This document shows, in pieces, positions 1-51,632 of a stretch of 51,632 bases of DNA. Below the pieces are notes generated by a model. It ran no database searches. It worked only from the letters and a program-made list of their open reading frames with translations, and was not told the origin of the DNA. Position 1 is the stretch's first letter, and each line of letters starts with the position of its first letter. Source of the stretch: Acidimicrobiia bacterium (lineage in GTDB: Bacteria > Actinomycetota > Acidimicrobiia > Acidimicrobiales > Poriferisodalaceae); the NCBI GenBank assembly GCA_022824805.1, contig JAJDZE010000002.1, positions 1-51,632 of the forward strand, read 5' to 3'. A program made the translations under genes and the position numbers.

Positions 1-6
1 CTTGCC

Positions 7-258
7 TTATCCGCCCGCGAGCGGGCGGACTAAGTGCACCTCTGATGTTGGGGTGAGAGCTTCGAGCCAAGGGTCCGGGATGATCTCGCCGTCGATGGCG
101 ACTGCGGTGGATGATGTCTCGACGAGGTGTGCGTTGAGCGACGGGTAGCGCTCTGCGAGCTGGCGCACCAGGTCGCGCACGTTTGCAGCGTCGATGGCGA
201 CTTCAGGTGTGCCGCCGGTGTGCTGGCGCTGGTCGGTCGAGAAGTGAACGACCGCCAT
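7..258 (-). CDS. MoaD/ThiS-family ubiquitin-like sulfur carrier protein
   Basis: This is an 83-residue protein whose last residues are VRPLAGG, directly followed by TAA. A C-terminal Gly-Gly tail on a small protein of this length is the hallmark of MoaD/ThiS-type beta-grasp sulfur carriers, which are adenylated and thiocarboxylated on the terminal glycine to deliver sulfur for molybdopterin or thiamine synthesis. It lies 42 bp downstream of the molybdenum subunit of a molybdenum hydroxylase and on the same strand, so a role in making or sulfurating its cofactor is plausible. The fold assignment rests on size, the GG tail and context, not on a search. The 3' end of the gene contains a perfect palindrome (10-29). 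Confidence 0.7.
   Translation of the reverse strand: MAVVHFSTDQRQHTGGTPEVAIDAANVRDLVRQLAERYPSLNAHLVETSSTAVAIDGEIIPDPWLEALTPTSEVHLVRPLAGG
10..29. repeat. palindromic hairpin CCCGC-GA-GCGGG at the 3' end of the MoaD-like gene
   Basis: Nine-base arms (10-18 and 21-29) are perfectly complementary around a two-base centre. The core GCCCGC/GCGGGC is the same as in the two tandem hairpins upstream of rplC (18550-18601). It overlaps the last codons and could serve as a terminator stem, but no T-tract is visible before the window edge. Confidence 0.6.
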
Positions 259-300
259 CGAGTGGCCCCGACGAATCGGCTCAGCGAGCCCGGGCTGCGA

Positions 301-2574
301 TCAGCTGTCGGCGGCCGTCAGTGCTGCCAGCACTCGCGGCGGCGAGAGCGGCAGGTCGCTGATGCGCACGCCTGTGGCATCGGCAATGGCGTTGGCCATC
401 ACCGGCAGCGGCGGCACGATGCCCACCTCGCCGACACCGCGCACGCCATAGGGATGCGACGGGTTCGGCACCTCCACGATGCAGGTTTCGATCATCGGCA
501 GATCCGATGCCACCGGGATGCGGTAGTCGAGGAATCCCGGGTTCTCGAGGTTGCCGTCGTCGGAGTAGATGTACTCCTCATTCAGCGCCCAGCCGATGCC
601 CTGCACCACGCCGCCCTGCATCTGGCCTTCCACGTAGCTCGGGTGAATGGCTGTGCCGGCATCCTGCGCGGTGGTGTAACGCTCGACGGTGACCCGGCCC
701 GTTTCCTGGTCGACCGACACGTCGGCGACCTGCACGGAGAAGGCCGGGCCGGCGCCTCGGGCATTCAGCGACGCGGTGGCGCCCAGCGGGCCGCCGGTGC
801 GCTTCGCGTTGCCGGTGATGGCGGCCAGCGTCAGCGGCTCCTGCTCGCCTGGTCCGTGTACGGCCGAGCCGTCCACCCACTCGACCTCCTCCATGTCGCA
901 GTCCCAGGTCTTCGCCGCACGCTTGCGCAGCTGCTCCTTGAGATCGCGGCAGGCCTCCACCACAGCCATGCCCGTCGCGAACGTGGCGCGGCTGCCCTCG
1001 GTCACGTCGGTGAAGCCGACGACCTCGGTGTCGCCCACGACCGGCTGGATCAGGTGCACGTCGAGGCCCAGCTCCTCGGCGGCCATCAGCGCCATCGACG
1101 CCCGGCTGCCGCCGATGTCGGGGCTGCCGGTAATCACCGTGGCGGTGCCGTTCTCGTTCAAGTTGACCGTCGCGCTCGACGCCTCGCCGATGTTGAACCA
1201 GAACCCGCTGGCCACGCCGCGGCCCTGCCCTTCGGGCAGCTCCGACTGGTAGTGGTCGCTGTCGCGGATCGCTTCGAGGCACTCGCGCAGGCCGATCATC
1301 GGCCACTTGGGGCCGTACGGCGTCGGGTCGCCCTGCGAGGGGCAGTTCTGGATGCGCAGGTCGAGCGGGTCCATGCCCACACGCTCCGCGATCTCGTCGA
1401 CCACCGAGTCCATGGCGAACGCTGCTGCAGGCGCCGAGGGGGCCCGGTAGGCCACGTTGACCGGCCGGTTGAGCACCACGTCGAAGCCCTCCACATAGAG
1501 ATGATCGAGGGTGTAGGCAGACACGACGCACATGCAGCCGAGCATCGCGGCCATGCCTTGGAAGGCCCCGTTCTCGTATGCCAGCCAGGCCTTCGCCGTG
1601 GTGATCGTGCCGTCGTTGCGGGCGCCCACCTTCATCTTGATGATCGCCCCAGGCGCGGGACCGGTTGCCCGGAACACGTCCTCACGGCTCATCACGATCT
1701 TGACCGGGCGGCCGGCCTTCGTCGACAGCAGCGCCGCCACTGGCTCGATGTAGATGGTCGTCTTGCCGCCGAATCCGCCGCCGATCTCGGCCGGGATCAC
1801 CTTGATGCGCGAGGTATCCCAGCCCAGCACCTCAGCCGTCGCCGACCGCACTTTGAAGTGGCCCTGTGACGAAGCCCAGATGACGGCTTTGCCTTCCTGG
1901 TCGCAGTCGACCACGCAGGCGTGCGGCTCGATGTAACCCTGGTGCACCGCCTGGGTCGAGAACTCTCGCTCGATCACGATGTCGGCCTCGGCGAACCCCT
2001 GCTCGACGTCGCCGCGCTCGTACACCGTGCGGGCCGCGATGTTCGACGGCTCGGTGGGCCGCGGCTCGACACCGCGCGTGAACAGCTTGTCGTGCAGCAC
2101 CGGTGCGTCGTCGGCCATCGCGTCGGAGATGTTCAGCACGTGGGGGAGCAGCTCGTAGGTGACCTCGATGGCCTCCGCCGCTGCCTTGGCCTCACGACGA
2201 GTCGACGCTGCCACCGCAGCCACGGCGTGGCCGCTGTACAGCACCTTGTCGCGGGCGATCACCGTGCACATCAGGTTGCGGGTGGCGCCCTTGGGCGGTG
2301 CCTCGGGGAAGTCGGCGCCGGTCACCACGGCCTTCACGCCGGGCATCGCCTCGGCGGCCGAGGTGTCGATCGAAACGATCCGTGCGTGGGGATGCGGCGA
2401 GCGCAGGATGTGCCCGTACAGCATTCCCGGCAGGTTCAGGTCGGCCGCATAGCGGGCCTTGCCGGCGACCTTGTCGAGTCCGTCGTGGCGGACGGGACGG
2501 GTGCCGACCCAGCGGTACCCGCTGGTTCCGTTGCCATTGGTGCCAGTGCTCGGGGGAGCTTCGGTGGTGCTCAT
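301..2574 (-). CDS. xanthine dehydrogenase family, molybdopterin-binding (large) subunit
   Basis: The 757-residue protein is the molybdenum subunit of a heterotrimeric molybdenum hydroxylase, an enzyme type that inserts water-derived oxygen into purines, aldehydes, N-heterocycles or CO. The N-terminal a/b hammerhead region (RHDGLDKVAGKARYAAD) is followed by the Mo-binding part with GGGFGGKTTIYIEP, AYRAPSAPAAAF in the substrate loop and GVRGVGEVG, which carries the expected active-site Glu, near the C-terminus. The loop lacks the AYxCSFR signature of form I CO dehydrogenase, so it is not CoxL; the substrate cannot be read from sequence. It is the third gene of a FAD-FeS-Mo operon, 51 bp after the FeS gene. 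Long antisense open frames over this gene are GC-codon shadows. Confidence 0.93.
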   Translation of the reverse strand: MSTTEAPPSTGTNGNGTSGYRWVGTRPVRHDGLDKVAGKARYAADLNLPGMLYGHILRSPHPHARIVSIDTSAAEAMPGVKAVVTGADFPEAPPKGATRNLMCTVIARDKVLYSGHAVAAVAASTRREAKAAAEAIEVTYELLPHVLNISDAMADDAPVLHDKLFTRGVEPRPTEPSNIAARTVYERGDVEQGFAEADIVIEREFSTQAVHQGYIEPHACVVDCDQEGKAVIWASSQGHFKVRSATAEVLGWDTSRIKVIPAEIGGGFGGKTTIYIEPVAALLSTKAGRPVKIVMSREDVFRATGPAPGAIIKMKVGARNDGTITTAKAWLAYENGAFQGMAAMLGCMCVVSAYTLDHLYVEGFDVVLNRPVNVAYRAPSAPAAAFAMDSVVDEIAERVGMDPLDLRIQNCPSQGDPTPYGPKWPMIGLRECLEAIRDSDHYQSELPEGQGRGVASGFWFNIGEASSATVNLNENGTATVITGSPDIGGSRASMALMAAEELGLDVHLIQPVVGDTEVVGFTDVTEGSRATFATGMAVVEACRDLKEQLRKRAAKTWDCDMEEVEWVDGSAVHGPGEQEPLTLAAITGNAKRTGGPLGATASLNARGAGPAFSVQVADVSVDQETGRVTVERYTTAQDAGTAIHPSYVEGQMQGGVVQGIGWALNEEYIYSDDGNLENPGFLDYRIPVASDLPMIETCIVEVPNPSHPYGVRGVGEVGIVPPLPVMANAIADATGVRISDLPLSPPRVLAALTAADS

Positions 2575-2625
2575 GTTCAGGTGTCCTTGTGCGAAGTCGG
2601 GTGAGTCTCAGCCAGCCGAGGTCGA

Positions 2626-3105
2626 TCAGGCTGGGGTACGGATCTGGACGGCGGCCTCGAGCACCGAGCGCACGATCTTGTCGTACCCGGTGCAGCGGCA
2701 CAGGTTGCCGGCGAGCGCGTAGCGCACTTCGGTCTCGGTGGGATCGGGGTTCTCGTCAAGGAGCGCCTTGGCGGCGATGAGGAACCCGGGAGTGCAGATG
2801 CCGCATTGCAGCGCAGCGCCTTCGAGGAAGCACTGCTGCAGCGGGTGCAGTTCATCTGCGCTGGCGAGACCCTCGCAGGTGGTGATGGCGGCGCCGTCGG
2901 CCTCCGGAGCGAAGATCAGGCAGGCGCACTGCAAGCGGCCGTCCATGATGACCGAGCAGGCGCCGCAGTCACCAGTGCCGCAGCCTTCCTTGGCCCCGAT
3001 CAGCCCCAACTCGTCTCGCAGCGCGTTCAGCAGCGATTCGCCGTCTTCGGTCAGAAAATCAACGGCGTCGCCGTTGACCTCGCAGTTCACATGGGTACGG
3101 CTCAT
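2626..3105 (-). CDS. xanthine dehydrogenase family, [2Fe-2S] subunit
   Basis: A 159-residue two-cluster iron-sulfur subunit. The plant-ferredoxin-like cluster is seen in GCGTGDCGACSV plus QCACL, and the second helical cluster in CGICTPG and CRCTGY. It passes electrons from the Mo centre to FAD. I start it at the ATG at 3105, giving MSRTHVNCEVNG; its ATGA overlaps the stop of the FAD-subunit gene by one base. A longer in-frame reading to 3498 exists but runs through the FAD gene and is not needed. Confidence 0.95.
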   Translation of the reverse strand: MSRTHVNCEVNGDAVDFLTEDGESLLNALRDELGLIGAKEGCGTGDCGACSVIMDGRLQCACLIFAPEADGAAITTCEGLASADELHPLQQCFLEGAALQCGICTPGFLIAAKALLDENPDPTETEVRYALAGNLCRCTGYDKIVRSVLEAAVQIRTPA

Positions 3106-3983
3106 CAGGACGCTCCGTTCTGTCCGTTGCGTGTGCGTATCCGGTCGGCGGCAATGCCGGCGGCTCGACGGGTGAGCACCCCGGCGACCTGGCGCCGGTA
3201 GTTGATCGTGCCCCGCTTGTCGTCGATGGGGTTGCAGGCATCGCTGGCGGCTGCGGCGGCGGCTGCCAGCGCGTCGTCGTCGAGGCTGCTGCCCACGAGC
3301 GCCGCCTCGGCGGCAGGCACCCGCACCACGGTCGGCGCGACCGCGCCGAGCGCGACCGAGGCCGCGCTCACCGTGCCGTCGCCGTCCAGCGTGAGCCGGA
3401 CGCCGGCACCCACCACGGCGATGTCCATCTCGGTGCGAGGGATGAGTCGCAGATAGGCATCGGAGGTGCCGGCGGCCGGCCGGGCGAGTTCGAAGCACAC
3501 CACGATCTCGTCGTGCGCTAGTGACGTCTGGCCGGGCCCGGTCACCACGTCGGCGACGGGCACCCGCCGCTCGCCGTCAGCGCCAGCGATCACGGCCACC
3601 GCATCGTTCACCACAAGGGCAGGCACGGAGTCGGCAGCGGGGGAGGCGTTGCAGAGGTTCCCGCCGAGGCTCGAGCGGTTCTGGATCTGGTCCGACCCGA
3701 TCAGTCCGGCAGCTTCAGTCAGGCCCGGGAAGTCCGCAGCAAAGGCTGCGTTCGCTGTCAGCGCCGAGCTGGGGGCCGCAGCACCCACCTGCCAGGTGTC
3801 GCCGTCGAGGCTCACCGACATGAGACGGTCGATCTTCTTGAGGTCGATCACCATCGACGGCTCAGGCCGCCCGGCGCGCACCTGCGGCACAACGTCGGTT
3901 GCGCCCGCGAACACGACGGCGTCGCCGTCGGCAGCCAGCAAGTCTCTGGCCTCGTCAATAGTGGTCGGCGCGGCGTATCTCAT
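3105..3983 (-). CDS. xanthine dehydrogenase family, FAD-binding subunit
   Basis: A 292-residue FAD-binding subunit of the molybdopterin dehydrogenase type. Visible family features are VVFAGATDVVPQVRAG (FAD-binding loop), IGSDQIQNRSSLGGNLCNASPAAD, the typical N-terminal FAD-contact stretch, and a C-terminal CO-dehydrogenase-flavoprotein domain ending in NYRRQVAGVLTRRA. I prefer the ATG at 3983 (MRYAAPTT) because GAGGGAG sits 9 bases upstream; the frame is open to 4139 but has no better start. It is the first gene of the operon and diverges from the ROK regulator at 4168, with 184 bp between them. Confidence 0.93.
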   Translation of the reverse strand: MRYAAPTTIDEARDLLAADGDAVVFAGATDVVPQVRAGRPEPSMVIDLKKIDRLMSVSLDGDTWQVGAAAPSSALTANAAFAADFPGLTEAAGLIGSDQIQNRSSLGGNLCNASPAADSVPALVVNDAVAVIAGADGERRVPVADVVTGPGQTSLAHDEIVVCFELARPAAGTSDAYLRLIPRTEMDIAVVGAGVRLTLDGDGTVSAASVALGAVAPTVVRVPAAEAALVGSSLDDDALAAAAAAASDACNPIDDKRGTINYRRQVAGVLTRRAAGIAADRIRTRNGQNGAS

Positions 3984-4129
3984 GCGGCGCATCTCCCTCG
4001 TGTGCGGCGGATAGCGGCGGAATCGGCAGTGCTGCCGTCCGGCGGCGGTACTCCCGGCAGCGGACGATAGTTGCGCTGGCGACTGTCGGCACGACCTAGA
4101 CGGGAGGGACTCGGTTTGCCGCGCGGGTC

Positions 4130-4166
4130 TTGACATCACCTATTTGTAAGGTAGTATTACTAACAA
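4130..4166 (+). promoter_or_regulatory. candidate promoter and ROK operator, near-leaderless
   Basis: TTGACA at 4130-4135 is followed after 16 bp by TAGTAT (4152-4157), with TATTAC three bases further on. Either -10 puts transcription start within a few bases of the ATG at 4168, so the mRNA would be leaderless or nearly so; no Shine-Dalgarno is visible. An imperfect inverted repeat overlaps the -10: TTGTAAGGTA (4144-4153) against TTACTAACAA (4157-4166), 7 of 10 positions symmetrical around a 3-bp centre. An AT-rich palindrome in this position is what an autoregulating ROK repressor would use. Promoter and operator are inferred. Confidence 0.55.
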
Positions 4167-4167
4167 T

Positions 4168-5385
4168 ATGCCGGAAGTATCGGGCACGGCGGTGCCGGTG
4201 GCAGCATCGGGCACCTCGATGTTGAGGCTGCTGAGCGGCCAGCGCATTGCTGACGCGCTGTTCGCTGCACACCCGGGGCGCATGTCTCGCGCAGAAATTG
4301 CTCGCGCGACCGGACTGTCGAAGCCGACGGTGTCGGCGCTGATGGCGGATTTGGAGTCGGTCGGATTGGTCCGCCTGGCAGAAGGCAGCACCCGTTCGGG
4401 TTCGATCGGGCGACCGGCGGCGCCGTACGAGTTGGTGCCCTCGGCTCGTCACTGTGTGGTTGCCGACGTCGGAGCGACAACGCTGCGAGTCGGCCTTGCA
4501 GATCTGCTGGGCAACATCGTTGCAGAGGCCGTGGTGGAGACCGGTCCCGATGCGCCCTCGGCCCTTGAGCGGCTGATTCAGGCAGTGTCGCCGATGCTCG
4601 AGGCGGCTGGATCGCCGTGCCACGCGGTGTGCGTCGGTGTGCCGGGGATCTACCGGCCAGAACTGGATCGGGTCGAGCAGTCTCTCAGCCTGCCCGGCTT
4701 CGACGATGTGGCAGTGGCCCGGCTTCTGGGCGACGAATTCGGTGCCCCGGTGTTCGTGGAGAACGACGTCAACTTGGCCGCCTTGGGCGAGCTGACGTGC
4801 CTGGACGATGAAGACGGCGGGGGAGACTTCGCCGCGGTGTTCGCCGGGACCGGCATCGGTCTGGGCTTGGTGGTCGGGGGAGAGCTGTACCGCGGCGGCA
4901 CCGGTTCGGCGGGTGAGCTGGGGTCGCTGGTGGTGGCGATGCCCGAGTTGGACGCGGCGCCAGTGACGCTCGAGGACGTGGCGTCGGCACCGTCGATTCG
5001 CAAGCGCTTGGGTCAGGCAATCGAGGAAGGCCAGGAGTCGGCGCTGGATCTGAGTGCCGATGTCGCCGAGATCTTCGCCGCGGCGCGCCACAACGATTCG
5101 GCCGCTGCTGCTGTGTTCAGGGAAGTAGTCGATGCGATGGCGTTTGCGGCATCGCATCTCTGCCTCATCGCAGATCCGACTCGCATTGTGTTCGGCGGCC
5201 CGGTCGGCGCGGACCAGCGGTTCGTGGAAGCGGTGCGCGTTCGTCTTGACAATCTTGTGACGGTAACTCCCGCCCTGATGGCGTCGAGCCTGGGGGAGCG
5301 GGCGACACTCATCGGCGCTGCGTCCGTGTCGCAGCGGCACGTGCGCGAGTCGCTGATCTCAGAAGTGCTCGGAGAGCAGCAGTGA
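4168..5385 (+). CDS. ROK-family transcriptional regulator (NagC/XylR type)
   Basis: A 405-residue protein with an N-terminal winged helix-turn-helix (MSRAEIARATGLSKPTVSAL, about residues 39-58) and a C-terminal ROK actin-like fold: VVADVGATTLRVGLADLLGN, ENDVNLAALGE and GTGIGLGLVVGGELYRGG. The usual GH...CxCGxxGC zinc/sugar segment after GELG is missing (GELGSLVVAMPELDAAP). The protein is therefore a regulator rather than a kinase, and its effector site may differ from classical ROK repressors. It heads the amino-sugar-like operon and probably controls it, and perhaps also the divergent molybdenum hydroxylase, through the palindrome at 4144-4166. The ATG at 4168 appears leaderless. The 3' end overlaps the next gene by 4 bases (GTGA). 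Confidence 0.9.
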   Translation: MPEVSGTAVPVAASGTSMLRLLSGQRIADALFAAHPGRMSRAEIARATGLSKPTVSALMADLESVGLVRLAEGSTRSGSIGRPAAPYELVPSARHCVVADVGATTLRVGLADLLGNIVAEAVVETGPDAPSALERLIQAVSPMLEAAGSPCHAVCVGVPGIYRPELDRVEQSLSLPGFDDVAVARLLGDEFGAPVFVENDVNLAALGELTCLDDEDGGGDFAAVFAGTGIGLGLVVGGELYRGGTGSAGELGSLVVAMPELDAAPVTLEDVASAPSIRKRLGQAIEEGQESALDLSADVAEIFAAARHNDSAAAAVFREVVDAMAFAASHLCLIADPTRIVFGGPVGADQRFVEAVRVRLDNLVTVTPALMASSLGERATLIGAASVSQRHVRESLISEVLGEQQ

Positions 5386-6632
5386 GTTCGGTGGCTGAGC
5401 GGGCCGCCGCTGCAGTGGACGGCGACGAGGTGGTTCGGCTGGTGCGGGCAGCCACCGGTATCCCAAGCGTGACGCCGAACGAAGGGCCCTTCGCCCGATG
5501 GGTGCTGGAGACCATGGACTCCACCGGCGCTTTCGACGTCACGGGCTCGGCGGAGTTCGAACCTGGCCGGCCCAATGTGTGGGGCTCGGCTGGCGGTGAT
5601 TCGGGCCGGTCGCTGTTGCTCGCTGGCCACATGGACACGGTCGCCATCGATGATTGGTCGCAGCACTGGCAGGGCACTGAGCGCGCCGACCCATTCGGCG
5701 CGCATGTGATCGACGGCGAGATCTGGGGCCGCGGCGTCGCAGACCAGAAGGCGGGAATCTGCGCCATCGTCGAGGCGGTCAGCGCGGTCCGGCGCGCCGG
5801 GTTTCGGCCCGCCGGCAAAGTGTCGGCGCTGTTCGTATGCGACGAGGAGTCGGGCCAGCCCGGTAGTGGCGTATCGGCTGGCATACGGGCGGCAGTGCAC
5901 GGAGGGAGCGGTCCGGTTCCCAGCTCGGACTTCGCGATCTACACCGAACCGACAACCTCGGCGATCTACACGGCGCAGATGGGTTTCCTGATCGCCGATA
6001 TCACCTACACCGGCGTGTCGGCCTACTTCGGCAGGCCTGAGCTGGGTGTCGACGCGCTGCGGGCGGGTCACTCGCTGCTGGCGAAGCTGTGGGACTGTTC
6101 GGATGAGCTGCGGGAGTCCGTGCCGCCCCACGAGCTGCTGGGCAAGGCGTTCTTGCTGGTCACGTCGGTAACTGCCGGCGGCAACATCGCGGTGCCTGGA
6201 CGGTTCGATCTGTCGTTGATTCGCAAGCTCCTGCCGGGTGAAGACCTCGACGATGCGGCGGAGCAGATTCGCTCGATCGCTGCCAGCGTGGCGAAGGCCG
6301 AGGGTGTGGACTGCGAGGTCGAGTTCAACGCTGCACGCGACCACCCGGTGGGCGGCACGCCGGACGAGGTCAGCACTGAGCATTCCGGCGTACGGGTGCT
6401 AGCCGGCTCGATCGAGGCCGTGACCGGGGAGCCGGCGCGCATCGACGGTGCCCCGTTCTGGTCGGAGAAGTCGTTCCTGCGGGACCTGGGGATTCCCAGC
6501 GTCTATTTCGCGCCGGGCGATATCTCGAACTGCCATACGCCGTTTGAGCGGCTCAGCATCGATGAGCTCGTGACGGCGACACGCACGCTGGCCCACTTCA
6601 TCGCCGAGTGGTGCGAGATCACTGATCCGTAA
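5382..6632 (+). CDS. M20-family metallopeptidase / amidohydrolase (ArgE/DapE/CPG2-like)
   Basis: A 416-residue two-zinc amidohydrolase. The metal-binding set is complete: LLAGHMDTV (His, Asp), GRGVADQKAG (bridging Asp), CDEESG (catalytic Glu and ligand Glu), YTEPT (ligand) and ISNCHTPFE (last His). In the dimerisation domain the usual GxxxHxxxPxLGxNA motif reads GVSAYFGRPELGVDA, with Tyr in place of the conserved His that in related enzymes reaches into the partner's active site. Members hydrolyse N-acyl amino acids, small peptides or N-acetylated amines. Next to a sugar ABC transporter and NagB it could deacetylate or trim the imported substrate (inference). The GTG start overlaps the upstream stop (GTGA). 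Confidence 0.88.
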   Translation: MSSVAERAAAAVDGDEVVRLVRAATGIPSVTPNEGPFARWVLETMDSTGAFDVTGSAEFEPGRPNVWGSAGGDSGRSLLLAGHMDTVAIDDWSQHWQGTERADPFGAHVIDGEIWGRGVADQKAGICAIVEAVSAVRRAGFRPAGKVSALFVCDEESGQPGSGVSAGIRAAVHGGSGPVPSSDFAIYTEPTTSAIYTAQMGFLIADITYTGVSAYFGRPELGVDALRAGHSLLAKLWDCSDELRESVPPHELLGKAFLLVTSVTAGGNIAVPGRFDLSLIRKLLPGEDLDDAAEQIRSIAASVAKAEGVDCEVEFNAARDHPVGGTPDEVSTEHSGVRVLAGSIEAVTGEPARIDGAPFWSEKSFLRDLGIPSVYFAPGDISNCHTPFERLSIDELVTATRTLAHFIAEWCEITDP

Positions 6633-6652
6633 ACGGAACCCTGGGAGGGGAC

Positions 6653-7840
6653 ATGACCAAGAACAGAAGGGCATCCCGGCTGCTGCTGTGGGTGTCGCTG
6701 ATTGCAGCGTTCGCGCTGTTCGCCGCATCGTGCGGCGATGACGACGACGGTGCAGCTCCGGCGACCACCGCTGCCGCAGCAGCGCCCGAGCCCGAACCGG
6801 AGCCCGAGCCGGAACCTGAGCCTGAGCCTGCGCCCGAGCCGCCCAAGACGCAAGGCCCCGGTGGCGAAGAGGCGATCGCATCGGACGAGATCACGCTGAG
6901 CGATGACGAGATCGCCGAAGTGCAGCAGGGCGGTTACACGGCTGCGCTGCTGTGGCACACAGCCGGTGCGTTCACCGATGCGGTCAGCCAAGGCACCCGC
7001 GATGCCTTTGCAGAGCTGGGTATCGAGGTGATTGCCGAGACGAACGCCAACTTCGATGCCGCCCAGCAGGCCAATGACGTCGAAACGGTGATGGCCCAGC
7101 AGCCGGACATCATCATCAGCCTTGCTATCGGCCCCGATGCGGGCGCGGAGGCGTTCCGCCCGGCGGTGGAGGCGGGGGTGCATTTGGTGTTCCTGTCCAA
7201 CATCCCGCAGGGCTACGTGCACGGTGAGGACTACGTGGGCATCGTGACTGATGATCTGGCAGCCATGGGCATCACCGCGGCCAACCTGCTTGCCGACGCC
7301 CTCGGCGGTGAAGGCGAGGTGGGCTACATCTTCCACGATGCCGCCTATTACGTGACCAACCAGCGCGATCAGGCGTTCAAGTCGTGGATCGAGATCAACT
7401 ACCCCGGCATCACGATCGTCGCTGAGCAGGGGCTCGCAGACCCGGCGGCCGCTGAGGAGATCGCCACGGCAATGCTGACGCGCCACCCCGATCTGGATGG
7501 CATCTATGCACCGTGGTCGGCTGGCCCAGCCGACGGGGTCCTGGCGGCCCTGCGTGCTGCGGGGGCCTCCGATGTCGCGCTGGTGACGATGGACCTTGAC
7601 ACCAACGTGTCGCTGGATCTCGTCGAGGGAGGCAACGTCGTGGGAATCGCGGCCGACGAGGCTTACAACCTCGGCCGCACGATGGCGCTGGAAGGGGCCT
7701 ACGGGCTGTTGGGCAAGTCGGCGCCGGCGTTTGTCGTGGTGCCGGCGATCGGCGTGACCGCCGACAACATCGTCGAGGGCTACCAGCAGTCGCTGGCGGC
7801 CGATCCTCCCCAAGAAGTGCTCGACGCGCTGGACCGCTGA
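6653..7840 (+). CDS. ABC transporter substrate-binding lipoprotein (periplasmic-binding family 4, sugar type)
   Basis: A 395-residue lipoprotein. Its signal peptide (positive MTKNRRASR, then a hydrophobic stretch) ends in the lipobox FAASC. A Glu-Pro tandem repeat linker (PEPEPEP..., about residues 43-64) tethers the domain to the membrane. The remainder is a two-lobed type I sugar-binding fold: YTAALLWHTAGAFTDAV, QQPDIIISLAIGPDAG, GVHLVFLSNIPQGYV, DGIYAPWSAGPADGVLAAL and LVTMDLDTN, as in RbsB- or rhizopine-binding-like proteins. GGGAGGGG stands just before the ATG. It delivers substrate to the permease and ATPase downstream. A strong stem-loop follows the gene (7860-7898). Confidence 0.9.
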   Translation: MTKNRRASRLLLWVSLIAAFALFAASCGDDDDGAAPATTAAAAAPEPEPEPEPEPEPEPAPEPPKTQGPGGEEAIASDEITLSDDEIAEVQQGGYTAALLWHTAGAFTDAVSQGTRDAFAELGIEVIAETNANFDAAQQANDVETVMAQQPDIIISLAIGPDAGAEAFRPAVEAGVHLVFLSNIPQGYVHGEDYVGIVTDDLAAMGITAANLLADALGGEGEVGYIFHDAAYYVTNQRDQAFKSWIEINYPGITIVAEQGLADPAAAEEIATAMLTRHPDLDGIYAPWSAGPADGVLAALRAAGASDVALVTMDLDTNVSLDLVEGGNVVGIAADEAYNLGRTMALEGAYGLLGKSAPAFVVVPAIGVTADNIVEGYQQSLAADPPQEVLDALDR

Positions 7841-7859
7841 CGAGGAAACCCTCCCGTGG

Positions 7860-7898
7860 CTCGTGCCCCGTCGGCGAGACTCGTCGGCGGGGCACGAG
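7860..7898 (+). promoter_or_regulatory. long stem-loop between binding-protein and permease genes
   Basis: Two 19-base arms (7860-7878 and 7880-7898) pair along their full length, 17 Watson-Crick pairs and two G-U wobbles, around a one-base centre. No T-tract follows, so it is not a classical intrinsic terminator. Between a binding-protein gene and its permease such stems commonly protect the upstream mRNA or attenuate readthrough, raising binding protein over membrane components. That role is inferred from family practice. Confidence 0.75.
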
Positions 7899-7939
7899 GA
7901 TTCCATCTGCGCCTACACGAGTGAGTTGCGGTCGTCCAG

Positions 7940-8911
7940 TTGACTGAATCAGTGATCAAACGGGCTCTGCAGCGTCGGCAGTTCGCTGCGCCTCGCCAGT
8001 ACGTGGTCTATGCCGCCGCGGTTCTCATCTTCGGCCTGTTCGCTGTGGTGCTGCGCGATGACGGGTTCGTCACGGCTTCGAACCTGCTCAACATCGGCCG
8101 CCAAGCGGCCCCGATCGCCGTGATGGCGGTCGGGATGGCATTCGCGCTGGGTGCAGCCGAGATCGATCTGTCGATCGGCTCGGTCGCCGCGCTGTCGTCG
8201 TTGGTGGTGGCTGATGCGGTCGGCAGCCTCGGATTCGCAGCCGGTGTCGCCATCACGCTCGCGATCGGCATGGGGATCGGCGCCGTCAACGGCTTCATCG
8301 CCGTCAAGGTCCGCATCCCGTCGTTTCTGGTGACGCTGGGGACGCTCGGCATTGTCAGCGGCGTCGCTCGGAACCTCAACAACCTGCAATCGCTGCCGAT
8401 CCGCAACGACACCTACCTGAACGTGTTCGGCGCCGGATCGCTGGGCCCGATCTCATCACTGCTGATCTGGACCGTCATCGTCGGTGTTGTCGGCCATCTG
8501 GTGCTGCACCAGTTGCGCTGGGGCCGCCACGTGCTCGCCGTCGGCGCCGACCGTTCCGCTGCCGGGGCGCTGGGCATCAAGACGGACCGAGTTCGCATCG
8601 CTGCGCTCATCGCCAGCGCCACAGCGGCCTCGCTCGCAGGGATGCTGCTGGCCGGCCGGCTCGCCATCGGTCGGCACGACCTCGGCGAGAACCTGCTGCT
8701 GACGGTGATCGCCGCCGTCGTCATCGGCGGCACGAACCTGTTCGGCGGACGCGCCTCGGTCGCAGGCGCCATCGCCGGATCGATCGTCATGGCGATGCTC
8801 AACAACGGCCTCATCCTGATGGGCTTGCGCGTCGCAGATCAGCTCATCGCCCGCGGGGCAATCATCATCCTCGCTGTCGCGCTGAGCATGCGAGAGCAGA
8901 AGGAGACCTGA
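7940..8911 (+). CDS. sugar ABC transporter permease (RbsC/BPD_transp_2 family)
   Basis: A 323-residue integral membrane protein with about eight to ten hydrophobic segments. It shows the sequence typical of ribose/simple-sugar permeases: LNIGRQAAPIAVMAVGMAFAL, GAAEIDLSIGSVAALS, NGFIAVKVRIPSFLVTLG and VVIGGTNLFGGRASVAGAI. The start is uncertain: TTG at 7940 or GTG at 7952, neither with a strong Shine-Dalgarno, which fits post-stem-loop attenuation. It works with the lipoprotein at 6653 and the single-domain ATPase at 10118, although the YhfX-like gene interrupts the transporter genes. Confidence 0.9.
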   Translation: MTESVIKRALQRRQFAAPRQYVVYAAAVLIFGLFAVVLRDDGFVTASNLLNIGRQAAPIAVMAVGMAFALGAAEIDLSIGSVAALSSLVVADAVGSLGFAAGVAITLAIGMGIGAVNGFIAVKVRIPSFLVTLGTLGIVSGVARNLNNLQSLPIRNDTYLNVFGAGSLGPISSLLIWTVIVGVVGHLVLHQLRWGRHVLAVGADRSAAGALGIKTDRVRIAALIASATAASLAGMLLAGRLAIGRHDLGENLLLTVIAAVVIGGTNLFGGRASVAGAIAGSIVMAMLNNGLILMGLRVADQLIARGAIIILAVALSMREQKET

Positions 8912-8912
8912 G

Positions 8913-10121
8913 GTGTTCCTGGGCACGCTCCTGCAGCGCAATCGGGGATTCGTGCGCGCTGCGGTCGAACTGCACCAAGCCGGTCTCATCCCGGCCAACA
9001 GCTATGTGCTGGACCTCGACGCGATCGAAGCCAACACGGCCGGCCTGTGCCGTCGTGCTCACGAACTGCACCTCACCGTGTACGCGATGACCAAGCAGAT
9101 CGGTCGCGCCTCTGCAGCACTGGATGCGATCGCAGCCGGCGGCGCCGACGGGTTCGTCGCGGTGGACATGGCGTGCGCGCGCCCGATTGTCCGCAGCGGC
9201 CACGGCGTCGGCCATCTCGGCCACCTCGTGCAAGTGCCTCGCGGGGAGGCGGCCGAGGCCGCCGGCTTGGCACCCGACTACTGGACGGTGTTCTCGCGCA
9301 ACAAGGCCAGCGAAGCCGCCGCTGCCGCCCGCAGCCACGGCCGTTCACAACCGCTGTTGGTGCGCGTCTTCGACGAGAACGACGAGTTCTATCCAGGTCA
9401 CGAAGGCGGCATTGCGCTGAGCGATCTGCCGGCGATGATCGACCACATTGCTTCGCTTGACGGAGCGACCTTCGCCGGGCTCACCACCTTCCCTGCGCTG
9501 CTGTACGACGAGTCGTCCCGCAGCGCCCGCATCACCCCGAATATGGGAACGCTGGGCAGGGCTGCCGACATCGCCCGCCGCCATCGTGCCTGCCCCGAGC
9601 AGCTGCAGCTCAACGCCCCCGGCACTACCTCGACCGATGTGCTTCCGTTGCTGGCCGAGGCCGGAGCGACCCAAGCAGAGCCCGGACACGGCCTCAGCGG
9701 CACTACTCCGCTGCATGCGATCCGCGAGCTGCCCGAGCTGCCGGCAGTGCTCTATCTCAGCGAGATCGCACACCAGCATCAAGGCACGCCGTTGTGCTTC
9801 GGCGGCGGTCTGTACGTCGACCCGGTATTCGGCGACTACCAGGTTCGGGCCGTTGTGGCCGACGACCCGTCAGAGATCTCGACGCAGCCCGTGCCTGTTG
9901 ACATGCCCAGCCCGGCAGCGATCGACTACTACGCCAGGCTGGTTCCCGAAAGCCGGCGCATCTTCAAGGAGGGCTCGACGGTCATCTTCGGTTTCCGCGT
10001 GCAGGCCTTTGTCACCCGGGCGTTCGTCACGTGTGTCGCCGGTGTGGCAGGCGGCCAGCCCCGAGTTGTCGGAGTCTGGAACGGCTTCGGCGACCCTGTC
10101 CAGTTCGGGAAGCCGGCATGA
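8913..10121 (+). CDS. YhfX-like PLP-dependent protein (alanine racemase N-terminal fold)
   Basis: A 402-residue protein that resembles the YhfX family, which shares the fold-III barrel of alanine racemase. YVLDLDAIEANT is the first strand, and VYAMTKQIGR holds the probable PLP lysine (Lys61). NAPGTTSTDVLP and EPGHGLSGTTPLH are later family motifs, and QAFVTRAFVTCVAGV lies in the C-terminal domain. The reaction of YhfX proteins is not settled; racemisation or another PLP reaction on an amino acid or amino sugar acid is likely. The GTG start is one base after the permease stop and has AAGGAG upstream; the stop overlaps the ATPase start (ATGA). Its place inside the transporter operon suggests it acts on the imported compound. 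Confidence 0.8.
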   Translation: MFLGTLLQRNRGFVRAAVELHQAGLIPANSYVLDLDAIEANTAGLCRRAHELHLTVYAMTKQIGRASAALDAIAAGGADGFVAVDMACARPIVRSGHGVGHLGHLVQVPRGEAAEAAGLAPDYWTVFSRNKASEAAAAARSHGRSQPLLVRVFDENDEFYPGHEGGIALSDLPAMIDHIASLDGATFAGLTTFPALLYDESSRSARITPNMGTLGRAADIARRHRACPEQLQLNAPGTTSTDVLPLLAEAGATQAEPGHGLSGTTPLHAIRELPELPAVLYLSEIAHQHQGTPLCFGGGLYVDPVFGDYQVRAVVADDPSEISTQPVPVDMPSPAAIDYYARLVPESRRIFKEGSTVIFGFRVQAFVTRAFVTCVAGVAGGQPRVVGVWNGFGDPVQFGKPA

Positions 10122-10897
10122 ACGCCGCCGCACCGGCTGCAGCGCTCGAGGCGGAGGGCCTATGCAAGTCGTTCCGAGCGGTGCGAGCCCTGGATCATGT
10201 GGATCTCACCCTCCGCTACGGCGAGGTCACGGCCCTGCTGGGTGACAACGGTGCGGGCAAGTCGACGTTCGTGAAGTGCGTCGCCGGGGTGTACGCGCCC
10301 GATGCGGGAGTGCTGAGAGTCGACGGTGTCGCAACGTCGATCACCACCCCCGACGCGGCCCGCGCGCTGGGCATCGAGACCGTCCATCAGACACTCGCCG
10401 TCATCGACACGCTCGACGTTGCGGAGAACCTCTTCCTCAACCGGGAGCACACCCGCGGAGGGCCTATCGGCGCCTGGCTCGGCGTGCTCGACAAGAAGCG
10501 CATGCGAAGCGAGACCGAGCACATACTCGAACGGCTCGGCATTCGCATTCCGTCGCTGCGACACTCCATGGGCGCGCTATCGGGCGGGCAGCGCCAAGCT
10601 GTCGCCATCGGAAGGGCCACCGCGTGGGGACGGCAGATCGTCATGCTGGACGAGCCCGCAGCCGCCCTTGGCGTGGAACAGGCGGCGCGTGTGCTCGAAC
10701 TGATCCTGAACCTGCGGGAGGGCGGGGCGGCGGTGCTCCTGATCACCCACAACATGGATCGGGTCAGCGAAGTCTGCGACCGGGCGGTCGTGCTGCGCCA
10801 AGGACGCAAGACCGCCGAGGTCGCCGTCGGTGACGTCACCAAGGACGACCTCGTCGGCTACATCACCGGCGCGAAGTCCCAGCAGGCCCACTCATGA
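10118..10897 (+). CDS. sugar ABC transporter ATP-binding protein, single domain (FrcA-like)
   Basis: A 259-residue ABC ATPase with Walker A GDNGAGKST (42-50), signature LSGGQRQAVAIGRA, Walker B IVMLDEPAAALG and switch ITHNMD. Sugar importers of the RbsA type have two fused ABC domains; this one has one, like the fructose-importer FrcA, and would function as a homodimer. I start it at the ATG at 10118, overlapping the upstream stop by 4 bases; a longer frame to 10031 only re-reads the upstream gene. The residue after the Walker B aspartate-glutamate-proline is the family's AAALG rather than TAALG. Confidence 0.93.
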   Translation: MNAAAPAAALEAEGLCKSFRAVRALDHVDLTLRYGEVTALLGDNGAGKSTFVKCVAGVYAPDAGVLRVDGVATSITTPDAARALGIETVHQTLAVIDTLDVAENLFLNREHTRGGPIGAWLGVLDKKRMRSETEHILERLGIRIPSLRHSMGALSGGQRQAVAIGRATAWGRQIVMLDEPAAALGVEQAARVLELILNLREGGAAVLLITHNMDRVSEVCDRAVVLRQGRKTAEVAVGDVTKDDLVGYITGAKSQQAHS

Positions 10898-11742
10898 GCC
10901 GCCCAAGCCCGATGTCGGCGGCGGACGCGATGGCTGCACCGGCCACCGCGACGACCGCGGGCGGCGACAGGCGGCGCACGCAACTCGGCGTCGACGTCGG
11001 CGGCACCAGCATCAAGGGAGCAATCGTCGATCTGCGCAGCGGCCAACTCGCCGGGCAGATCCATAACGTGCAGACTCCTCAGGGGGCAACTCCCGAACAA
11101 GTCGCTGCTCTCGTATGGCAGATCGCAGCGGCGGAAGGCTGGATCGACGGCATCGGCATCGCATTGCCAGGCGTGATCTCCGGATCGCGACTGTGCCATG
11201 CGCCCAATCTCTCCGGTGTTTGGGAGCGCGACGGTGCCTTGGACTGCCTGCTCGTCAGCGCAGACGCCGCAGCCGTGCTGATCAACGATGCCGACGCGGC
11301 AGGACTCGCCGAGCTCATCTATGGCGGTCCTCAGCCCAACGCCGACGGCCTCACTGTGGTGCTCACCTTCGGCACCGGCATCGGCAGTGCCTTGCTCCAC
11401 AACGGTCATCTCATCCCGAACTCCGAGCTCGGCGAGATCACGAGCGGCTCAGGTCGGTTCGAGGACGTTGCGTCGGGGCGTGCCATCTCAGAGCACGACC
11501 TCACGCCGGTCCAATGGGCTGAACGTGCGCAGCCCTACTTCGACTTGCTCGAAACGCTCCTCAACCCAGGCCGGTGGGTTCTCGGCGGTGGCCTCACGGA
11601 GAACTTTCAGCAATATGCATCCCGGCTCGATCTGTCCAAGCCTGTCAGCGTCGCCCATCTGGGAGTCCATGCTGGGATCGTGGGCGCGGCCGCCGCAGTG
11701 GGTCGGCTCGATTCGGCGTCGAATCAGTCGGGTCGGCAATGA
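10894..11742 (+). CDS. ROK-family sugar kinase, polyphosphate-glucokinase-like
   Basis: A 282-residue ROK kinase. LGVDVGGTSIKGAIVD is the phosphate-1 loop, GIGIALPGVI follows, and LTFGTGIGSALLHNGHLIPNSELGE closely follows the polyphosphate/ATP glucokinase signature (LPNxELG). As in that subfamily there is no CxCGxxGC zinc cluster. It would phosphorylate glucose or, given the NagB-like gene directly downstream, glucosamine or another amino sugar (inference). The N-terminus before TQLGVDVGG is long and low-complexity, so starts at 10912 or 10930 are alternatives. ATGA overlaps on both sides show translational coupling. Confidence 0.87.
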   Translation: MSRPSPMSAADAMAAPATATTAGGDRRRTQLGVDVGGTSIKGAIVDLRSGQLAGQIHNVQTPQGATPEQVAALVWQIAAAEGWIDGIGIALPGVISGSRLCHAPNLSGVWERDGALDCLLVSADAAAVLINDADAAGLAELIYGGPQPNADGLTVVLTFGTGIGSALLHNGHLIPNSELGEITSGSGRFEDVASGRAISEHDLTPVQWAERAQPYFDLLETLLNPGRWVLGGGLTENFQQYASRLDLSKPVSVAHLGVHAGIVGAAAAVGRLDSASNQSGRQ

Positions 11743-12527
11743 AGCTCATCGTTGCACCTGACCGAGCTTCCGCGGCGAAGCTCACGGCGGACATCATCGA
11801 ACGATTCGTCAGAGCCGCAGCACCGGCTGCGCTGGGAATCGCCACCGGTGCGACCATGGAGGAACCTCTCGCCGAAGTTGTGCGACGTCACCGGCGCGGC
11901 GCCTTCAGTCTGGCTCGCACTGAGATCTACCTGCTTGACGAGTACATCGGTCTCGAACCCGGTGGTCGCGACACGTTCAGGACCGCTGTTGATCGGTGTT
12001 TCGTGTCTCAGACAGACGTGCCGGTTGCGGCAGTGCATTCGCCGGATCCGCACGCGACAGATCTGGGTGCTGAGTGCGACCGCTACGAGCAGGAAGTGCG
12101 CGGCGCGCGGATCGGGCTCCAACTTCTCGGCATAGGAACCAATGGCCACATCGCCTTCAACGAGCCCGGCTCGGCGTTGACGAGCACGACTCGCGTGGTC
12201 GAGCTGAGCGAGCAAACGCGAACCGACAATGCCCGGTTCTTCGCGGGACGCACTGAACCGCCCACGACAGCGATCACACAAGGCATCGCCACCATCCTCG
12301 CTGCAAGGGAGTTGCTGCTGGTTGCCTGCGGGCCTTCAAAGGCATGCGCACTCGCTCGGGCCATTGAAGGCCCAGTCACCGAATCGATCCCCGCCTCCGC
12401 ACTTCAACTGCATCCCAACGCCACAGTCATTGCCGACCCGTCGGCTGCGTCCGAATTGGCGTCTGCGTCCGCTGCTCATGAGCCCCCATTCGATGTCCCA
12501 ATGACACCAGGAGTAGAGAATCAATGA
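11739..12527 (+). CDS. nagB: glucosamine-6-phosphate deaminase (NagB-like)
   Basis: A 262-residue protein with the NagB/6-phosphogluconolactonase-like fold. GIATGAT is the phosphate-binding loop, LLDEYIGL carries the catalytic Asp67, GIGTNGHIAFNEPGS has the ring-opening His137 and Glu142, and ITQGIATILAARELLLVACG is typical of the C-terminal part. It converts glucosamine-6-phosphate to fructose-6-phosphate and ammonia, feeding amino sugar into glycolysis. ATG at 11739 overlaps the kinase stop. No NagA deacetylase is present nearby; the M20 enzyme at 5382 might fill a deacylating role. Confidence 0.88.
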   Translation: MKLIVAPDRASAAKLTADIIERFVRAAAPAALGIATGATMEEPLAEVVRRHRRGAFSLARTEIYLLDEYIGLEPGGRDTFRTAVDRCFVSQTDVPVAAVHSPDPHATDLGAECDRYEQEVRGARIGLQLLGIGTNGHIAFNEPGSALTSTTRVVELSEQTRTDNARFFAGRTEPPTTAITQGIATILAARELLLVACGPSKACALARAIEGPVTESIPASALQLHPNATVIADPSAASELASASAAHEPPFDVPMTPGVENQ

Positions 12528-13573
12528 ACCAACACATGTCGCCGCGCCAGCGCAACGCAAGTGTTCGCCGACCGCTTGCGATGTCGTTACTCGTCACTGC
12601 ACTGTTGAGCGCATTCGTGGGGTATACCGCGCATCCGGCAGGAGCGGAAGACGCTAAAGTCATTGCGCCTTCGAAGACCTACGAAGAATTCATTGATGCC
12701 GTATGGGCCTTTGAGTCCGACATCGACCCGTCGCAGCAGTCCTACTACAACGAGAACTGGGATAACCCTGTCGTGGAGTCATACCCCGAAGTCGACTTCC
12801 CTGGTCGCGTCATTCGTGATGATGATGGCAATCCTGTCGAGGCATACAACCTCACGATCGAAGAACTCTTCCAAGTCATTGGCATCGGCGACTTATATCA
12901 TCCGAACGATCCTAACCCATCTTGGAAGCTCATCCAGTCGAATGTGATCAACTACCTCGGGTTCGTCGGCTTTCAGTTCCAAGAATCCGATCTTGTGGAT
13001 CTTGGATACTACGAGTATGAGACGATCACCATGATGCAAACCACCTACCCAATCCACTATGTTGACGTACCGAACAGCAACTGGGCAAACGGCGTCAGAC
13101 AATTCTTTGCCTATCCTCCGATCGTCGATGTGTCCACACTTGTACGTGACGTCGTCGTTTTTCGTGATGATTTTTTCACGGGCAAGAACGGCATCAACAC
13201 TTATGAAGACTTCACCACACCGGATAAGCACATTTTGGTGATCAAGGATCATTTCGCGAACAAGTACGAAGGCATCGTTTCTGGCCTCAAGGATCGAGGC
13301 AAGAGTCTTGGGGACTATCTCGGAACATATGTGTATTGGGATCAACTGGATCCGCCAGTGAATCCGCCGCCCGGAAAACGTGACAACAAGGTAGAGGTAA
13401 CGCTTTCCGGCCTTTTGGCCGGCGCGCACTTGCGCGGCGCAGAAGGTGTCGTGTCGTTGCTCGTGGATCACAAGAATCCGTCCGACGAGAACGGCACCTA
13501 TATTCTTCAGTATGTGCAGGACTACGCGGGGTACGACACGCCTTTCGGAAGTCGCTTTTCGAGTTCAAGGTGA
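12524..13573 (+). CDS. secreted protein, possible lysozyme-like (peptidoglycan-active) fold
   Basis: A 349-residue exported protein: twin-arginine-free signal peptide (hydrophobic core about residues 19-36) with a likely signal peptidase site near AGA-ED (about residue 41). It is not a lipoprotein. I do not recognise a named family with certainty. The pattern YEEFIDAVWAFES, then NYLGFVGFQFQESDLVDLGYY, then FTGKNGINTYEDF, then LSGLLAGAHLRGAEGV, recalls secreted lysozyme/transglycosylase-like proteins in which the Glu of the first motif (here Glu64) is catalytic. This is recall, not a search. Base composition is visibly less GC-rich than its neighbours (for example gatgattttttcacg near 13165), suggesting recent acquisition. 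AGGAG precedes the ATG, which overlaps nagB (ATGA). Confidence 0.6.
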   Translation: MNQHMSPRQRNASVRRPLAMSLLVTALLSAFVGYTAHPAGAEDAKVIAPSKTYEEFIDAVWAFESDIDPSQQSYYNENWDNPVVESYPEVDFPGRVIRDDDGNPVEAYNLTIEELFQVIGIGDLYHPNDPNPSWKLIQSNVINYLGFVGFQFQESDLVDLGYYEYETITMMQTTYPIHYVDVPNSNWANGVRQFFAYPPIVDVSTLVRDVVVFRDDFFTGKNGINTYEDFTTPDKHILVIKDHFANKYEGIVSGLKDRGKSLGDYLGTYVYWDQLDPPVNPPPGKRDNKVEVTLSGLLAGAHLRGAEGVVSLLVDHKNPSDENGTYILQYVQDYAGYDTPFGSRFSSSR

Positions 13574-13583
13574 TATTCCGATC

Positions 13584-14027
13584 TTGACACGGTCGGCAAT
13601 CCGGCAAAGTGCTCGACGGTGCCTACTCGTCTTGTGTGCTGTCGGCGCGTTGACGGGTTGCGTTTGGGATGACGCGGACGACTACGAGGTCAGATTCGGC
13701 GACAACGCAGAACTGCTGTCGTGGTGCTTCGTCGAACACGATGGTTATCTGCAGATCGACGTGAGACAGATTCGTTTCGGTAGCCAGTACCAAATGGTTG
13801 CCGGTCGCTTCGACCCTGCCGCAGCAGATCTCATCTACCGTCACCTGAGCGAACATCTCCGTCGTCGTGACGTGGCGAATCTGAACGTCGAGATGAGTGT
13901 GGCGAGGCTCTGCGCGGACCAGCCGAGTGAGCAGCCTCCGAATTGGCTCAGGCTCAGCACTGACGGAACGTTCATGCCTGCACCACCACGCTCCGCTCCT
14001 GCCGCTACGCCCGCGGCGGGCGGATGA
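13584..14027 (+). CDS. small putative lipoprotein of unknown function
   Basis: From the TTG at 13584 this encodes 147 residues, starting MTRSAIRQSARRCLLVLCAV and reaching a lipobox ALTGC, so it is predicted to be a membrane-anchored lipoprotein. AAGGTGA, overlapping the upstream stop codon, is 10 bases before the TTG. The frame is open further upstream, but that part overlaps the secreted-protein gene in another frame. The mature part has two further cysteines and a proline-rich tail. I recognise no family. It probably belongs to the same transcript as the secreted protein. Confidence 0.6.
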   Translation: MTRSAIRQSARRCLLVLCAVGALTGCVWDDADDYEVRFGDNAELLSWCFVEHDGYLQIDVRQIRFGSQYQMVAGRFDPAAADLIYRHLSEHLRRRDVANLNVEMSVARLCADQPSEQPPNWLRLSTDGTFMPAPPRSAPAATPAAGG

Positions 14028-14082
14028 TCGCAGCCGCTCGGCTGTCGGTGACCGATGGCGCGCCGAAACATAGGCTCGGCTC

Positions 14083-15048
14083 ATGACGGCAACCGATCCG
14101 CCGGGGCGAATGGAGGCCGAGCATCTGGCCCACTGCCCGCAGCGGCCTACCGCAGCGGGCAGGCTCGCCGTTCGGGTCTCCTATCCGGCCGTCATCCTGC
14201 TGGGAGTGGGCATCTACGCCGCCTCCGCATCGCTGGGGATGCCGGCTGTGGCGGCGTCATACGTTGCCGTGCTGGCTGGGGCGGGGCTGGTCACGCTTCA
14301 CGAGATCGCTCTGCCCTACCGCACCGAATGGCGCCCCCAGGGTGCTGAAGTGCGAGCCGATGTGGCGTTCATGGTGGCCGTCCAGGTGGTGCTGCCGCTG
14401 CTGGGGTCGCTGGCAGCGACGGCGGCGTTCGCCGGATGGCTGCGCGAGGGCGACCTGACCCTCGGGGGCCTGTGGCCGCACAGCTGGCCCGTTGCGCTGC
14501 AGGCGGCGCTGATGATGGCCGTGGCCGACTTCTTCCGCTACTGGCTGCACCGGGCGTTCCACGGCTCAGCCTTCATGTGGCGCTGGCATGCCGTGCACCA
14601 CTCGCCGCACCGGCTGTACTGGCTGAATGTCGGGCGCTTCCACCCAGGAGAGAAGGCAGTCCAGTTCTGCGTCGACGCGTTGCCGTTCGTGCTGGTGGGC
14701 GTGGGAAGCGAGGTGCTCGCGGCGTACTTCGTGTTCTACGCGCTGAACGGCTTCTACCAGCACTCCAACTGCGATGTGCGCCTCGGGTGGCTCAACTACC
14801 TCATCAGCGGCCCGGAGCTGCATCGCTGGCATCACTCGGAACTGCCTGCGGAGTCGGATCACAACTTCGGCAACAACCTCATCATCTGGGACGTGCTGTT
14901 CGGCACCCGGTACCTTCCCGACGACGCAGCGGTCGGACGGCTCGGACTGCTGAACCGCGACTACCCGGCAGGCTTCCTGGCCCAGATGCGCACCCCCTTT
15001 ATTCGAGGACTCGACAAGCGAGCAGCCGACACGGCGACGCCGTCGTGA
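14083..15048 (+). CDS. fatty acid hydroxylase / sterol desaturase superfamily protein
   Basis: A 321-residue membrane di-iron oxygenase. It has four to six hydrophobic segments and the full histidine set on the cytoplasmic face: HRAFH (156-160), HAVHH (169-173), YQHSN (His227) and HRWHH (247-251), with a final His260-Asn. Such enzymes hydroxylate or desaturate lipid chains, sterols or carotenoids using O2. It is the first gene of a compact operon; its stop overlaps the GTG of the GH3 gene (GTGA). No clear Shine-Dalgarno precedes the ATG. Confidence 0.9.
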   Translation: MTATDPPGRMEAEHLAHCPQRPTAAGRLAVRVSYPAVILLGVGIYAASASLGMPAVAASYVAVLAGAGLVTLHEIALPYRTEWRPQGAEVRADVAFMVAVQVVLPLLGSLAATAAFAGWLREGDLTLGGLWPHSWPVALQAALMMAVADFFRYWLHRAFHGSAFMWRWHAVHHSPHRLYWLNVGRFHPGEKAVQFCVDALPFVLVGVGSEVLAAYFVFYALNGFYQHSNCDVRLGWLNYLISGPELHRWHHSELPAESDHNFGNNLIIWDVLFGTRYLPDDAAVGRLGLLNRDYPAGFLAQMRTPFIRGLDKRAADTATPS

Positions 15049-16754
15049 CCGCCAGATCGGCGACCGACGGCCTCAGCTACCGACTGCTTCGGGCCGGGCT
15101 GGCAGCGGCCAGCGGGCGCACCTACCGCGGGCTTGTTCGTGCATGCGCCGATCCGGGGGCGGTTCAGCACCAGGTGCTGCAGCGCATCCTCTCCGATAAC
15201 GCCGGCTCGGTGTTCGGCACTGATCACCGCTTCGGCTCGATCGCCGGCGTCGAGGACTACCGCCGTGCCGTGCCGGTGCAGACCTACGAAGACCTGAGGG
15301 AGGCGATCGAGCGGCAGGAAGCCACCGGCCAGCAGTGCCTCACTGCTGAGCAGCCGGTCTATTTCAACCAGACCAGCGGCACCGTCGCCGAGCCGAAGAA
15401 CATCCCGCTCACCAAGGCCGGCCTCGCCCGCATCCAGCGCTTGCAGCGACTCGCGGCCTACGCGCTGTCGCGGCGCACGGCCGCGCTCGGCGGCAAGGTG
15501 TTCGCAGTGACCGGTGCCGCGCACGAGGGCACCATGCCGGCAGGCACGCCGTACGGCTCGGCGTCGGGGTTGCTGTACGCAAGCCAGGGCAAGCTGCTGC
15601 GTCGCCGGTACGTGCTGCCCGCGCCGGTGTCGGACATCGCCGACTACGACGCCCGCTACTTGGCCATGGCGGTGCTGGGCGCAGCTGACGGCGCCGTGAC
15701 CACGATGGCGACGGCCAACCCCTCGACGTTCATCCGGCTGATGAACGTGCTCAATGACTCGGCCGACGTGGTGCTCGACGCAGTGGCCGCCGGGCGGCTG
15801 CCCGCTGGCTGCAACGTGCCTGGGCGCGACGACCAGCTCGGACTCCGCGCAGACCCGAAGCGAGCGGCGGCGCTCGGTCGACGCCTCGAGGCCGCAGGCC
15901 GACTCACCTATGCCGACATCTGGAGCGATCTGCGTGCGGTGGTGACGTGGACCGGGGGGAGCTGCGGCTTGGCGATCGAGCGTCTCGAGCCGATGCTGAC
16001 ATCCGATTGCCCGGTGTTCGAGCTCGGCTATCTCGCCAGCGAAGTCAGCGGCACTGTCAACATCGATCCGATTGCCGGCGCCTGCGTCGCGACCCTGCAA
16101 GACAACTTCTTCGAGTTCGCTGAACGCGATGGGTGGGAGGCTGCTGCCGACGATGCCGACCGTGGCCGGCAGACGTGCACCTTGGCCGATCTCGAGGCCG
16201 GCCGCGATTACTACGTCATCGTGACCACGGCCGACGGCCTGTACCGCTACGACATGAACGACATCGTGCGGGTGACGGGCTTCGTCGACCGCACGCCGGT
16301 CCTGTCGTTCGTTCAGAAGGGCAAGGGCGTCACCAGCATCACGGGCGAGAAGCTGTACGAGTTCCAGGTGATGTCGGCCGTGACCGCTGCTGTTGCCGAG
16401 TTCGGCACCGTGGCGCCGTTCTTCATCATGCTGGCCGACGTGGCACAGGCCCGCTACACGCTCAATGTGGAACTGGCGAGCACGCCGGCTGGCCCACAGA
16501 GGGCCGATCTTGCCGGCGAGCTGTCAAACAGGGTCGAACGAGCGCTGCGGCAGGCCAATGTCGAGTACGACCAGAAGCGAGCCAGCGGCCGGCTGGCGCC
16601 GCTGCGCGTCCGGTTCCTCGCAGCGGGCACGGGCGATGAATTCAGGCGCCAGCGCGTCGCAGGCGGTCAGCGTGACGTGCAGTTCAAGTACCTCCGGCTG
16701 CAATACAGCGCCGATTGCTCGTTCCGCTTCGACGACTTCGCAGCGCCGGCCTGA
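15045..16754 (+). CDS. GH3-family acyl-adenylate amide synthetase
   Basis: A 569-residue member of the GH3 (auxin-responsive promoter) family, known from plants as enzymes that adenylate a carboxylic acid and transfer it to an amino acid. ATP-site motifs are YFNQTSGTVAEPKNIPLT (about 106-123), ELGYLASEVSG and YRYDMNDIVRVTGF (about 400-413), followed by a C-terminal GH3 domain with FVQKGKGVTSITGEKLYEFQ. Bacterial GH3 proteins are poorly characterised. Between a lipid hydroxylase and an enolase-superfamily epimerase it probably joins a fatty or aromatic acid to an amino acid (inference). GTG start, 4-base overlap with the upstream stop. Confidence 0.88.
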   Translation: MTARSATDGLSYRLLRAGLAAASGRTYRGLVRACADPGAVQHQVLQRILSDNAGSVFGTDHRFGSIAGVEDYRRAVPVQTYEDLREAIERQEATGQQCLTAEQPVYFNQTSGTVAEPKNIPLTKAGLARIQRLQRLAAYALSRRTAALGGKVFAVTGAAHEGTMPAGTPYGSASGLLYASQGKLLRRRYVLPAPVSDIADYDARYLAMAVLGAADGAVTTMATANPSTFIRLMNVLNDSADVVLDAVAAGRLPAGCNVPGRDDQLGLRADPKRAAALGRRLEAAGRLTYADIWSDLRAVVTWTGGSCGLAIERLEPMLTSDCPVFELGYLASEVSGTVNIDPIAGACVATLQDNFFEFAERDGWEAAADDADRGRQTCTLADLEAGRDYYVIVTTADGLYRYDMNDIVRVTGFVDRTPVLSFVQKGKGVTSITGEKLYEFQVMSAVTAAVAEFGTVAPFFIMLADVAQARYTLNVELASTPAGPQRADLAGELSNRVERALRQANVEYDQKRASGRLAPLRVRFLAAGTGDEFRRQRVAGGQRDVQFKYLRLQYSADCSFRFDDFAAPA

Positions 16755-16777
16755 GCGAGCTTGGCCGAGGTGAATGC

Positions 16778-17908
16778 GTGCAGATTCTCCGTCTGAAGAC
16801 GTTCACCTTCCCCGTGCCGTTCAAGCGCGTCTTTCGGCATGCCTCTGCGAGCCGCCGCCACGCCGAGAACCTCATCGTCGCGGCCCACGCTGATGACGGC
16901 ACGATCGGCTACGGGGAAGGGTGTCCACGGCTGTACGTGACCGGGGAGACGGTCGGGGGTTGCGCCTCCTTCGTCAACCAGCACGCCGCGTCGTTCTGCG
17001 CGGAAGTCGGGAGCGTGGACGACTTGCGTTCCTGGATCGACGCCCATAGCGACGCCATCGACGAGAACCCGGCCGCGTTCTGCGCGATGGAGCTTGCCGC
17101 CCTCGACCTGCTGGGCAAGGCGAGCGGCCGCAACATCGAGCAGCTGCTGGGTGTTGCCTCGGGCCCACCCGATGTGGCCTATACCGCTGTCCTGGGCGAC
17201 ATGGGTCTGCCGCTGTATCGATGGCAGCTACGCGGATTTCGTGTTCGGGGCTTCACCGACTTCAAGGTGAAGCTCTCGGGCTCGCTGCGGCGTGACCGCG
17301 CCAAGCTGGCGCCGTTCGTTTCCCGCGGGTCGAGCCCGGCGACGGTTCGCCTCGATGCGAACAACCTCTGGGAGACGCCCGAGCAGTGCACAGCGCACTT
17401 GGATGCACTGGGCGGTGTCGCATTCGCCGTCGAGGAGCCGCTGCAGGCGGGTGATGTCGACGGCTGCATGCGCGTCGCGCAGCAATGCCGGGTGAAGATC
17501 ATCGCCGACGAGAGCTTGCGGCTCGCCCGGCAGCTCGAAGCGCTGGCGGCGCCATCGGCGTGGATCGCGAACGTGCGGGTGTCGAAGATGGGCGGGATCG
17601 TGCGGTCGCTGGACGTGGTGGCTGCTGCCGCGCGCGCCGGCATTGACGTCATCGTCGGATGCCAAGTGGGAGAGACGAGCCTGCTCACCCGGGCGGCGCT
17701 CGCCGTCATCGCAAGCGCTCCGGGTGCCGTTGTGGGGGCCGAGGGTGCCTTCGGGACGCATCTGCTGGCCCGCGATCTCACCGATCAGACGATCATGTGG
17801 GGCTACGGGGGAATGCTGCACGGACGCGACGTGCCCGATCGCAGCGGCGGGGGGCTGGGTCTGCGGCTCGATCCCGCGGCCGTCCTGGTGCCGCTGGAAG
17901 ACAGGTGA
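16778..17908 (+). CDS. enolase-superfamily epimerase/racemase (muconate lactonizing enzyme subgroup)
   Basis: A 376-residue protein with the complete MLE-subgroup active site: the KxK acid-base pair in TDFKVKLSG (Lys163, Lys165), the three Mg ligands in VRLDANNLW, AVEEPLQ and IADESL, and the opposing lysine in VSKMGGI. This arrangement supports 1,1-proton transfer as in dipeptide epimerases, N-acyl amino acid racemases and o-succinylbenzoate synthase. The GTG at 16778 is chosen because GAGGTGA lies just upstream. Following a GH3 amide synthetase, an N-acyl amino acid or dipeptide substrate is the most economical reading, but the specificity loop cannot be assigned by eye. Confidence 0.87.
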   Translation: MQILRLKTFTFPVPFKRVFRHASASRRHAENLIVAAHADDGTIGYGEGCPRLYVTGETVGGCASFVNQHAASFCAEVGSVDDLRSWIDAHSDAIDENPAAFCAMELAALDLLGKASGRNIEQLLGVASGPPDVAYTAVLGDMGLPLYRWQLRGFRVRGFTDFKVKLSGSLRRDRAKLAPFVSRGSSPATVRLDANNLWETPEQCTAHLDALGGVAFAVEEPLQAGDVDGCMRVAQQCRVKIIADESLRLARQLEALAAPSAWIANVRVSKMGGIVRSLDVVAAAARAGIDVIVGCQVGETSLLTRAALAVIASAPGAVVGAEGAFGTHLLARDLTDQTIMWGYGGMLHGRDVPDRSGGGLGLRLDPAAVLVPLEDR

Positions 17909-18363
17909 ACGACGCGCGATTCGCCGCGGCCAGCCTCGCACTGGGCCTCGCATTCCTGGCCCGGGTCGCGGGTCAAGCTGTGCAGCGCTGGTGGGACGTG
18001 GCCTTCCTGCCTTCCCAAGACGCCTGGCAAGGCAGCAGCCTGCCGTTCCCTGCGCTGTTCGCGGCCCAAGTGGTGATCCTGATGATCATCGCGGCGGCGA
18101 CGCTGCGTATGCGAGCGGGCCGGAACCTCTTTGGGCGGCGCTGGAGGCGACCAGTCGCTTGGTTCGGCGTCGTCTACTTCGCCGTGATGTCGGCGCGCTT
18201 GGCGGTCGGGCTCCTCGGCGATGCCGGCGCGTTCGGCGACGAGCGCTTCGCTGCCGGGAAGTGGTTCACTGCCTACCTGCCGACAGCATTCCACCTGGTC
18301 CTGGCGGCCGAGGTGATGCTGTTCGCGGCATATCAACGAGGGCGCCCCCAACCCGCTGGTTGA
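17905..18363 (+). CDS. small four-helix membrane protein, unknown function
   Basis: A 152-residue integral membrane protein with four predicted helices, centred on AAASLALGLAFLARVAG, FAAQVVILMIIAAATL, VVYFAVMSARLAVGLLG and FHLVLAAEVMLFAAYQ. Basic residues sit between helices 2 and 3. The GTG start overlaps the stop of the epimerase gene (GTGA), so it is translationally coupled and part of the same operon. I recognise no family; an accessory or transport role for the operon product is possible. Confidence 0.75.
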   Translation: MNDARFAAASLALGLAFLARVAGQAVQRWWDVAFLPSQDAWQGSSLPFPALFAAQVVILMIIAAATLRMRAGRNLFGRRWRRPVAWFGVVYFAVMSARLAVGLLGDAGAFGDERFAAGKWFTAYLPTAFHLVLAAEVMLFAAYQRGRPQPAG

Positions 18364-18375
18364 ACAGGCGCGAGG

Positions 18376-18404
18376 TTGGGGCGGTCGTGGGGGATCGGTA
18401 GCCT
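18376..18404 (+). promoter_or_regulatory. candidate promoter of the rplC ribosomal operon
   Basis: TTGGGG (18376-18381) and TAGCCT (18399-18404) are spaced by 17 bp. The same GGTAGCCT string stands 74 bp before rplM (46425-46432), which supports a shared housekeeping -10. Initiation near 18411 would leave a 5' leader of about 255 nt before rplC. Confidence 0.45.
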
Positions 18405-18666
18405 GCTTCATTCGCGGCGCGGACTTCCTGCGTCGAACTGACGTCCGGCAAGGCCGGATGCCTCCCCACAATGGGTCGGGTGTTCGGAACCGGTCGGCAC
18501 AACCTCCAGAACCGCTCCGCCGGCACAGCCGTGCGGAGCGTTCGCATGGCGGCCCGCTGAGCGGGCGGCCATAGAGACAGCGGCCCGCTGAGCGGGCGGC
18601 CGAAGGGAAAACTGCTCGCGATGCGGGCAGTGAGATGCACGGCGAAAGCACGAGAGAGACGCGCAC
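18405..18666 (+). promoter_or_regulatory. structured non-coding leader before rplC
   Basis: The 303-bp gap between 18363 and 18667 holds no plausible gene. Four hairpins can be drawn: TCCGGC-AAG-GCCGGA (18444-18458); a longer stem GCTCCGC/GCGGAGC (18514-18539) with an inner GGC-ACA-GCC; and two tandem copies of a GCCCGC-TGA-GCGGGC hairpin (18550-18601). Ribosomal protein operons are often autoregulated through such leaders (L4 in the Escherichia coli S10 operon), so this may be a regulatory RNA. Function is inferred from position and structure. A GAGAGAG stretch precedes the ATG of rplC. Confidence 0.5.
18550..18601 (+). repeat. two tandem copies of a 21-bp palindromic element
   Basis: Identical 21-bp copies lie at 18550-18570 and 18581-18601, period 31 bp. 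Each folds as GCCCGC-TGA-GCGGGC with flanking GGC/GCC. The same GCCCGC/GCGGGC core occurs at 10-29, so it may be a dispersed palindromic repeat family of this genome. Confidence 0.8.
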
Positions 18667-19368
18667 ATGGCCAACAGGGCGCTTGTCGCCACCAAGGTCG
18701 GCATGACACAGCTCTGGGACGACGACAACCGCGTCGTCCCGGTCACCGTGCTGCGCGTCGACGACTGCCGGGTCACCCAGGTGCGCACCAACGAGCAAGA
18801 CGGCTACACCGCGGTGCAGGTCACCTATGGCCACCGTGAGGCCCGCAAGGTCAACAAGCCCACCAACGGCCACTACGAGCGAGCCGGGATCGACCCTGGC
18901 GTACGGCTCGTAGAGCTGCGGCTCGACGATGTGAGCGAAGTATCGGTCGGCACCGAATTGGGTGCCGACCTTTTCAGTCCTGGAGAGCTTGTCGATGTGA
19001 CAGCCACCTCCAAGGGCAAGGGCTTCGCCGGCACCATGAAGCGGCACAACTTCTCGGGTCAGCGCGCCAGCCATGGTGCGCACCGGGTCCACCGGGCGCC
19101 GGGCGCCATCGGCGCATGCGCCACACCCTCACGGGTGTTCAAGGGCACCCGCATGGCCGGCCGCATGGGCGGCGAGAAGGTCACCACGCTCAACCTTTCG
19201 GTAGTCGAGGCCGACGCCGAGCGGGGCCTGCTGCTGGTGCGCGGCTCGGTCCCCGGTCCCAAGGGCGGCACCGTTGTCGTCCGCAATGCAGTCAAAGCGC
19301 CGCAAGGCGCGTCCAACAGCACAGCGCCGCAAGGCGCGTCAAACAACACAGCGTCGGCTGAGGTCTGA
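18667..19368 (+). CDS. rplC: 50S ribosomal protein L3 (uL3)
   Basis: The 233-residue protein begins [20 protein letters not shown] and contains the L3 signature around [18 protein letters not shown] and RMAGRMGG. It nucleates 23S rRNA domain VI assembly. It is about 20 residues longer than usual; the extra C-terminus is two copies of a nine-residue repeat beginning APQGASN, encoded by a 27-nt tandem duplication (19296-19349). It is first in the cluster; rpsJ, normally directly upstream, is absent here. Confidence 0.98.
19296..19349 (+). repeat. 27-nt in-frame tandem repeat (x2) in rplC with GNRA-type hairpins
   Basis: Copies at 19296-19322 and 19323-19349 match at 25 of 27 positions. Each contains GCGCC-GCAA-GGCGC (19297-19310, 19324-19337), a five-pair stem capped by a GCAA tetraloop, so the mRNA end carries two stable hairpins. 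The repeat keeps the reading frame and ends just before the stop codon. Confidence 0.9.
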
Positions 19369-19379
19369 GGTCGATTCTG

Positions 19380-20072
19380 ATGCCGCTCACGCTTGACGTT
19401 CGCACCCCCGACGGCGGCACAGCCGGCACCGTCGAGCTCGACGAGACCATCTTCGGCATCGAGCCGAACATGGCGGCGCTGCACCAGGCCGTCACGGCCC
19501 AGCGCGCCGCCCGCCGGAGCGGCTCTCACAGCACCCTCACCCGTGCCGAGGTACGCGGCGGCGGTGCCAAGCCGTGGCGGCAGAAGGGCACCGGTCGGGC
19601 TCGCCAGGGTTCGATCCGCTCACCGCAGTGGGTCGGCGGCGGCGTGGCGCACGGACCCAAGCCGCGCGACTACCGCCAGAAGGTGAACCGCAAGACCGTG
19701 CGACTGGCACTGCGCTCCGCTCTCAGCGACCGGGCTCGCAGCGAACGCGTCATGGTCATCGACGAATGGAACTTTGCCCAGCCGCGCACGAAGGATGCCA
19801 TCGCAGTGCTCGAGAACCTGTCCCTTTCCGGACAGGTTCTGCTGGTTCTGGGCGACAGCACGGCGCACCAGACTGCCGATCGCAGTTTCCGCAACCTCCC
19901 GTCGGTGCATTCGGTCAGCGCAGCCGAGCTGAACGCCTACGACATCCTGCGCTCGGACTGGCTGGTCTTCACCCGCGACACGCTGCCCACCAGCGCTGGA
20001 CCCACCAGCGCTGGGCCCACCAGCACTGGACCAGCCACGAACGGAGCAGCGAACGAGGGGGATCATCAGTGA
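19380..20072 (+). CDS. rplD: 50S ribosomal protein L4 (uL4)
   Basis: A 230-residue uL4 with its rRNA-penetrating loop ([21 protein letters not shown] then [20 protein letters not shown]). It lines the exit tunnel and may autoregulate the operon. The core ends near WLVFTRDTL; the remaining 30 or so residues are a tail built from three PTSAG-type repeats plus [11 protein letters not shown]. Its stop overlaps the GTG of rplW by 4 bases. Confidence 0.98.
19986..20030 (+). repeat. 15-nt in-frame tandem repeat (x3) in rplD
   Basis: Three copies of cccaccagcgctgga (19986-20000, 20001-20015, 20016-20030) differ by one base each from the first. The core CCAGCGCTGG is a perfect palindrome. They encode [10 protein letters not shown] and PTSTG. 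Confidence 0.9.
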
Positions 20073-20359
20073 AAGACCCCCGCGACGTGCTGATTGCTCC
20101 TGTCATCTCGGAGAAGTCCTATGACTTCCTCGAAGAGGGCGTCTACGTGTTCCGCGTCCACCCGTCTGCAAGCAAGCCCGAGATCCGCCAAGCGGTGGAG
20201 GAGATCTTCGACGTCAAGGTCGCCAAGGTCAACACGCTGAACCGCAAGGGCAAGAAGCGGCGCAACCGGCGTAACAACACCATTGGCAAGCGGCCGGACA
20301 CCAAGCGGGCCATCGTCACCCTCGTCGAGGGCGACTCGATCCAGATCTTCAATTCCTAG
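20069..20359 (+). CDS. rplW: 50S ribosomal protein L23 (uL23)
   Basis: A 96-residue protein starting at [22 protein letters not shown], then the loop [20 protein letters not shown]. It surrounds the tunnel exit and docks SRP, trigger factor and SecY. Length and motifs are normal. It overlaps rplD by 4 bases (GTGA), so it is translationally coupled. Confidence 0.98.
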
Positions 20360-20369
20360 GCGGGGCGTC

Positions 20370-21206
20370 ATGGGCATTCGAGTACGCAAGCCGACCAGTC
20401 CCGGCCGAAGGTTTCAGACAGTCTCAGACTTTGCCGACATCACCGCGACCAAGCCCGAGCGCTCGCTCATCGCCAAGCAGCACTCCACCGGCGGCCGCAA
20501 CAACTACGGCCGCAAGACCTCTCGCCACCGTGGCGGCGGTCACAAGCAGCGCTACCGGGTGATCGACTTTCGGCGCAACAAGGATGGCGTTCCCGCCACG
20601 GTCGCCACCATCGAATACGACCCCAATCGCAACGCGCGCATCGCGCTGCTGCACTATCACGACGGCGAAAAGCGCTACATCTTGGCACCGGCTGGGCTGG
20701 AGGTGGGCGACAAGCTCGCCAACGGCGCCCAGGCGGAGGTGCGTGTCGGCAACGCCATGCCGCTGCGGTACGTGCCGGTCGGAACCACCGTGCACAACGT
20801 GGAGCTCAAGCCGGGCGCCGGCGGCCGCATGGCCCGCTCGGCAGGCGCCAGCGTGCAGCTCGTGGCCAAGGAAGGCGCGTACGCCACCTTGCGCCTGCCG
20901 TCCACCGAGATGCGCCGGGTGCCGATCGACTGCCGCGCCACCATCGGCTCGGTGGGCAATGCCGAGGCCGACCTCATCAAGATCGGCAAGGCCGGCCGGA
21001 ATCGCTACAAGGGCGTCCGGCCCCAGACCCGTGGCGTGGCCATGAACCCGGTCGATCATCCCCTCGGCGGCGGTGAGGGCAAGTCGTCGGGCGGGCGCCA
21101 CCCGGTGTCGCCGTGGGGCAAGCCCGAAGGCCGCACCCGCTCGAAGAACCGCAAGTCCAACGACCTCATCGTCCGCCGCCGCCGGACGCGCGGGTCCCGG
21201 AGGTAA
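20370..21206 (+). CDS. rplB: 50S ribosomal protein L2 (uL2)
   Basis: A 278-residue universal L2 of normal length: [36 protein letters not shown] and the C-terminal peptidyl-transferase-proximal [16 protein letters not shown], whose histidine is conserved. The ATG at 20370 is 10 bases after the rplW stop. Confidence 0.99.
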
Positions 21207-21210
21207 AGCG

Positions 21211-21489
21211 ATGCCGCGCAGTCTCAAGAAGGGCCCGTTCGTCGACGACCATCTGCTCTCGAAGGTCGACGAACTCAACGAGAGCGGTGAGCGCAAGGTC
21301 ATCAAGACGTGGAGCCGGCGCTCCACGATCATCCCCGAGATGATCGGTCACACCATCGCGGTTCACGACGGGCGCAAGCACCTGCCGGTGTACGTGACCG
21401 AGTCGATGGTGGGCCACAAGCTCGGCGAGTTCGCCCCGACGCGGACGTTCAAGTTCCACGCCGGCCAGGAACGTGGGGGTCGGCGATGA
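21211..21489 (+). CDS. rpsS: 30S ribosomal protein S19 (uS19)
   Basis: A 92-residue S19 ([45 protein letters not shown]) preceded by GGAGGT. The last 17 codons and the following start region are duplicated downstream (65-bp offset), so that a 22-codon reading frame lies between rpsS and rplV. Confidence 0.99.
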
Positions 21490-21560
21490 GCGGGTACCTC
21501 ACAACGCAGACGTTCACGCTTCGCGCCGGACGAGAGCAAGGCAGCAGGCGATGAGCGGGT
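21439..21560 (+). repeat. 65-bp tandem duplication across the rpsS/rplV junction
   Basis: Segment 21439-21495 and segment 21504-21560 match at 42 of 57 positions without gaps at an offset of 65. Each copy contains the end of the S19-like tail, then GGCGATGAGCGGGT with an ATGA stop/start overlap. Confidence 0.85.
21486..21554 (+). CDS. 22-codon coupled minicistron derived from the rpsS 3' end
   Basis: ATG at 21486 overlaps the rpsS stop (ATGA), and the frame ends in TGA at 21552-21554, itself overlapping the ATG of rplV (ATGA). The encoded tail [14 protein letters not shown] aligns with the S19 tail [14 protein letters not shown], and its start MSG equals the start of L22. It is therefore a duplicate of the junction. 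Ribosomes finishing rpsS could pass through this frame to reach rplV. Whether the peptide is stable or functional is unknown. Confidence 0.5.
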
Positions 21561-22258
21561 TGATCGACCTCGATGTCATCGCAGGCGCGAAGGCGACGCA
21601 CAAGTACGCACGCCTGTCCGCGTCGAAGGCGCGGGTGGTGCTCAACCTCATCCGCGACGAAGACTTGTCGCTCGCCCGCGACCGTCTGCGCTTCTGCGAG
21701 CGCGGCGCCGCCGAGGTCGTGTCGAAGGTGCTCGAGAGCGCGGTGGCCAATGCCACCAACAATGAGCAGCTCGACGCTGATGAGCTGTACGTGGCTGAGT
21801 GCTGGGCCGACGAGGGTCCGGTGCTCAAGCGCTGGCGCCCGAGGGCACGGGGCCGCGCCACCCGCATCTTCAAGCAGACCAGCCACATCACGGTGATCGT
21901 GGCTCAGCTCAGCCCTGAGGAGCTCGAGATGCGCGAGGCCCGCCTGGCTGCCTCGGGTTCCCAGACCGCCGCGGCTGCGCGAGCAGCCCGCGTGGCCGCC
22001 AGCCGCGCTGCCGCTGACACAGATGAGGCTGACGAGGCTGTGCCAGAAGACGTCAACGACGGAGACGACGTCGACGCCGTAGCTGCCGATGCCGCGACGG
22101 GCGATGCCGACGCCGAGGAAGCAGCCGGATCAGCCGACGAGACCGCAGATGTCACGGCCGCCGCGGCCGACGAGATCGAAGTGACCGATGAAATCGACGA
22201 AGCCAGCGGGGCCAGCGCTGGCGACCCCGAAGCTGCCGACCCCCAGGAACGGAACTGA
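21551..22258 (+). CDS. rplV: 50S ribosomal protein L22 (uL22) with long acidic C-terminal extension
   Basis: Residues 1-120 are a normal uL22 ([38 protein letters not shown]), whose hairpin reaches the exit tunnel and contacts macrolide sites. Residues from about 121 to 235 are an extra tail: a short Ala/Arg helix-like stretch followed by about 75 residues rich in Asp, Glu and Ala, probably disordered. uL22 normally ends near 110-130 residues. The start is the ATG at 21551, overlapping the minicistron stop. Confidence 0.97.
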
Positions 22259-22260
22259 TC

Positions 22261-23148
22261 ATGGGTCAGAAGGTCAACCCGTACGGCTTCCGCTTGGGAA
22301 TCACCACCGACTGGAAGTCCCGCTGGTACGCCGACAAGGAGTACCAGGACTATCTCATCGAGGATTGGAAGATCCGCGACTTCCTGCGGACTGAACTGCC
22401 GCATGCCGCGATCAGCCGCATCGAGGTGGAGCGAACCCGCGACCGCCTGCGGGTCGACGTGCACACGGCCCGGCCGGGCATCGTCATCGGCCGCCGCGGG
22501 AGCGAGGCCGACCGCCTGCGCACGAAGCTCGGCAAGATCTCGGGGAACCCGAAGGTCCAGCTGAACATCCAGGAGATCAAGCAGCCCGAGCTCGAAGCAG
22601 CGCTCATCGCTCAGGGTGTTGCGGATCAGCTCGCCGGTCGCGTCGCCTTCCGGCGAGCCATGAAGCGCGCCGTGCAGAACGCCCAGAAGGCCGGCGCGCT
22701 CGGCATTCGGGTGCAGTGCTCAGGCCGGCTCGGTGGTTCGGAGATGGCCCGTACCGAGTGGTACCGCGAAGGCCGCGTGCCGCTGCACACGTTGCGTGCT
22801 GACATCGACTACGGCTTCCGCGAAGCCCGTACCACGGCGGGTCGCATCGGCGTGAAGGTATGGCTCTACAAGGGCGACATCCTGCCCTACAAGGTGTCCT
22901 CCGACGAGCGCATTCACCGTGAGGCGGCCATGGCCACTGGCCAGACGTCGGGCGACGGCGCACCCCCAGGGGGCGTGGTCTCGTCGGCCGGACGCAAGGG
23001 TGAGCTCGAGGACATCCCCGAGGAGCCTGTCCCGCTGCTGCGCGAAGCCGATCCCGAATTCGAGCGCCTGCTCGAAGAGGAAGAGCAGATCGAGCGGGCC
23101 ACGCGTGACCAGTCCCAGACGCCCAACTTCAGGCCGGGAGACGACTGA
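22261..23148 (+). CDS. rpsC: 30S ribosomal protein S3 (uS3)
   Basis: A 295-residue S3: [20 protein letters not shown], the KH domain with [15 protein letters not shown], and the C-terminal domain with [16 protein letters not shown]. The tail after [15 protein letters not shown] is about 75 residues longer than the minimal protein and acidic (EEEEQIERA). It helps form the mRNA entry channel. TGATG overlap with rplP. Confidence 0.98.
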
Positions 23149-23564
23149 TGCTGATGCCTCGCAAGGTGAAGCACCGCAAGGCGCATCGCGGTCGTATGAA
23201 GGGCCGCACCAAGGGCGGCACGGCCGTGCACTTCGGCGACTACGGCATCCAAGCGCTGGAGCCTGGCTGGATCACGGCCCGCCAGATCGAAGCGGCCCGC
23301 ATCGCCATGACCCGTCACGTCAAGCGCGGCGGCAAGGTCTGGATCAACATCTTCCCCGACAAGCCGGTGACCGCGAAGCCTGCGGAGACCCGCATGGGCT
23401 CGGGCAAGGGAAATCCGGAGAAGTGGGTGGCCGTGGTCAAGCCCGGCCGTGTGCTGTTCGAGCTGGGTGGCGTGAACGCCGAGCTGGCCCGCGGCGCCAT
23501 GGAGCGTGCCATCCAGAAGCTGCCCATCCGGGCACGGGTGATCTCCCGAGAGGAGGCCATCTGA
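23148..23564 (+). CDS. rplP: 50S ribosomal protein L16 (uL16)
   Basis: A 138-residue L16 ([57 protein letters not shown]). It sits near the peptidyl-transferase and A-site tRNA. Starts at 23148 or 23154 are both possible; the first overlaps the rpsC stop by one base. Confidence 0.98.
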
Positions 23565-23920
23565 TGGCGAAGGCCGCGACGCTCCGCACGCTGTCCGACG
23601 ATCAGCTGCTCGATGAGCTGGGCAGCGCGAAGAAGGAGCTGTTCAACCTGCGATTCTCGTTCGCGACGGGGCAGCTCGACAACTCTGCGCAGGTGGCTGC
23701 CACCAAGCGCGACATTGCCCGCATTCACACCGTGCTGCGCGAGCGCGAGATCGCGGCGGCCGATGCACAGGTCGCCGCCGCGGGCCAGGCCGGCCCGTCT
23801 GGTGACTCAGCGCGTGACTCGAACGCCGATGACGCAGCGCAAGGCTCAGCCGCTGGGCCGGCTGGCGCTCTGGTGAGTGCCGCGCCGCCGAGCACAGCGA
23901 CGACTGGAGACCTCTCATGA
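23564..23920 (+). CDS. rpmC: 50S ribosomal protein L29 (uL29) with long C-terminal tail
   Basis: The first 62 or so residues are uL29 (TLSDDQLLDELGSAKKELFNL; LDNSAQVAATKRDIARIHTV). The protein continues to 118 residues with an Ala/Ser/Gly/Asp-rich tail, nearly doubling the usual length. TGATG overlap with rplP and ATGA overlap with rpsQ. Confidence 0.96.
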   Translation: MAKAATLRTLSDDQLLDELGSAKKELFNLRFSFATGQLDNSAQVAATKRDIARIHTVLREREIAAADAQVAAAGQAGPSGDSARDSNADDAAQGSAAGPAGALVSAAPPSTATTGDLS

Positions 23921-24243
23921 GCACCGAGACCGCAGAGACATCTGCCGAGACGACCGACGAGACGGCGGGCGAGGCAACTGCCGAGACTGTCGAGCGCAAC
24001 CGGCGCAAGGTGCGCGAGGGCATCGTCACCTCCACCAAGATGGACCGCACGGCGGTCGTCTCGGTGACCGAGCGTGTGCGCCACCCCCGCTACTTCAAGA
24101 CCGTCCAGCGCACCAAGAAGCTGTACGTCCACGACCCCGCTGGAGACACACGTCCGGGCGACCGGGTGCGCGTCATGGAAACCAGGCCGATCTCGAAGAC
24201 CAAGCGCTGGCGCCTGGTGGAGATCATCGAACGGGCGCGGTGA
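23917..24243 (+). CDS. rpsQ: 30S ribosomal protein S17 (uS17) with N-terminal extension
   Basis: A 108-residue protein. The S17 core starts near residue 29 ([59 protein letters not shown]). The first 28 residues are a Glu/Thr/Ala repeat-like acidic extension ([13 protein letters not shown]...). It is an early-binding 16S rRNA protein. Confidence 0.97.
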
Positions 24244-24247
24244 GGTC

Positions 24248-24616
24248 ATGATCCAGCAAGAGTCCCGACTCAAAGTCGCCGACAACTCCGGTGCCCGCGA
24301 GGTGCTGTGCATTCGCGTGCTCGGCGGCACGGGTCGGCGCTACGCCTCGATCGGCGACGTCTTCGTCGCCACGGTGAAGGACGCCATCCCGGGCGCATCG
24401 GTGCGCAAGGGCGACGTGGTGCGCTGCGTCGTGGTGCGCACGCGCAAGCAGCGCAGGCGTCCCGACGGCAGCTACATCCGGTTCGACGAGAACGCCGCCG
24501 TGCTCGTCGACGACAACCGCCAGCCGCGCGGCACCCGCATTTTCGGCCCCGTCGGCCGCGAGCTGCGCGACAAGCGCTTCATGCGCATCGTGTCGCTCGC
24601 CCCGGAAGTTCTGTGA
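24248..24616 (+). CDS. rplN: 50S ribosomal protein L14 (uL14)
   Basis: A 122-residue L14 of normal length ([55 protein letters not shown]). It forms an intersubunit bridge. The stop overlaps the ATG of a four-codon frame (TGATG), created by a 14-bp repeat of GTGATGG. Confidence 0.99.
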
Positions 24617-24633
24617 TGGGGGTGACGTGATGG
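24613..24633 (+). other. GTGATGG duplicated at 14-bp offset, making a four-codon minicistron
   Basis: GTGATGG occurs at 24613-24619 and again at 24627-24633. The first copy holds the rplN stop overlapped with ATG (24616); that frame reads Met-Gly-Val-Thr and stops at 24628-24630, overlapping the ATG of rplX by one base. Both junctions are thus TGATG, which is the configuration used for reinitiation. Confidence 0.6.
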
Positions 24634-24968
24634 CACGCCAGCGCAACCAGCTGCCGCGGCTGCGAGTCCGCAAGGGCGACACCGTCCGCGTTGTCTCGGG
24701 CCCTGACAAGGGCAAGGAGGGCGAGGTCGTGTCGGTGGATCTGGCGCGCCGTCGCCTCACGGTGGAAGGCGTGAACGTGGGGCACAAGCACCAGAAGCCT
24801 TCCCAGCAGAACCAAGAGGGCCAGATCATCGACTACCTGCTGCCGATCGACGTGTCGAATGTCGCAGTGGTGTGCCCGCGAACGGGCCAGCCCGGCCGGG
24901 TCGGTTTCCGCTTCGAAGGCGGCCGCAAGGTGCGTTACCACCGGGTCTCGGGGGAGGAACTGCCATGA
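24630..24968 (+). CDS. rplX: 50S ribosomal protein L24 (uL24)
   Basis: A 112-residue KOW-motif protein ([40 protein letters not shown]). It initiates 50S assembly. I take the ATG at 24630; a GTG three bases earlier is also in frame. Stop overlaps rplE (ATGA). Confidence 0.98.
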
Positions 24969-25576
24969 GCGTGACCGACGCCCAGACCGACGCCCCCTCT
25001 GTCGTCGGCGGCAACGAACGGCCCGAGCCTCGAATGAAGGTGCTGTACCGCGACACCGTTCGCGCGCAACTGCAGAACGAGCTCGGGCTCGCCAACGTGA
25101 TGCAGGTGCCAGCGCTGACGAAGATCAGCGTGAACATGGGCGTCGGCGCTGCGCTGACGAACCGGGGTCTGCTCGAGGGCGCCATCGACGACCTCAGCCG
25201 CATCTGCGGTCAGCGGCCGGCGATCACCCGGGCGAAGCAGTCCATCGCAGGGTTCAAGCTGCGCGAGGGCAACGCGATCGGCGCACGGGTCACCATGCGC
25301 CGTGACCGGATGTGGGAGTTCTACGACCGCCTCGTGTCGTTGGCCATTCCTCGTATCCGCGACTTCCGGGGTCTGTCGCCGCGCAGCTTCGACGGCCACG
25401 GCAACTACACGTTCGGCCTCACCGAACAGCTGGTCTTTCCCGAGATCGACTACGACAGCGTCAACCAGATCCGCGGCATGGACATCACGCTCGTGACGTC
25501 AGCCGTCGACGACGAGGGCGGGCGTGCCCTGCTGACGGCCCTCGGCTTTCCATTCCGCCAGAACCCAACGACCTAG
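24965..25576 (+). CDS. rplE: 50S ribosomal protein L5 (uL5)
   Basis: A 203-residue L5 ([60 protein letters not shown]), binding 5S rRNA. It has about 20 extra N-terminal residues ([20 protein letters not shown]) compared with typical L5. Confidence 0.98.
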
Positions 25577-25621
25577 CGCCCGGCTCATTCACCAGGCGCC
25601 CATTCAACAAAGGCAGTACCG

Positions 25622-25807
25622 ATGGCCAAGAAGGCACTCGTCAACAAGCAGCAGCGCACCCCCAAGTTCAAGGTGCGCGCCTACACGCGCTGCCGCGTGT
25701 GCGGTCGACCGCGGTCGGTATACCGCAAGTTCGGGCTGTGCCGAGTGTGCCTGCGAGAGATGGTCCATGCCGGCGAGGTCCCCGGCGTGACCAAGGCCAG
25801 CTGGTGA
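25622..25807 (+). CDS. rpsZ: 30S ribosomal protein S14 type Z (uS14, zinc-binding)
   Basis: A 61-residue S14 with two CxxC pairs ([20 protein letters not shown]) that bind zinc. This short zinc form is the C+ paralogue usual in Actinomycetota and Firmicutes. A 15-nt duplication covers its last codons and stop (25795-25809 and 25810-25824). Confidence 0.98.
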
Positions 25808-25824
25808 GGGGCCAGCAGGTGAGG
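25795..25824 (+). repeat. 15-nt tandem duplication at the rpsZ stop codon
   Basis: ggccagctggtgagg (25795-25809) is followed directly by ggccagcaggtgagg, 14 of 15 identical. It opens a 13-codon GTG frame (25804-25845) that overlaps the rpsZ stop and ends within the first codons of rpsH. Confidence 0.8.
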
Positions 25825-25835
25825 GAGGTGCGCGC

Positions 25836-26240
25836 ATGTCGATGACCGACCCCATTGCGGACATGCTCACCCGCATCCGCAACGCCAACACGGTGTTCAA
25901 AGACGAGGTGGCCATGCCGTCCTCCAAGCAGAAGGAGCGCCTTGCGGCGATCCTCAAGCGTGAGGGCTACGTGAGCGACTACCAGGTGAGCGACGGCACC
26001 GATGGCCCCGCCCGGACGCTCACCATCAACCTGAAGTACACCGGCGACCGGGACCGCACCATCTCGGGGCTGCAGCGCATCTCCAAGCCCGGGCTGCGGG
26101 TGTACACCAAGTCCGACAAGGTCCCCCGCGTGCTCGGAGGCCTCGGCATCGCCGTGCTGTCGACGAGCCGGGGCCTGATGACCGACCGCGAAGCTCGCCG
26201 CAACCGCATGGGTGGCGAGATCCTCTGTTACGTCTGGTAG
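25836..26240 (+). CDS. rpsH: 30S ribosomal protein S8 (uS8)
   Basis: A 134-residue S8 ([40 protein letters not shown]). GGGAGGTG five bases before ATG 25836 supports that start; the ATG at 25842 (MTDP) is an alternative that would overlap the small upstream frame as ATGA. It binds the 16S central domain. Confidence 0.98.
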
Positions 26241-26249
26241 GAGGCGGCG

Positions 26250-26831
26250 ATGTCACGCGTGGGCAAGACGCCCATCTCGATTCCCGACGGGGTGACGGTG
26301 ACGGCCGAACCGGCCCCCGACGTCGCCGGCGCCGTGACCGGCGAAGTGGTGACCGTCCGCGGACCCGGAGGCGAGCTCGCGCGCGAGATGGCCGCGGGCA
26401 TCCGTGTACGGCTCGACGACCAGGACGGCGGCAGCCAGGTCGTCGTGGAGCGCGCCGATGACAGCCGCTCGCAGCGATCGCTGCATGGCCTGAGCCGGGC
26501 GCTGGTCGCCAACATGGTGCAGGGCGTGTCGCAGGGCTTCTCCAAGGAACTGCAGATCGTCGGCGTGGGATACCGCGCAGCAGCCCGCGGATCATCGGCG
26601 CTCGAACTGTCGCTGGGATTCAGTCACACCGTGCCGGTGACCGCACCCGACGGCGTCAGCTTCGAGGTGCCGAACCAGACGTCCATCATCGTGAAGGGCA
26701 TCGACAAGCAACTCGTCGGGCAGGTCGCGGCCAACATCCGTGCGCTGCGCAAGCCCGAGCCCTACAAGGGCAAGGGCATCCGCTACCTCGACGAGCGCGT
26801 GCTGCGCAAAGCCGGAAAGGCGGCGAAGTGA
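26250..26831 (+). CDS. rplF: 50S ribosomal protein L6 (uL6)
   Basis: A 193-residue L6 ([55 protein letters not shown]), slightly longer than usual because of insertions in the first domain ([16 protein letters not shown]). It sits near the factor-binding site. Stop overlaps rplR (GTGA). Confidence 0.98.
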
Positions 26832-27181
26832 GTGCTCTCACCAGGTCGGCTCGGCGTGATCGGCGCCGCCGTCGCGTCCGCAAGAAGATCACCGGCACCG
26901 CAGCGCGCCCGCGCCTCGCGGTGTACCGGTCCAACCGGCATATCAGCGCTCAGCTCATCGACGACGATGCCGGCCGCACGCTGGCTGCTGCGTCGTCGCG
27001 CGAAGCCGGCGTGACCGGTGGCGGCAACATCGCAGCCGCCGGCGAGATCGGCCGGCTCATCGCCGAACGGGCTCAGGCGGCAGGCACCACCACCGTCACC
27101 TTCGACCGGGGTGGGAACCGTTATCACGGCCGCGTGGCGGCTCTTGCAGATGCTGCCCGTGAGGGCGGCCTGGAGTTCTGA
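26828..27181 (+). CDS. rplR: 50S ribosomal protein L18 (uL18)
   Basis: A 117-residue L18 ([59 protein letters not shown]), a 5S rRNA binder. GTG start overlapping the rplF stop. Confidence 0.98.
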
Positions 27182-27191
27182 GGGAGGACTC

Positions 27192-27917
27192 GTGACAGAC
27201 GCACCAACCTCGCAGGCCGGCCCTTCACAACCGCGTGGCGGTCCCGAAGAGCGCAGCGGCAATGAACGCGGCGGCGGCAACGAGCGCGGCGGCAGCGAGC
27301 GCGAACGGGGCGGACGTCGCCCGCGCGACCGCCAATTCGACAACCCTCGCAACAGCGGCGACGACGGTCTGCGCGAATCGCGGGTCATCGACATCAACCG
27401 TGTGGCCAAGGTGGTCAAGGGCGGTCGCCGCTTCTCGTTCTCCGCTCTCGTGGTGATCGGCGACGGCGCGGGCCGGGTCGGCCTCGGATACGGCAAGGCC
27501 AAGGAAGTGCCGTTGGCGATCCAGAAAGGCACCGAAGAGGCCCGCAAGAGCCTGTTCGAGGTGCCCCTGGCCGGCTCCACCATCGTCCATCCCGTGCTGG
27601 GAGTCATGGGTGCCGGCAAGGTGCTGTTGCAGCCGGCGGCCCCTGGTACCGGCGTCATTGCCGGCGGCGCCGCCAGGGCAATCCTCGAGGAGGCAGGCAT
27701 CAGCGATGTGCTGGCCAAATCGCTCGGCTCCTCCAATCACATCAACGTGGCCCGAGCCACGATCGCTGGCTTGGCGGCTCTCAAGCGACCCGACGCGGTG
27801 GCCAAGCTGCGCGGGCTGTCGCCCGAGGAGTGCATCCCCGCCGGTCTGCTCGAGGCATACCGCGAGACAGAGCGCACGCGCAAGCTGAGCAATGCCTCCG
27901 CAGGGGCCCCGTCATGA
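27192..27917 (+). CDS. rpsE: 30S ribosomal protein S5 (uS5) with N-terminal extension
   Basis: The S5 core starts near residue 60 ([58 protein letters not shown]). The preceding residues are a Gly/Arg/Glu-rich tract with repeated NERGG units. Total 241 residues. It lines the mRNA entry and affects fidelity. GTG start with GGGAGG nine bases before. Confidence 0.98.
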
Positions 27918-28156
27918 GCGCGCCAACTTCGAACCAGCATGGCACCCGCCAGATCGTGGTGACCCAGGTGCGATCGGCCATCGGGGCCAAGCCCAAGGCA
28001 CGCGGCGCCTTGCGGGCGCTCGGGCTGGGCAAGATCGGCCGCAGCCACACCTTGCCGGATCGACCCGAGATCCGCGGCATGCTGCGCAAGGTGAGTCATC
28101 TGATCACTGCTGAATTCGTGACAGCTCAGGAGGTCAGCAATGCTGAGACTGCATGA
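27914..28156 (+). CDS. rpmD: 50S ribosomal protein L30 (uL30)
   Basis: An 80-residue L30 ([49 protein letters not shown]), with about ten extra residues at each end. It overlaps rpsE by 4 bases and its 3' end overlaps rplO by 17 bases, the deepest overlap in the cluster. Confidence 0.96.
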
Positions 28157-28631
28157 TCTGGCCCCGCCGCCAGGATCGAAGCGCAAGCGCAAGCGGGTAG
28201 CGCGCGGCACCAGCGGCAAGGGCGGCAAGACCGCAGGCCGCGGCACCAAGGGCACCCGTGCCCGCGGCACCGTTCCCGTCTGGTACGAGGGCGGGCAGCT
28301 GCCGCTGCAGGTCCGCGTTCCCAAGCTGAAGGGCTTCAAGAACCCGTTCCGCGTCGAGTATCAGCCGGTCAATCTCGACACCCTCGAAGACTGCGGTCTC
28401 GACGAAGTCACACCCGCCGAACTTCTGGCCCGCGGCTTGGTGTCCAAGGGCGCCATGGTCAAGATCCTCGGACGCGGCGAGATCACCCGATCCGTGACGG
28501 TGAAAGCCCACGCTGTGTCGGGCTCGGCCCGCGCAGCCATCGAGAGTGCCGGTGGGAGCATCGAGATACTGCCGCCCACGTTCGGCGGTCCCCGGCCACC
28601 CGCCCGGGGCAACCAGCACACCAATCGCTAG
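28140..28631 (+). CDS. rplO: 50S ribosomal protein L15 (uL15)
   Basis: A 163-residue L15 ([51 protein letters not shown]). GGAGGT before the ATG lies inside the rpmD coding end. Late-assembly 50S protein. Confidence 0.98.
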   Translation: MLRLHDLAPPPGSKRKRKRVARGTSGKGGKTAGRGTKGTRARGTVPVWYEGGQLPLQVRVPKLKGFKNPFRVEYQPVNLDTLEDCGLDEVTPAELLARGLVSKGAMVKILGRGEITRSVTVKAHAVSGSARAAIESAGGSIEILPPTFGGPRPPARGNQHTNR

Positions 28632-28640
28632 GGGCTCGTC

Positions 28641-29969
28641 GTGCTCGGCCACATGCGCAACATCTTCCGGATCGCAGATCTGCGCCGGAAGATCATGTTC
28701 ACGCTGTTCATCATTGCGGCGTACAGGCTGGGCTCCCAGGTGCCGGTGCCGGGCATCGACTTCGACGCCATCGTGTCGCTGCGCGAGCAAGCCAGCTCGA
28801 CCGGCGGCGTGCTGGCGCTGCTGAATCTGTTCTCGGGCGGCGCGCTCACCAACTTCGCGATCTTCGCGTTGGGGATCATGCCGTACATCACGGCGTCGAT
28901 CATCATCCAGATCCTCACCGTCGCGATCCCGCGCTTCGAGCAGCTCCAGCAGCAGGGTGCGGTGGGGCAGCGGAAGCTGACGCAGTACACCCGCTACCTG
29001 ACGCTGGGCATCGCCTTCGTGCAGGCCACGGGCATCACGTTCATCTTCGGGCGGGGGCAGGGCACCGCCTTGGGAAATACCGCCGGTGTCATTGTCATCC
29101 CCGACTTCACGTTCAATCGCGTGGCGCTGGTGATCCTGTCGCTGACGGCGGGCACGGCGCTGCTCATGTGGATGGGCGAGCTGATCAGCCAGCGCGGCGT
29201 GGGCAATGGCATGTCGCTGCTGATCTTTGCCTCGGTCGTGTCCACGATCCCCTTCGACGGGGCCCGCCTGCTGGCAGTGCAAGGCACGGTGTACCTGGCG
29301 GCCGCGATCATCGTGGCCACGGGAATGATGGTGGCCATCATCTTCATCGAGCAGGGCCAGCGTCGCATCCCGGTGCAGTTCTCGCGCCGGCAGGTGGGCC
29401 GCAGGCTCTACGGCGGGCAGAACACCTACATCCCGCTGAAGGTCAACCAGTCGGGCGTGATCCCGGTGATCTTTGCCAGCTCGATCTTGTTCCTGCCGGT
29501 GCTGCTGTCGAATGTGGCGAACTGGGGCTGGCTGCAGACCGCTGTCGACGAGTACCTGACCCAGCCCGACAACATCGCCTACATCCTGTTCTTCGGCGGG
29601 CTGATCGTGGGCTTCGCCTACTTCTATACGGCCATCACCTTCGATCCGGTGCGCCAAGCCGACAACATCCGCAAGCAGGGCGGCTTCATTCCCGGCATCC
29701 GGCCTGGGCCGCAGACCGAGCGGTACCTGGCCAGAGTGCTGAACCGCATCACGCTGCCGGGCGCGCTGTTCATTGCCATGGTGGCGCTGCTGCCCAGCGT
29801 GCTGCTGTCGCTGACCAGTGACCTCGACGCTCTGGGCAGCGGCGGTGCTGGTGCAGCCATCGGATTCGGCGGCGTGTCGATCCTGATTGCCTCGGGTGTG
29901 GCGCTGGAGACGATGAAGCAGGTGGACAGCCAGTTGCTGATGCGCAACTACGAAGGGTTCCTGGCCTGA
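28641..29969 (+). CDS. secY: protein translocase subunit SecY
   Basis: A 442-residue, ten-helix channel protein of the Sec translocon. Family features: IAAYRLGSQVPVPGIDF in helix 1, LGIMPYITASIIIQIL (plug/helix 2 region), GELISQRGVGNGMSLLIFAS, and the cytosolic loop FDPVRQADNIRKQGGFIPGI needed for SecA contact. GTG start 10 bases after rplO. Its stop overlaps the adk ATG (TGATG). Confidence 0.98.
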   Translation: MLGHMRNIFRIADLRRKIMFTLFIIAAYRLGSQVPVPGIDFDAIVSLREQASSTGGVLALLNLFSGGALTNFAIFALGIMPYITASIIIQILTVAIPRFEQLQQQGAVGQRKLTQYTRYLTLGIAFVQATGITFIFGRGQGTALGNTAGVIVIPDFTFNRVALVILSLTAGTALLMWMGELISQRGVGNGMSLLIFASVVSTIPFDGARLLAVQGTVYLAAAIIVATGMMVAIIFIEQGQRRIPVQFSRRQVGRRLYGGQNTYIPLKVNQSGVIPVIFASSILFLPVLLSNVANWGWLQTAVDEYLTQPDNIAYILFFGGLIVGFAYFYTAITFDPVRQADNIRKQGGFIPGIRPGPQTERYLARVLNRITLPGALFIAMVALLPSVLLSLTSDLDALGSGGAGAAIGFGGVSILIASGVALETMKQVDSQLLMRNYEGFLA

Positions 29970-30529
29970 TGAGCACGCGACGGCTGGTCATCTTGGGCAA
30001 GCAGGGAGCTGGCAAGGGCACCCAGTGCGAGCTGCTGGTGGAGCGCTACGGCGTCGCCCACATCTCTACGGGCGACATGCTGCGCGCCGCCGTCGCTGCG
30101 GGCACCGAGCTGGGCCGGCAGGCCGCCGCCGTGATGGACGCAGGCGACCTGGTCAGCGACGAGCTGATCCTGGGCATCGTGGCTGAGCGGCTCACCGAGC
30201 CCGACACTGCCGCCGGTTTCCTGCTCGACGGCTTCCCTCGTACCGAGGCCCAGGCTGACGGTCTGTTCGCGCTGCTCGCGCCGAACACGGTGGACCGGGC
30301 GATCGATCTGGACGTGCCCGACGAGGTGGTGACCCAGCGGATGCTGGAGCGGGGCCGAGCCGACGACACGCCGGAGGCGATTGTCCGGCGCCTAGAGCTG
30401 TACGAGGCTGAGACAGCGCCGCTGCGGAAGCTGTTCGCTGACCAGGGAGTGCTGGTCTCCGTGGACGGCCTCGGAACCCCCGCCGAGGTCCATGGGCGCA
30501 TCGCGGCCGCCATCGAGGCGGCACCGTGA
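29969..30529 (+). CDS. adk: adenylate kinase (short-LID type)
   Basis: A 186-residue AMP kinase: P-loop [13 protein letters not shown]-binding [10 protein letters not shown] and [14 protein letters not shown], and [13 protein letters not shown]. The large LID insertion with zinc cysteines is absent, as in mycobacterial Adk. It interconverts ATP, AMP and ADP. The 3' end (last nine codons including stop) is copied 66 bp downstream. map and infA, which often follow adk, are not present. Confidence 0.97.
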
Positions 30530-30595
30530 ACTCTTGTCGGCGGCCATGGCGGCCGCACGAACAGCCCAGCGGCCGCCATCGAGGCGGCGCCGTGA
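30503..30595 (+). repeat. duplicated adk 3' end (27 bp at 66-bp spacing)
   Basis: 30503-30529, which ends with the adk stop codon, is repeated at 30569-30595 with one mismatch in 27. The spacer also contains GGCGGCCATGGCGGCCGC-type palindromic sequence. The copy is untranslated and lies just before the -10-like TATACT at 30600. Confidence 0.85.
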
Positions 30596-30599
30596 CCCC

Positions 30600-30605
30600 T
30601 ATACT
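30600..30605 (+). promoter_or_regulatory. -10-like TATACT before rpmJ
   Basis: TATACT stands 31 bp before the rpmJ ATG, within the longest gap (106 bp) of the cluster. No convincing -35 is visible 16-18 bp upstream. It may start a second transcript for rpmJ-rpsM-rpsK-rpsD-rpoA-rplQ. Confidence 0.35.
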
Positions 30606-30635
30606 TGCTCGCTCGTCTACAGCGCAGGTCACCCG

Positions 30636-30749
30636 ATGAAAGTCCGTCCGAGCGTCAAGAAGATCTGCGACAAGTGCCGCGTCATCCGCCGTCACGGGCG
30701 GATCCGGGTGATCTGTGAGAACCCGCGACACAAGCAGCGGCAAGGCTGA
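30636..30749 (+). CDS. rpmJ: 50S ribosomal protein L36 (bL36), zinc-binding
   Basis: A 37-residue protein ([14 protein letters not shown], then [11 protein letters not shown]) with the CxxC...C...H zinc ribbon, the C+ form of L36. Normal length. It is separated from adk by 106 bp, unlike the other tightly packed genes. Confidence 0.97.
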
Positions 30750-30767
30750 GACAGGAGTTCTGCATCG

Positions 30768-31145
30768 ATGGCCCGAATCGCCGGCGTCGACATACCGCGT
30801 GAGAAGCGTGTAGAGATCGCGCTCACCTACATCTACGGCATCGGCCGTTCGGCCAGCCAGCAGATCTGCGAAGACCTGAACATTGCCGAGCGCACGCGCG
30901 TGCGTGACCTGACCGATGCCGAGGTGGCCCGCATCCGCAACCACATCGACGCCAACTTGGCTGTCGAGGGCGACCTGCGGCGCGATATCGCCCAGGACGT
31001 CAAGCGGAAGATCGAGATCGGCTGCTACCAGGGCGTCCGTCACCGCCGCGGGCTTCCGGTACGGGGTCAGCGCACGCATACGAACGCACGCACCCGCAAG
31101 GGCCCGCGCAAGACCGTGGCGGGCAAGAAGAAGGTTCGCAAGTGA
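30768..31145 (+). CDS. rpsM: 30S ribosomal protein S13 (uS13)
   Basis: A 125-residue S13 ([58 protein letters not shown]) with AGGAG upstream. It contacts P-site tRNA and the subunit bridge. Its stop overlaps a GTG (GTGA) that opens a small coupled frame before rpsK. Confidence 0.98.
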
Positions 31146-31207
31146 ACGTGCGCGGCCGATTTCGTCGGCAACGAGAGACCGGACGCATGAGAGGCGGGCG
31201 CAAGTGA
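31142..31207 (+). CDS. 21-codon arginine-rich coupled minicistron between rpsM and rpsK
   Basis: GTG at 31142 overlaps the rpsM stop (GTGA). The frame encodes 21 residues ([14 protein letters not shown] then RMRGGRK) and ends at TGA 31205-31207, which overlaps the next GTG (31204). AAGAAGG precedes its start. Nearly half of the residues are arginine or lysine. It is unlike any ribosomal protein end I can recognise and is best read as a product of junction duplication; expression is unproven. Confidence 0.4.
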
Positions 31208-31241
31208 ACGAACGCATGAGAGGCGAGCGAAAGTGAACCAG
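31184..31241 (+). repeat. 29-nt tandem duplication of the rpsK translation start region
   Basis: Units 31184-31212 and 31213-31241 match at 25 of 29 positions. Each carries GAGAGGCG as Shine-Dalgarno followed by AAGTGAAC with a GTGA stop/start overlap, so the initiation signal of rpsK exists twice in a row. Confidence 0.9.
31204..31236 (+). other. 10-codon coupled minicistron directly before rpsK
   Basis: GTG 31204 overlaps the preceding stop. The frame reads [10 protein letters not shown] and stops at 31234-31236, overlapping the GTG start of rpsK (31233). It is the coding content of the first unit of the 29-nt duplication. Confidence 0.5.
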
Positions 31242-31628
31242 CAGCAGCAGCCTCGCCGCGGGCGGCGCAGGGAGCGCAAGAACGTCGGCGACGGCGTGGC
31301 GCACATCAAGAGCTCGTTCAATAACACGATCATCACCTTCACCGACCTGCAGGGCAACGTGGTGTCGTGGGCCTCGGCCGGGAATGCCGGTTTCAAGGGC
31401 TCCCGCAAGTCGACGCCGTTTGCCGCGCAGCAGGCCGCCGAGCAGGCCTCCGAGCGTGCCATGGAGCATGGTGTGCGTCGGGTGCATGTACACGTGAAAG
31501 GTCCCGGTTCGGGACGCGAGACAGCGATCCGTTCCATCCAGAATTCCGGCATCGAGATCAAGGGCATCCGCGACATGACGCCGGTGCCGCATAACGGCTG
31601 CCGCCCCCCGAAGCGACGGAGGGTCTGA
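31233..31628 (+). CDS. rpsK: 30S ribosomal protein S11 (uS11)
   Basis: A 131-residue S11 ([53 protein letters not shown]), near the mRNA exit and E site. The N-terminal [17 protein letters not shown] is a short polar extension. Starts at GTG, part of a series of GTGA junctions after rpsM. Confidence 0.98.
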
Positions 31629-31629
31629 G

Positions 31630-32247
31630 ATGTCGCGTTATACCGGTCCCAAGGCGCGCGTCTCGCGGCGGCTCAACACCAATATCTGGGGCACTGAGGG
31701 CGAGACGAAGGCGCTCGACCGGCGTCCCTACCCGCCCGGTGAGCACGGCCGCGGCCGCCGACGCAGCCAGAACTCGGAGTTCTTGCTGCAGCTGCAGGAG
31801 AAGCAGAAGTGCCGCTTCACCTACGGGATGACAGAGCGGCAGTTCCGCAACGTCTACGAAGAGGCTGCCCGCCAGCGCGGGGTCACCGGCGAGAACCTGC
31901 TGCGGCTGCTCGAGCTGCGGCTCGACAACATCGTGTACCGGGCCGGTTGGGCGGCGACTCGCCCGCAGGCTCGCCAATTCGTGAGCCATGGCCACATCGA
32001 CGTCAACGGACGTCGGGTGAACATTCCCAGCTTCCGGGCCCGCCCCGACGATGTGGTCGAGTTGCGGACCAAGGCCCGCGAGATCGTCACCGTCCGCTGG
32101 AATCTCGACGTGCTGGACCGCACCCCGCCCCCGTGGCTCGAAGCGAGCGACGGAGGCCAGCGGGTCACCGTGCGCGAACTGCCGATCCGATCCCAGATCG
32201 AGATCCCGGTTCGCGAGCAGCTCATCGTCGAGCTCTACAGCAAATAG
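31630..32247 (+). CDS. rpsD: 30S ribosomal protein S4 (uS4), zinc-free
   Basis: A 205-residue S4 with an S4 RNA-binding domain ([38 protein letters not shown]). The N-terminal part lacks the CxxC zinc ligands found in some homologues. An early assembly and fidelity protein. Confidence 0.98.
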
Positions 32248-32282
32248 TCCTGTCAACATCTGCCGCCCACGAAGGGGTGAAC

Positions 32283-33314
32283 GTGTCCATCTCCGACACC
32301 TTGGTCATGCACCGACCGACGATCGACATCCTCGGCGAGCCCGATCCCAACCGCCAGCGCTTCGCTATCGGCCCGCTGGAGCCCGGCTTCGGGCACACGC
32401 TGGGCAACTCGCTGCGCCGCACGCTGCTGTCGTCGATTCCCGGCGCAGCGATCACCCAGGTGCGCTTCGACGACGCGCTGCACGAGTTCACGACCATCGA
32501 GGGCGTCGTCGAAGACGTCACCGACATCATCCTGAATCTCAAGGACGTGGTGCTGAGGTGCAACACCGACGAGCCCGTGGCGGTGCGCCTCGATGAGCGG
32601 GGCGTGGGCCCGGTGCTGGCCGGGCATGTGGACTGGGGCATCGATGTCGAGTGCCTGACACCCGACCTGCACATAGCGACGCTCGGCGAGGGCGCCCGCT
32701 TGGCGATGGACCTCACTGTTGAGCGCGGCTGGGGCTACGCGGCACCCGAGAGCGAGCGTGCCGGCAGCACGATCGGCGTGATCCTCGTGGACGCGCTGTT
32801 CAGCCCGGTGCGTCGTGTGGCGGTCGAAGTCGAGCCGGTGCGCGTCGAGCAGTCCACCGATTTCGACCGGCTTGTGCTCGACATCGAGACCGATGGCGCG
32901 ATGACCCCGCGCGAAGCGCTGTCGTCGGCGGGCGACACCCTGTGCCGGCTGATGCTCATGATCGCCGAGCTGTCGCCGGAGCCCTTGGGCCTCGACATCG
33001 CTGAGGTGGCGGTGGGCGGCGGCCGGACCAGCGATCTGGAACGTCCCATCGAAGACTTGGGCCTGTCCGAGCGCGCCCGCAACTGCCTCAAGCGTGCGCA
33101 GTACAACACCATCGGCGAGCTGCTCGACCAGTCGGTCGACGAACTCATGACCGTGCCGAACTTCGGCCAGAAGTCGCTCGATGAGGTCATCGAGAAGCTC
33201 GACGAGCGGGGTCTGGCGCTGCGTGGCATGAGCCCGTCGTCCGAGGCGGAGTCTGCGGGCGACGGCGATGCCGATGCCGAAGCCGAGCAGGCCACCCCAG
33301 CGGCGGTCAGCTGA
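32283..33314 (+). CDS. rpoA: DNA-directed RNA polymerase subunit alpha
   Basis: A 343-residue alpha subunit. The N-terminal assembly domain shows [20 protein letters not shown] and [19 protein letters not shown]; the C-terminal domain that binds UP elements and activators shows [20 protein letters not shown] and [15 protein letters not shown]. The tail is acidic. GTG at 32283 is chosen over GTG 32277 because GAAGGGG then has proper spacing. Confidence 0.98.
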
Positions 33315-33316
33315 TC

Positions 33317-33670
33317 ATGCCCACGCCCACGAAGGGCCGACGCCTCGGCGGCAGCGCCAGCCACCAGCGCTCCATGCTGGCCAACCTGGCGGCGTCGCTG
33401 TTCGCTGCCGAGGCGATCGAGACCACCGAAGCCAAGGCGAAGGCGCTGCGGCCATACGCCGAGAAGCTCATCACCAAGGCACGCAAGGGCGGGTTGGCAC
33501 GGCATCGCCAGATCATCGCCAGCCTCAACGGCGACCAGGAGATGGCCCAGAAGCTCATCGACGAGATCGGTCCGCGCTACGAGGGACGTCCGGGCGGCTA
33601 CACGCGCATCTTGAAGCTCGGACCGCGCCGGGGTGACAACGCCCCCATGGCGCTCATCGAGTTGGTCTAG
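33317..33670 (+). CDS. rplQ: 50S ribosomal protein L17 (bL17)
   Basis: A 117-residue L17 ([51 protein letters not shown]), last gene of the cluster, two bases after rpoA. In many Actinomycetota truA, rplM and rpsI follow; here they are 7-13 kb away and truA is inverted. Confidence 0.98.
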
Positions 33671-33691
33671 CCCCTCGCGGCGTCTCGGCAT

Positions 33692-34411
33692 ATGAGCAAA
33701 GACGACCCGTTGAGCACTGGGCCGTTGAGCACCGGCGTGCTCGATGCCTTGCGGGAGCTCGACACGCCGACCGTCTGCAATGCGCTCGAGATTGTGGCGC
33801 CGCATCGCCGCGCCTACGGATACACCACGTCCCCGCTGGTCTGTCCCGACCCCCGCACCGTCATGGTCGGCTACGCCCGCACGGCCACGATCCGCGCCAC
33901 TGCGCCATCGGGCCGGTCCGGCGACAATGACCTGGCACTGCGTGTCGGCTACTACCGGCACATGGCCGAAGGCCCTCAGCCCACGATTACCGTGATCGAG
34001 GACATCGACGCCTCGCCCGGCTACGGCGCCTGGTGGGGCGAGGTGAACAGCAGCATCCACGCCGGGCTGGGTTCGCTCGGCGTCATCACCAACGGCTCGA
34101 TCCGCGATCTGGGGGAGTGGGCGCCGGGCTTCAGCGCCTTGGCCGGCTCGATCGGCCCGTCCCACGCCTGGGTGCACGTTGTGGAGTACGCAGTGCCGGT
34201 GACGGTGCACGGCATGTCGGTGCGCCCCGGCGATCTCATTCACGCCGACCGTCACGGTGCGGTCGTGGTGCCTGCTGATGCAGCGGCCGATGTTCCCGCG
34301 GCGGCCGCCAAGATCGCCGCGGCCGAAAGCGTGCTCATCGACGCCGCCCGCAGTGACGACTTCTCTATCGACCGGCTGACCGCCCTGCTCGACCCCAAGG
34401 GCGATCACTGA
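33692..34411 (+). CDS. RraA-like / HMG-CHA aldolase family protein
   Basis: A 239-residue RraA-like protein with LGVITNGSIRDLGEW (the GxxTxGxxRD metal/substrate motif) and GDLIHADRHGAVVVP. Relatives are class II pyruvate aldolases or RraA, the RNase E inhibitor; this Arg-Asp set is compatible with aldolase or decarboxylase activity and says nothing about RNase E. Near the N-terminus PLSTG occurs twice, from a 15-nt duplication. It follows rplQ by 21 bp and may be cotranscribed. Confidence 0.82.
   Translation: MSKDDPLSTGPLSTGVLDALRELDTPTVCNALEIVAPHRRAYGYTTSPLVCPDPRTVMVGYARTATIRATAPSGRSGDNDLALRVGYYRHMAEGPQPTITVIEDIDASPGYGAWWGEVNSSIHAGLGSLGVITNGSIRDLGEWAPGFSALAGSIGPSHAWVHVVEYAVPVTVHGMSVRPGDLIHADRHGAVVVPADAAADVPAAAAKIAAAESVLIDAARSDDFSIDRLTALLDPKGDH
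33707..33736 (+). repeat. 15-nt in-frame tandem repeat at the start of the RraA-like gene
   Basis: ccgttgagcactgg (33707-33720) recurs at 33722-33735 with one mismatch, offset 15, encoding PLSTG twice. Confidence 0.8.
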
Positions 34412-34485
34412 GTCCTTCGTCGAGGCCGCGCGACAGCCCGGCAGCCGCAGGGTGCCGAGTGTGATCGCGCCTATCGGTTGAGGCT

Positions 34486-35424
34486 CTAGCGCAAGAGCGC
34501 TGCATCGCGGCGCAGCGAGTTCCGCGCCTCTGCGTAGCGCTCGGCGAGACGCTCACTGACGCGCCCAATCCGGTCGATCATCTTCATGAGGCGGTCGCGT
34601 GCCGCCTCGGCGATGCTCGACAGATCGGTCAGGTCGGGCAGTCTCCAGTCGCGCAGCACGACGGGCTGCAGGATCTGGTCGTGGTGAATGGCCAGGTCGT
34701 AGATCCCGGCTTCGGCGATGATGCGGGAGTGGGTGTCGAAGTCGGTGATGCCCACTCCGGGCATGGCAAAGCTCTTGACTTGGTTGGCGATGGCCACCAC
34801 AGCGCTGGAGGGGTCGATCTCGACGGCGGCGCTCATCACGTCGCGGTAGAACAGGAAATGCAGGTTCTCATCGAAGGCGACCCGCCGCATGATGGCCTTG
34901 CCGGCGGGGTCGTCGATGTGGCGCCCGGTGTTGAAGTGCGCGATGCGGGTGGCCAACTCCTGCAGTGTCACGTAGGCAAGGCCTTCCAGCAGGCTCGGCG
35001 GCTGGGGCACCTGCCCGCACTGCACCTGCGCCATGCGCGCTCGCTCCAGTGCCACGGGGTCGAGGGCGCGGGTGACCGACAGGTAGTCGTAGATGACCCG
35101 GCCGTGGCGTCCCTCTTCTGCCGTCCAGCGGCGAACCCACTCGCCCCATGCGCCCTCGCTGCCGAACAGCCGCTCGCTGTCACGGAAGTAGTACGGCAGG
35201 TTCTCCTCGGTGAGCACGTTCACGAAGAGGGCGCTGCGAGCCTCAGGGGTGAGGTTGGCTTCCTCGGGTGACCATTCATAGTCGGGCGCGAAGTCTTCGC
35301 CCCGGCTCCAGGGCACGAGCGCGTGGGGGTGCCATTCCTTGGTCTGCCGAAGATGGCGCGCGAGGAGCCGCTCAACCTCCGGCTCCAGATCGGCGAGCGT
35401 CCCCGCTTCAGCCTCTACCGACAT
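34486..35424 (-). CDS. acyl-[acyl-carrier-protein] desaturase (soluble di-iron, DesA/FAB2 type)
   Basis: A 312-residue ferritin-like desaturase. The di-iron ligands are visible in order: TEENLPYYF, AEEGRHGRVI (EExxH), TLQELATRIAHF and DENLHFLFY (DExxH). It would insert a cis double bond into acyl-ACP with ferredoxin and O2, as mycobacterial DesA proteins and plant stearoyl-ACP desaturase do. The ATG at 35424 (MSVEAEAG) fits the family N-terminus; the frame stays open to 35637. No clear Shine-Dalgarno precedes it. It converges with the RraA-like gene. Confidence 0.9.
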   Translation of the reverse strand: MSVEAEAGTLADLEPEVERLLARHLRQTKEWHPHALVPWSRGEDFAPDYEWSPEEANLTPEARSALFVNVLTEENLPYYFRDSERLFGSEGAWGEWVRRWTAEEGRHGRVIYDYLSVTRALDPVALERARMAQVQCGQVPQPPSLLEGLAYVTLQELATRIAHFNTGRHIDDPAGKAIMRRVAFDENLHFLFYRDVMSAAVEIDPSSAVVAIANQVKSFAMPGVGITDFDTHSRIIAEAGIYDLAIHHDQILQPVVLRDWRLPDLTDLSSIAEAARDRLMKMIDRIGRVSERLAERYAEARNSLRRDAALLR

Positions 35425-35546
35425 CGGGTATCGCCAATCACCATGCGGGATGGAGCCTAATGAGGTAATCCCACCGTTCAGGTCGCGCCGAGCCACGAGT
35501 GTCTCGCGCCGATGCTGACCGACTGCCGCACTGGGCGATCGTGCTG

Positions 35547-35711
35547 TCAGGGGCTCATGCGCACGCCGAGGGCCCGCTCGAGATTGACGAGGTACCCGGC
35601 AAACGCCTTGCGTCCTGTCTCGGTGGCTTCGATCCATGTGCGCGGCTTGGCGCCGCGGAACTCCTTGGTCGTCGCCACGTAGTCGGCGTCCTCAACATCA
35701 ACCGGCAGCAT
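35547..35711 (-). pseudogene. C-terminal remnant of a winged-helix transcriptional regulator
   Basis: From the ATG at 35711 the minus strand encodes 54 residues (MLPVDVEDADYVATTKEFRG, then PRTWIEATETGRKAFAGYL and VNLERALGVRM) and stops. This is the second half of a small MarR/ArsR-like winged-helix regulator: the wing (KEFRGAKPRTW) and the LTxxGRxAF-like last helix, here IEATETGRKAF. The recognition helix and N-terminus are missing, and an in-frame TGA lies about 30 bases upstream of the ATG. I read it as a decayed gene beside the toxin-antitoxin pair. Confidence 0.6.
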
Positions 35712-35770
35712 GAATCCAGCAATCCGCCTCCACCGAAGTCAGGGACCCCCACATCAGCGATGTCTCTTGG

Positions 35771-36157
35771 TCAGGGGAGTAGCTCCAGCCGTTCGCAGTG
35801 GTTCGGCCGCACGATGCCGAAGTGCCGCCGGTCGAGTGTCGCGACCGTGGTCACACCGAGGCGTTCTGCCAAGACGATGACCGATGCATCGACGGTGCCC
35901 AGCGGCAGATCGTCATAGGCATGCACCAGTTCGGCAATGCGAAGCCAATCGCTGGCAACCACCGGTTCAGTGATCAGATCACCCGAGGCGAGATCACCCA
36001 GGAAACGCACCTCGGCTGTCGTGCCCAGGCGCGTCCCCACAAAGTAGGCCACCTCGGTGATCACCAAGGTGGGAACGATCAGCGGCCCCGGATGGTCTGA
36101 GAGCAACTCGAGACTGGCTGCGTGATGCCGGTCGTCTGCGTCGATATAGGCATACAA
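35771..36157 (-). CDS. vapC: PIN-domain ribonuclease toxin (VapC-like), start codon problematic
   Basis: A PIN-domain protein: ITEVAYFVG (acidic residue 2), LGTVDASVIVLAERLG (Asp 3) and TVATLDRRHFGIVR (Asp 4). VapC toxins cleave tRNA or rRNA and are held by VapB. The normal family N-terminus, IVDAGPLYAYID, is encoded, but its catalytic Asp codon (36167-36169) lies upstream of the first usual start codon, the TTG at 36157. Between the preceding in-frame stop and that TTG there is no ATG, GTG, TTG or CTG; an ATC overlaps the vapB stop (36173-36175). Either initiation is non-canonical or the toxin lost its start and first active-site residue. Confidence 0.75.
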   Translation of the reverse strand: MYAYIDADDRHHAASLELLSDHPGPLIVPTLVITEVAYFVGTRLGTTAEVRFLGDLASGDLITEPVVASDWLRIAELVHAYDDLPLGTVDASVIVLAERLGVTTVATLDRRHFGIVRPNHCERLELLP

Positions 36158-36174
36158 GGGACCCGCATCGACGA

Positions 36175-36399
36175 TTAGCGCGATGACGTCACCTCGCTGG
36201 CCAGGATGTCCTCGATGCGCTCAGAGATGTCCGACTGACCGCTGCGGCCTGCTGCCGCTGCACCCAGACGCCGTCTCGGAGCGAGATGGCACTCGATGGC
36301 CTCTCTCGTCAACTCCGAGATCGTGATGTTGCGCCGGGCGGCCTCGTGCCGCAGACGGGTGTCGAGTTCGACAGGTAGCTTCACGGTGGTCCGCATCAT
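36175..36399 (-). CDS. vapB: ribbon-helix-helix antitoxin (VapB-like)
   Basis: A 74-residue protein from ATG 36399 (or 36396): MRTTVKLPVELDTRLRHEAA, then RRNITISELTREAIECHL, the ribbon-helix-helix DNA-binding fold, and a C-terminal toxin-binding region ending ILASEVTSSR. A longer frame to 36588 overlaps sodB coding sequence. A perfect palindrome immediately upstream (36401-36412) is a likely autoregulatory site, and the transcript may be leaderless. Confidence 0.8.
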   Translation of the reverse strand: MMRTTVKLPVELDTRLRHEAARRNITISELTREAIECHLAPRRRLGAAAAGRSGQSDISERIEDILASEVTSSR

Positions 36400-36400
36400 G

Positions 36401-36412
36401 TATGCCAGCATA
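36401..36412. promoter_or_regulatory. palindromic operator candidate of vapBC
   Basis: TATGC-CA-GCATA is a perfect inverted repeat ending two bases before the vapB ATG at 36399. Ribbon-helix-helix antitoxins typically bind such short palindromes over their own promoter; the TATGCT on the coding strand could double as a -10. Confidence 0.5.
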
Positions 36413-36458
36413 TCCTCGACATCGGGCTTGTCAGGAGCACGACCGCCAGCCTCTTGGG

Positions 36459-37076
36459 CTAGGCGTGGGTGCGCAGGGCGTCGCTGTAGTTGGCTGAGGC
36501 GAATTCCCAGTTGATCAGGTGCTCGACGAAGGCATCCACGTAGGCAGCGCGGGAGTTCTGGTAGTCGAGGTAGTAGGCGTGCTCCCACACGTCGATCACG
36601 AGCAGCGGGGTTAGGTCGTCGGTCAGGGGCGTCTGGGCGTCGTCGGTCTGGACGATCCGCAGCGATCCGGCGTCGGCTGCATCTGCATCGAACACGAGCC
36701 AGCCCCAGCCCGAAGCGAAGTTGCCGACCGCTCCTGCGGCAAAATCGGCCCGGAACGCGTCCACGCCTCCAAAGCTCGCCTCCAGCGCCGCCGCCAGGTC
36801 TCCACCAGGCTCACCGCCGCCACCGGGCGACATCGACTGCCAGTAGAAGTTGTGGTTCCACGTCTGTGCTGCCGCATTGAACAGACTGCCTGCTGGCAGC
36901 GAGCACACCAGATCCTCCAGCGCCCGGCCTTCGTCAGGCGTTCCGGCGATGCCGTTGTTCACAGCGTTGACATAGCCAGCGTGATGCTTGCCGTAGTGGA
37001 AGCTGATCGTGCGCTCGCTGATGTGCGGGGAGAGCGCATCGGGAGCGTAGGGAAGGTCTGGCAGCAGGATGGTCAT
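36459..37076 (-). CDS. sodB: superoxide dismutase, Fe type
   Basis: A 205-residue Fe/Mn SOD. Metal ligands are His27 (SFHYGKHHAGYV), His75 (QTWNHNFYWQSM), Asp162 and His166 (IDVWEHAYYLDY). Gln71 in AAQTWNH is the position typical of iron enzymes. It dismutates superoxide to peroxide and O2 in the cytoplasm. It diverges from the CxxC protein at 37183. Confidence 0.95.
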   Translation of the reverse strand: MTILLPDLPYAPDALSPHISERTISFHYGKHHAGYVNAVNNGIAGTPDEGRALEDLVCSLPAGSLFNAAAQTWNHNFYWQSMSPGGGGEPGGDLAAALEASFGGVDAFRADFAAGAVGNFASGWGWLVFDADAADAGSLRIVQTDDAQTPLTDDLTPLLVIDVWEHAYYLDYQNSRAAYVDAFVEHLINWEFASANYSDALRTHA

Positions 37077-37182
37077 CTGAGCCCCACGTGGTCACCGGCC
37101 CAGGCGAGTATGCCAGCAGAACCCAGAACTTCAGCGTTGGCAGGGCATGCAGCCCGCGGCCCGGGCGTTCCCGCGCGGCGAT

Positions 37183-37539
37183 ATGGTGCGGCGCGTGCGG
37201 CTGGTGGGCATATACGACGCTCACGGCGGCCTCGTCGGAGAGCTCCGCTATGCGATCGGCAAGCTGAGGGGTCGCCACAAGTGCGCGCTGTGCGACCTCA
37301 CTCACGGCTGGAACCCGATGGGCTCGCGCCAGTGGAAGCAGGCCTGTACGGCCTCGCCGGTCGAGCTGGAGCTGGTGCATCGCAACGAGGCCACCGCCGC
37401 TCAACTCGCTGCCGCAGTCAAGCTCCCTGCCATCGTGGCCTACGACGGCGCGCTCTGGTCGGAGGCGCTCAGCACGGCTGACATTGAGGCCTGTGCGGGC
37501 TCGCCGGAACTGCTGCTCGACCGTCTCACCCAATGGTGA
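37183..37539 (+). CDS. conserved hypothetical protein with CxxC motif
   Basis: From the ATG at 37183 it encodes 118 residues. RLVGIYDAHGGLVGELRYAI opens like a strand-rich domain, then GRHKCALCDLTHGWN holds a CxxC pair, then WKQACTASPVELELVHRNEA and a C-terminal half with LPAIVAYDGALW. I have a memory of similar small hypothetical proteins in bacteria but no assigned function; a metal or thiol role is possible. GTG 37195 is an alternative start. It reaches to within 99 bp of the M16 gene. Confidence 0.6.
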   Translation: MVRRVRLVGIYDAHGGLVGELRYAIGKLRGRHKCALCDLTHGWNPMGSRQWKQACTASPVELELVHRNEATAAQLAAAVKLPAIVAYDGALWSEALSTADIEACAGSPELLLDRLTQW

Positions 37540-37637
37540 AGCTCTCGGGGGAAGTCCATAGCCTTCGAGGCCACTGGCCTCGTGGCTGGCAGTACCGTCC
37601 TGTCTCGCATGCCGATGGCCGAAAGGTGAATCCGTCG

Positions 37638-40600
37638 ATGAAACCAGCCCTCTGGCGCAGGCTTCTGGCCTTGTTCTTTGCGACCGCCCTGCTGGCGGTT
37701 GCGTGCGCTCCCGATGAACATGATGCGGTCAGCGAACCCGAAGCGGCCGACGATGAGGCGGCCGAAGTTCAGCCCGACGAGATAGAGGCTGCCGACTCAG
37801 CCGCAGAGCCCGAAGCGGCCGACGAACCGGCGCCTGCTGACGAACCCGAGCCTGCTGACGAACCCGAACCCGCAGACGAGCCCGCCCCAGAGCCCATCGG
37901 CGAGCCGGTCGATCTGGGCGAGTTCAACGACTACGAGCCCGGTGATCCAGACGCAACTCTGCTGCCGGTGGATTCGGATGTGCTGATCGACCAGCTGCCC
38001 AACGGCCTCACCTACTACCTGCGTTCGAACGACTCGCCGGGCAAGTCGATCATGATGCACTTGGTCGTCAATGCGGGGGCCGTGCTTGATCCCGACGGCT
38101 CAGAGGGTGCAGCTCACTTCCTGGAACACATGATGTTCAACGGAACCGAGCGCTTCTCCAAGAACGAGCTCCTCCAGGTGCTGCGCGACTTCGGCACCGA
38201 CTTCGGGCCCGATCTGAACGCGTACACCAGTCCCGACGAGACCGTCTACATCCTCGATTTCAAGCTTGACCACCCCGGCGCCATCGGCCTGGGCTTCACG
38301 GTGCTGTCCGAATGGGCGTCAGCGGCCACGCTGCTGCCTGCCGACGTCGATGCCGAGCGAGGGATCGTCCTGGACGAATACCGGCTGCGCGACGAGTCGG
38401 CGTCGGGCAGGATCTCGAACTTCCTCGACGCCATCTACTACTCGGGAACCGTCTATGAGGGCATCCTCGTCGGCGGCAGCGAGGAATCCAATCTGTCGAT
38501 GACCGCTGAGGACTTGCGCGGCTTCTACGACACTTGGTACCGCCCGGACAACATGGCAGTGGTGGTCGTGGGCGACTTGCCCGTTTCGGAGATGCAGACG
38601 CTGGTGGAGCACTACTTCGCGGAGCTGGAGGCGCGCACGCCGACGGCACCGCCGCAGCCCGATCGGTCTGCGTTCACCGCAGACTTCGTCGACGAGCCCG
38701 TGACCGATGTGGTCACGCACCCCGACCACGGCCCGATCTACATCTCGCTCGACTGGCAGCTGCCCGCATGGCCTGAAGGGACCGTAGGCGGCGAGCGGCT
38801 TCGGTTCATGGAGAACCTGATCGCCCGCCTGCTCGACATCCGGCTCGATGCCGCGTTCCAGGCCGGTCAGATGTCACAAGCCACCGAACCGCACTTCGGC
38901 GCGTTTCCCGCAGCACGCGGCCTGCGCCTGTACGGCACGAACTATCAAGGCCCCGATCTCAACCAGGCAACCACCGACTACATCTCGGTGGTGCAGGGCG
39001 CGGCGCACTTCGGCTTCACCCAAGCGGAGTTCGACCAAGCGGTGAGCGCGATTCGCACCTCGCTTGAATTCCAGCTCGACAGTGACGAGACCCGGCAGGA
39101 CCGCGAGTACTCCTTCGGCTACGCAGCGCATTTCCTCAGCGGTGCCGATATCTCATCGACGCCGGACCGGGTGGCCCGGCTGACCGCGCTCCTCGACACC
39201 TACACGGTCGAAGAACTGACCGCACACCTGCGTTGGCTTTTGGAGATCGCGCCGCCGCTGGTGGTGTCGATCGGACCCGACCCGGCGGACGTGCCGACTG
39301 CGGAGGAACTGCGTGCCGCGGTGGATGCGGCGGTTCCGCTGGCACCGCCGGCGGCGCAGGAGGCCATCGACGCACTCATGGCACGGCCGGATCCGACAGC
39401 GCCCGCTGCTGAACGATCAGTTGGCCTGTTCGACGACGCCTATGAGTGGGAATTCCCCAACGGGGCGACGGTGGTGTTCGCGCCATCGGACATTGCGGCC
39501 GGCGAGGTGACGGTGGTGGCGGAAAGCCTGGGCGGCTGGTCGTCACTGTCGGTGGGCGACTCGGCCTTGGTGCGCCACGCTGTGGGCGCGGTCGCTTCGA
39601 GCGGCGTCGGCGACGCTACGGCCACGCAGCTCGACGAGTACTTGGCCACTACGACAGCCCGGGTCAGCCCATTCATCGCCGAGCACTCCGAGGGTTTCTC
39701 GGGCGCTGCGGGGGCGGGCGACCTCGAAGCGCTCTTCGCGCTGCTGCACCTGTATGTCACTGAGCCGCGCATCACCGAGGTGGCGGTCAACGAGCAGATC
39801 CAAGCGATGCGCACCCGCCTGGCGAACGCCGAGACCTTCCCGCAGTGGATCTCGGAGCTGGAACTTCTCGAAGCGCTGTTCCAAGGCAGCCCCTGGTACC
39901 AGTTCATTGCCACTCAGGATCAGATCGACGCCACCACCCCCGATTCGCTGCTCGGCCTCTACCGAGCACGGCTGAGCGATGTGGACGATCTGGTGGTGGC
40001 AGTAGTCGGCGACATCGACCGGGCCACGGTGGCCAACTTGGCGGCGCGCTATATCGGCACGCTGCCCGCAGGAACGGATGACACGTTCGCCGACCACAAC
40101 CCGGGCTTCCCATTGGGCGTTCAGCGCATCACGATTCCGGTCGACGCTGACTCCGGCGCGGCGGGTCTCGACATCGTGTTCGGCGCCCCGACGGTGCTCA
40201 CCGTCGAGAGCCTCGTCCTCGCCGACGTGACTGCAGCCGTCATCAACGACTTGCTCGACGGTCGAGTACGCGAGCAACTCGGCGAGACCTACTCGGTCAG
40301 CGCCTCTGTGTCACCCGACGACGCGACAGGCAAGTGGACGGCACGCATCAGCACCACCGGTCCGTCGGATGGGCTCGAGACGAGCCACGCCGCCATCGTG
40401 GAGACCGTGGCGGAGCTGATTGCCGACGGTCCGACTGACCGCGACTTGCAGCAGGCGATCTCGGTGACGCGAGACAATTACGTGCTCGAGTCGAACTCCT
40501 CGATCGTCAACCCGCTCCTGCGGCGCCACCACGCCGATGACAGCAACGTCGGCACGCCTGCTCAGCGACGAGCTGTGCTCGACGGGATCACGGCCGCCGA

Positions 40601-40670
40601 GGTGCAGGCACACATCGCGCTGTGGTTCAACCTCGAGCACCGCATCGAGGTGTTCCGCTCCGAGCAGTAG
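37638..40670 (+). CDS. M16-family zinc peptidase, lipoprotein
   Basis: A 1010-residue protein with a lipoprotein signal (lipobox LAVAC, Cys23) and a 65-residue Glu/Ala/Pro/Asp linker made of PADEPE-like repeats. The catalytic domain has the inverted zinc motif HFLEH (160-164) and the distal Glu240 in ERGIVLDEY. Three further M16-like domains follow, the later ones without the motif, so the layout is that of a full clam-shell pitrilysin-type protease on one chain. Outside the cytoplasm it probably degrades peptides of limited size. ATG 37638 is chosen for the signal peptide and AAAGGTG nine bases upstream; the frame is open to 37533. Confidence 0.9.
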   Translation: MKPALWRRLLALFFATALLAVACAPDEHDAVSEPEAADDEAAEVQPDEIEAADSAAEPEAADEPAPADEPEPADEPEPADEPAPEPIGEPVDLGEFNDYEPGDPDATLLPVDSDVLIDQLPNGLTYYLRSNDSPGKSIMMHLVVNAGAVLDPDGSEGAAHFLEHMMFNGTERFSKNELLQVLRDFGTDFGPDLNAYTSPDETVYILDFKLDHPGAIGLGFTVLSEWASAATLLPADVDAERGIVLDEYRLRDESASGRISNFLDAIYYSGTVYEGILVGGSEESNLSMTAEDLRGFYDTWYRPDNMAVVVVGDLPVSEMQTLVEHYFAELEARTPTAPPQPDRSAFTADFVDEPVTDVVTHPDHGPIYISLDWQLPAWPEGTVGGERLRFMENLIARLLDIRLDAAFQAGQMSQATEPHFGAFPAARGLRLYGTNYQGPDLNQATTDYISVVQGAAHFGFTQAEFDQAVSAIRTSLEFQLDSDETRQDREYSFGYAAHFLSGADISSTPDRVARLTALLDTYTVEELTAHLRWLLEIAPPLVVSIGPDPADVPTAEELRAAVDAAVPLAPPAAQEAIDALMARPDPTAPAAERSVGLFDDAYEWEFPNGATVVFAPSDIAAGEVTVVAESLGGWSSLSVGDSALVRHAVGAVASSGVGDATATQLDEYLATTTARVSPFIAEHSEGFSGAAGAGDLEALFALLHLYVTEPRITEVAVNEQIQAMRTRLANAETFPQWISELELLEALFQGSPWYQFIATQDQIDATTPDSLLGLYRARLSDVDDLVVAVVGDIDRATVANLAARYIGTLPAGTDDTFADHNPGFPLGVQRITIPVDADSGAAGLDIVFGAPTVLTVESLVLADVTAAVINDLLDGRVREQLGETYSVSASVSPDDATGKWTARISTTGPSDGLETSHAAIVETVAELIADGPTDRDLQQAISVTRDNYVLESNSSIVNPLLRRHHADDSNVGTPAQRRAVLDGITAAEVQAHIALWFNLEHRIEVFRSEQ

Positions 40671-40729
40671 CGGGAAGATCAAGCCGGTGCCCGAGCGACG
40701 CCGGAGTGCCATCGGCGGCGGGTAGGCAC

Positions 40730-41758
40730 TCAAGCGACAGATTGACCAGGGGCACCTTCCCCCGACGCATCATCGCGGTAGCGGACCCTGACCAGCGTCA
40801 GCCCCTGCGGCGGTGCGATGGGTGCCGCTGCGTTGCGGCTGCGCGCAGCCAGCACGCCAGGCACCTCGTCGGCTGCGCGATCACCGCGCCCCACAGCTAC
40901 GCATTGACCGACGACGGCCCGCACCATCTGGTGACAGAAGGCGTTGGCCTCGATCTCCAAGAGCAGCGACCGGCCGAGTGCTAGCGCATGAGAGCTGCGG
41001 GTGCCCCCGCCAGCGTCTGCATCTGCATCTGCGTATGACGATTCGTCCCCAAGGTGCGCCACGACGCTCCAGCGGGCGTGCGCGACGGTGCGCACCAGCG
41101 AGGCGTCGAGGCGATCCTTCGGTCGCCGGCAGAACGAGGCGAAGTCGTGCTCGCCGACGAAGTGACCCGCAGCGGCGTTCATCTCGCCGACGTCGAGCGG
41201 CGCAGCAACGTGCCATTCGAGGTCGGCGAAGCGGGGATCGGGATGCGCGTCGTTGCGGATGCGGTACTCGTAGGCACGGGCGGTTGCTGAATGGCGAGCA
41301 TCGAAGCTGTCGTCGACGAATGCGGCGGCTGTCACCACGATCTCAGGGTTCAGCTGACGGTTCAGCGCGGACGGCAGGAGCGACAGTCCGACTGGGCTGT
41401 CCTCGCCCTGCCCTGCCCCGTCGGCAGTGCTGGACCTTTGAGTGCCCCCGGCCCGGCGCTGTCCGCCACGACTGCCGCTGAGCCGCCGCAGCCCCTCACC
41501 GCCGATCCGAAACGACACCACCTGCCCGGTGGCGTGCACGCCTGCATCGGTGCGCCCGGCCACGGTCAGCGCAGGCGCTTCGCCCAGAACGCGTTCGAGA
41601 GCGTCACCCAGCTCGCCGGCGACCGTGCGCACGCCCTCATTGGCAGCGAAGCCGCGAAATCCCGTGCCGCGGTACGCCACCTTCAGCCGCACTGTCCGCA
41701 CACCGTGCTGCTGTGCGGCACTTCGCTGAGATGGCCGTTCTTGCTCCATATCCGACAT
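40730..41758 (-). CDS. truA: tRNA pseudouridine(38-40) synthase TruA
   Basis: A 342-residue TruA: VAYRGTGFRGFAAN, AGRTDAGVHATGQV with catalytic Asp71, RAYEYRIRNDAHPDPR, and MVRAVVGQCVAVGRG. It is longer than typical (about 245-270) because of a low-complexity insertion of about 35 residues near 95-130 (SGSRGGQRRAGGTQRSSTAD...) and a smaller one with DADADAGGG. It isomerises uridines in the anticodon arm. Unlike the common rplQ-truA-rplM order it lies on the opposite strand, 7 kb from rplQ. Confidence 0.94.
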   Translation of the reverse strand: MSDMEQERPSQRSAAQQHGVRTVRLKVAYRGTGFRGFAANEGVRTVAGELGDALERVLGEAPALTVAGRTDAGVHATGQVVSFRIGGEGLRRLSGSRGGQRRAGGTQRSSTADGAGQGEDSPVGLSLLPSALNRQLNPEIVVTAAAFVDDSFDARHSATARAYEYRIRNDAHPDPRFADLEWHVAAPLDVGEMNAAAGHFVGEHDFASFCRRPKDRLDASLVRTVAHARWSVVAHLGDESSYADADADAGGGTRSSHALALGRSLLLEIEANAFCHQMVRAVVGQCVAVGRGDRAADEVPGVLAARSRNAAAPIAPPQGLTLVRVRYRDDASGEGAPGQSVA

Positions 41759-41801
41759 GGCTGAGGCTACGCAGGGATCGCGCCCGCGCAGTCAGCCTCG
41801 C

Positions 41802-43682
41802 TCACGACGAGACAGCCGCAACAGCGTGCCAGTCCATCTTGTCGAGTTCCGCCTTCAGCCGCCGCTTTGCCTTGTGCTCGGTGCGCACTCGCTCGAGCAG
41901 CGCATCGAATCGCTGGGGCTCGCCTGCTTCGGTCGCCAAGCGGCGGATGCGATCCATCAGTTTCACCGCCACCTTGTACTGGTCGGGCTTCTTGCGATTG
42001 ATGATCGCCAGCACCTGAGACTCGTAGATGACGATCGAGTCCCCCGGGTCGCCGGCTTCGCGTTGACGTGCCAGCGTCATCCACATGGGCCGGCTGGTGC
42101 CGTAGGCCAGTGCAGCTTCCCAGGCCTCCGCCACACGGCCCTCGTAGAGCAGAATTTCGGTCAGGATCGCTGCAGCAGCAGGCGAGGCTGACGCAGTGTC
42201 TGACATGACATCTGCGGCTGCGAGGTCTGTCGATGGCCGTGATGTCCGCACATCGGCCGAGATGGCGGCCGTCGGCTCGACAGGGTGCTCGGGTGACGGC
42301 GAAGGGGCGGCGCCCAGCCGAGTCAACAAGTGACGTCGGCATCTGTCGAGCCAGTCTGAGTCGCTGCTCTGCTGGTGCAGTTCCCGGTAGGCACCCAGCG
42401 ACGGGCTCGCCTCGAACGCCTTCCAGTACAGATCGACAGCCGCGCCGTCCCTGCCTCGTTCGCGCAGCTTGCGGGCCAACAGGTCGCGTGCTTCGCCTGC
42501 CTGCCACGATCCGTGACCCAATCCGGACAGGCCGCGCCGTGCCCAGGTGATCGCGTCGTCGTCACGGCCGGCGCGTTCGAATGCAGCGGCGATCTCTGCC
42601 ATGTCGGTGGGGCGTATCCGATCCCGTCGGTGCGCCTCGACGAGTGCGTCGGGGTCGGCAGTGCCGAGGGCCCAGCCGATCATCGCTTGGCGAACGCTGA
42701 ATGCGCCGTGCGCCCATTCGTCGCCGGAGGGGTCGAGCTTGCGCCATTCGGGCTCGATCGCACGACGGAACGCTGCGAGACCTGCGGCGCCGAGAATCGC
42801 TGCGTAGGTGGCAGCGCAACGATGAAAGCCGTCGAGTTCGGAGGTCAGTTCGAGCTTCGCGAGACGCTTGGCCAGCGCAACCGGGTCTAACTCGCCGGCT
42901 GTGCAGGCTTGCAGATGCAGCGCGGAGAGCTGATCGGAAATACCGCTCAGCCATCCGTCCGAGTCGTCCATGTGAGCCATCGCCCGATCCGCACGTTGGT
43001 GCGCGTACTCGGCAAGCTTCGCGACGGCGTCATGGTGCCCGGCCTTCCCGAGGTCGGCAACGGCTTCGATCATGTCGTTGACGCCGGCCGCCCAGTCGGC
43101 CGCTTCGTAGTAGCTCACGAAGTCACCGGTGCTGAAGGCGCTCCTGATGCGCCTGCGCCATTCCTTCAGGTCGGGTCCGACGCCGCGCACGGCTTTCGCC
43201 TCGGTCAGCAAGCGCTCACGCAGCCGCCAGTCTCGACCGCACTGTTCAAGCACAGTGTCGGCGAGTCGGCCTGTTTCGAGACCCCGCACGAACTCAGCGA
43301 GCAACTCCGCATCAGGGTCGACGTCGCGGCTGGGGCGGGATCGGCGCCCTGTCGTCGCGGAACGGCCGGATTCGCCTGTGCCGGACAGGTCGCTCGAGCG
43401 CACCAGCGACAGCGCCACAGCGGTGCAGTGCTTGCAGAACGAGCCGTCTTCAGCTGCGGGGCACGAGCAGGACCAGCCCATCCCGTCGTCGCTGAGCCAC
43501 AGTTCGACGACATAGGGCAGCGTGCCCCGCACCGTCGCCCGTACCCGGTCGCTGTGAGATGCCACCGATCCGACGCGGCCGTCGCGGAAGTAGGCGAGGC
43601 CCCGGAAGAAGGCCCCAGACCCGGCTAAGTCCTCGATCAGCTGCTCGTCCAGCGCCTCGCCCAACTTGTCCGCGATGTCCAT
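41802..43682 (-). CDS. SWIM zinc-finger protein, helical repeat
   Basis: A 626-residue protein. Near the N-terminus is a SWIM motif, WSCSCPAAEDGSFCKHCTA (Cys72, Cys74, Cys83, His85), a small zinc finger seen in nucleic-acid-associated and protein-interaction proteins. The rest is predicted mostly helical, with TPR-like stretches such as AFERAGRDDDAITWARRGLS and ALIDLYW-type repeats. Proteins of this architecture are common in Actinomycetota but uncharacterised. TAGGAG precedes the ATG by seven bases. Confidence 0.75.
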   Translation of the reverse strand: MDIADKLGEALDEQLIEDLAGSGAFFRGLAYFRDGRVGSVASHSDRVRATVRGTLPYVVELWLSDDGMGWSCSCPAAEDGSFCKHCTAVALSLVRSSDLSGTGESGRSATTGRRSRPSRDVDPDAELLAEFVRGLETGRLADTVLEQCGRDWRLRERLLTEAKAVRGVGPDLKEWRRRIRSAFSTGDFVSYYEAADWAAGVNDMIEAVADLGKAGHHDAVAKLAEYAHQRADRAMAHMDDSDGWLSGISDQLSALHLQACTAGELDPVALAKRLAKLELTSELDGFHRCAATYAAILGAAGLAAFRRAIEPEWRKLDPSGDEWAHGAFSVRQAMIGWALGTADPDALVEAHRRDRIRPTDMAEIAAAFERAGRDDDAITWARRGLSGLGHGSWQAGEARDLLARKLRERGRDGAAVDLYWKAFEASPSLGAYRELHQQSSDSDWLDRCRRHLLTRLGAAPSPSPEHPVEPTAAISADVRTSRPSTDLAAADVMSDTASASPAAAAILTEILLYEGRVAEAWEAALAYGTSRPMWMTLARQREAGDPGDSIVIYESQVLAIINRKKPDQYKVAVKLMDRIRRLATEAGEPQRFDALLERVRTEHKAKRRLKAELDKMDWHAVAAVSS

Positions 43683-43797
43683 GCCCCACTCCTACTCGCT
43701 GCCATAACCGTGTCCGAGGTCGCCATACGGGTCGCACGAGCCATCTCAGGCTTGTTCGTTGCTAGCGCTCACATGCACGAAGGGTGTGCAGCAGCGG

Positions 43798-44394
43798 TCA
43801 TTCGGTTGAGGGACGAGCGCCGAAGACCGAATCGAGATCGCAGGCGAAGCCGGGCAGCACGTCCGCTCCGTCAAGGGCATCTTCGGGGCCAAGGACGGCG
43901 ACCGGCAGGTCGGGGCTATGGACCTCGACCGTGCGGGTTTCCGGGTAGAGCACCCAGACGAGATTCACGCCGTAGTCGACCCACATGCGGCCACGCCCAT
44001 GGTCGTATCGGCGGCTGTCCGAAGGCGACTTGACCTCGACCACGAGGTCGGGCACCGCTTCTGGGTAGCCGGGTATGTCAGCGTCGAGCGGGATCTTCTC
44101 AGCGGAGGTGTACGCGATGTCCGGCTCGCGCACGGTGTCGGGGTCGCGTTCGAGCCACACGCCCGAGTCGGACGCCACCAGCGAGCCCAGCCCACGCGGC
44201 TCGGCGAAGTTGAACAAGTGGGCGACGAGTCTCACGACGATTCTGCCGTGGCGGTGTCCTGGCGACATGGTCTCGTGAAGCACTCCCCGGACGAGTTCGC
44301 CGCGAACGCCTTCGCTGTGGAGCCGCAGCAGGTCATCGGCGGTCAGCAGCGGTACCTCGGCCGCTGGCTGATTGTATGTTTCGACAACTTTCAT
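43798..44394 (-). CDS. Uma2-family protein (PD-(D/E)xK nuclease fold, DUF820)
   Basis: A 198-residue protein, the usual family size, from ATG 44394 with AGGA six bases before it. TADDLLRLHSEGVRGELVRG is the typical N-terminus; PDIAY (Asp92) and PDLVVEVKSPSD (Glu120, Lys122) supply the D...ExK catalytic set; WVDYGVNLVWVLYPETRTV is the C-terminal family signature. Uma2 proteins are multiplied in many genomes and are thought to be endonucleases or mobile-element-related, without a firm role. Frame open upstream to 44625 but without a better start. Confidence 0.87.
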   Translation of the reverse strand: MKVVETYNQPAAEVPLLTADDLLRLHSEGVRGELVRGVLHETMSPGHRHGRIVVRLVAHLFNFAEPRGLGSLVASDSGVWLERDPDTVREPDIAYTSAEKIPLDADIPGYPEAVPDLVVEVKSPSDSRRYDHGRGRMWVDYGVNLVWVLYPETRTVEVHSPDLPVAVLGPEDALDGADVLPGFACDLDSVFGARPSTE

Positions 44395-44645
44395 ACTATT
44401 TCCTGCCACCAACATGTGACTCAGCCACATACTACCCGTGCCTGCGGGGCCCAATCGGAGTGAAATCGGCACCCTGCCGTCTCGCCTTGGGGCAAGTGCC
44501 CGTCCTGTCCACCGTCGGGTGCTGCTCTGGCCGTGCTGCGCCTCTGCTTCGCGAGGCATCGAGGCGGTAACTTCGCTGGGAGCGGTGCGGGCACAGCCGG
44601 GCATCGCCCGAACCGCATCGGCCAAATCACAGGGGGATACCGCAC

Positions 44646-46367
44646 ATGCTCGATACCAGGATTGCGGGCGGCACGATCATCGACGGCACAGGAGCGCCGC
44701 GCTTCGAGGGCGACCTCGGCATTGCGGACGGGCGCATCGTGGCCGTCGGCGACGAGGCGGTGCAGGCGGCCGGCAGCGCTGCCCAGACCATCGACGCCTC
44801 CGGCATGGTGGTCGCGCCCGGCTTCGTCGACATCCACACGCACTTCGACGCCCAGGTCTTCTGGGACACCACCCTGTCCCCGTCGCCATTGCACGGCGTG
44901 ACCACGGTGATCGGCGGCAACTGCGGCTTCACCATCGCCCCGCTGGAACCCGACCACGGCGACTACCTGATGCGGATGCTCGCCCGGGTGGAGGGCATGC
45001 CGCTCGAATCACTGCAAGAGGGCGTGCCGTGGGACTGGCGCAGTTTCGGCGAATACCTCGACTCGATCGACGGAACACTGATGCCCAACGCCGGATTTCT
45101 GGTCGGGCACTGCGCGCTGCGGCGGATCGTGATGGGGGAGCGCTCGGTGGGCCACGAGGCCACGCCCGACGAGCTCGAGGCCATGAAGCAGCTGCTGGCC
45201 GAGAGCATCGCCTCGGGCGGGCTGGGCTTCAGCTCGTCGTGGGCCAAGACACACAACGACGCTGCCGGCGAGGCGGTGCCCTCGCGCCACGCCTCCACCA
45301 GCGAGCTGATCGAACTGTGCTCGGTGCTGCGGTCGAGCCCGGCGGTAGCTCTCGAGTTCATCCCCACCATCGAGCACTTCGACACCGACGTGTACCAGCT
45401 GCTCGCCGACATGTCGGTGGCGGCGGACAGGCCGCTCAACTGGAACGTGATCTTCGCCAACGGCCGGCACCGAGATGTCATTGCCCAGAAGCTCGAGGCC
45501 AGCAACTTCGCTGCTCGCCAAGGCGGGCGTGTGGTGGCGCTGACCGCCCCGATGCCCGCGGTCAGCCGTCTGTGCTTCGAGAGCGGATTCCTGCTCGACA
45601 CGCTGCACGGCTGGGCCGAGCCCATGGCGCTGCCGCCGGCAGAGAAAATGCAGCTGCTGGCCGACTCGCAGCGCCGCGCCGAGCTGAACGATCTCGCCCA
45701 GCAGCCGAGCGCATTCCGGGGCGTGGCTCGCTGGGAACGTCTCACCGTCGGCGAGGTCACCAAGCCCGAGCTCACGCACTTCGAAGGCCGCACGATCGGC
45801 GAGATTGCCGACGAGCAGGGCATCACGCCGTGGGATGCGCTCTGCGACTTGGTGGTTGCCGATGATCTCAAGACCGGCCTGTACCCGCGTGCTGCTGGCG
45901 ACGACGACGACAGCTGGGCACTGCGCCAGGAGCTGTGGAACGACGACCGCTGCGTGATCGGCGCATCGGACGCGGGCGCGCACCTCGACTTCCTGGCCAC
46001 CTTCAACTACTCGACGTACCTGCTGGCCGCCGCCCGTGACCGCCAGATGCTCGAGCTGGAAGACGCCATACACAAGCTCACTGACGTTCCGGCCCGCCTG
46101 TACGGCCTCGCGGACCGCGGCCGCCTGGCCGAGGGTTGCCATGCCGATGTCGTGGTGTTCGACCCCGACGAGGTGGCGCCCAAGCCGATCGAGGTGCGCG
46201 AGGACCTACCCGGTGGTGCGTGGCGCCTCTACGGCGAGGCCGACGGCATCGACACGGTGCTGATCAACGGCGAGGTCGCCGTCAGCGGAGGCGAGTTCAC
46301 CGACGCGCGGCCGGGGACCCTGCTGCGGGCTGGGCGAGACACGGTGCCGGTGACCGCAACCGGCTGA
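44646..46367 (+). CDS. D-aminoacylase-type amidohydrolase (amidohydrolase family 3)
   Basis: A 573-residue metal hydrolase of the N-acyl-D-amino-acid deacylase type: TIIDGTGAPRFEGDLGIADG, metal site VDIHTHFDAQVFWD, VIGGNCGFTIAP with the ligand Cys, SSWAKTHNDAAG, and ASDAGAHLDFLATFN with the catalytic Asp. Members cleave N-acyl-D-amino acids and related cyclic or acyl amides. AGGGGGA precedes the ATG. It is alone on its strand between Uma2 and rplM. Substrate class is a family inference. Confidence 0.88.
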   Translation: MLDTRIAGGTIIDGTGAPRFEGDLGIADGRIVAVGDEAVQAAGSAAQTIDASGMVVAPGFVDIHTHFDAQVFWDTTLSPSPLHGVTTVIGGNCGFTIAPLEPDHGDYLMRMLARVEGMPLESLQEGVPWDWRSFGEYLDSIDGTLMPNAGFLVGHCALRRIVMGERSVGHEATPDELEAMKQLLAESIASGGLGFSSSWAKTHNDAAGEAVPSRHASTSELIELCSVLRSSPAVALEFIPTIEHFDTDVYQLLADMSVAADRPLNWNVIFANGRHRDVIAQKLEASNFAARQGGRVVALTAPMPAVSRLCFESGFLLDTLHGWAEPMALPPAEKMQLLADSQRRAELNDLAQQPSAFRGVARWERLTVGEVTKPELTHFEGRTIGEIADEQGITPWDALCDLVVADDLKTGLYPRAAGDDDDSWALRQELWNDDRCVIGASDAGAHLDFLATFNYSTYLLAAARDRQMLELEDAIHKLTDVPARLYGLADRGRLAEGCHADVVVFDPDEVAPKPIEVREDLPGGAWRLYGEADGIDTVLINGEVAVSGGEFTDARPGTLLRAGRDTVPVTATG

Positions 46368-46426
46368 CAAACCAAGCCGCAACTGCGCCTGCGCCGGCAC
46401 CCCGCAGCGTGGTCGCCGTTGCCCGG

Positions 46427-46432
46427 TAGCCT
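46427..46432 (+). promoter_or_regulatory. -10-like TAGCCT before rplM
   Basis: GGTAGCCT, shared with the candidate rplC promoter, sits 74 bp before the rplM GTG and lies inside a small inverted repeat CCCGG/CCGGG (46422-46438). No clear -35 is visible. Confidence 0.35.
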
Positions 46433-46505
46433 TGCCGGGTCCGATGCCCAGTGCCGATGCACGGTTCTGGGACGAAGCCGACACCATCCCATGCGGAGTT
46501 CCAGC

Positions 46506-46952
46506 GTGCGCACTTATGCCCCCAGAGCATCTGAGATCGAGCGCTCCTGGTTCGTCGTCGATGCCGAGGGCATGGTGCTGGGTCGCATGGCGACCGAGGT
46601 CGCCAAGATCCTGCGCGGCAAGCACAAGCCCACCTTCGCCCCCTACATCGACGGCGGCGACCACGTCGTCGTGGTGAACGCCGACAAGGTTGTGCTGACC
46701 GGTGACAAGGCCACCAACAAGCTCGTGCACCGCCACTCGGGCTACCCCGGCGGTCTGCACAGCGAGAGATACGGCGACCTGCTGGCCCGCCGACCGGCAG
46801 ACGCGGTGCGGCGAACCATCCGCGGCATGCTGCCGCACAACCGCTTGGGCCGGGCTCAGCTGCGCAAGCTGAAGGTGTACGCCGGGCCCGATCATCCCCA
46901 TGCCGCTCAGCAGCCCCAGCCGCTGCCGCTGCCCCACGCCATGGCGCACTGA
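46506..46952 (+). CDS. rplM: 50S ribosomal protein L13 (uL13)
   Basis: A 148-residue L13 ([60 protein letters not shown]). The GTG at 46506 gives the canonical N-terminus and has GGAG eight bases upstream; ATG 46491 is in frame but would add five residues. The last residues are His/Pro/Gln-rich. Confidence 0.97.
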
Positions 46953-47011
46953 GACGCCGTTCCGAACGCTGTAGCCGATACGCCACACCCGACGAGAAAG
47001 ACCCCGATTTC

Positions 47012-47404
47012 GTGCCCGTTCCGCTGACGCAGACCACTGGCCGCCGCAAGCGTGCCGTCGCCCGGGTGAGGTTCCTGCCCGGCAGCGGCAACATCTCGGT
47101 GAATGATCGCCCGTTCGAGGAGTACTTCACGTCGTCGGTGCACCGCATGGAGATCACCGAGCCGCTGCGACTCACCGAGGCCGCCGCGAACTACGACGTC
47201 AGCGCCACCGTGGACGGTGGCGGGGTGGCGGGACAGGCCGGCGCATTGCGCTTGGGCATTGCCCGCTCGCTGGTGGTGCTCGACCCCGAGGTGCGGCCGA
47301 CGCTGAAGTCGGCCGGCCTGCTGCATCGCGACGACCGCAAGAAGGAATCCAAGAAGTACGGCCTCAAGAAGGCCCGCAAGGCGCCCCAGTATTCCAAGCG
47401 TTAG
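47012..47404 (+). CDS. rpsI: 30S ribosomal protein S9 (uS9)
   Basis: A 130-residue S9 ([47 protein letters not shown]), whose C-terminal Lys-Arg contacts P-site tRNA. GTG start. It lies 59 bp after rplM in the usual L13-S9 pair. Confidence 0.97.
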
Positions 47405-47474
47405 CGGCCGGTCTGGTCTCGGCGGCTGGTCCCAGCAATCCAGCGGTCAGGTGCAGGCTCGGCGGCGAAGCGTG

Positions 47475-49004
47475 ATGGGACTCAGTTTCGGCACCGACGG
47501 CGTTCGAGGGAGCGCCTTCGACGACATCGACGAGGTTGTCGCACACGCTCTGGGGCGCGCGGCGAACCGGGCGCTGTTCGCAGGCAAAGATGCTGCGCGC
47601 TGGGCGGTCGGACGCGACACACGCGCATCGGGTCCTGCGCTGGCGCGAGCGCTCGCTGCCGGCTTGCGCGCGACCGGGGCTGAGGTCATTGACCTCGGCG
47701 TCGTGCCCACACCGGTCGTGGCATTCGCAGCCCAGCACCTCGGCACCGCCGGCGCCATGATCTCCGCGTCCCACAATCCGTGGCATGACAACGGCGTCAA
47801 GCTGTTCGCCGCGGGCGGCACCAAGCTCAGCGATAGCGAGCAGTCCGCGGTAGCACGGCGGCTCGAAGACCTGCGGCTGACCCACGGCGACCGGCCGTCG
47901 GCGGCAGAGATCGCGCGCCGACGCGACGCGGTTCCGCCGACCGTCTCGGACACGGGCCCCGGAACCGCTCCTTCGGTCGACTCCTCTGCTCGCGCTGCGG
48001 CCGAACCCGCGGTCGGTGCTGTCGAAGTTCAGGCGGCTTCGACGAGCGAGACAGCCCGAATGCTGGATGCGTATGAGCACTCGCTGAGCGCTGCCATCGA
48101 CGGTCGCACGCTCGACGGCCTGCACCTGGTGGTTGACGGCGCCAACGGGGCCAGCGCATCGCTCGCACCCGCAGCGCTGCAGCGGCTGGGCGCGCAGGTC
48201 ACAGCGCTCTTCTGCGAGCCCGACGGTCGCAACATCAACGACGGCTGCGGATCGGTGAATCCTGGCGCGCTGGGGGCGGCGGTTCTCGACATCGGCGCAG
48301 ATCTGGGCGTGGCGTTCGACGGTGACGGCGACCGGCTGATTGCGGTGGACAGTGAGGGGCAGATCATCGACGGCGATCGCCAGATGGCACTGTTCGCGGT
48401 TGACCTGGCGGAGCGGGGCCTGCTCGCCGGCAACACGCTGGTCGTGACCGTCATGTCCAACCTGGGGTTGCGCCGGGCGATGGCCGAGGCCGGCATCGAG
48501 GTAGTCACCACCGCAGTCGGGGACCGTGCGGTGCTCGAAGCATTGGATGCCGGCGGCCACAGCCTCGGCGGCGAGCAGTCGGGTCACATCGTCTTCCGGC
48601 ACGAGGCCACCACCGGCGATGGGCTGCGCAGCGCGGTCCACCTGGCTGATCTCGTTGCCCGGCGGGCCGCAGGCGGGATGCCGCTGACGAGCGCCACTGT
48701 GTCTGCCGATGCGCCGCTGACGAGCGCCGCACTTGCGTCGCAAGCGATGCAGGCTGCTCCACAGGTGCTTCGCAGTGTGCCGGCCGAGTCGGGATCGCTC
48801 GCTGCCGAAACTCAGCGTGCGGTCGATGACATCGCTGCTGGGGCAGGCTCTGACGTGCGTGTGCTGGTCCGCGCCAGCGGTACCGAACCGGTCATCCGCA
48901 TCATGGTCGAGGCCCCGACCGAGCGCGCGGCAACCGACCTGGCAGACCGCCTCGCCGATGTGGTCGTGGAGGGACCTGGCGCGGCTGACGCCGCTGAGTC
49001 ATAG
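47475..49004 (+). CDS. glmM: phosphoglucosamine mutase with two insertions
   Basis: A 509-residue GlmM, which converts glucosamine-6-phosphate to the 1-phosphate for UDP-GlcNAc and peptidoglycan. LSFGTDGVRG is the N-terminus, AMISASHNPWHDNGVK has the phosphorylated Ser99, FDGDGDRLI the metal loop, SLGGEQSGHI the sugar-binding loop and RASGTEPVIRIMVEA the phosphate site. The family is about 445-450 long; the excess is a low-complexity stretch near residues 150-195 and an 11-residue repeat near 401-423 (PLTSATVSADA, PLTSAALASQA). I prefer ATG 47475; GTG 47451 is in frame. Confidence 0.95.
   Translation: MGLSFGTDGVRGSAFDDIDEVVAHALGRAANRALFAGKDAARWAVGRDTRASGPALARALAAGLRATGAEVIDLGVVPTPVVAFAAQHLGTAGAMISASHNPWHDNGVKLFAAGGTKLSDSEQSAVARRLEDLRLTHGDRPSAAEIARRRDAVPPTVSDTGPGTAPSVDSSARAAAEPAVGAVEVQAASTSETARMLDAYEHSLSAAIDGRTLDGLHLVVDGANGASASLAPAALQRLGAQVTALFCEPDGRNINDGCGSVNPGALGAAVLDIGADLGVAFDGDGDRLIAVDSEGQIIDGDRQMALFAVDLAERGLLAGNTLVVTVMSNLGLRRAMAEAGIEVVTTAVGDRAVLEALDAGGHSLGGEQSGHIVFRHEATTGDGLRSAVHLADLVARRAAGGMPLTSATVSADAPLTSAALASQAMQAAPQVLRSVPAESGSLAAETQRAVDDIAAGAGSDVRVLVRASGTEPVIRIMVEAPTERAATDLADRLADVVVEGPGAADAAES
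48680..48745 (+). repeat. 33-nt in-frame tandem repeat (x2) in glmM
   Basis: gccgctgacgagcgcc is repeated exactly at 48680-48695 and 48713-48728, offset 33 (11 codons). The units have otherwise diverged. Confidence 0.75.
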
Positions 49005-49026
49005 GCGCGGCCGGCACCGCGCGTGA

Positions 49027-49950
49027 TCAGGTGTAGACGTTCAGGAACGCCTCGTTGAGCCGGCGGTCTACGTAGAACACGCCCTTGCCGAGCTGCTCGG
49101 CATCCCATGTGCGCTGTGGCACATCGGGGTAGTGGATATAGCCCCCCGAGAACACCTCATTGCGATTGCCCGACGGATCCCAGAAATAGATCGTCTGGCC
49201 CCGGGTGATGCCGTGGCGAGTCGGGCCGATGTCGACGGGGATGTCGTAGCGGCTCATGACGTCGCCTGCATGGGCCACGTCGTTCCAGCTCTCCAGAAAG
49301 AACGACACGTGGTGGAAGATGGCCGGCTCCTCGGCCGCGACGAACGCGACGTCGTGGGCCTTGTTGGCGCAGGTGAGGAACGGCGCCACGTACGTCCCGT
49401 CCGGCGCCTTGACCACCTCGGAGACCTCGAAGTCGAGCACGTCGGTGAACAGCGCGACCGTCTCGGCGATGTTCGGCCCGTACAGCAGGCAGTGATCCAT
49501 CCGGGTGGCCCGCATGCCACGGGGCTCTTCGTCCCACACATCGGGGTTGTGCGTCGGCGGCGTCTTGTCGGCAATCGCCATGTCGGCGTACAGGTGGATG
49601 GTGTGCCCGGCGGGGATCTGAAAGCTGACCACGCGGCCGAGCCCGGGCTGTGACCCCGGCTCGAGGTGGTCTACCTCGACACCGTGTGCGTACAGCCGGT
49701 CGGTCAGCTCGCTCAGGTCGGCGTCGTTGCGCACCTTGAAGCCCATGAAATCCATGCCGGGTTGGTCGGCGGGCCGCAGGATCACACTGTGATGGTCGAA
49801 TTCGTCGTAGGCCTTGAAATACTCACGGCCGTCATCGCCGGTCCCGACGTGGGAGAGGCCGACTCGATCGCGGTAGTGCACGATCGATCCTTCGATGTCG
49901 GTGGAGCGGATCTGTACATAGCCAGCTCGCATGACTCCCCTGATTGCCAT
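49027..49950 (-). CDS. catechol 2,3-dioxygenase (extradiol, XylE-like)
   Basis: A 307-residue two-module VOC-fold dioxygenase. The iron ligands fall at His153 (RMDHCLLYG), His214 (FHHVSFFLES) and Glu265 (NRNEVFSGG), and catalytic residues at His199, His246 and Tyr255, the same numbers as I recall for Pseudomonas XylE. It cleaves catechols next to the hydroxyls to yellow semialdehydes. Here it stands alone, inverted, between glmM and glmS. GGGGG precedes the ATG; no other aromatic-degradation gene is in view. Confidence 0.92.
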   Translation of the reverse strand: MAIRGVMRAGYVQIRSTDIEGSIVHYRDRVGLSHVGTGDDGREYFKAYDEFDHHSVILRPADQPGMDFMGFKVRNDADLSELTDRLYAHGVEVDHLEPGSQPGLGRVVSFQIPAGHTIHLYADMAIADKTPPTHNPDVWDEEPRGMRATRMDHCLLYGPNIAETVALFTDVLDFEVSEVVKAPDGTYVAPFLTCANKAHDVAFVAAEEPAIFHHVSFFLESWNDVAHAGDVMSRYDIPVDIGPTRHGITRGQTIYFWDPSGNRNEVFSGGYIHYPDVPQRTWDAEQLGKGVFYVDRRLNEAFLNVYT

Positions 49951-50067
49951 GGCGATACCCCCAATTTGTGAGCAGGTTCACATATCTAATCACGCAGCCC
50001 CCACGCCCGCCGCCGGTGGCTGCTCACCGGGCCGACTGGCTGTCAGGTGCTCGGTACCCTCGCTGAT

Positions 50068-51632
50068 GTGTGCGGGATTGTGGCCGTCATCGGCCGCCGC
50101 GACGACCGGGTTGCGCTGGAGGCGTCCACGGTGGTCCCGCGGCTGCACGACGCTGCCGACCGGCTCGCCGCAGCGGCGTCCGGGGGCAGCTCCGGTACCC
50201 CCTTCGACAGACACGACCCCCTCGATCAGCTTGAAGCCGCCAGCGCAGTGCTGCACGAGGTCGACGAGGCGCTGCGATCGCTTCCCGGAGTCCGCCTGCT
50301 GGTATCCGACGCCAAGTGCGTGCTCGACATCGAGACCGCCTTGGCGACGGTGGATGAACTCATCGCCGATATCGACAGTGCCGTTGATGCGGGCGATGTG
50401 CTGCCCGGCGACGAGGGCGCCCGCATCGAGCGCATCAATGCCTGCCTGAGCGAGCTGGCCGACCACGCTTTCGCCCTGCGCCGGGACCGACTGCGGATGG
50501 CGCGGGAAGTGATCGGGCTCTGGGGCGGCACACCTCCGGCGGCGGCCGTCGGCGGGCTCTGGTCGATCCAGGTGGCGCTGTCCGCACTTGACCGTCTCGA
50601 AGTTCGTGGGCGGGATTCGGCCGGGTTGCAGGTGTTCGTACACGGAGCACGGCTTGACGCCGGTGTCGGTGGTGCGAACGGCGGCCGGCTCACCGATCCA
50701 CTGTTCGGTGCCGGTGCGGCGCGCGACACGGGCAACGGGCTGGCGTTCGTGTACAAGACAGCGTCGGAAATCGGCGAGCTCGGCGACAACACGACGGCTT
50801 TGAGATCGCAGATCCGCCAGGACAGCTTGCTGCGCTGGGCGCTGTGCGCCGACGGTGCCGAGACGGTCGTGCTGGGCCACACCCGCTGGGCCAGCATCGG
50901 CATCGTCTCGGTGCCCAATACCCATCCCCTCGATGCGTGGGATCCCTCGGCCTCAGGCGCGGATGTCGCGCACATCTCTGATCCGAATGGCGGCGATGTC
51001 GCGCCCTTCTCTGATTCGAATGGCGGCGATGTCCCGCACATCGCCGCGGTGCTCAACGGTGACGTGGACAACTACGCCGACCTGATCGCGCAGCGACGGA
51101 TTCAGATTGCGCCCGAGATCACCACAGACGCCAAGGTCATCCCGATGATGCTGCGCCAGGCGCTCTCGGCAAGCTCGAACGTCGAGCGTTCCACGGGAAA
51201 CTCTGAGCAGCTTCGGCAAGCCTTCGCTGGGTCAGAGCAGCTTCGGCAAGCCTTCGCTGATGCCGTCAGCAGCTTCGAGGGCTCGGTGGCGATAGCGGCG
51301 CATGTCTCCGCGATGCCCGACGTGGTGGCGCTGGCACTGCGGGGGAGCGGGCAGGCGCTGTACGTGGGTGCGACGGGCCCGTCATACGTCGTCGCCAGCG
51401 AACCGTACGGCTTGGTTGAGGAATGCCGCCAGTACGTCCGCCTCGATGGAGAGACCCCGTCCGATCCGGCGAACCCTGTGGGCAGCCGCGGCCAGATCAT
51501 GCTGGTCGGTGCGCCCGCCGGCGCGGCAGCCGAACTCACCGCGCTCAGGCGCCTTTCCTACGACGGCACGGCGTTGCCCGTCGAAGCCGGTGACGTCGTG
51601 ACCGCCGAGGTCACCACCCGTGACATCGACCT
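50068..51632 (+). CDS. glmS: enlarged glucosamine-fructose-6-phosphate aminotransferase (GlmS-like), 5' part
   Basis: The frame starts at GTG 50068 with MCGIVAVIGRRDD, so Cys2 becomes the N-terminal nucleophile of a class II glutamine amidotransferase, and it is still open at the window end (521 codons). Later motifs are RGRDSAGLQV (180-189), VVLGHTRWASIG (268-278), NTHPLD, AAVLNGDVDNY (326-336), TTDAKVIPMM and FEGSVAIAAH. In ordinary GlmS RGxDSAG comes near residue 28; here about 150 mainly helical residues intervene, and more is added before HTRWA. Two tandem repeats also lie inside this domain. The SIS isomerase domains would follow beyond the window. It makes glucosamine-6-phosphate, the substrate of the adjacent glmM. 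Confidence 0.88.
   Translation, partial: MCGIVAVIGRRDDRVALEASTVVPRLHDAADRLAAAASGGSSGTPFDRHDPLDQLEAASAVLHEVDEALRSLPGVRLLVSDAKCVLDIETALATVDELIADIDSAVDAGDVLPGDEGARIERINACLSELADHAFALRRDRLRMAREVIGLWGGTPPAAAVGGLWSIQVALSALDRLEVRGRDSAGLQVFVHGARLDAGVGGANGGRLTDPLFGAGAARDTGNGLAFVYKTASEIGELGDNTTALRSQIRQDSLLRWALCADGAETVVLGHTRWASIGIVSVPNTHPLDAWDPSASGADVAHISDPNGGDVAPFSDSNGGDVPHIAAVLNGDVDNYADLIAQRRIQIAPEITTDAKVIPMMLRQALSASSNVERSTGNSEQLRQAFAGSEQLRQAFADAVSSFEGSVAIAAHVSAMPDVVALALRGSGQALYVGATGPSYVVASEPYGLVEECRQYVRLDGETPSDPANPVGSRGQIMLVGAPAGAAAELTALRRLSYDGTALPVEAGDVVTAEVTTRDID
50962..51042 (+). repeat. 33-nt in-frame repeat (x2.5) inside the glutaminase domain of glmS
   Basis: Units 50962-50994 and 50995-51027, plus a partial third (51028-51042), encode DVAHISDPNGG, DVAPFSDSNGG and DVPHI. 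They stand directly before the conserved AAVLNGDVDNY strand-loop. Confidence 0.9.
51202..51261 (+). repeat. 30-nt in-frame tandem repeat (x2) in glmS
   Basis: Units 51202-51231 and 51232-51261 are nearly identical (one internal mismatch and the last two bases) and encode SEQLRQAFAG and SEQLRQAFAD. The near-identity indicates a recent duplication. Confidence 0.92.

Follow-up and report, generated by a model that had tools for sequence, protein, structure and literature searches.

Four consecutive genes lie on the forward strand of the window, i.e. the whole stretch of 51,632 nucleotides from an Acidimicrobiia bacterium that was analysed here. The genes, and the sites within them that are used below, are listed with their coordinates.

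14083..15048, + strand: HYD, membrane di-iron hydroxylase, 321 aa, ATG start (FA_hydroxylase superfamily; His boxes)
15045..16754, + strand: GH3, ATP-dependent acyl-acid amido synthetase, 569 aa, GTG start (three GH3 Pfam domains, motifs)
15363..15413, + strand: GH3 nucleotide motif I region, FNQTSGTVAEPKNIPLT, residues 107-123 (clade alignment)
16233..16283, + strand: GH3 motif III region, DGLYRYDMNDIVRVTGF, residues 397-413 (clade alignment)
16778..17908, + strand: MLE, 376 aa from a GTG start, a member of the enolase superfamily in its KxK (muconate-lactonizing) subgroup (putative N-acyl-amino-acid epimerase)
17264..17272, + strand: KxK lysines of MLE, K163-V164-K165 (alignment; position counted from the GTG at 16778)
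17905..18363, + strand: MEM, membrane protein of 152 aa from a GTG start, four long helices (orphan, without a family)

The HYD stop and the GH3 start share the GTGA at 15045-15048, GH3 and MLE are separated by a 23-bp gap (16755-16777), and the GTGA at 17905-17908 is common to the end of MLE and the start of MEM. The layout given in the initial annotation, four genes joined by GTGA overlaps or a 23-bp gap and carrying whole catalytic motifs, is confirmed by the gene coordinates, Pfam and the alignments. We refer to HYD-GH3-MLE-MEM as an operon because of the gene overlaps and the conserved order. A scan of 13900-18700 found no sigma-70-like promoters, a result that carries little weight since only 0.2 matches are expected by chance. 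Elsewhere in the window, the ribosomal proteins (rplC onward) were recognised by eye, and a family model was used for S10 only.

Catalytic residues and nearest families

HYD belongs to the FA_hydroxylase superfamily (Pfam, 102.9 bits, cut-off 31). In a 39-row alignment, the His-box residues H156, H160, H169, H172 and H173 are present in all 37 covering rows, and H247, H250 and H251 in 38 of 38. The sole NCBIfam model that matches is OlsE (NF052566), in which positions 9-285 of 293 align with HYD residues 32-308. As the score is 176.8 bits and the cut-off 475, HYD is ruled out as an OlsE equivalog. The target of OlsE hydroxylation is the ornithine moiety of ornithine lipid, according to PMC3972451. 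PF13444, the OlsB/OlsF-type domain, has no match in the host genome.

GH3 is recognised by three Pfam domains, GH3 (169.9 bits), GH3_M (69.4 bits) and GH3_C (60.4 bits), each with a cut-off of 23.6, and is the single GH3 found in the host genome. The three nucleotide-binding motifs of the family, TSGT..K, Y-L-A-S-E and GLYRYDMND, are present in the protein and conserved in its 40-row clade; TSGT with K118, S332-E333, GLYRYDM with D406, and GEK are kept in 38-40 of the 39-40 rows that cover them. OlsH (NF052613) is the only NCBIfam model with a match, at 99.4 bits against a cut-off of 620, which rules GH3 out as an OlsH equivalog. No OlsI-type alpha/beta-hydrolase is found among the four operon genes.

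MLE matches MR_MLE_C in Pfam (88.3 bits, cut-off 29.4), and its MR_MLE_N score of 20.4 bits is slightly below the cut-off of 22. K163, K165, D193, E219, D244 and K270 are present in all 32 aligned rows, which places the protein in the MLE subgroup; KxK enzymes use a two-base mechanism. Thus, the active-site residues on which the initial annotation relied, the GH3 motifs and the enolase catalytic residues, do align.

The enolase also has a signature of its own, H21, R26, R51, Y53 and E322-G323, which is invariant in the 32 rows. Its loop part (H21, R26, R51, Y53) is complete in none of eight comparison enolases. E322-G323 occupies the position of the C-terminal DxD, while both plasmid-borne comparison proteins annotated 'dipeptide epimerase' have DLD in the corresponding region. 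Without DxD, MLE is ruled out as a standard dipeptide epimerase. R24 and DxD have roles in the B. subtilis epimerase, and the DxD of dipeptide epimerases binds the free ammonium of the substrate; its absence from MLE therefore fits a substrate with a blocked amine.

By profile, two solved structures come nearest to MLE: 3jva, a dipeptide epimerase, with 198.9 bits, and 2p88, an N-succinyl-Arg/Lys racemase, with 196.5 bits. Among the NCBIfam equivalogs, DgcA, an N-acetyl-D-Glu racemase, scores best, with 83.9 bits against a cut-off of 400, and the top subfamily match is 'muconate/chloromuconate family cycloisomerase' (89.9 of 334.95). With the comparison enolases from plasmids (H34, H35, H36, H37 and H41), MLE shares 27-29% identity. 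The two menC models of NCBIfam give 51.9 and 56.9 bits, below their cut-offs of 130.55 and 200.65, while a separate protein on contig 5 of the host genome passes a MenC cut-off (143.6 over 130.55). MLE is thus ruled out as the MenC of this genome.

MEM matched no Pfam or NCBIfam family. Its structure is predicted with a pLDDT of 86.9 and a pTM of 0.80, and a Foldseek search of the PDB found no fold relatives at E <= 0.001 (best E 0.6).

Distribution and co-inheritance of the gene set

We recovered 57 GH3 loci through six peptide patterns; the sample is not a census, and most records are titled MAG. In the clade of the window protein (41 loci) the enolase is always present, HYD is found in 38 and MEM in 30, and the three loci without HYD stop at contig edges. 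Over all 57 loci an enolase match is missing in 14; among these, L050 is cut at the contig start. The gene set occurs in records labelled Actinomycetota, Pseudomonadota, Chloroflexota, Binatota, Gemmatimonadota and others. Conservation of the set, which the initial annotation needed in related genomes, thus extends far beyond close relatives.

Pairwise distances of GH3 and enolase are correlated with r = 0.934 over 35 rows, a figure that takes in near-identical rows, which inflate such values; 0 of 999 permutations were as high. The recurrence of the order in records labelled as distant phyla, together with this correlation, indicates that the genes are associated beyond chance. The enolase tree and the GH3/enolase trees have SH-aLRT support only, and the program flagged long branches that meet. 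Any GH3 at all is found in only 5 of 395 sampled Acidimicrobiia genomes, which suggests that the gene was gained laterally in this group. Plasmid-borne matches to GH3 were found in eight records, all below 60% identity; in three of the plasmid records (two Streptomyces, one Burkholderia) the 6-7 kb flanks of GH3 contain no HYD, enolase or MEM match.

HYD and GH3 are in a single frame at two loci, L034 and L035, which suggests that HYD works beside GH3. A MEM-HYD fusion is seen in L040; as the GH3 of that locus is frameshifted, the fusion may be an assembly error. A MEM match is missing from seven operon genomes, although MAGs may be incomplete. The membrane protein had been proposed to handle the product, a role that is conjectural; it appears to be an optional accessory.

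The surroundings of the relatives vary. Uptake genes adjoin some of the operons, a PotA-type ABC importer in L022 and a TonB receptor in L012. Among the other GH3 relatives, L041 lies beside a polyketide synthase with a thioesterase and L049 beside an MMPL exporter, contexts that suit lipid acids. The HAD hydrolase beside L055 and L057 and the transaldolase beside L046 are uninformative on lipids.

A candidate pathway and its alternatives

We suggest, with about an even chance of being right, that the operon makes an N-acyl amino acid which is both epimerised and hydroxylated, and which is most likely an aminolipid. From the chemistry of its family, GH3 would form the acyl-AMP of a carboxylic acid, which is probably a free fatty acid, and pass the acyl group to the amine of an amino acid. 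The KxK enolase would remove the alpha-proton of the N-acyl amino acid and add it again on the opposite face, so that the D form might be produced or equilibrated. HYD could then oxidise the amphiphile in the membrane, at its chain or, like OlsE, at its amino-acid headgroup. MEM would be an optional membrane partner, probably of HYD or of the finished lipid. What the sequences show directly is the gene set, the whole active sites, co-inheritance, the fusions and the patchy distribution; the substrates and the product are predicted.

The initial annotation had proposed an operon for a hydroxylated N-acyl amino acid, which is partly supported. Amide formation by GH3 followed by an N-acyl-amino-acid epimerase is the best reading of the sequences, but the enolase is not of the DxD dipeptide-epimerase type. 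That two of the operon genes are closest to the ornithine-lipid enzyme models OlsE and OlsH counts for an aminolipid. However, both cut-offs are missed, the four-gene set has no O-acyltransferase (Pfam), and the enolase match is missing from some of the GH3 loci, as given above. The invariant H21, R26, R51 and Y53 also seem more polar than one would expect opposite a plain fatty acyl chain, and the neighbouring uptake genes would suit uptake or catabolism equally well.

These last two points are also what favours a small polar product made by the same logic, where the acid that GH3 joins to an amino acid would be short, polar or anionic, and the conjugate would be epimerised by the enolase and decorated by HYD; the acidic E322, present in all 32 aligned enolases, fits this as well. 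We regard it as unlikely, though the first alternative to consider, because the nearest NCBIfam member of the HYD family acts on lipids, the set has a membrane partner, and the bacterial GH3 described in PMC12493201 takes fatty acids.

Two further schemes appear improbable to us. The pathway could handle D-amino acids in the manner of DgcN-DgcA, cited in PMC10845958 as a route from D-Glu to L-Glu, with GH3 N-acylating the amino acid and the enolase racemising it to a usable form. DgcA is indeed the best equivalog of MLE, but its cut-off is missed by far, the set has no deacylase, HYD would be left without a role and ATP would be spent. Just as improbable is a true ornithine-lipid pathway, where GH3 is OlsH, HYD is OlsE and the enolase turns ornithine. 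The nearest models of two of the four genes, the absence of a PF13444 match from the host genome and the PotA-type importer in L022 speak for it; against it, the OlsH partner OlsI (PMC12493201) is missing from the set and both equivalog scores are far too low. R26, R51 and H21 would also be odd for a basic side chain.

Finally, the MLE subgroup also includes lyase, dehydratase and cycloisomerase activities, and a cycloisomerase is the top subfamily match of MLE, but an enolase acting in this way on another intermediate is very improbable, as the KxK lysines and K270 are invariant and it is the contig 5 protein, not MLE, that passes a MenC cut-off.

Returning to the hydroxylated aminolipid, it is possible, but doubtful, that the operon makes an undescribed class of bacterial aminolipids in which the amino-acid headgroup is brought into the D form by a dedicated enolase epimerase and then hydroxylated. 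The set would have spread laterally across several phyla, a number of the records having sponge-metagenome-like names, and in a second version (records labelled Myxococcota or delta proteobacterium, and Tanganyikabacteria) HYD would be replaced by an iron oxidase of the haem-oxygenase-like kind. Were the operon to make such a D-configured, hydroxylated aminolipid, this would be a new route to membrane or signalling lipids, and relevant to animal-microbe symbiosis if the sponge link, taken from record names, holds. The gene set also gives a whole further GH3 clade a testable function and links this clade with a subfamily of KxK enolases that has a signature of its own. A family of small membrane proteins without a Pfam name comes with it.

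Relation to known systems

Bacterial GH3 chemistry is already known through OlsH, which consumes ATP to couple free fatty acids with ornithine, giving N-acyl-ornithine, and shares an operon with the hydrolase OlsI (PMC12493201, J Biol Chem 2025). In that paper, more than 7500 bacterial BLAST matches to the OlsH GH3 are reported and a substrate is assigned for one enzyme. A bacterial GH3 lipid pathway has thus been described, and it is only the present gene set that is undescribed as far as searched: among the open-access matches listed, judged by title and abstract opening, none deals with a GH3 accompanied by an enolase and a hydroxylase, which is weak evidence of absence.

One of the closest described systems is OlsH/OlsI/OlsG of Singulisphaera acidiphila (PMC12493201), which also has a bacterial GH3 inside a lipid operon, with the three nucleotide motifs recognisable. 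OlsH uses ATP to link a free acid to an amino acid as an amide, which for the present GH3 is predicted from the family. The partners differ, however, being an N-methyltransferase and an alpha/beta-hydrolase O-acyltransferase there, and HYD, the enolase MLE and the orphan MEM here. With the plant GH3 proteins (IAA, JA and benzoate amido synthetases) the GH3 domains and adenylation motifs are common, but sequence similarity is low (best E 9.7e-25) and the bacterial locus has no hormone context. HYD is of the same superfamily as OlsE and has three His boxes, but is far under the OlsE cut-off and comes from a genome without a detected OlsB/OlsF-type domain. Lastly, MLE is like the epimerases and racemases of its subgroup (3jva, 2p88, DgcA) in sequence family, KxK pair and metal ligands, and differs from them by E322-G323 in place of DxD and by its own H21, R26, R51 and Y53.

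The gene set and its conservation

The source genome (3.69 Mb, 211 contigs, the window being contig 12) carries the four genes at exactly the positions given in the initial annotation. The first and second genes, and likewise the third and fourth, share a GTGA (15045-15048 and 17905-17908), and 23 bp separate GH3 from the enolase:

14083-15048, forward: membrane di-iron hydroxylase (HYD)
15045-16754, forward: GH3 amido synthetase
16778-17908, forward: KxK enolase, muconate-lactonizing subgroup
17905-18363, forward: four-helix membrane protein (MEM)

Searching the genome gave a single GH3 gene, four MR_MLE_C proteins and no PF13444 (OlsB/OlsF-type) domain.

A genome collection described as covering 84,980 species was scanned for GH3 relatives, yielding 57 loci that encode one; tblastn with the window proteins finds the enolase in 43 of these and the hydroxylase in 36. 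The GH3 clade of the window consists of 41 loci, i.e., 38 of the 57 (36 assigned by tree, L040 and L056 by identity) and L075-L077 from the window's order. The neighbourhood search for GH3 beside the enolase, proposed with the initial annotation, finds the enolase after GH3 on the same strand in all 41 clade loci. The hydroxylase precedes GH3 in 38; the remaining three, L037, L056 and L077, have GH3 at the contig end. The gene set is real, well conserved and built from known enzyme families, and the combination of hydroxylase, GH3, enolase and MEM is apparently undescribed so far.

The 63-row GH3 tree, which leaves out L040 (frameshifted GH3) and L056 (fragment), places the 40 clade rows (window, L002-L037, L075-L077) in a single group with SH-aLRT 100, every row having the enolase; five enolase-bearing rows (L038, L039, L042, L043, L048) lie outside it. 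For 35 rows in which the three genes are all present (the window is among them; the truncated L016, L028 and L035 were excluded), the correlation of distances is 0.934 for GH3-enolase, 0.688 for GH3-hydroxylase and 0.698 for enolase-hydroxylase, and in each case 0 of 999 permutations were as high. In the enolase tree, 32 GH3-linked proteins separate from 8 others with SH-aLRT 89, below conclusive support.

HYD and GH3 share a single reading frame in L034 (7110-9680, 857 aa) and in L035 (2-2008, truncated by the start of the contig). MEM and HYD are likewise joined in L040; this fusion may be an assembly error, as the GH3 of L040 is frameshifted.

Distribution and genomic setting

Nine of the 11 genomes in the window's genus contain GH3 (the window's own counted), and in each of the other eight the hydroxylase and the enolase adjoin it. 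Elsewhere in the family and order, 50 genomes yielded no GH3. Within the class, any GH3 is found in 5/395 sampled genomes, again counting the window's own. Four of these five have GH3 with an operon-type enolase; three add hydroxylase and MEM, and the fourth, L077, is cut at the contig end. A sample of 274 genomes from the class to which L009 belongs (titled Gammaproteobacteria) has 14 with GH3; within flanks of ~1.5 kb, a hydroxylase or enolase is seen in the genome of L009 alone. This patchy distribution suggests that the operon was gained laterally. The GH3 tree by phylum falls short of proof, since the named rows from Actinomycetota fall into a single group. The record names of 11 of the 38 named clade loci carry the prefixes APA, RHO, IRC, COS or CAR, which agree with the initials of sponge species in the sampling of Robbins et al. 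(PMC8163846); from these names we infer a possible link to sponges.

Ribosomal genes, recognised by eye, run from 18667 on, starting at rplC, and two 31-nt imperfect tandem copies (87%) lie at 18549-18610, between the operon and rplC. In three sister-genus genomes (G011, G013, G016) rpsJ and rplC are ~230-240 bp apart. They are separated in all four genomes of the window's genus looked at, on different contigs in the window's genome, G002 and G007 and 5.5 kb apart in G006, and the neighbours of rplC differ. The S10 operon seems to be split in these genomes, with the HYD-GH3-MLE-MEM genes located at the split. Between rpsJ and rplC, G006 has homologues of the three-gene molybdopterin dehydrogenase set (MoCo, 2Fe-2S and FAD subunits) found at 304-3992 (minus) in the window. 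Directly upstream of the operon, two predicted proteins (12524-13573 and 13446-14027) have no Pfam or NCBIfam family; both are matched in L006 and the second also in L016, with no match to either in L002-L005, L007 or L008.

The membrane protein and other neighbourhoods

MEM is present in 30 of the 41 clade loci. It lies downstream of the enolase, except that L015, L021, L031, L040 and L075 have it upstream of the hydroxylase and L022-L025 and L029 have it ~4.5 kb upstream of that gene. In L022 the intervening genes encode an ABC transporter (Pfam), a PotA-type importer cassette, everything being on one strand (2134-10777). Two of the eleven MEM-less loci, L016 and L028, are cut off within the enolase. 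Apart from L037, the genomes of the others were searched in full: that of L034 has MEM elsewhere on the GH3 contig, and none was found in the seven operon genomes of L020, L026, L027, L030, L033, L035 and L077. MEM is therefore accessory, though possible gaps in the MAGs qualify this. In its 23-row alignment 17 columns are invariant, and its predicted structure is a confident model of four long helices (pLDDT 86.9, pTM 0.80) with no solved relative at E <= 0.001. In the genomes of L034 (titled Gemmatimonadetes) and L042 (Tanganyikabacteria), a hydrolase of the CocE/NonD family (363.7 and 344 bits, cut-off 66.3) also accompanies MEM, at L085 7106-9407 and L086 about 8490-6273 (minus). These pairs stand apart from the GH3 genes, on contigs equal in length to theirs.

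A second version lacks the membrane hydroxylase and has consecutive genes for an iron oxidase, an enolase and GH3:

L042, 6188-9731
L048, 968-5344
L043, 2008-6495

The oxidase upstream of enolase and GH3 in L042 and L048 is haem-oxygenase-like (PF14518), and L048 has an extra protein with an acyltransferase domain (PF00198); L043 encodes similar proteins, its oxidase recognised by eye. An iron oxidase combined with enolase and GH3 may thus be an old theme, a reading based on few loci. In L038 an alpha/beta-hydrolase precedes enolase and GH3. Elsewhere GH3 is followed directly by a polyketide synthase (L041 7980-17617, 2642 aa, thioesterase domain); a similar large gene comes after GH3 in L044 and L052, and an MMPL-family exporter in L049 (914-5013).

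Proposed chemistry and the enolase

The operon had been read as making a hydroxylated N-acyl amino acid, perhaps D-configured. Judged from sequence, we consider it a putative system that would N-acylate, epimerise and hydroxylate an aminolipid, a reading to which we give about an even chance. That the same steps yield a small polar molecule instead is clearly less probable, yet ahead of the other readings. Uptake genes adjoin some relatives, a PotA-type ATPase in L022 (362.3 bits, cut-off 355.6) and a TonB receptor in L012, and so tell against a purely biosynthetic reading; they could also act as suppliers of the amine. A salvage route for D-amino acids is unlikely.

A true ornithine-lipid route is equally doubtful. 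The only NCBIfam models matched are OlsE for HYD and OlsH for GH3, both far below cut-off; the L009 proteins behave similarly (181.5 and 103.2 bits). Five GH3s outside the clade score alike against OlsH (93.2-120.6 bits), so the match marks GH3s generally and not the window's clade. OlsH works on ornithine and free fatty acids with ATP, and the authors of that study anticipate that other GH3s take other amino acids (PMC12493201); the hydroxylation target of OlsE is the ornithine moiety (PMC3972451).

The catalytic motifs claimed for the enolase are borne out, as its catalytic residues align and are all invariant across 32 rows. In this subgroup the two KxK lysines carry out a two-base transfer of the alpha-proton, and specificity is shaped by the loops at the 20s and 50s positions. 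That the enolase is not an epimerase is the least probable reading. Its closest solved chains by profile are 3jva, a dipeptide epimerase (198.9 bits), 2p88 (196.5 bits) and then 1jpm, an L-Ala-D/L-Glu epimerase (178.3 bits). We read it as a putative epimerase acting on an N-blocked amino acid, with a distinct recognition element that is probably polar or anionic. H21, R26, R51, Y53 and R267 are invariant in 32/32 rows, and the full set occurs in none of eight comparison enolases (five plasmid-borne, three paralogues from the window genome); Natrinema matches at R26 (R) and the C108 paralogue at Y53 (Y). While dipeptide epimerases have a DxD motif, the operon enolase is without it and has instead an invariant E322-G323.
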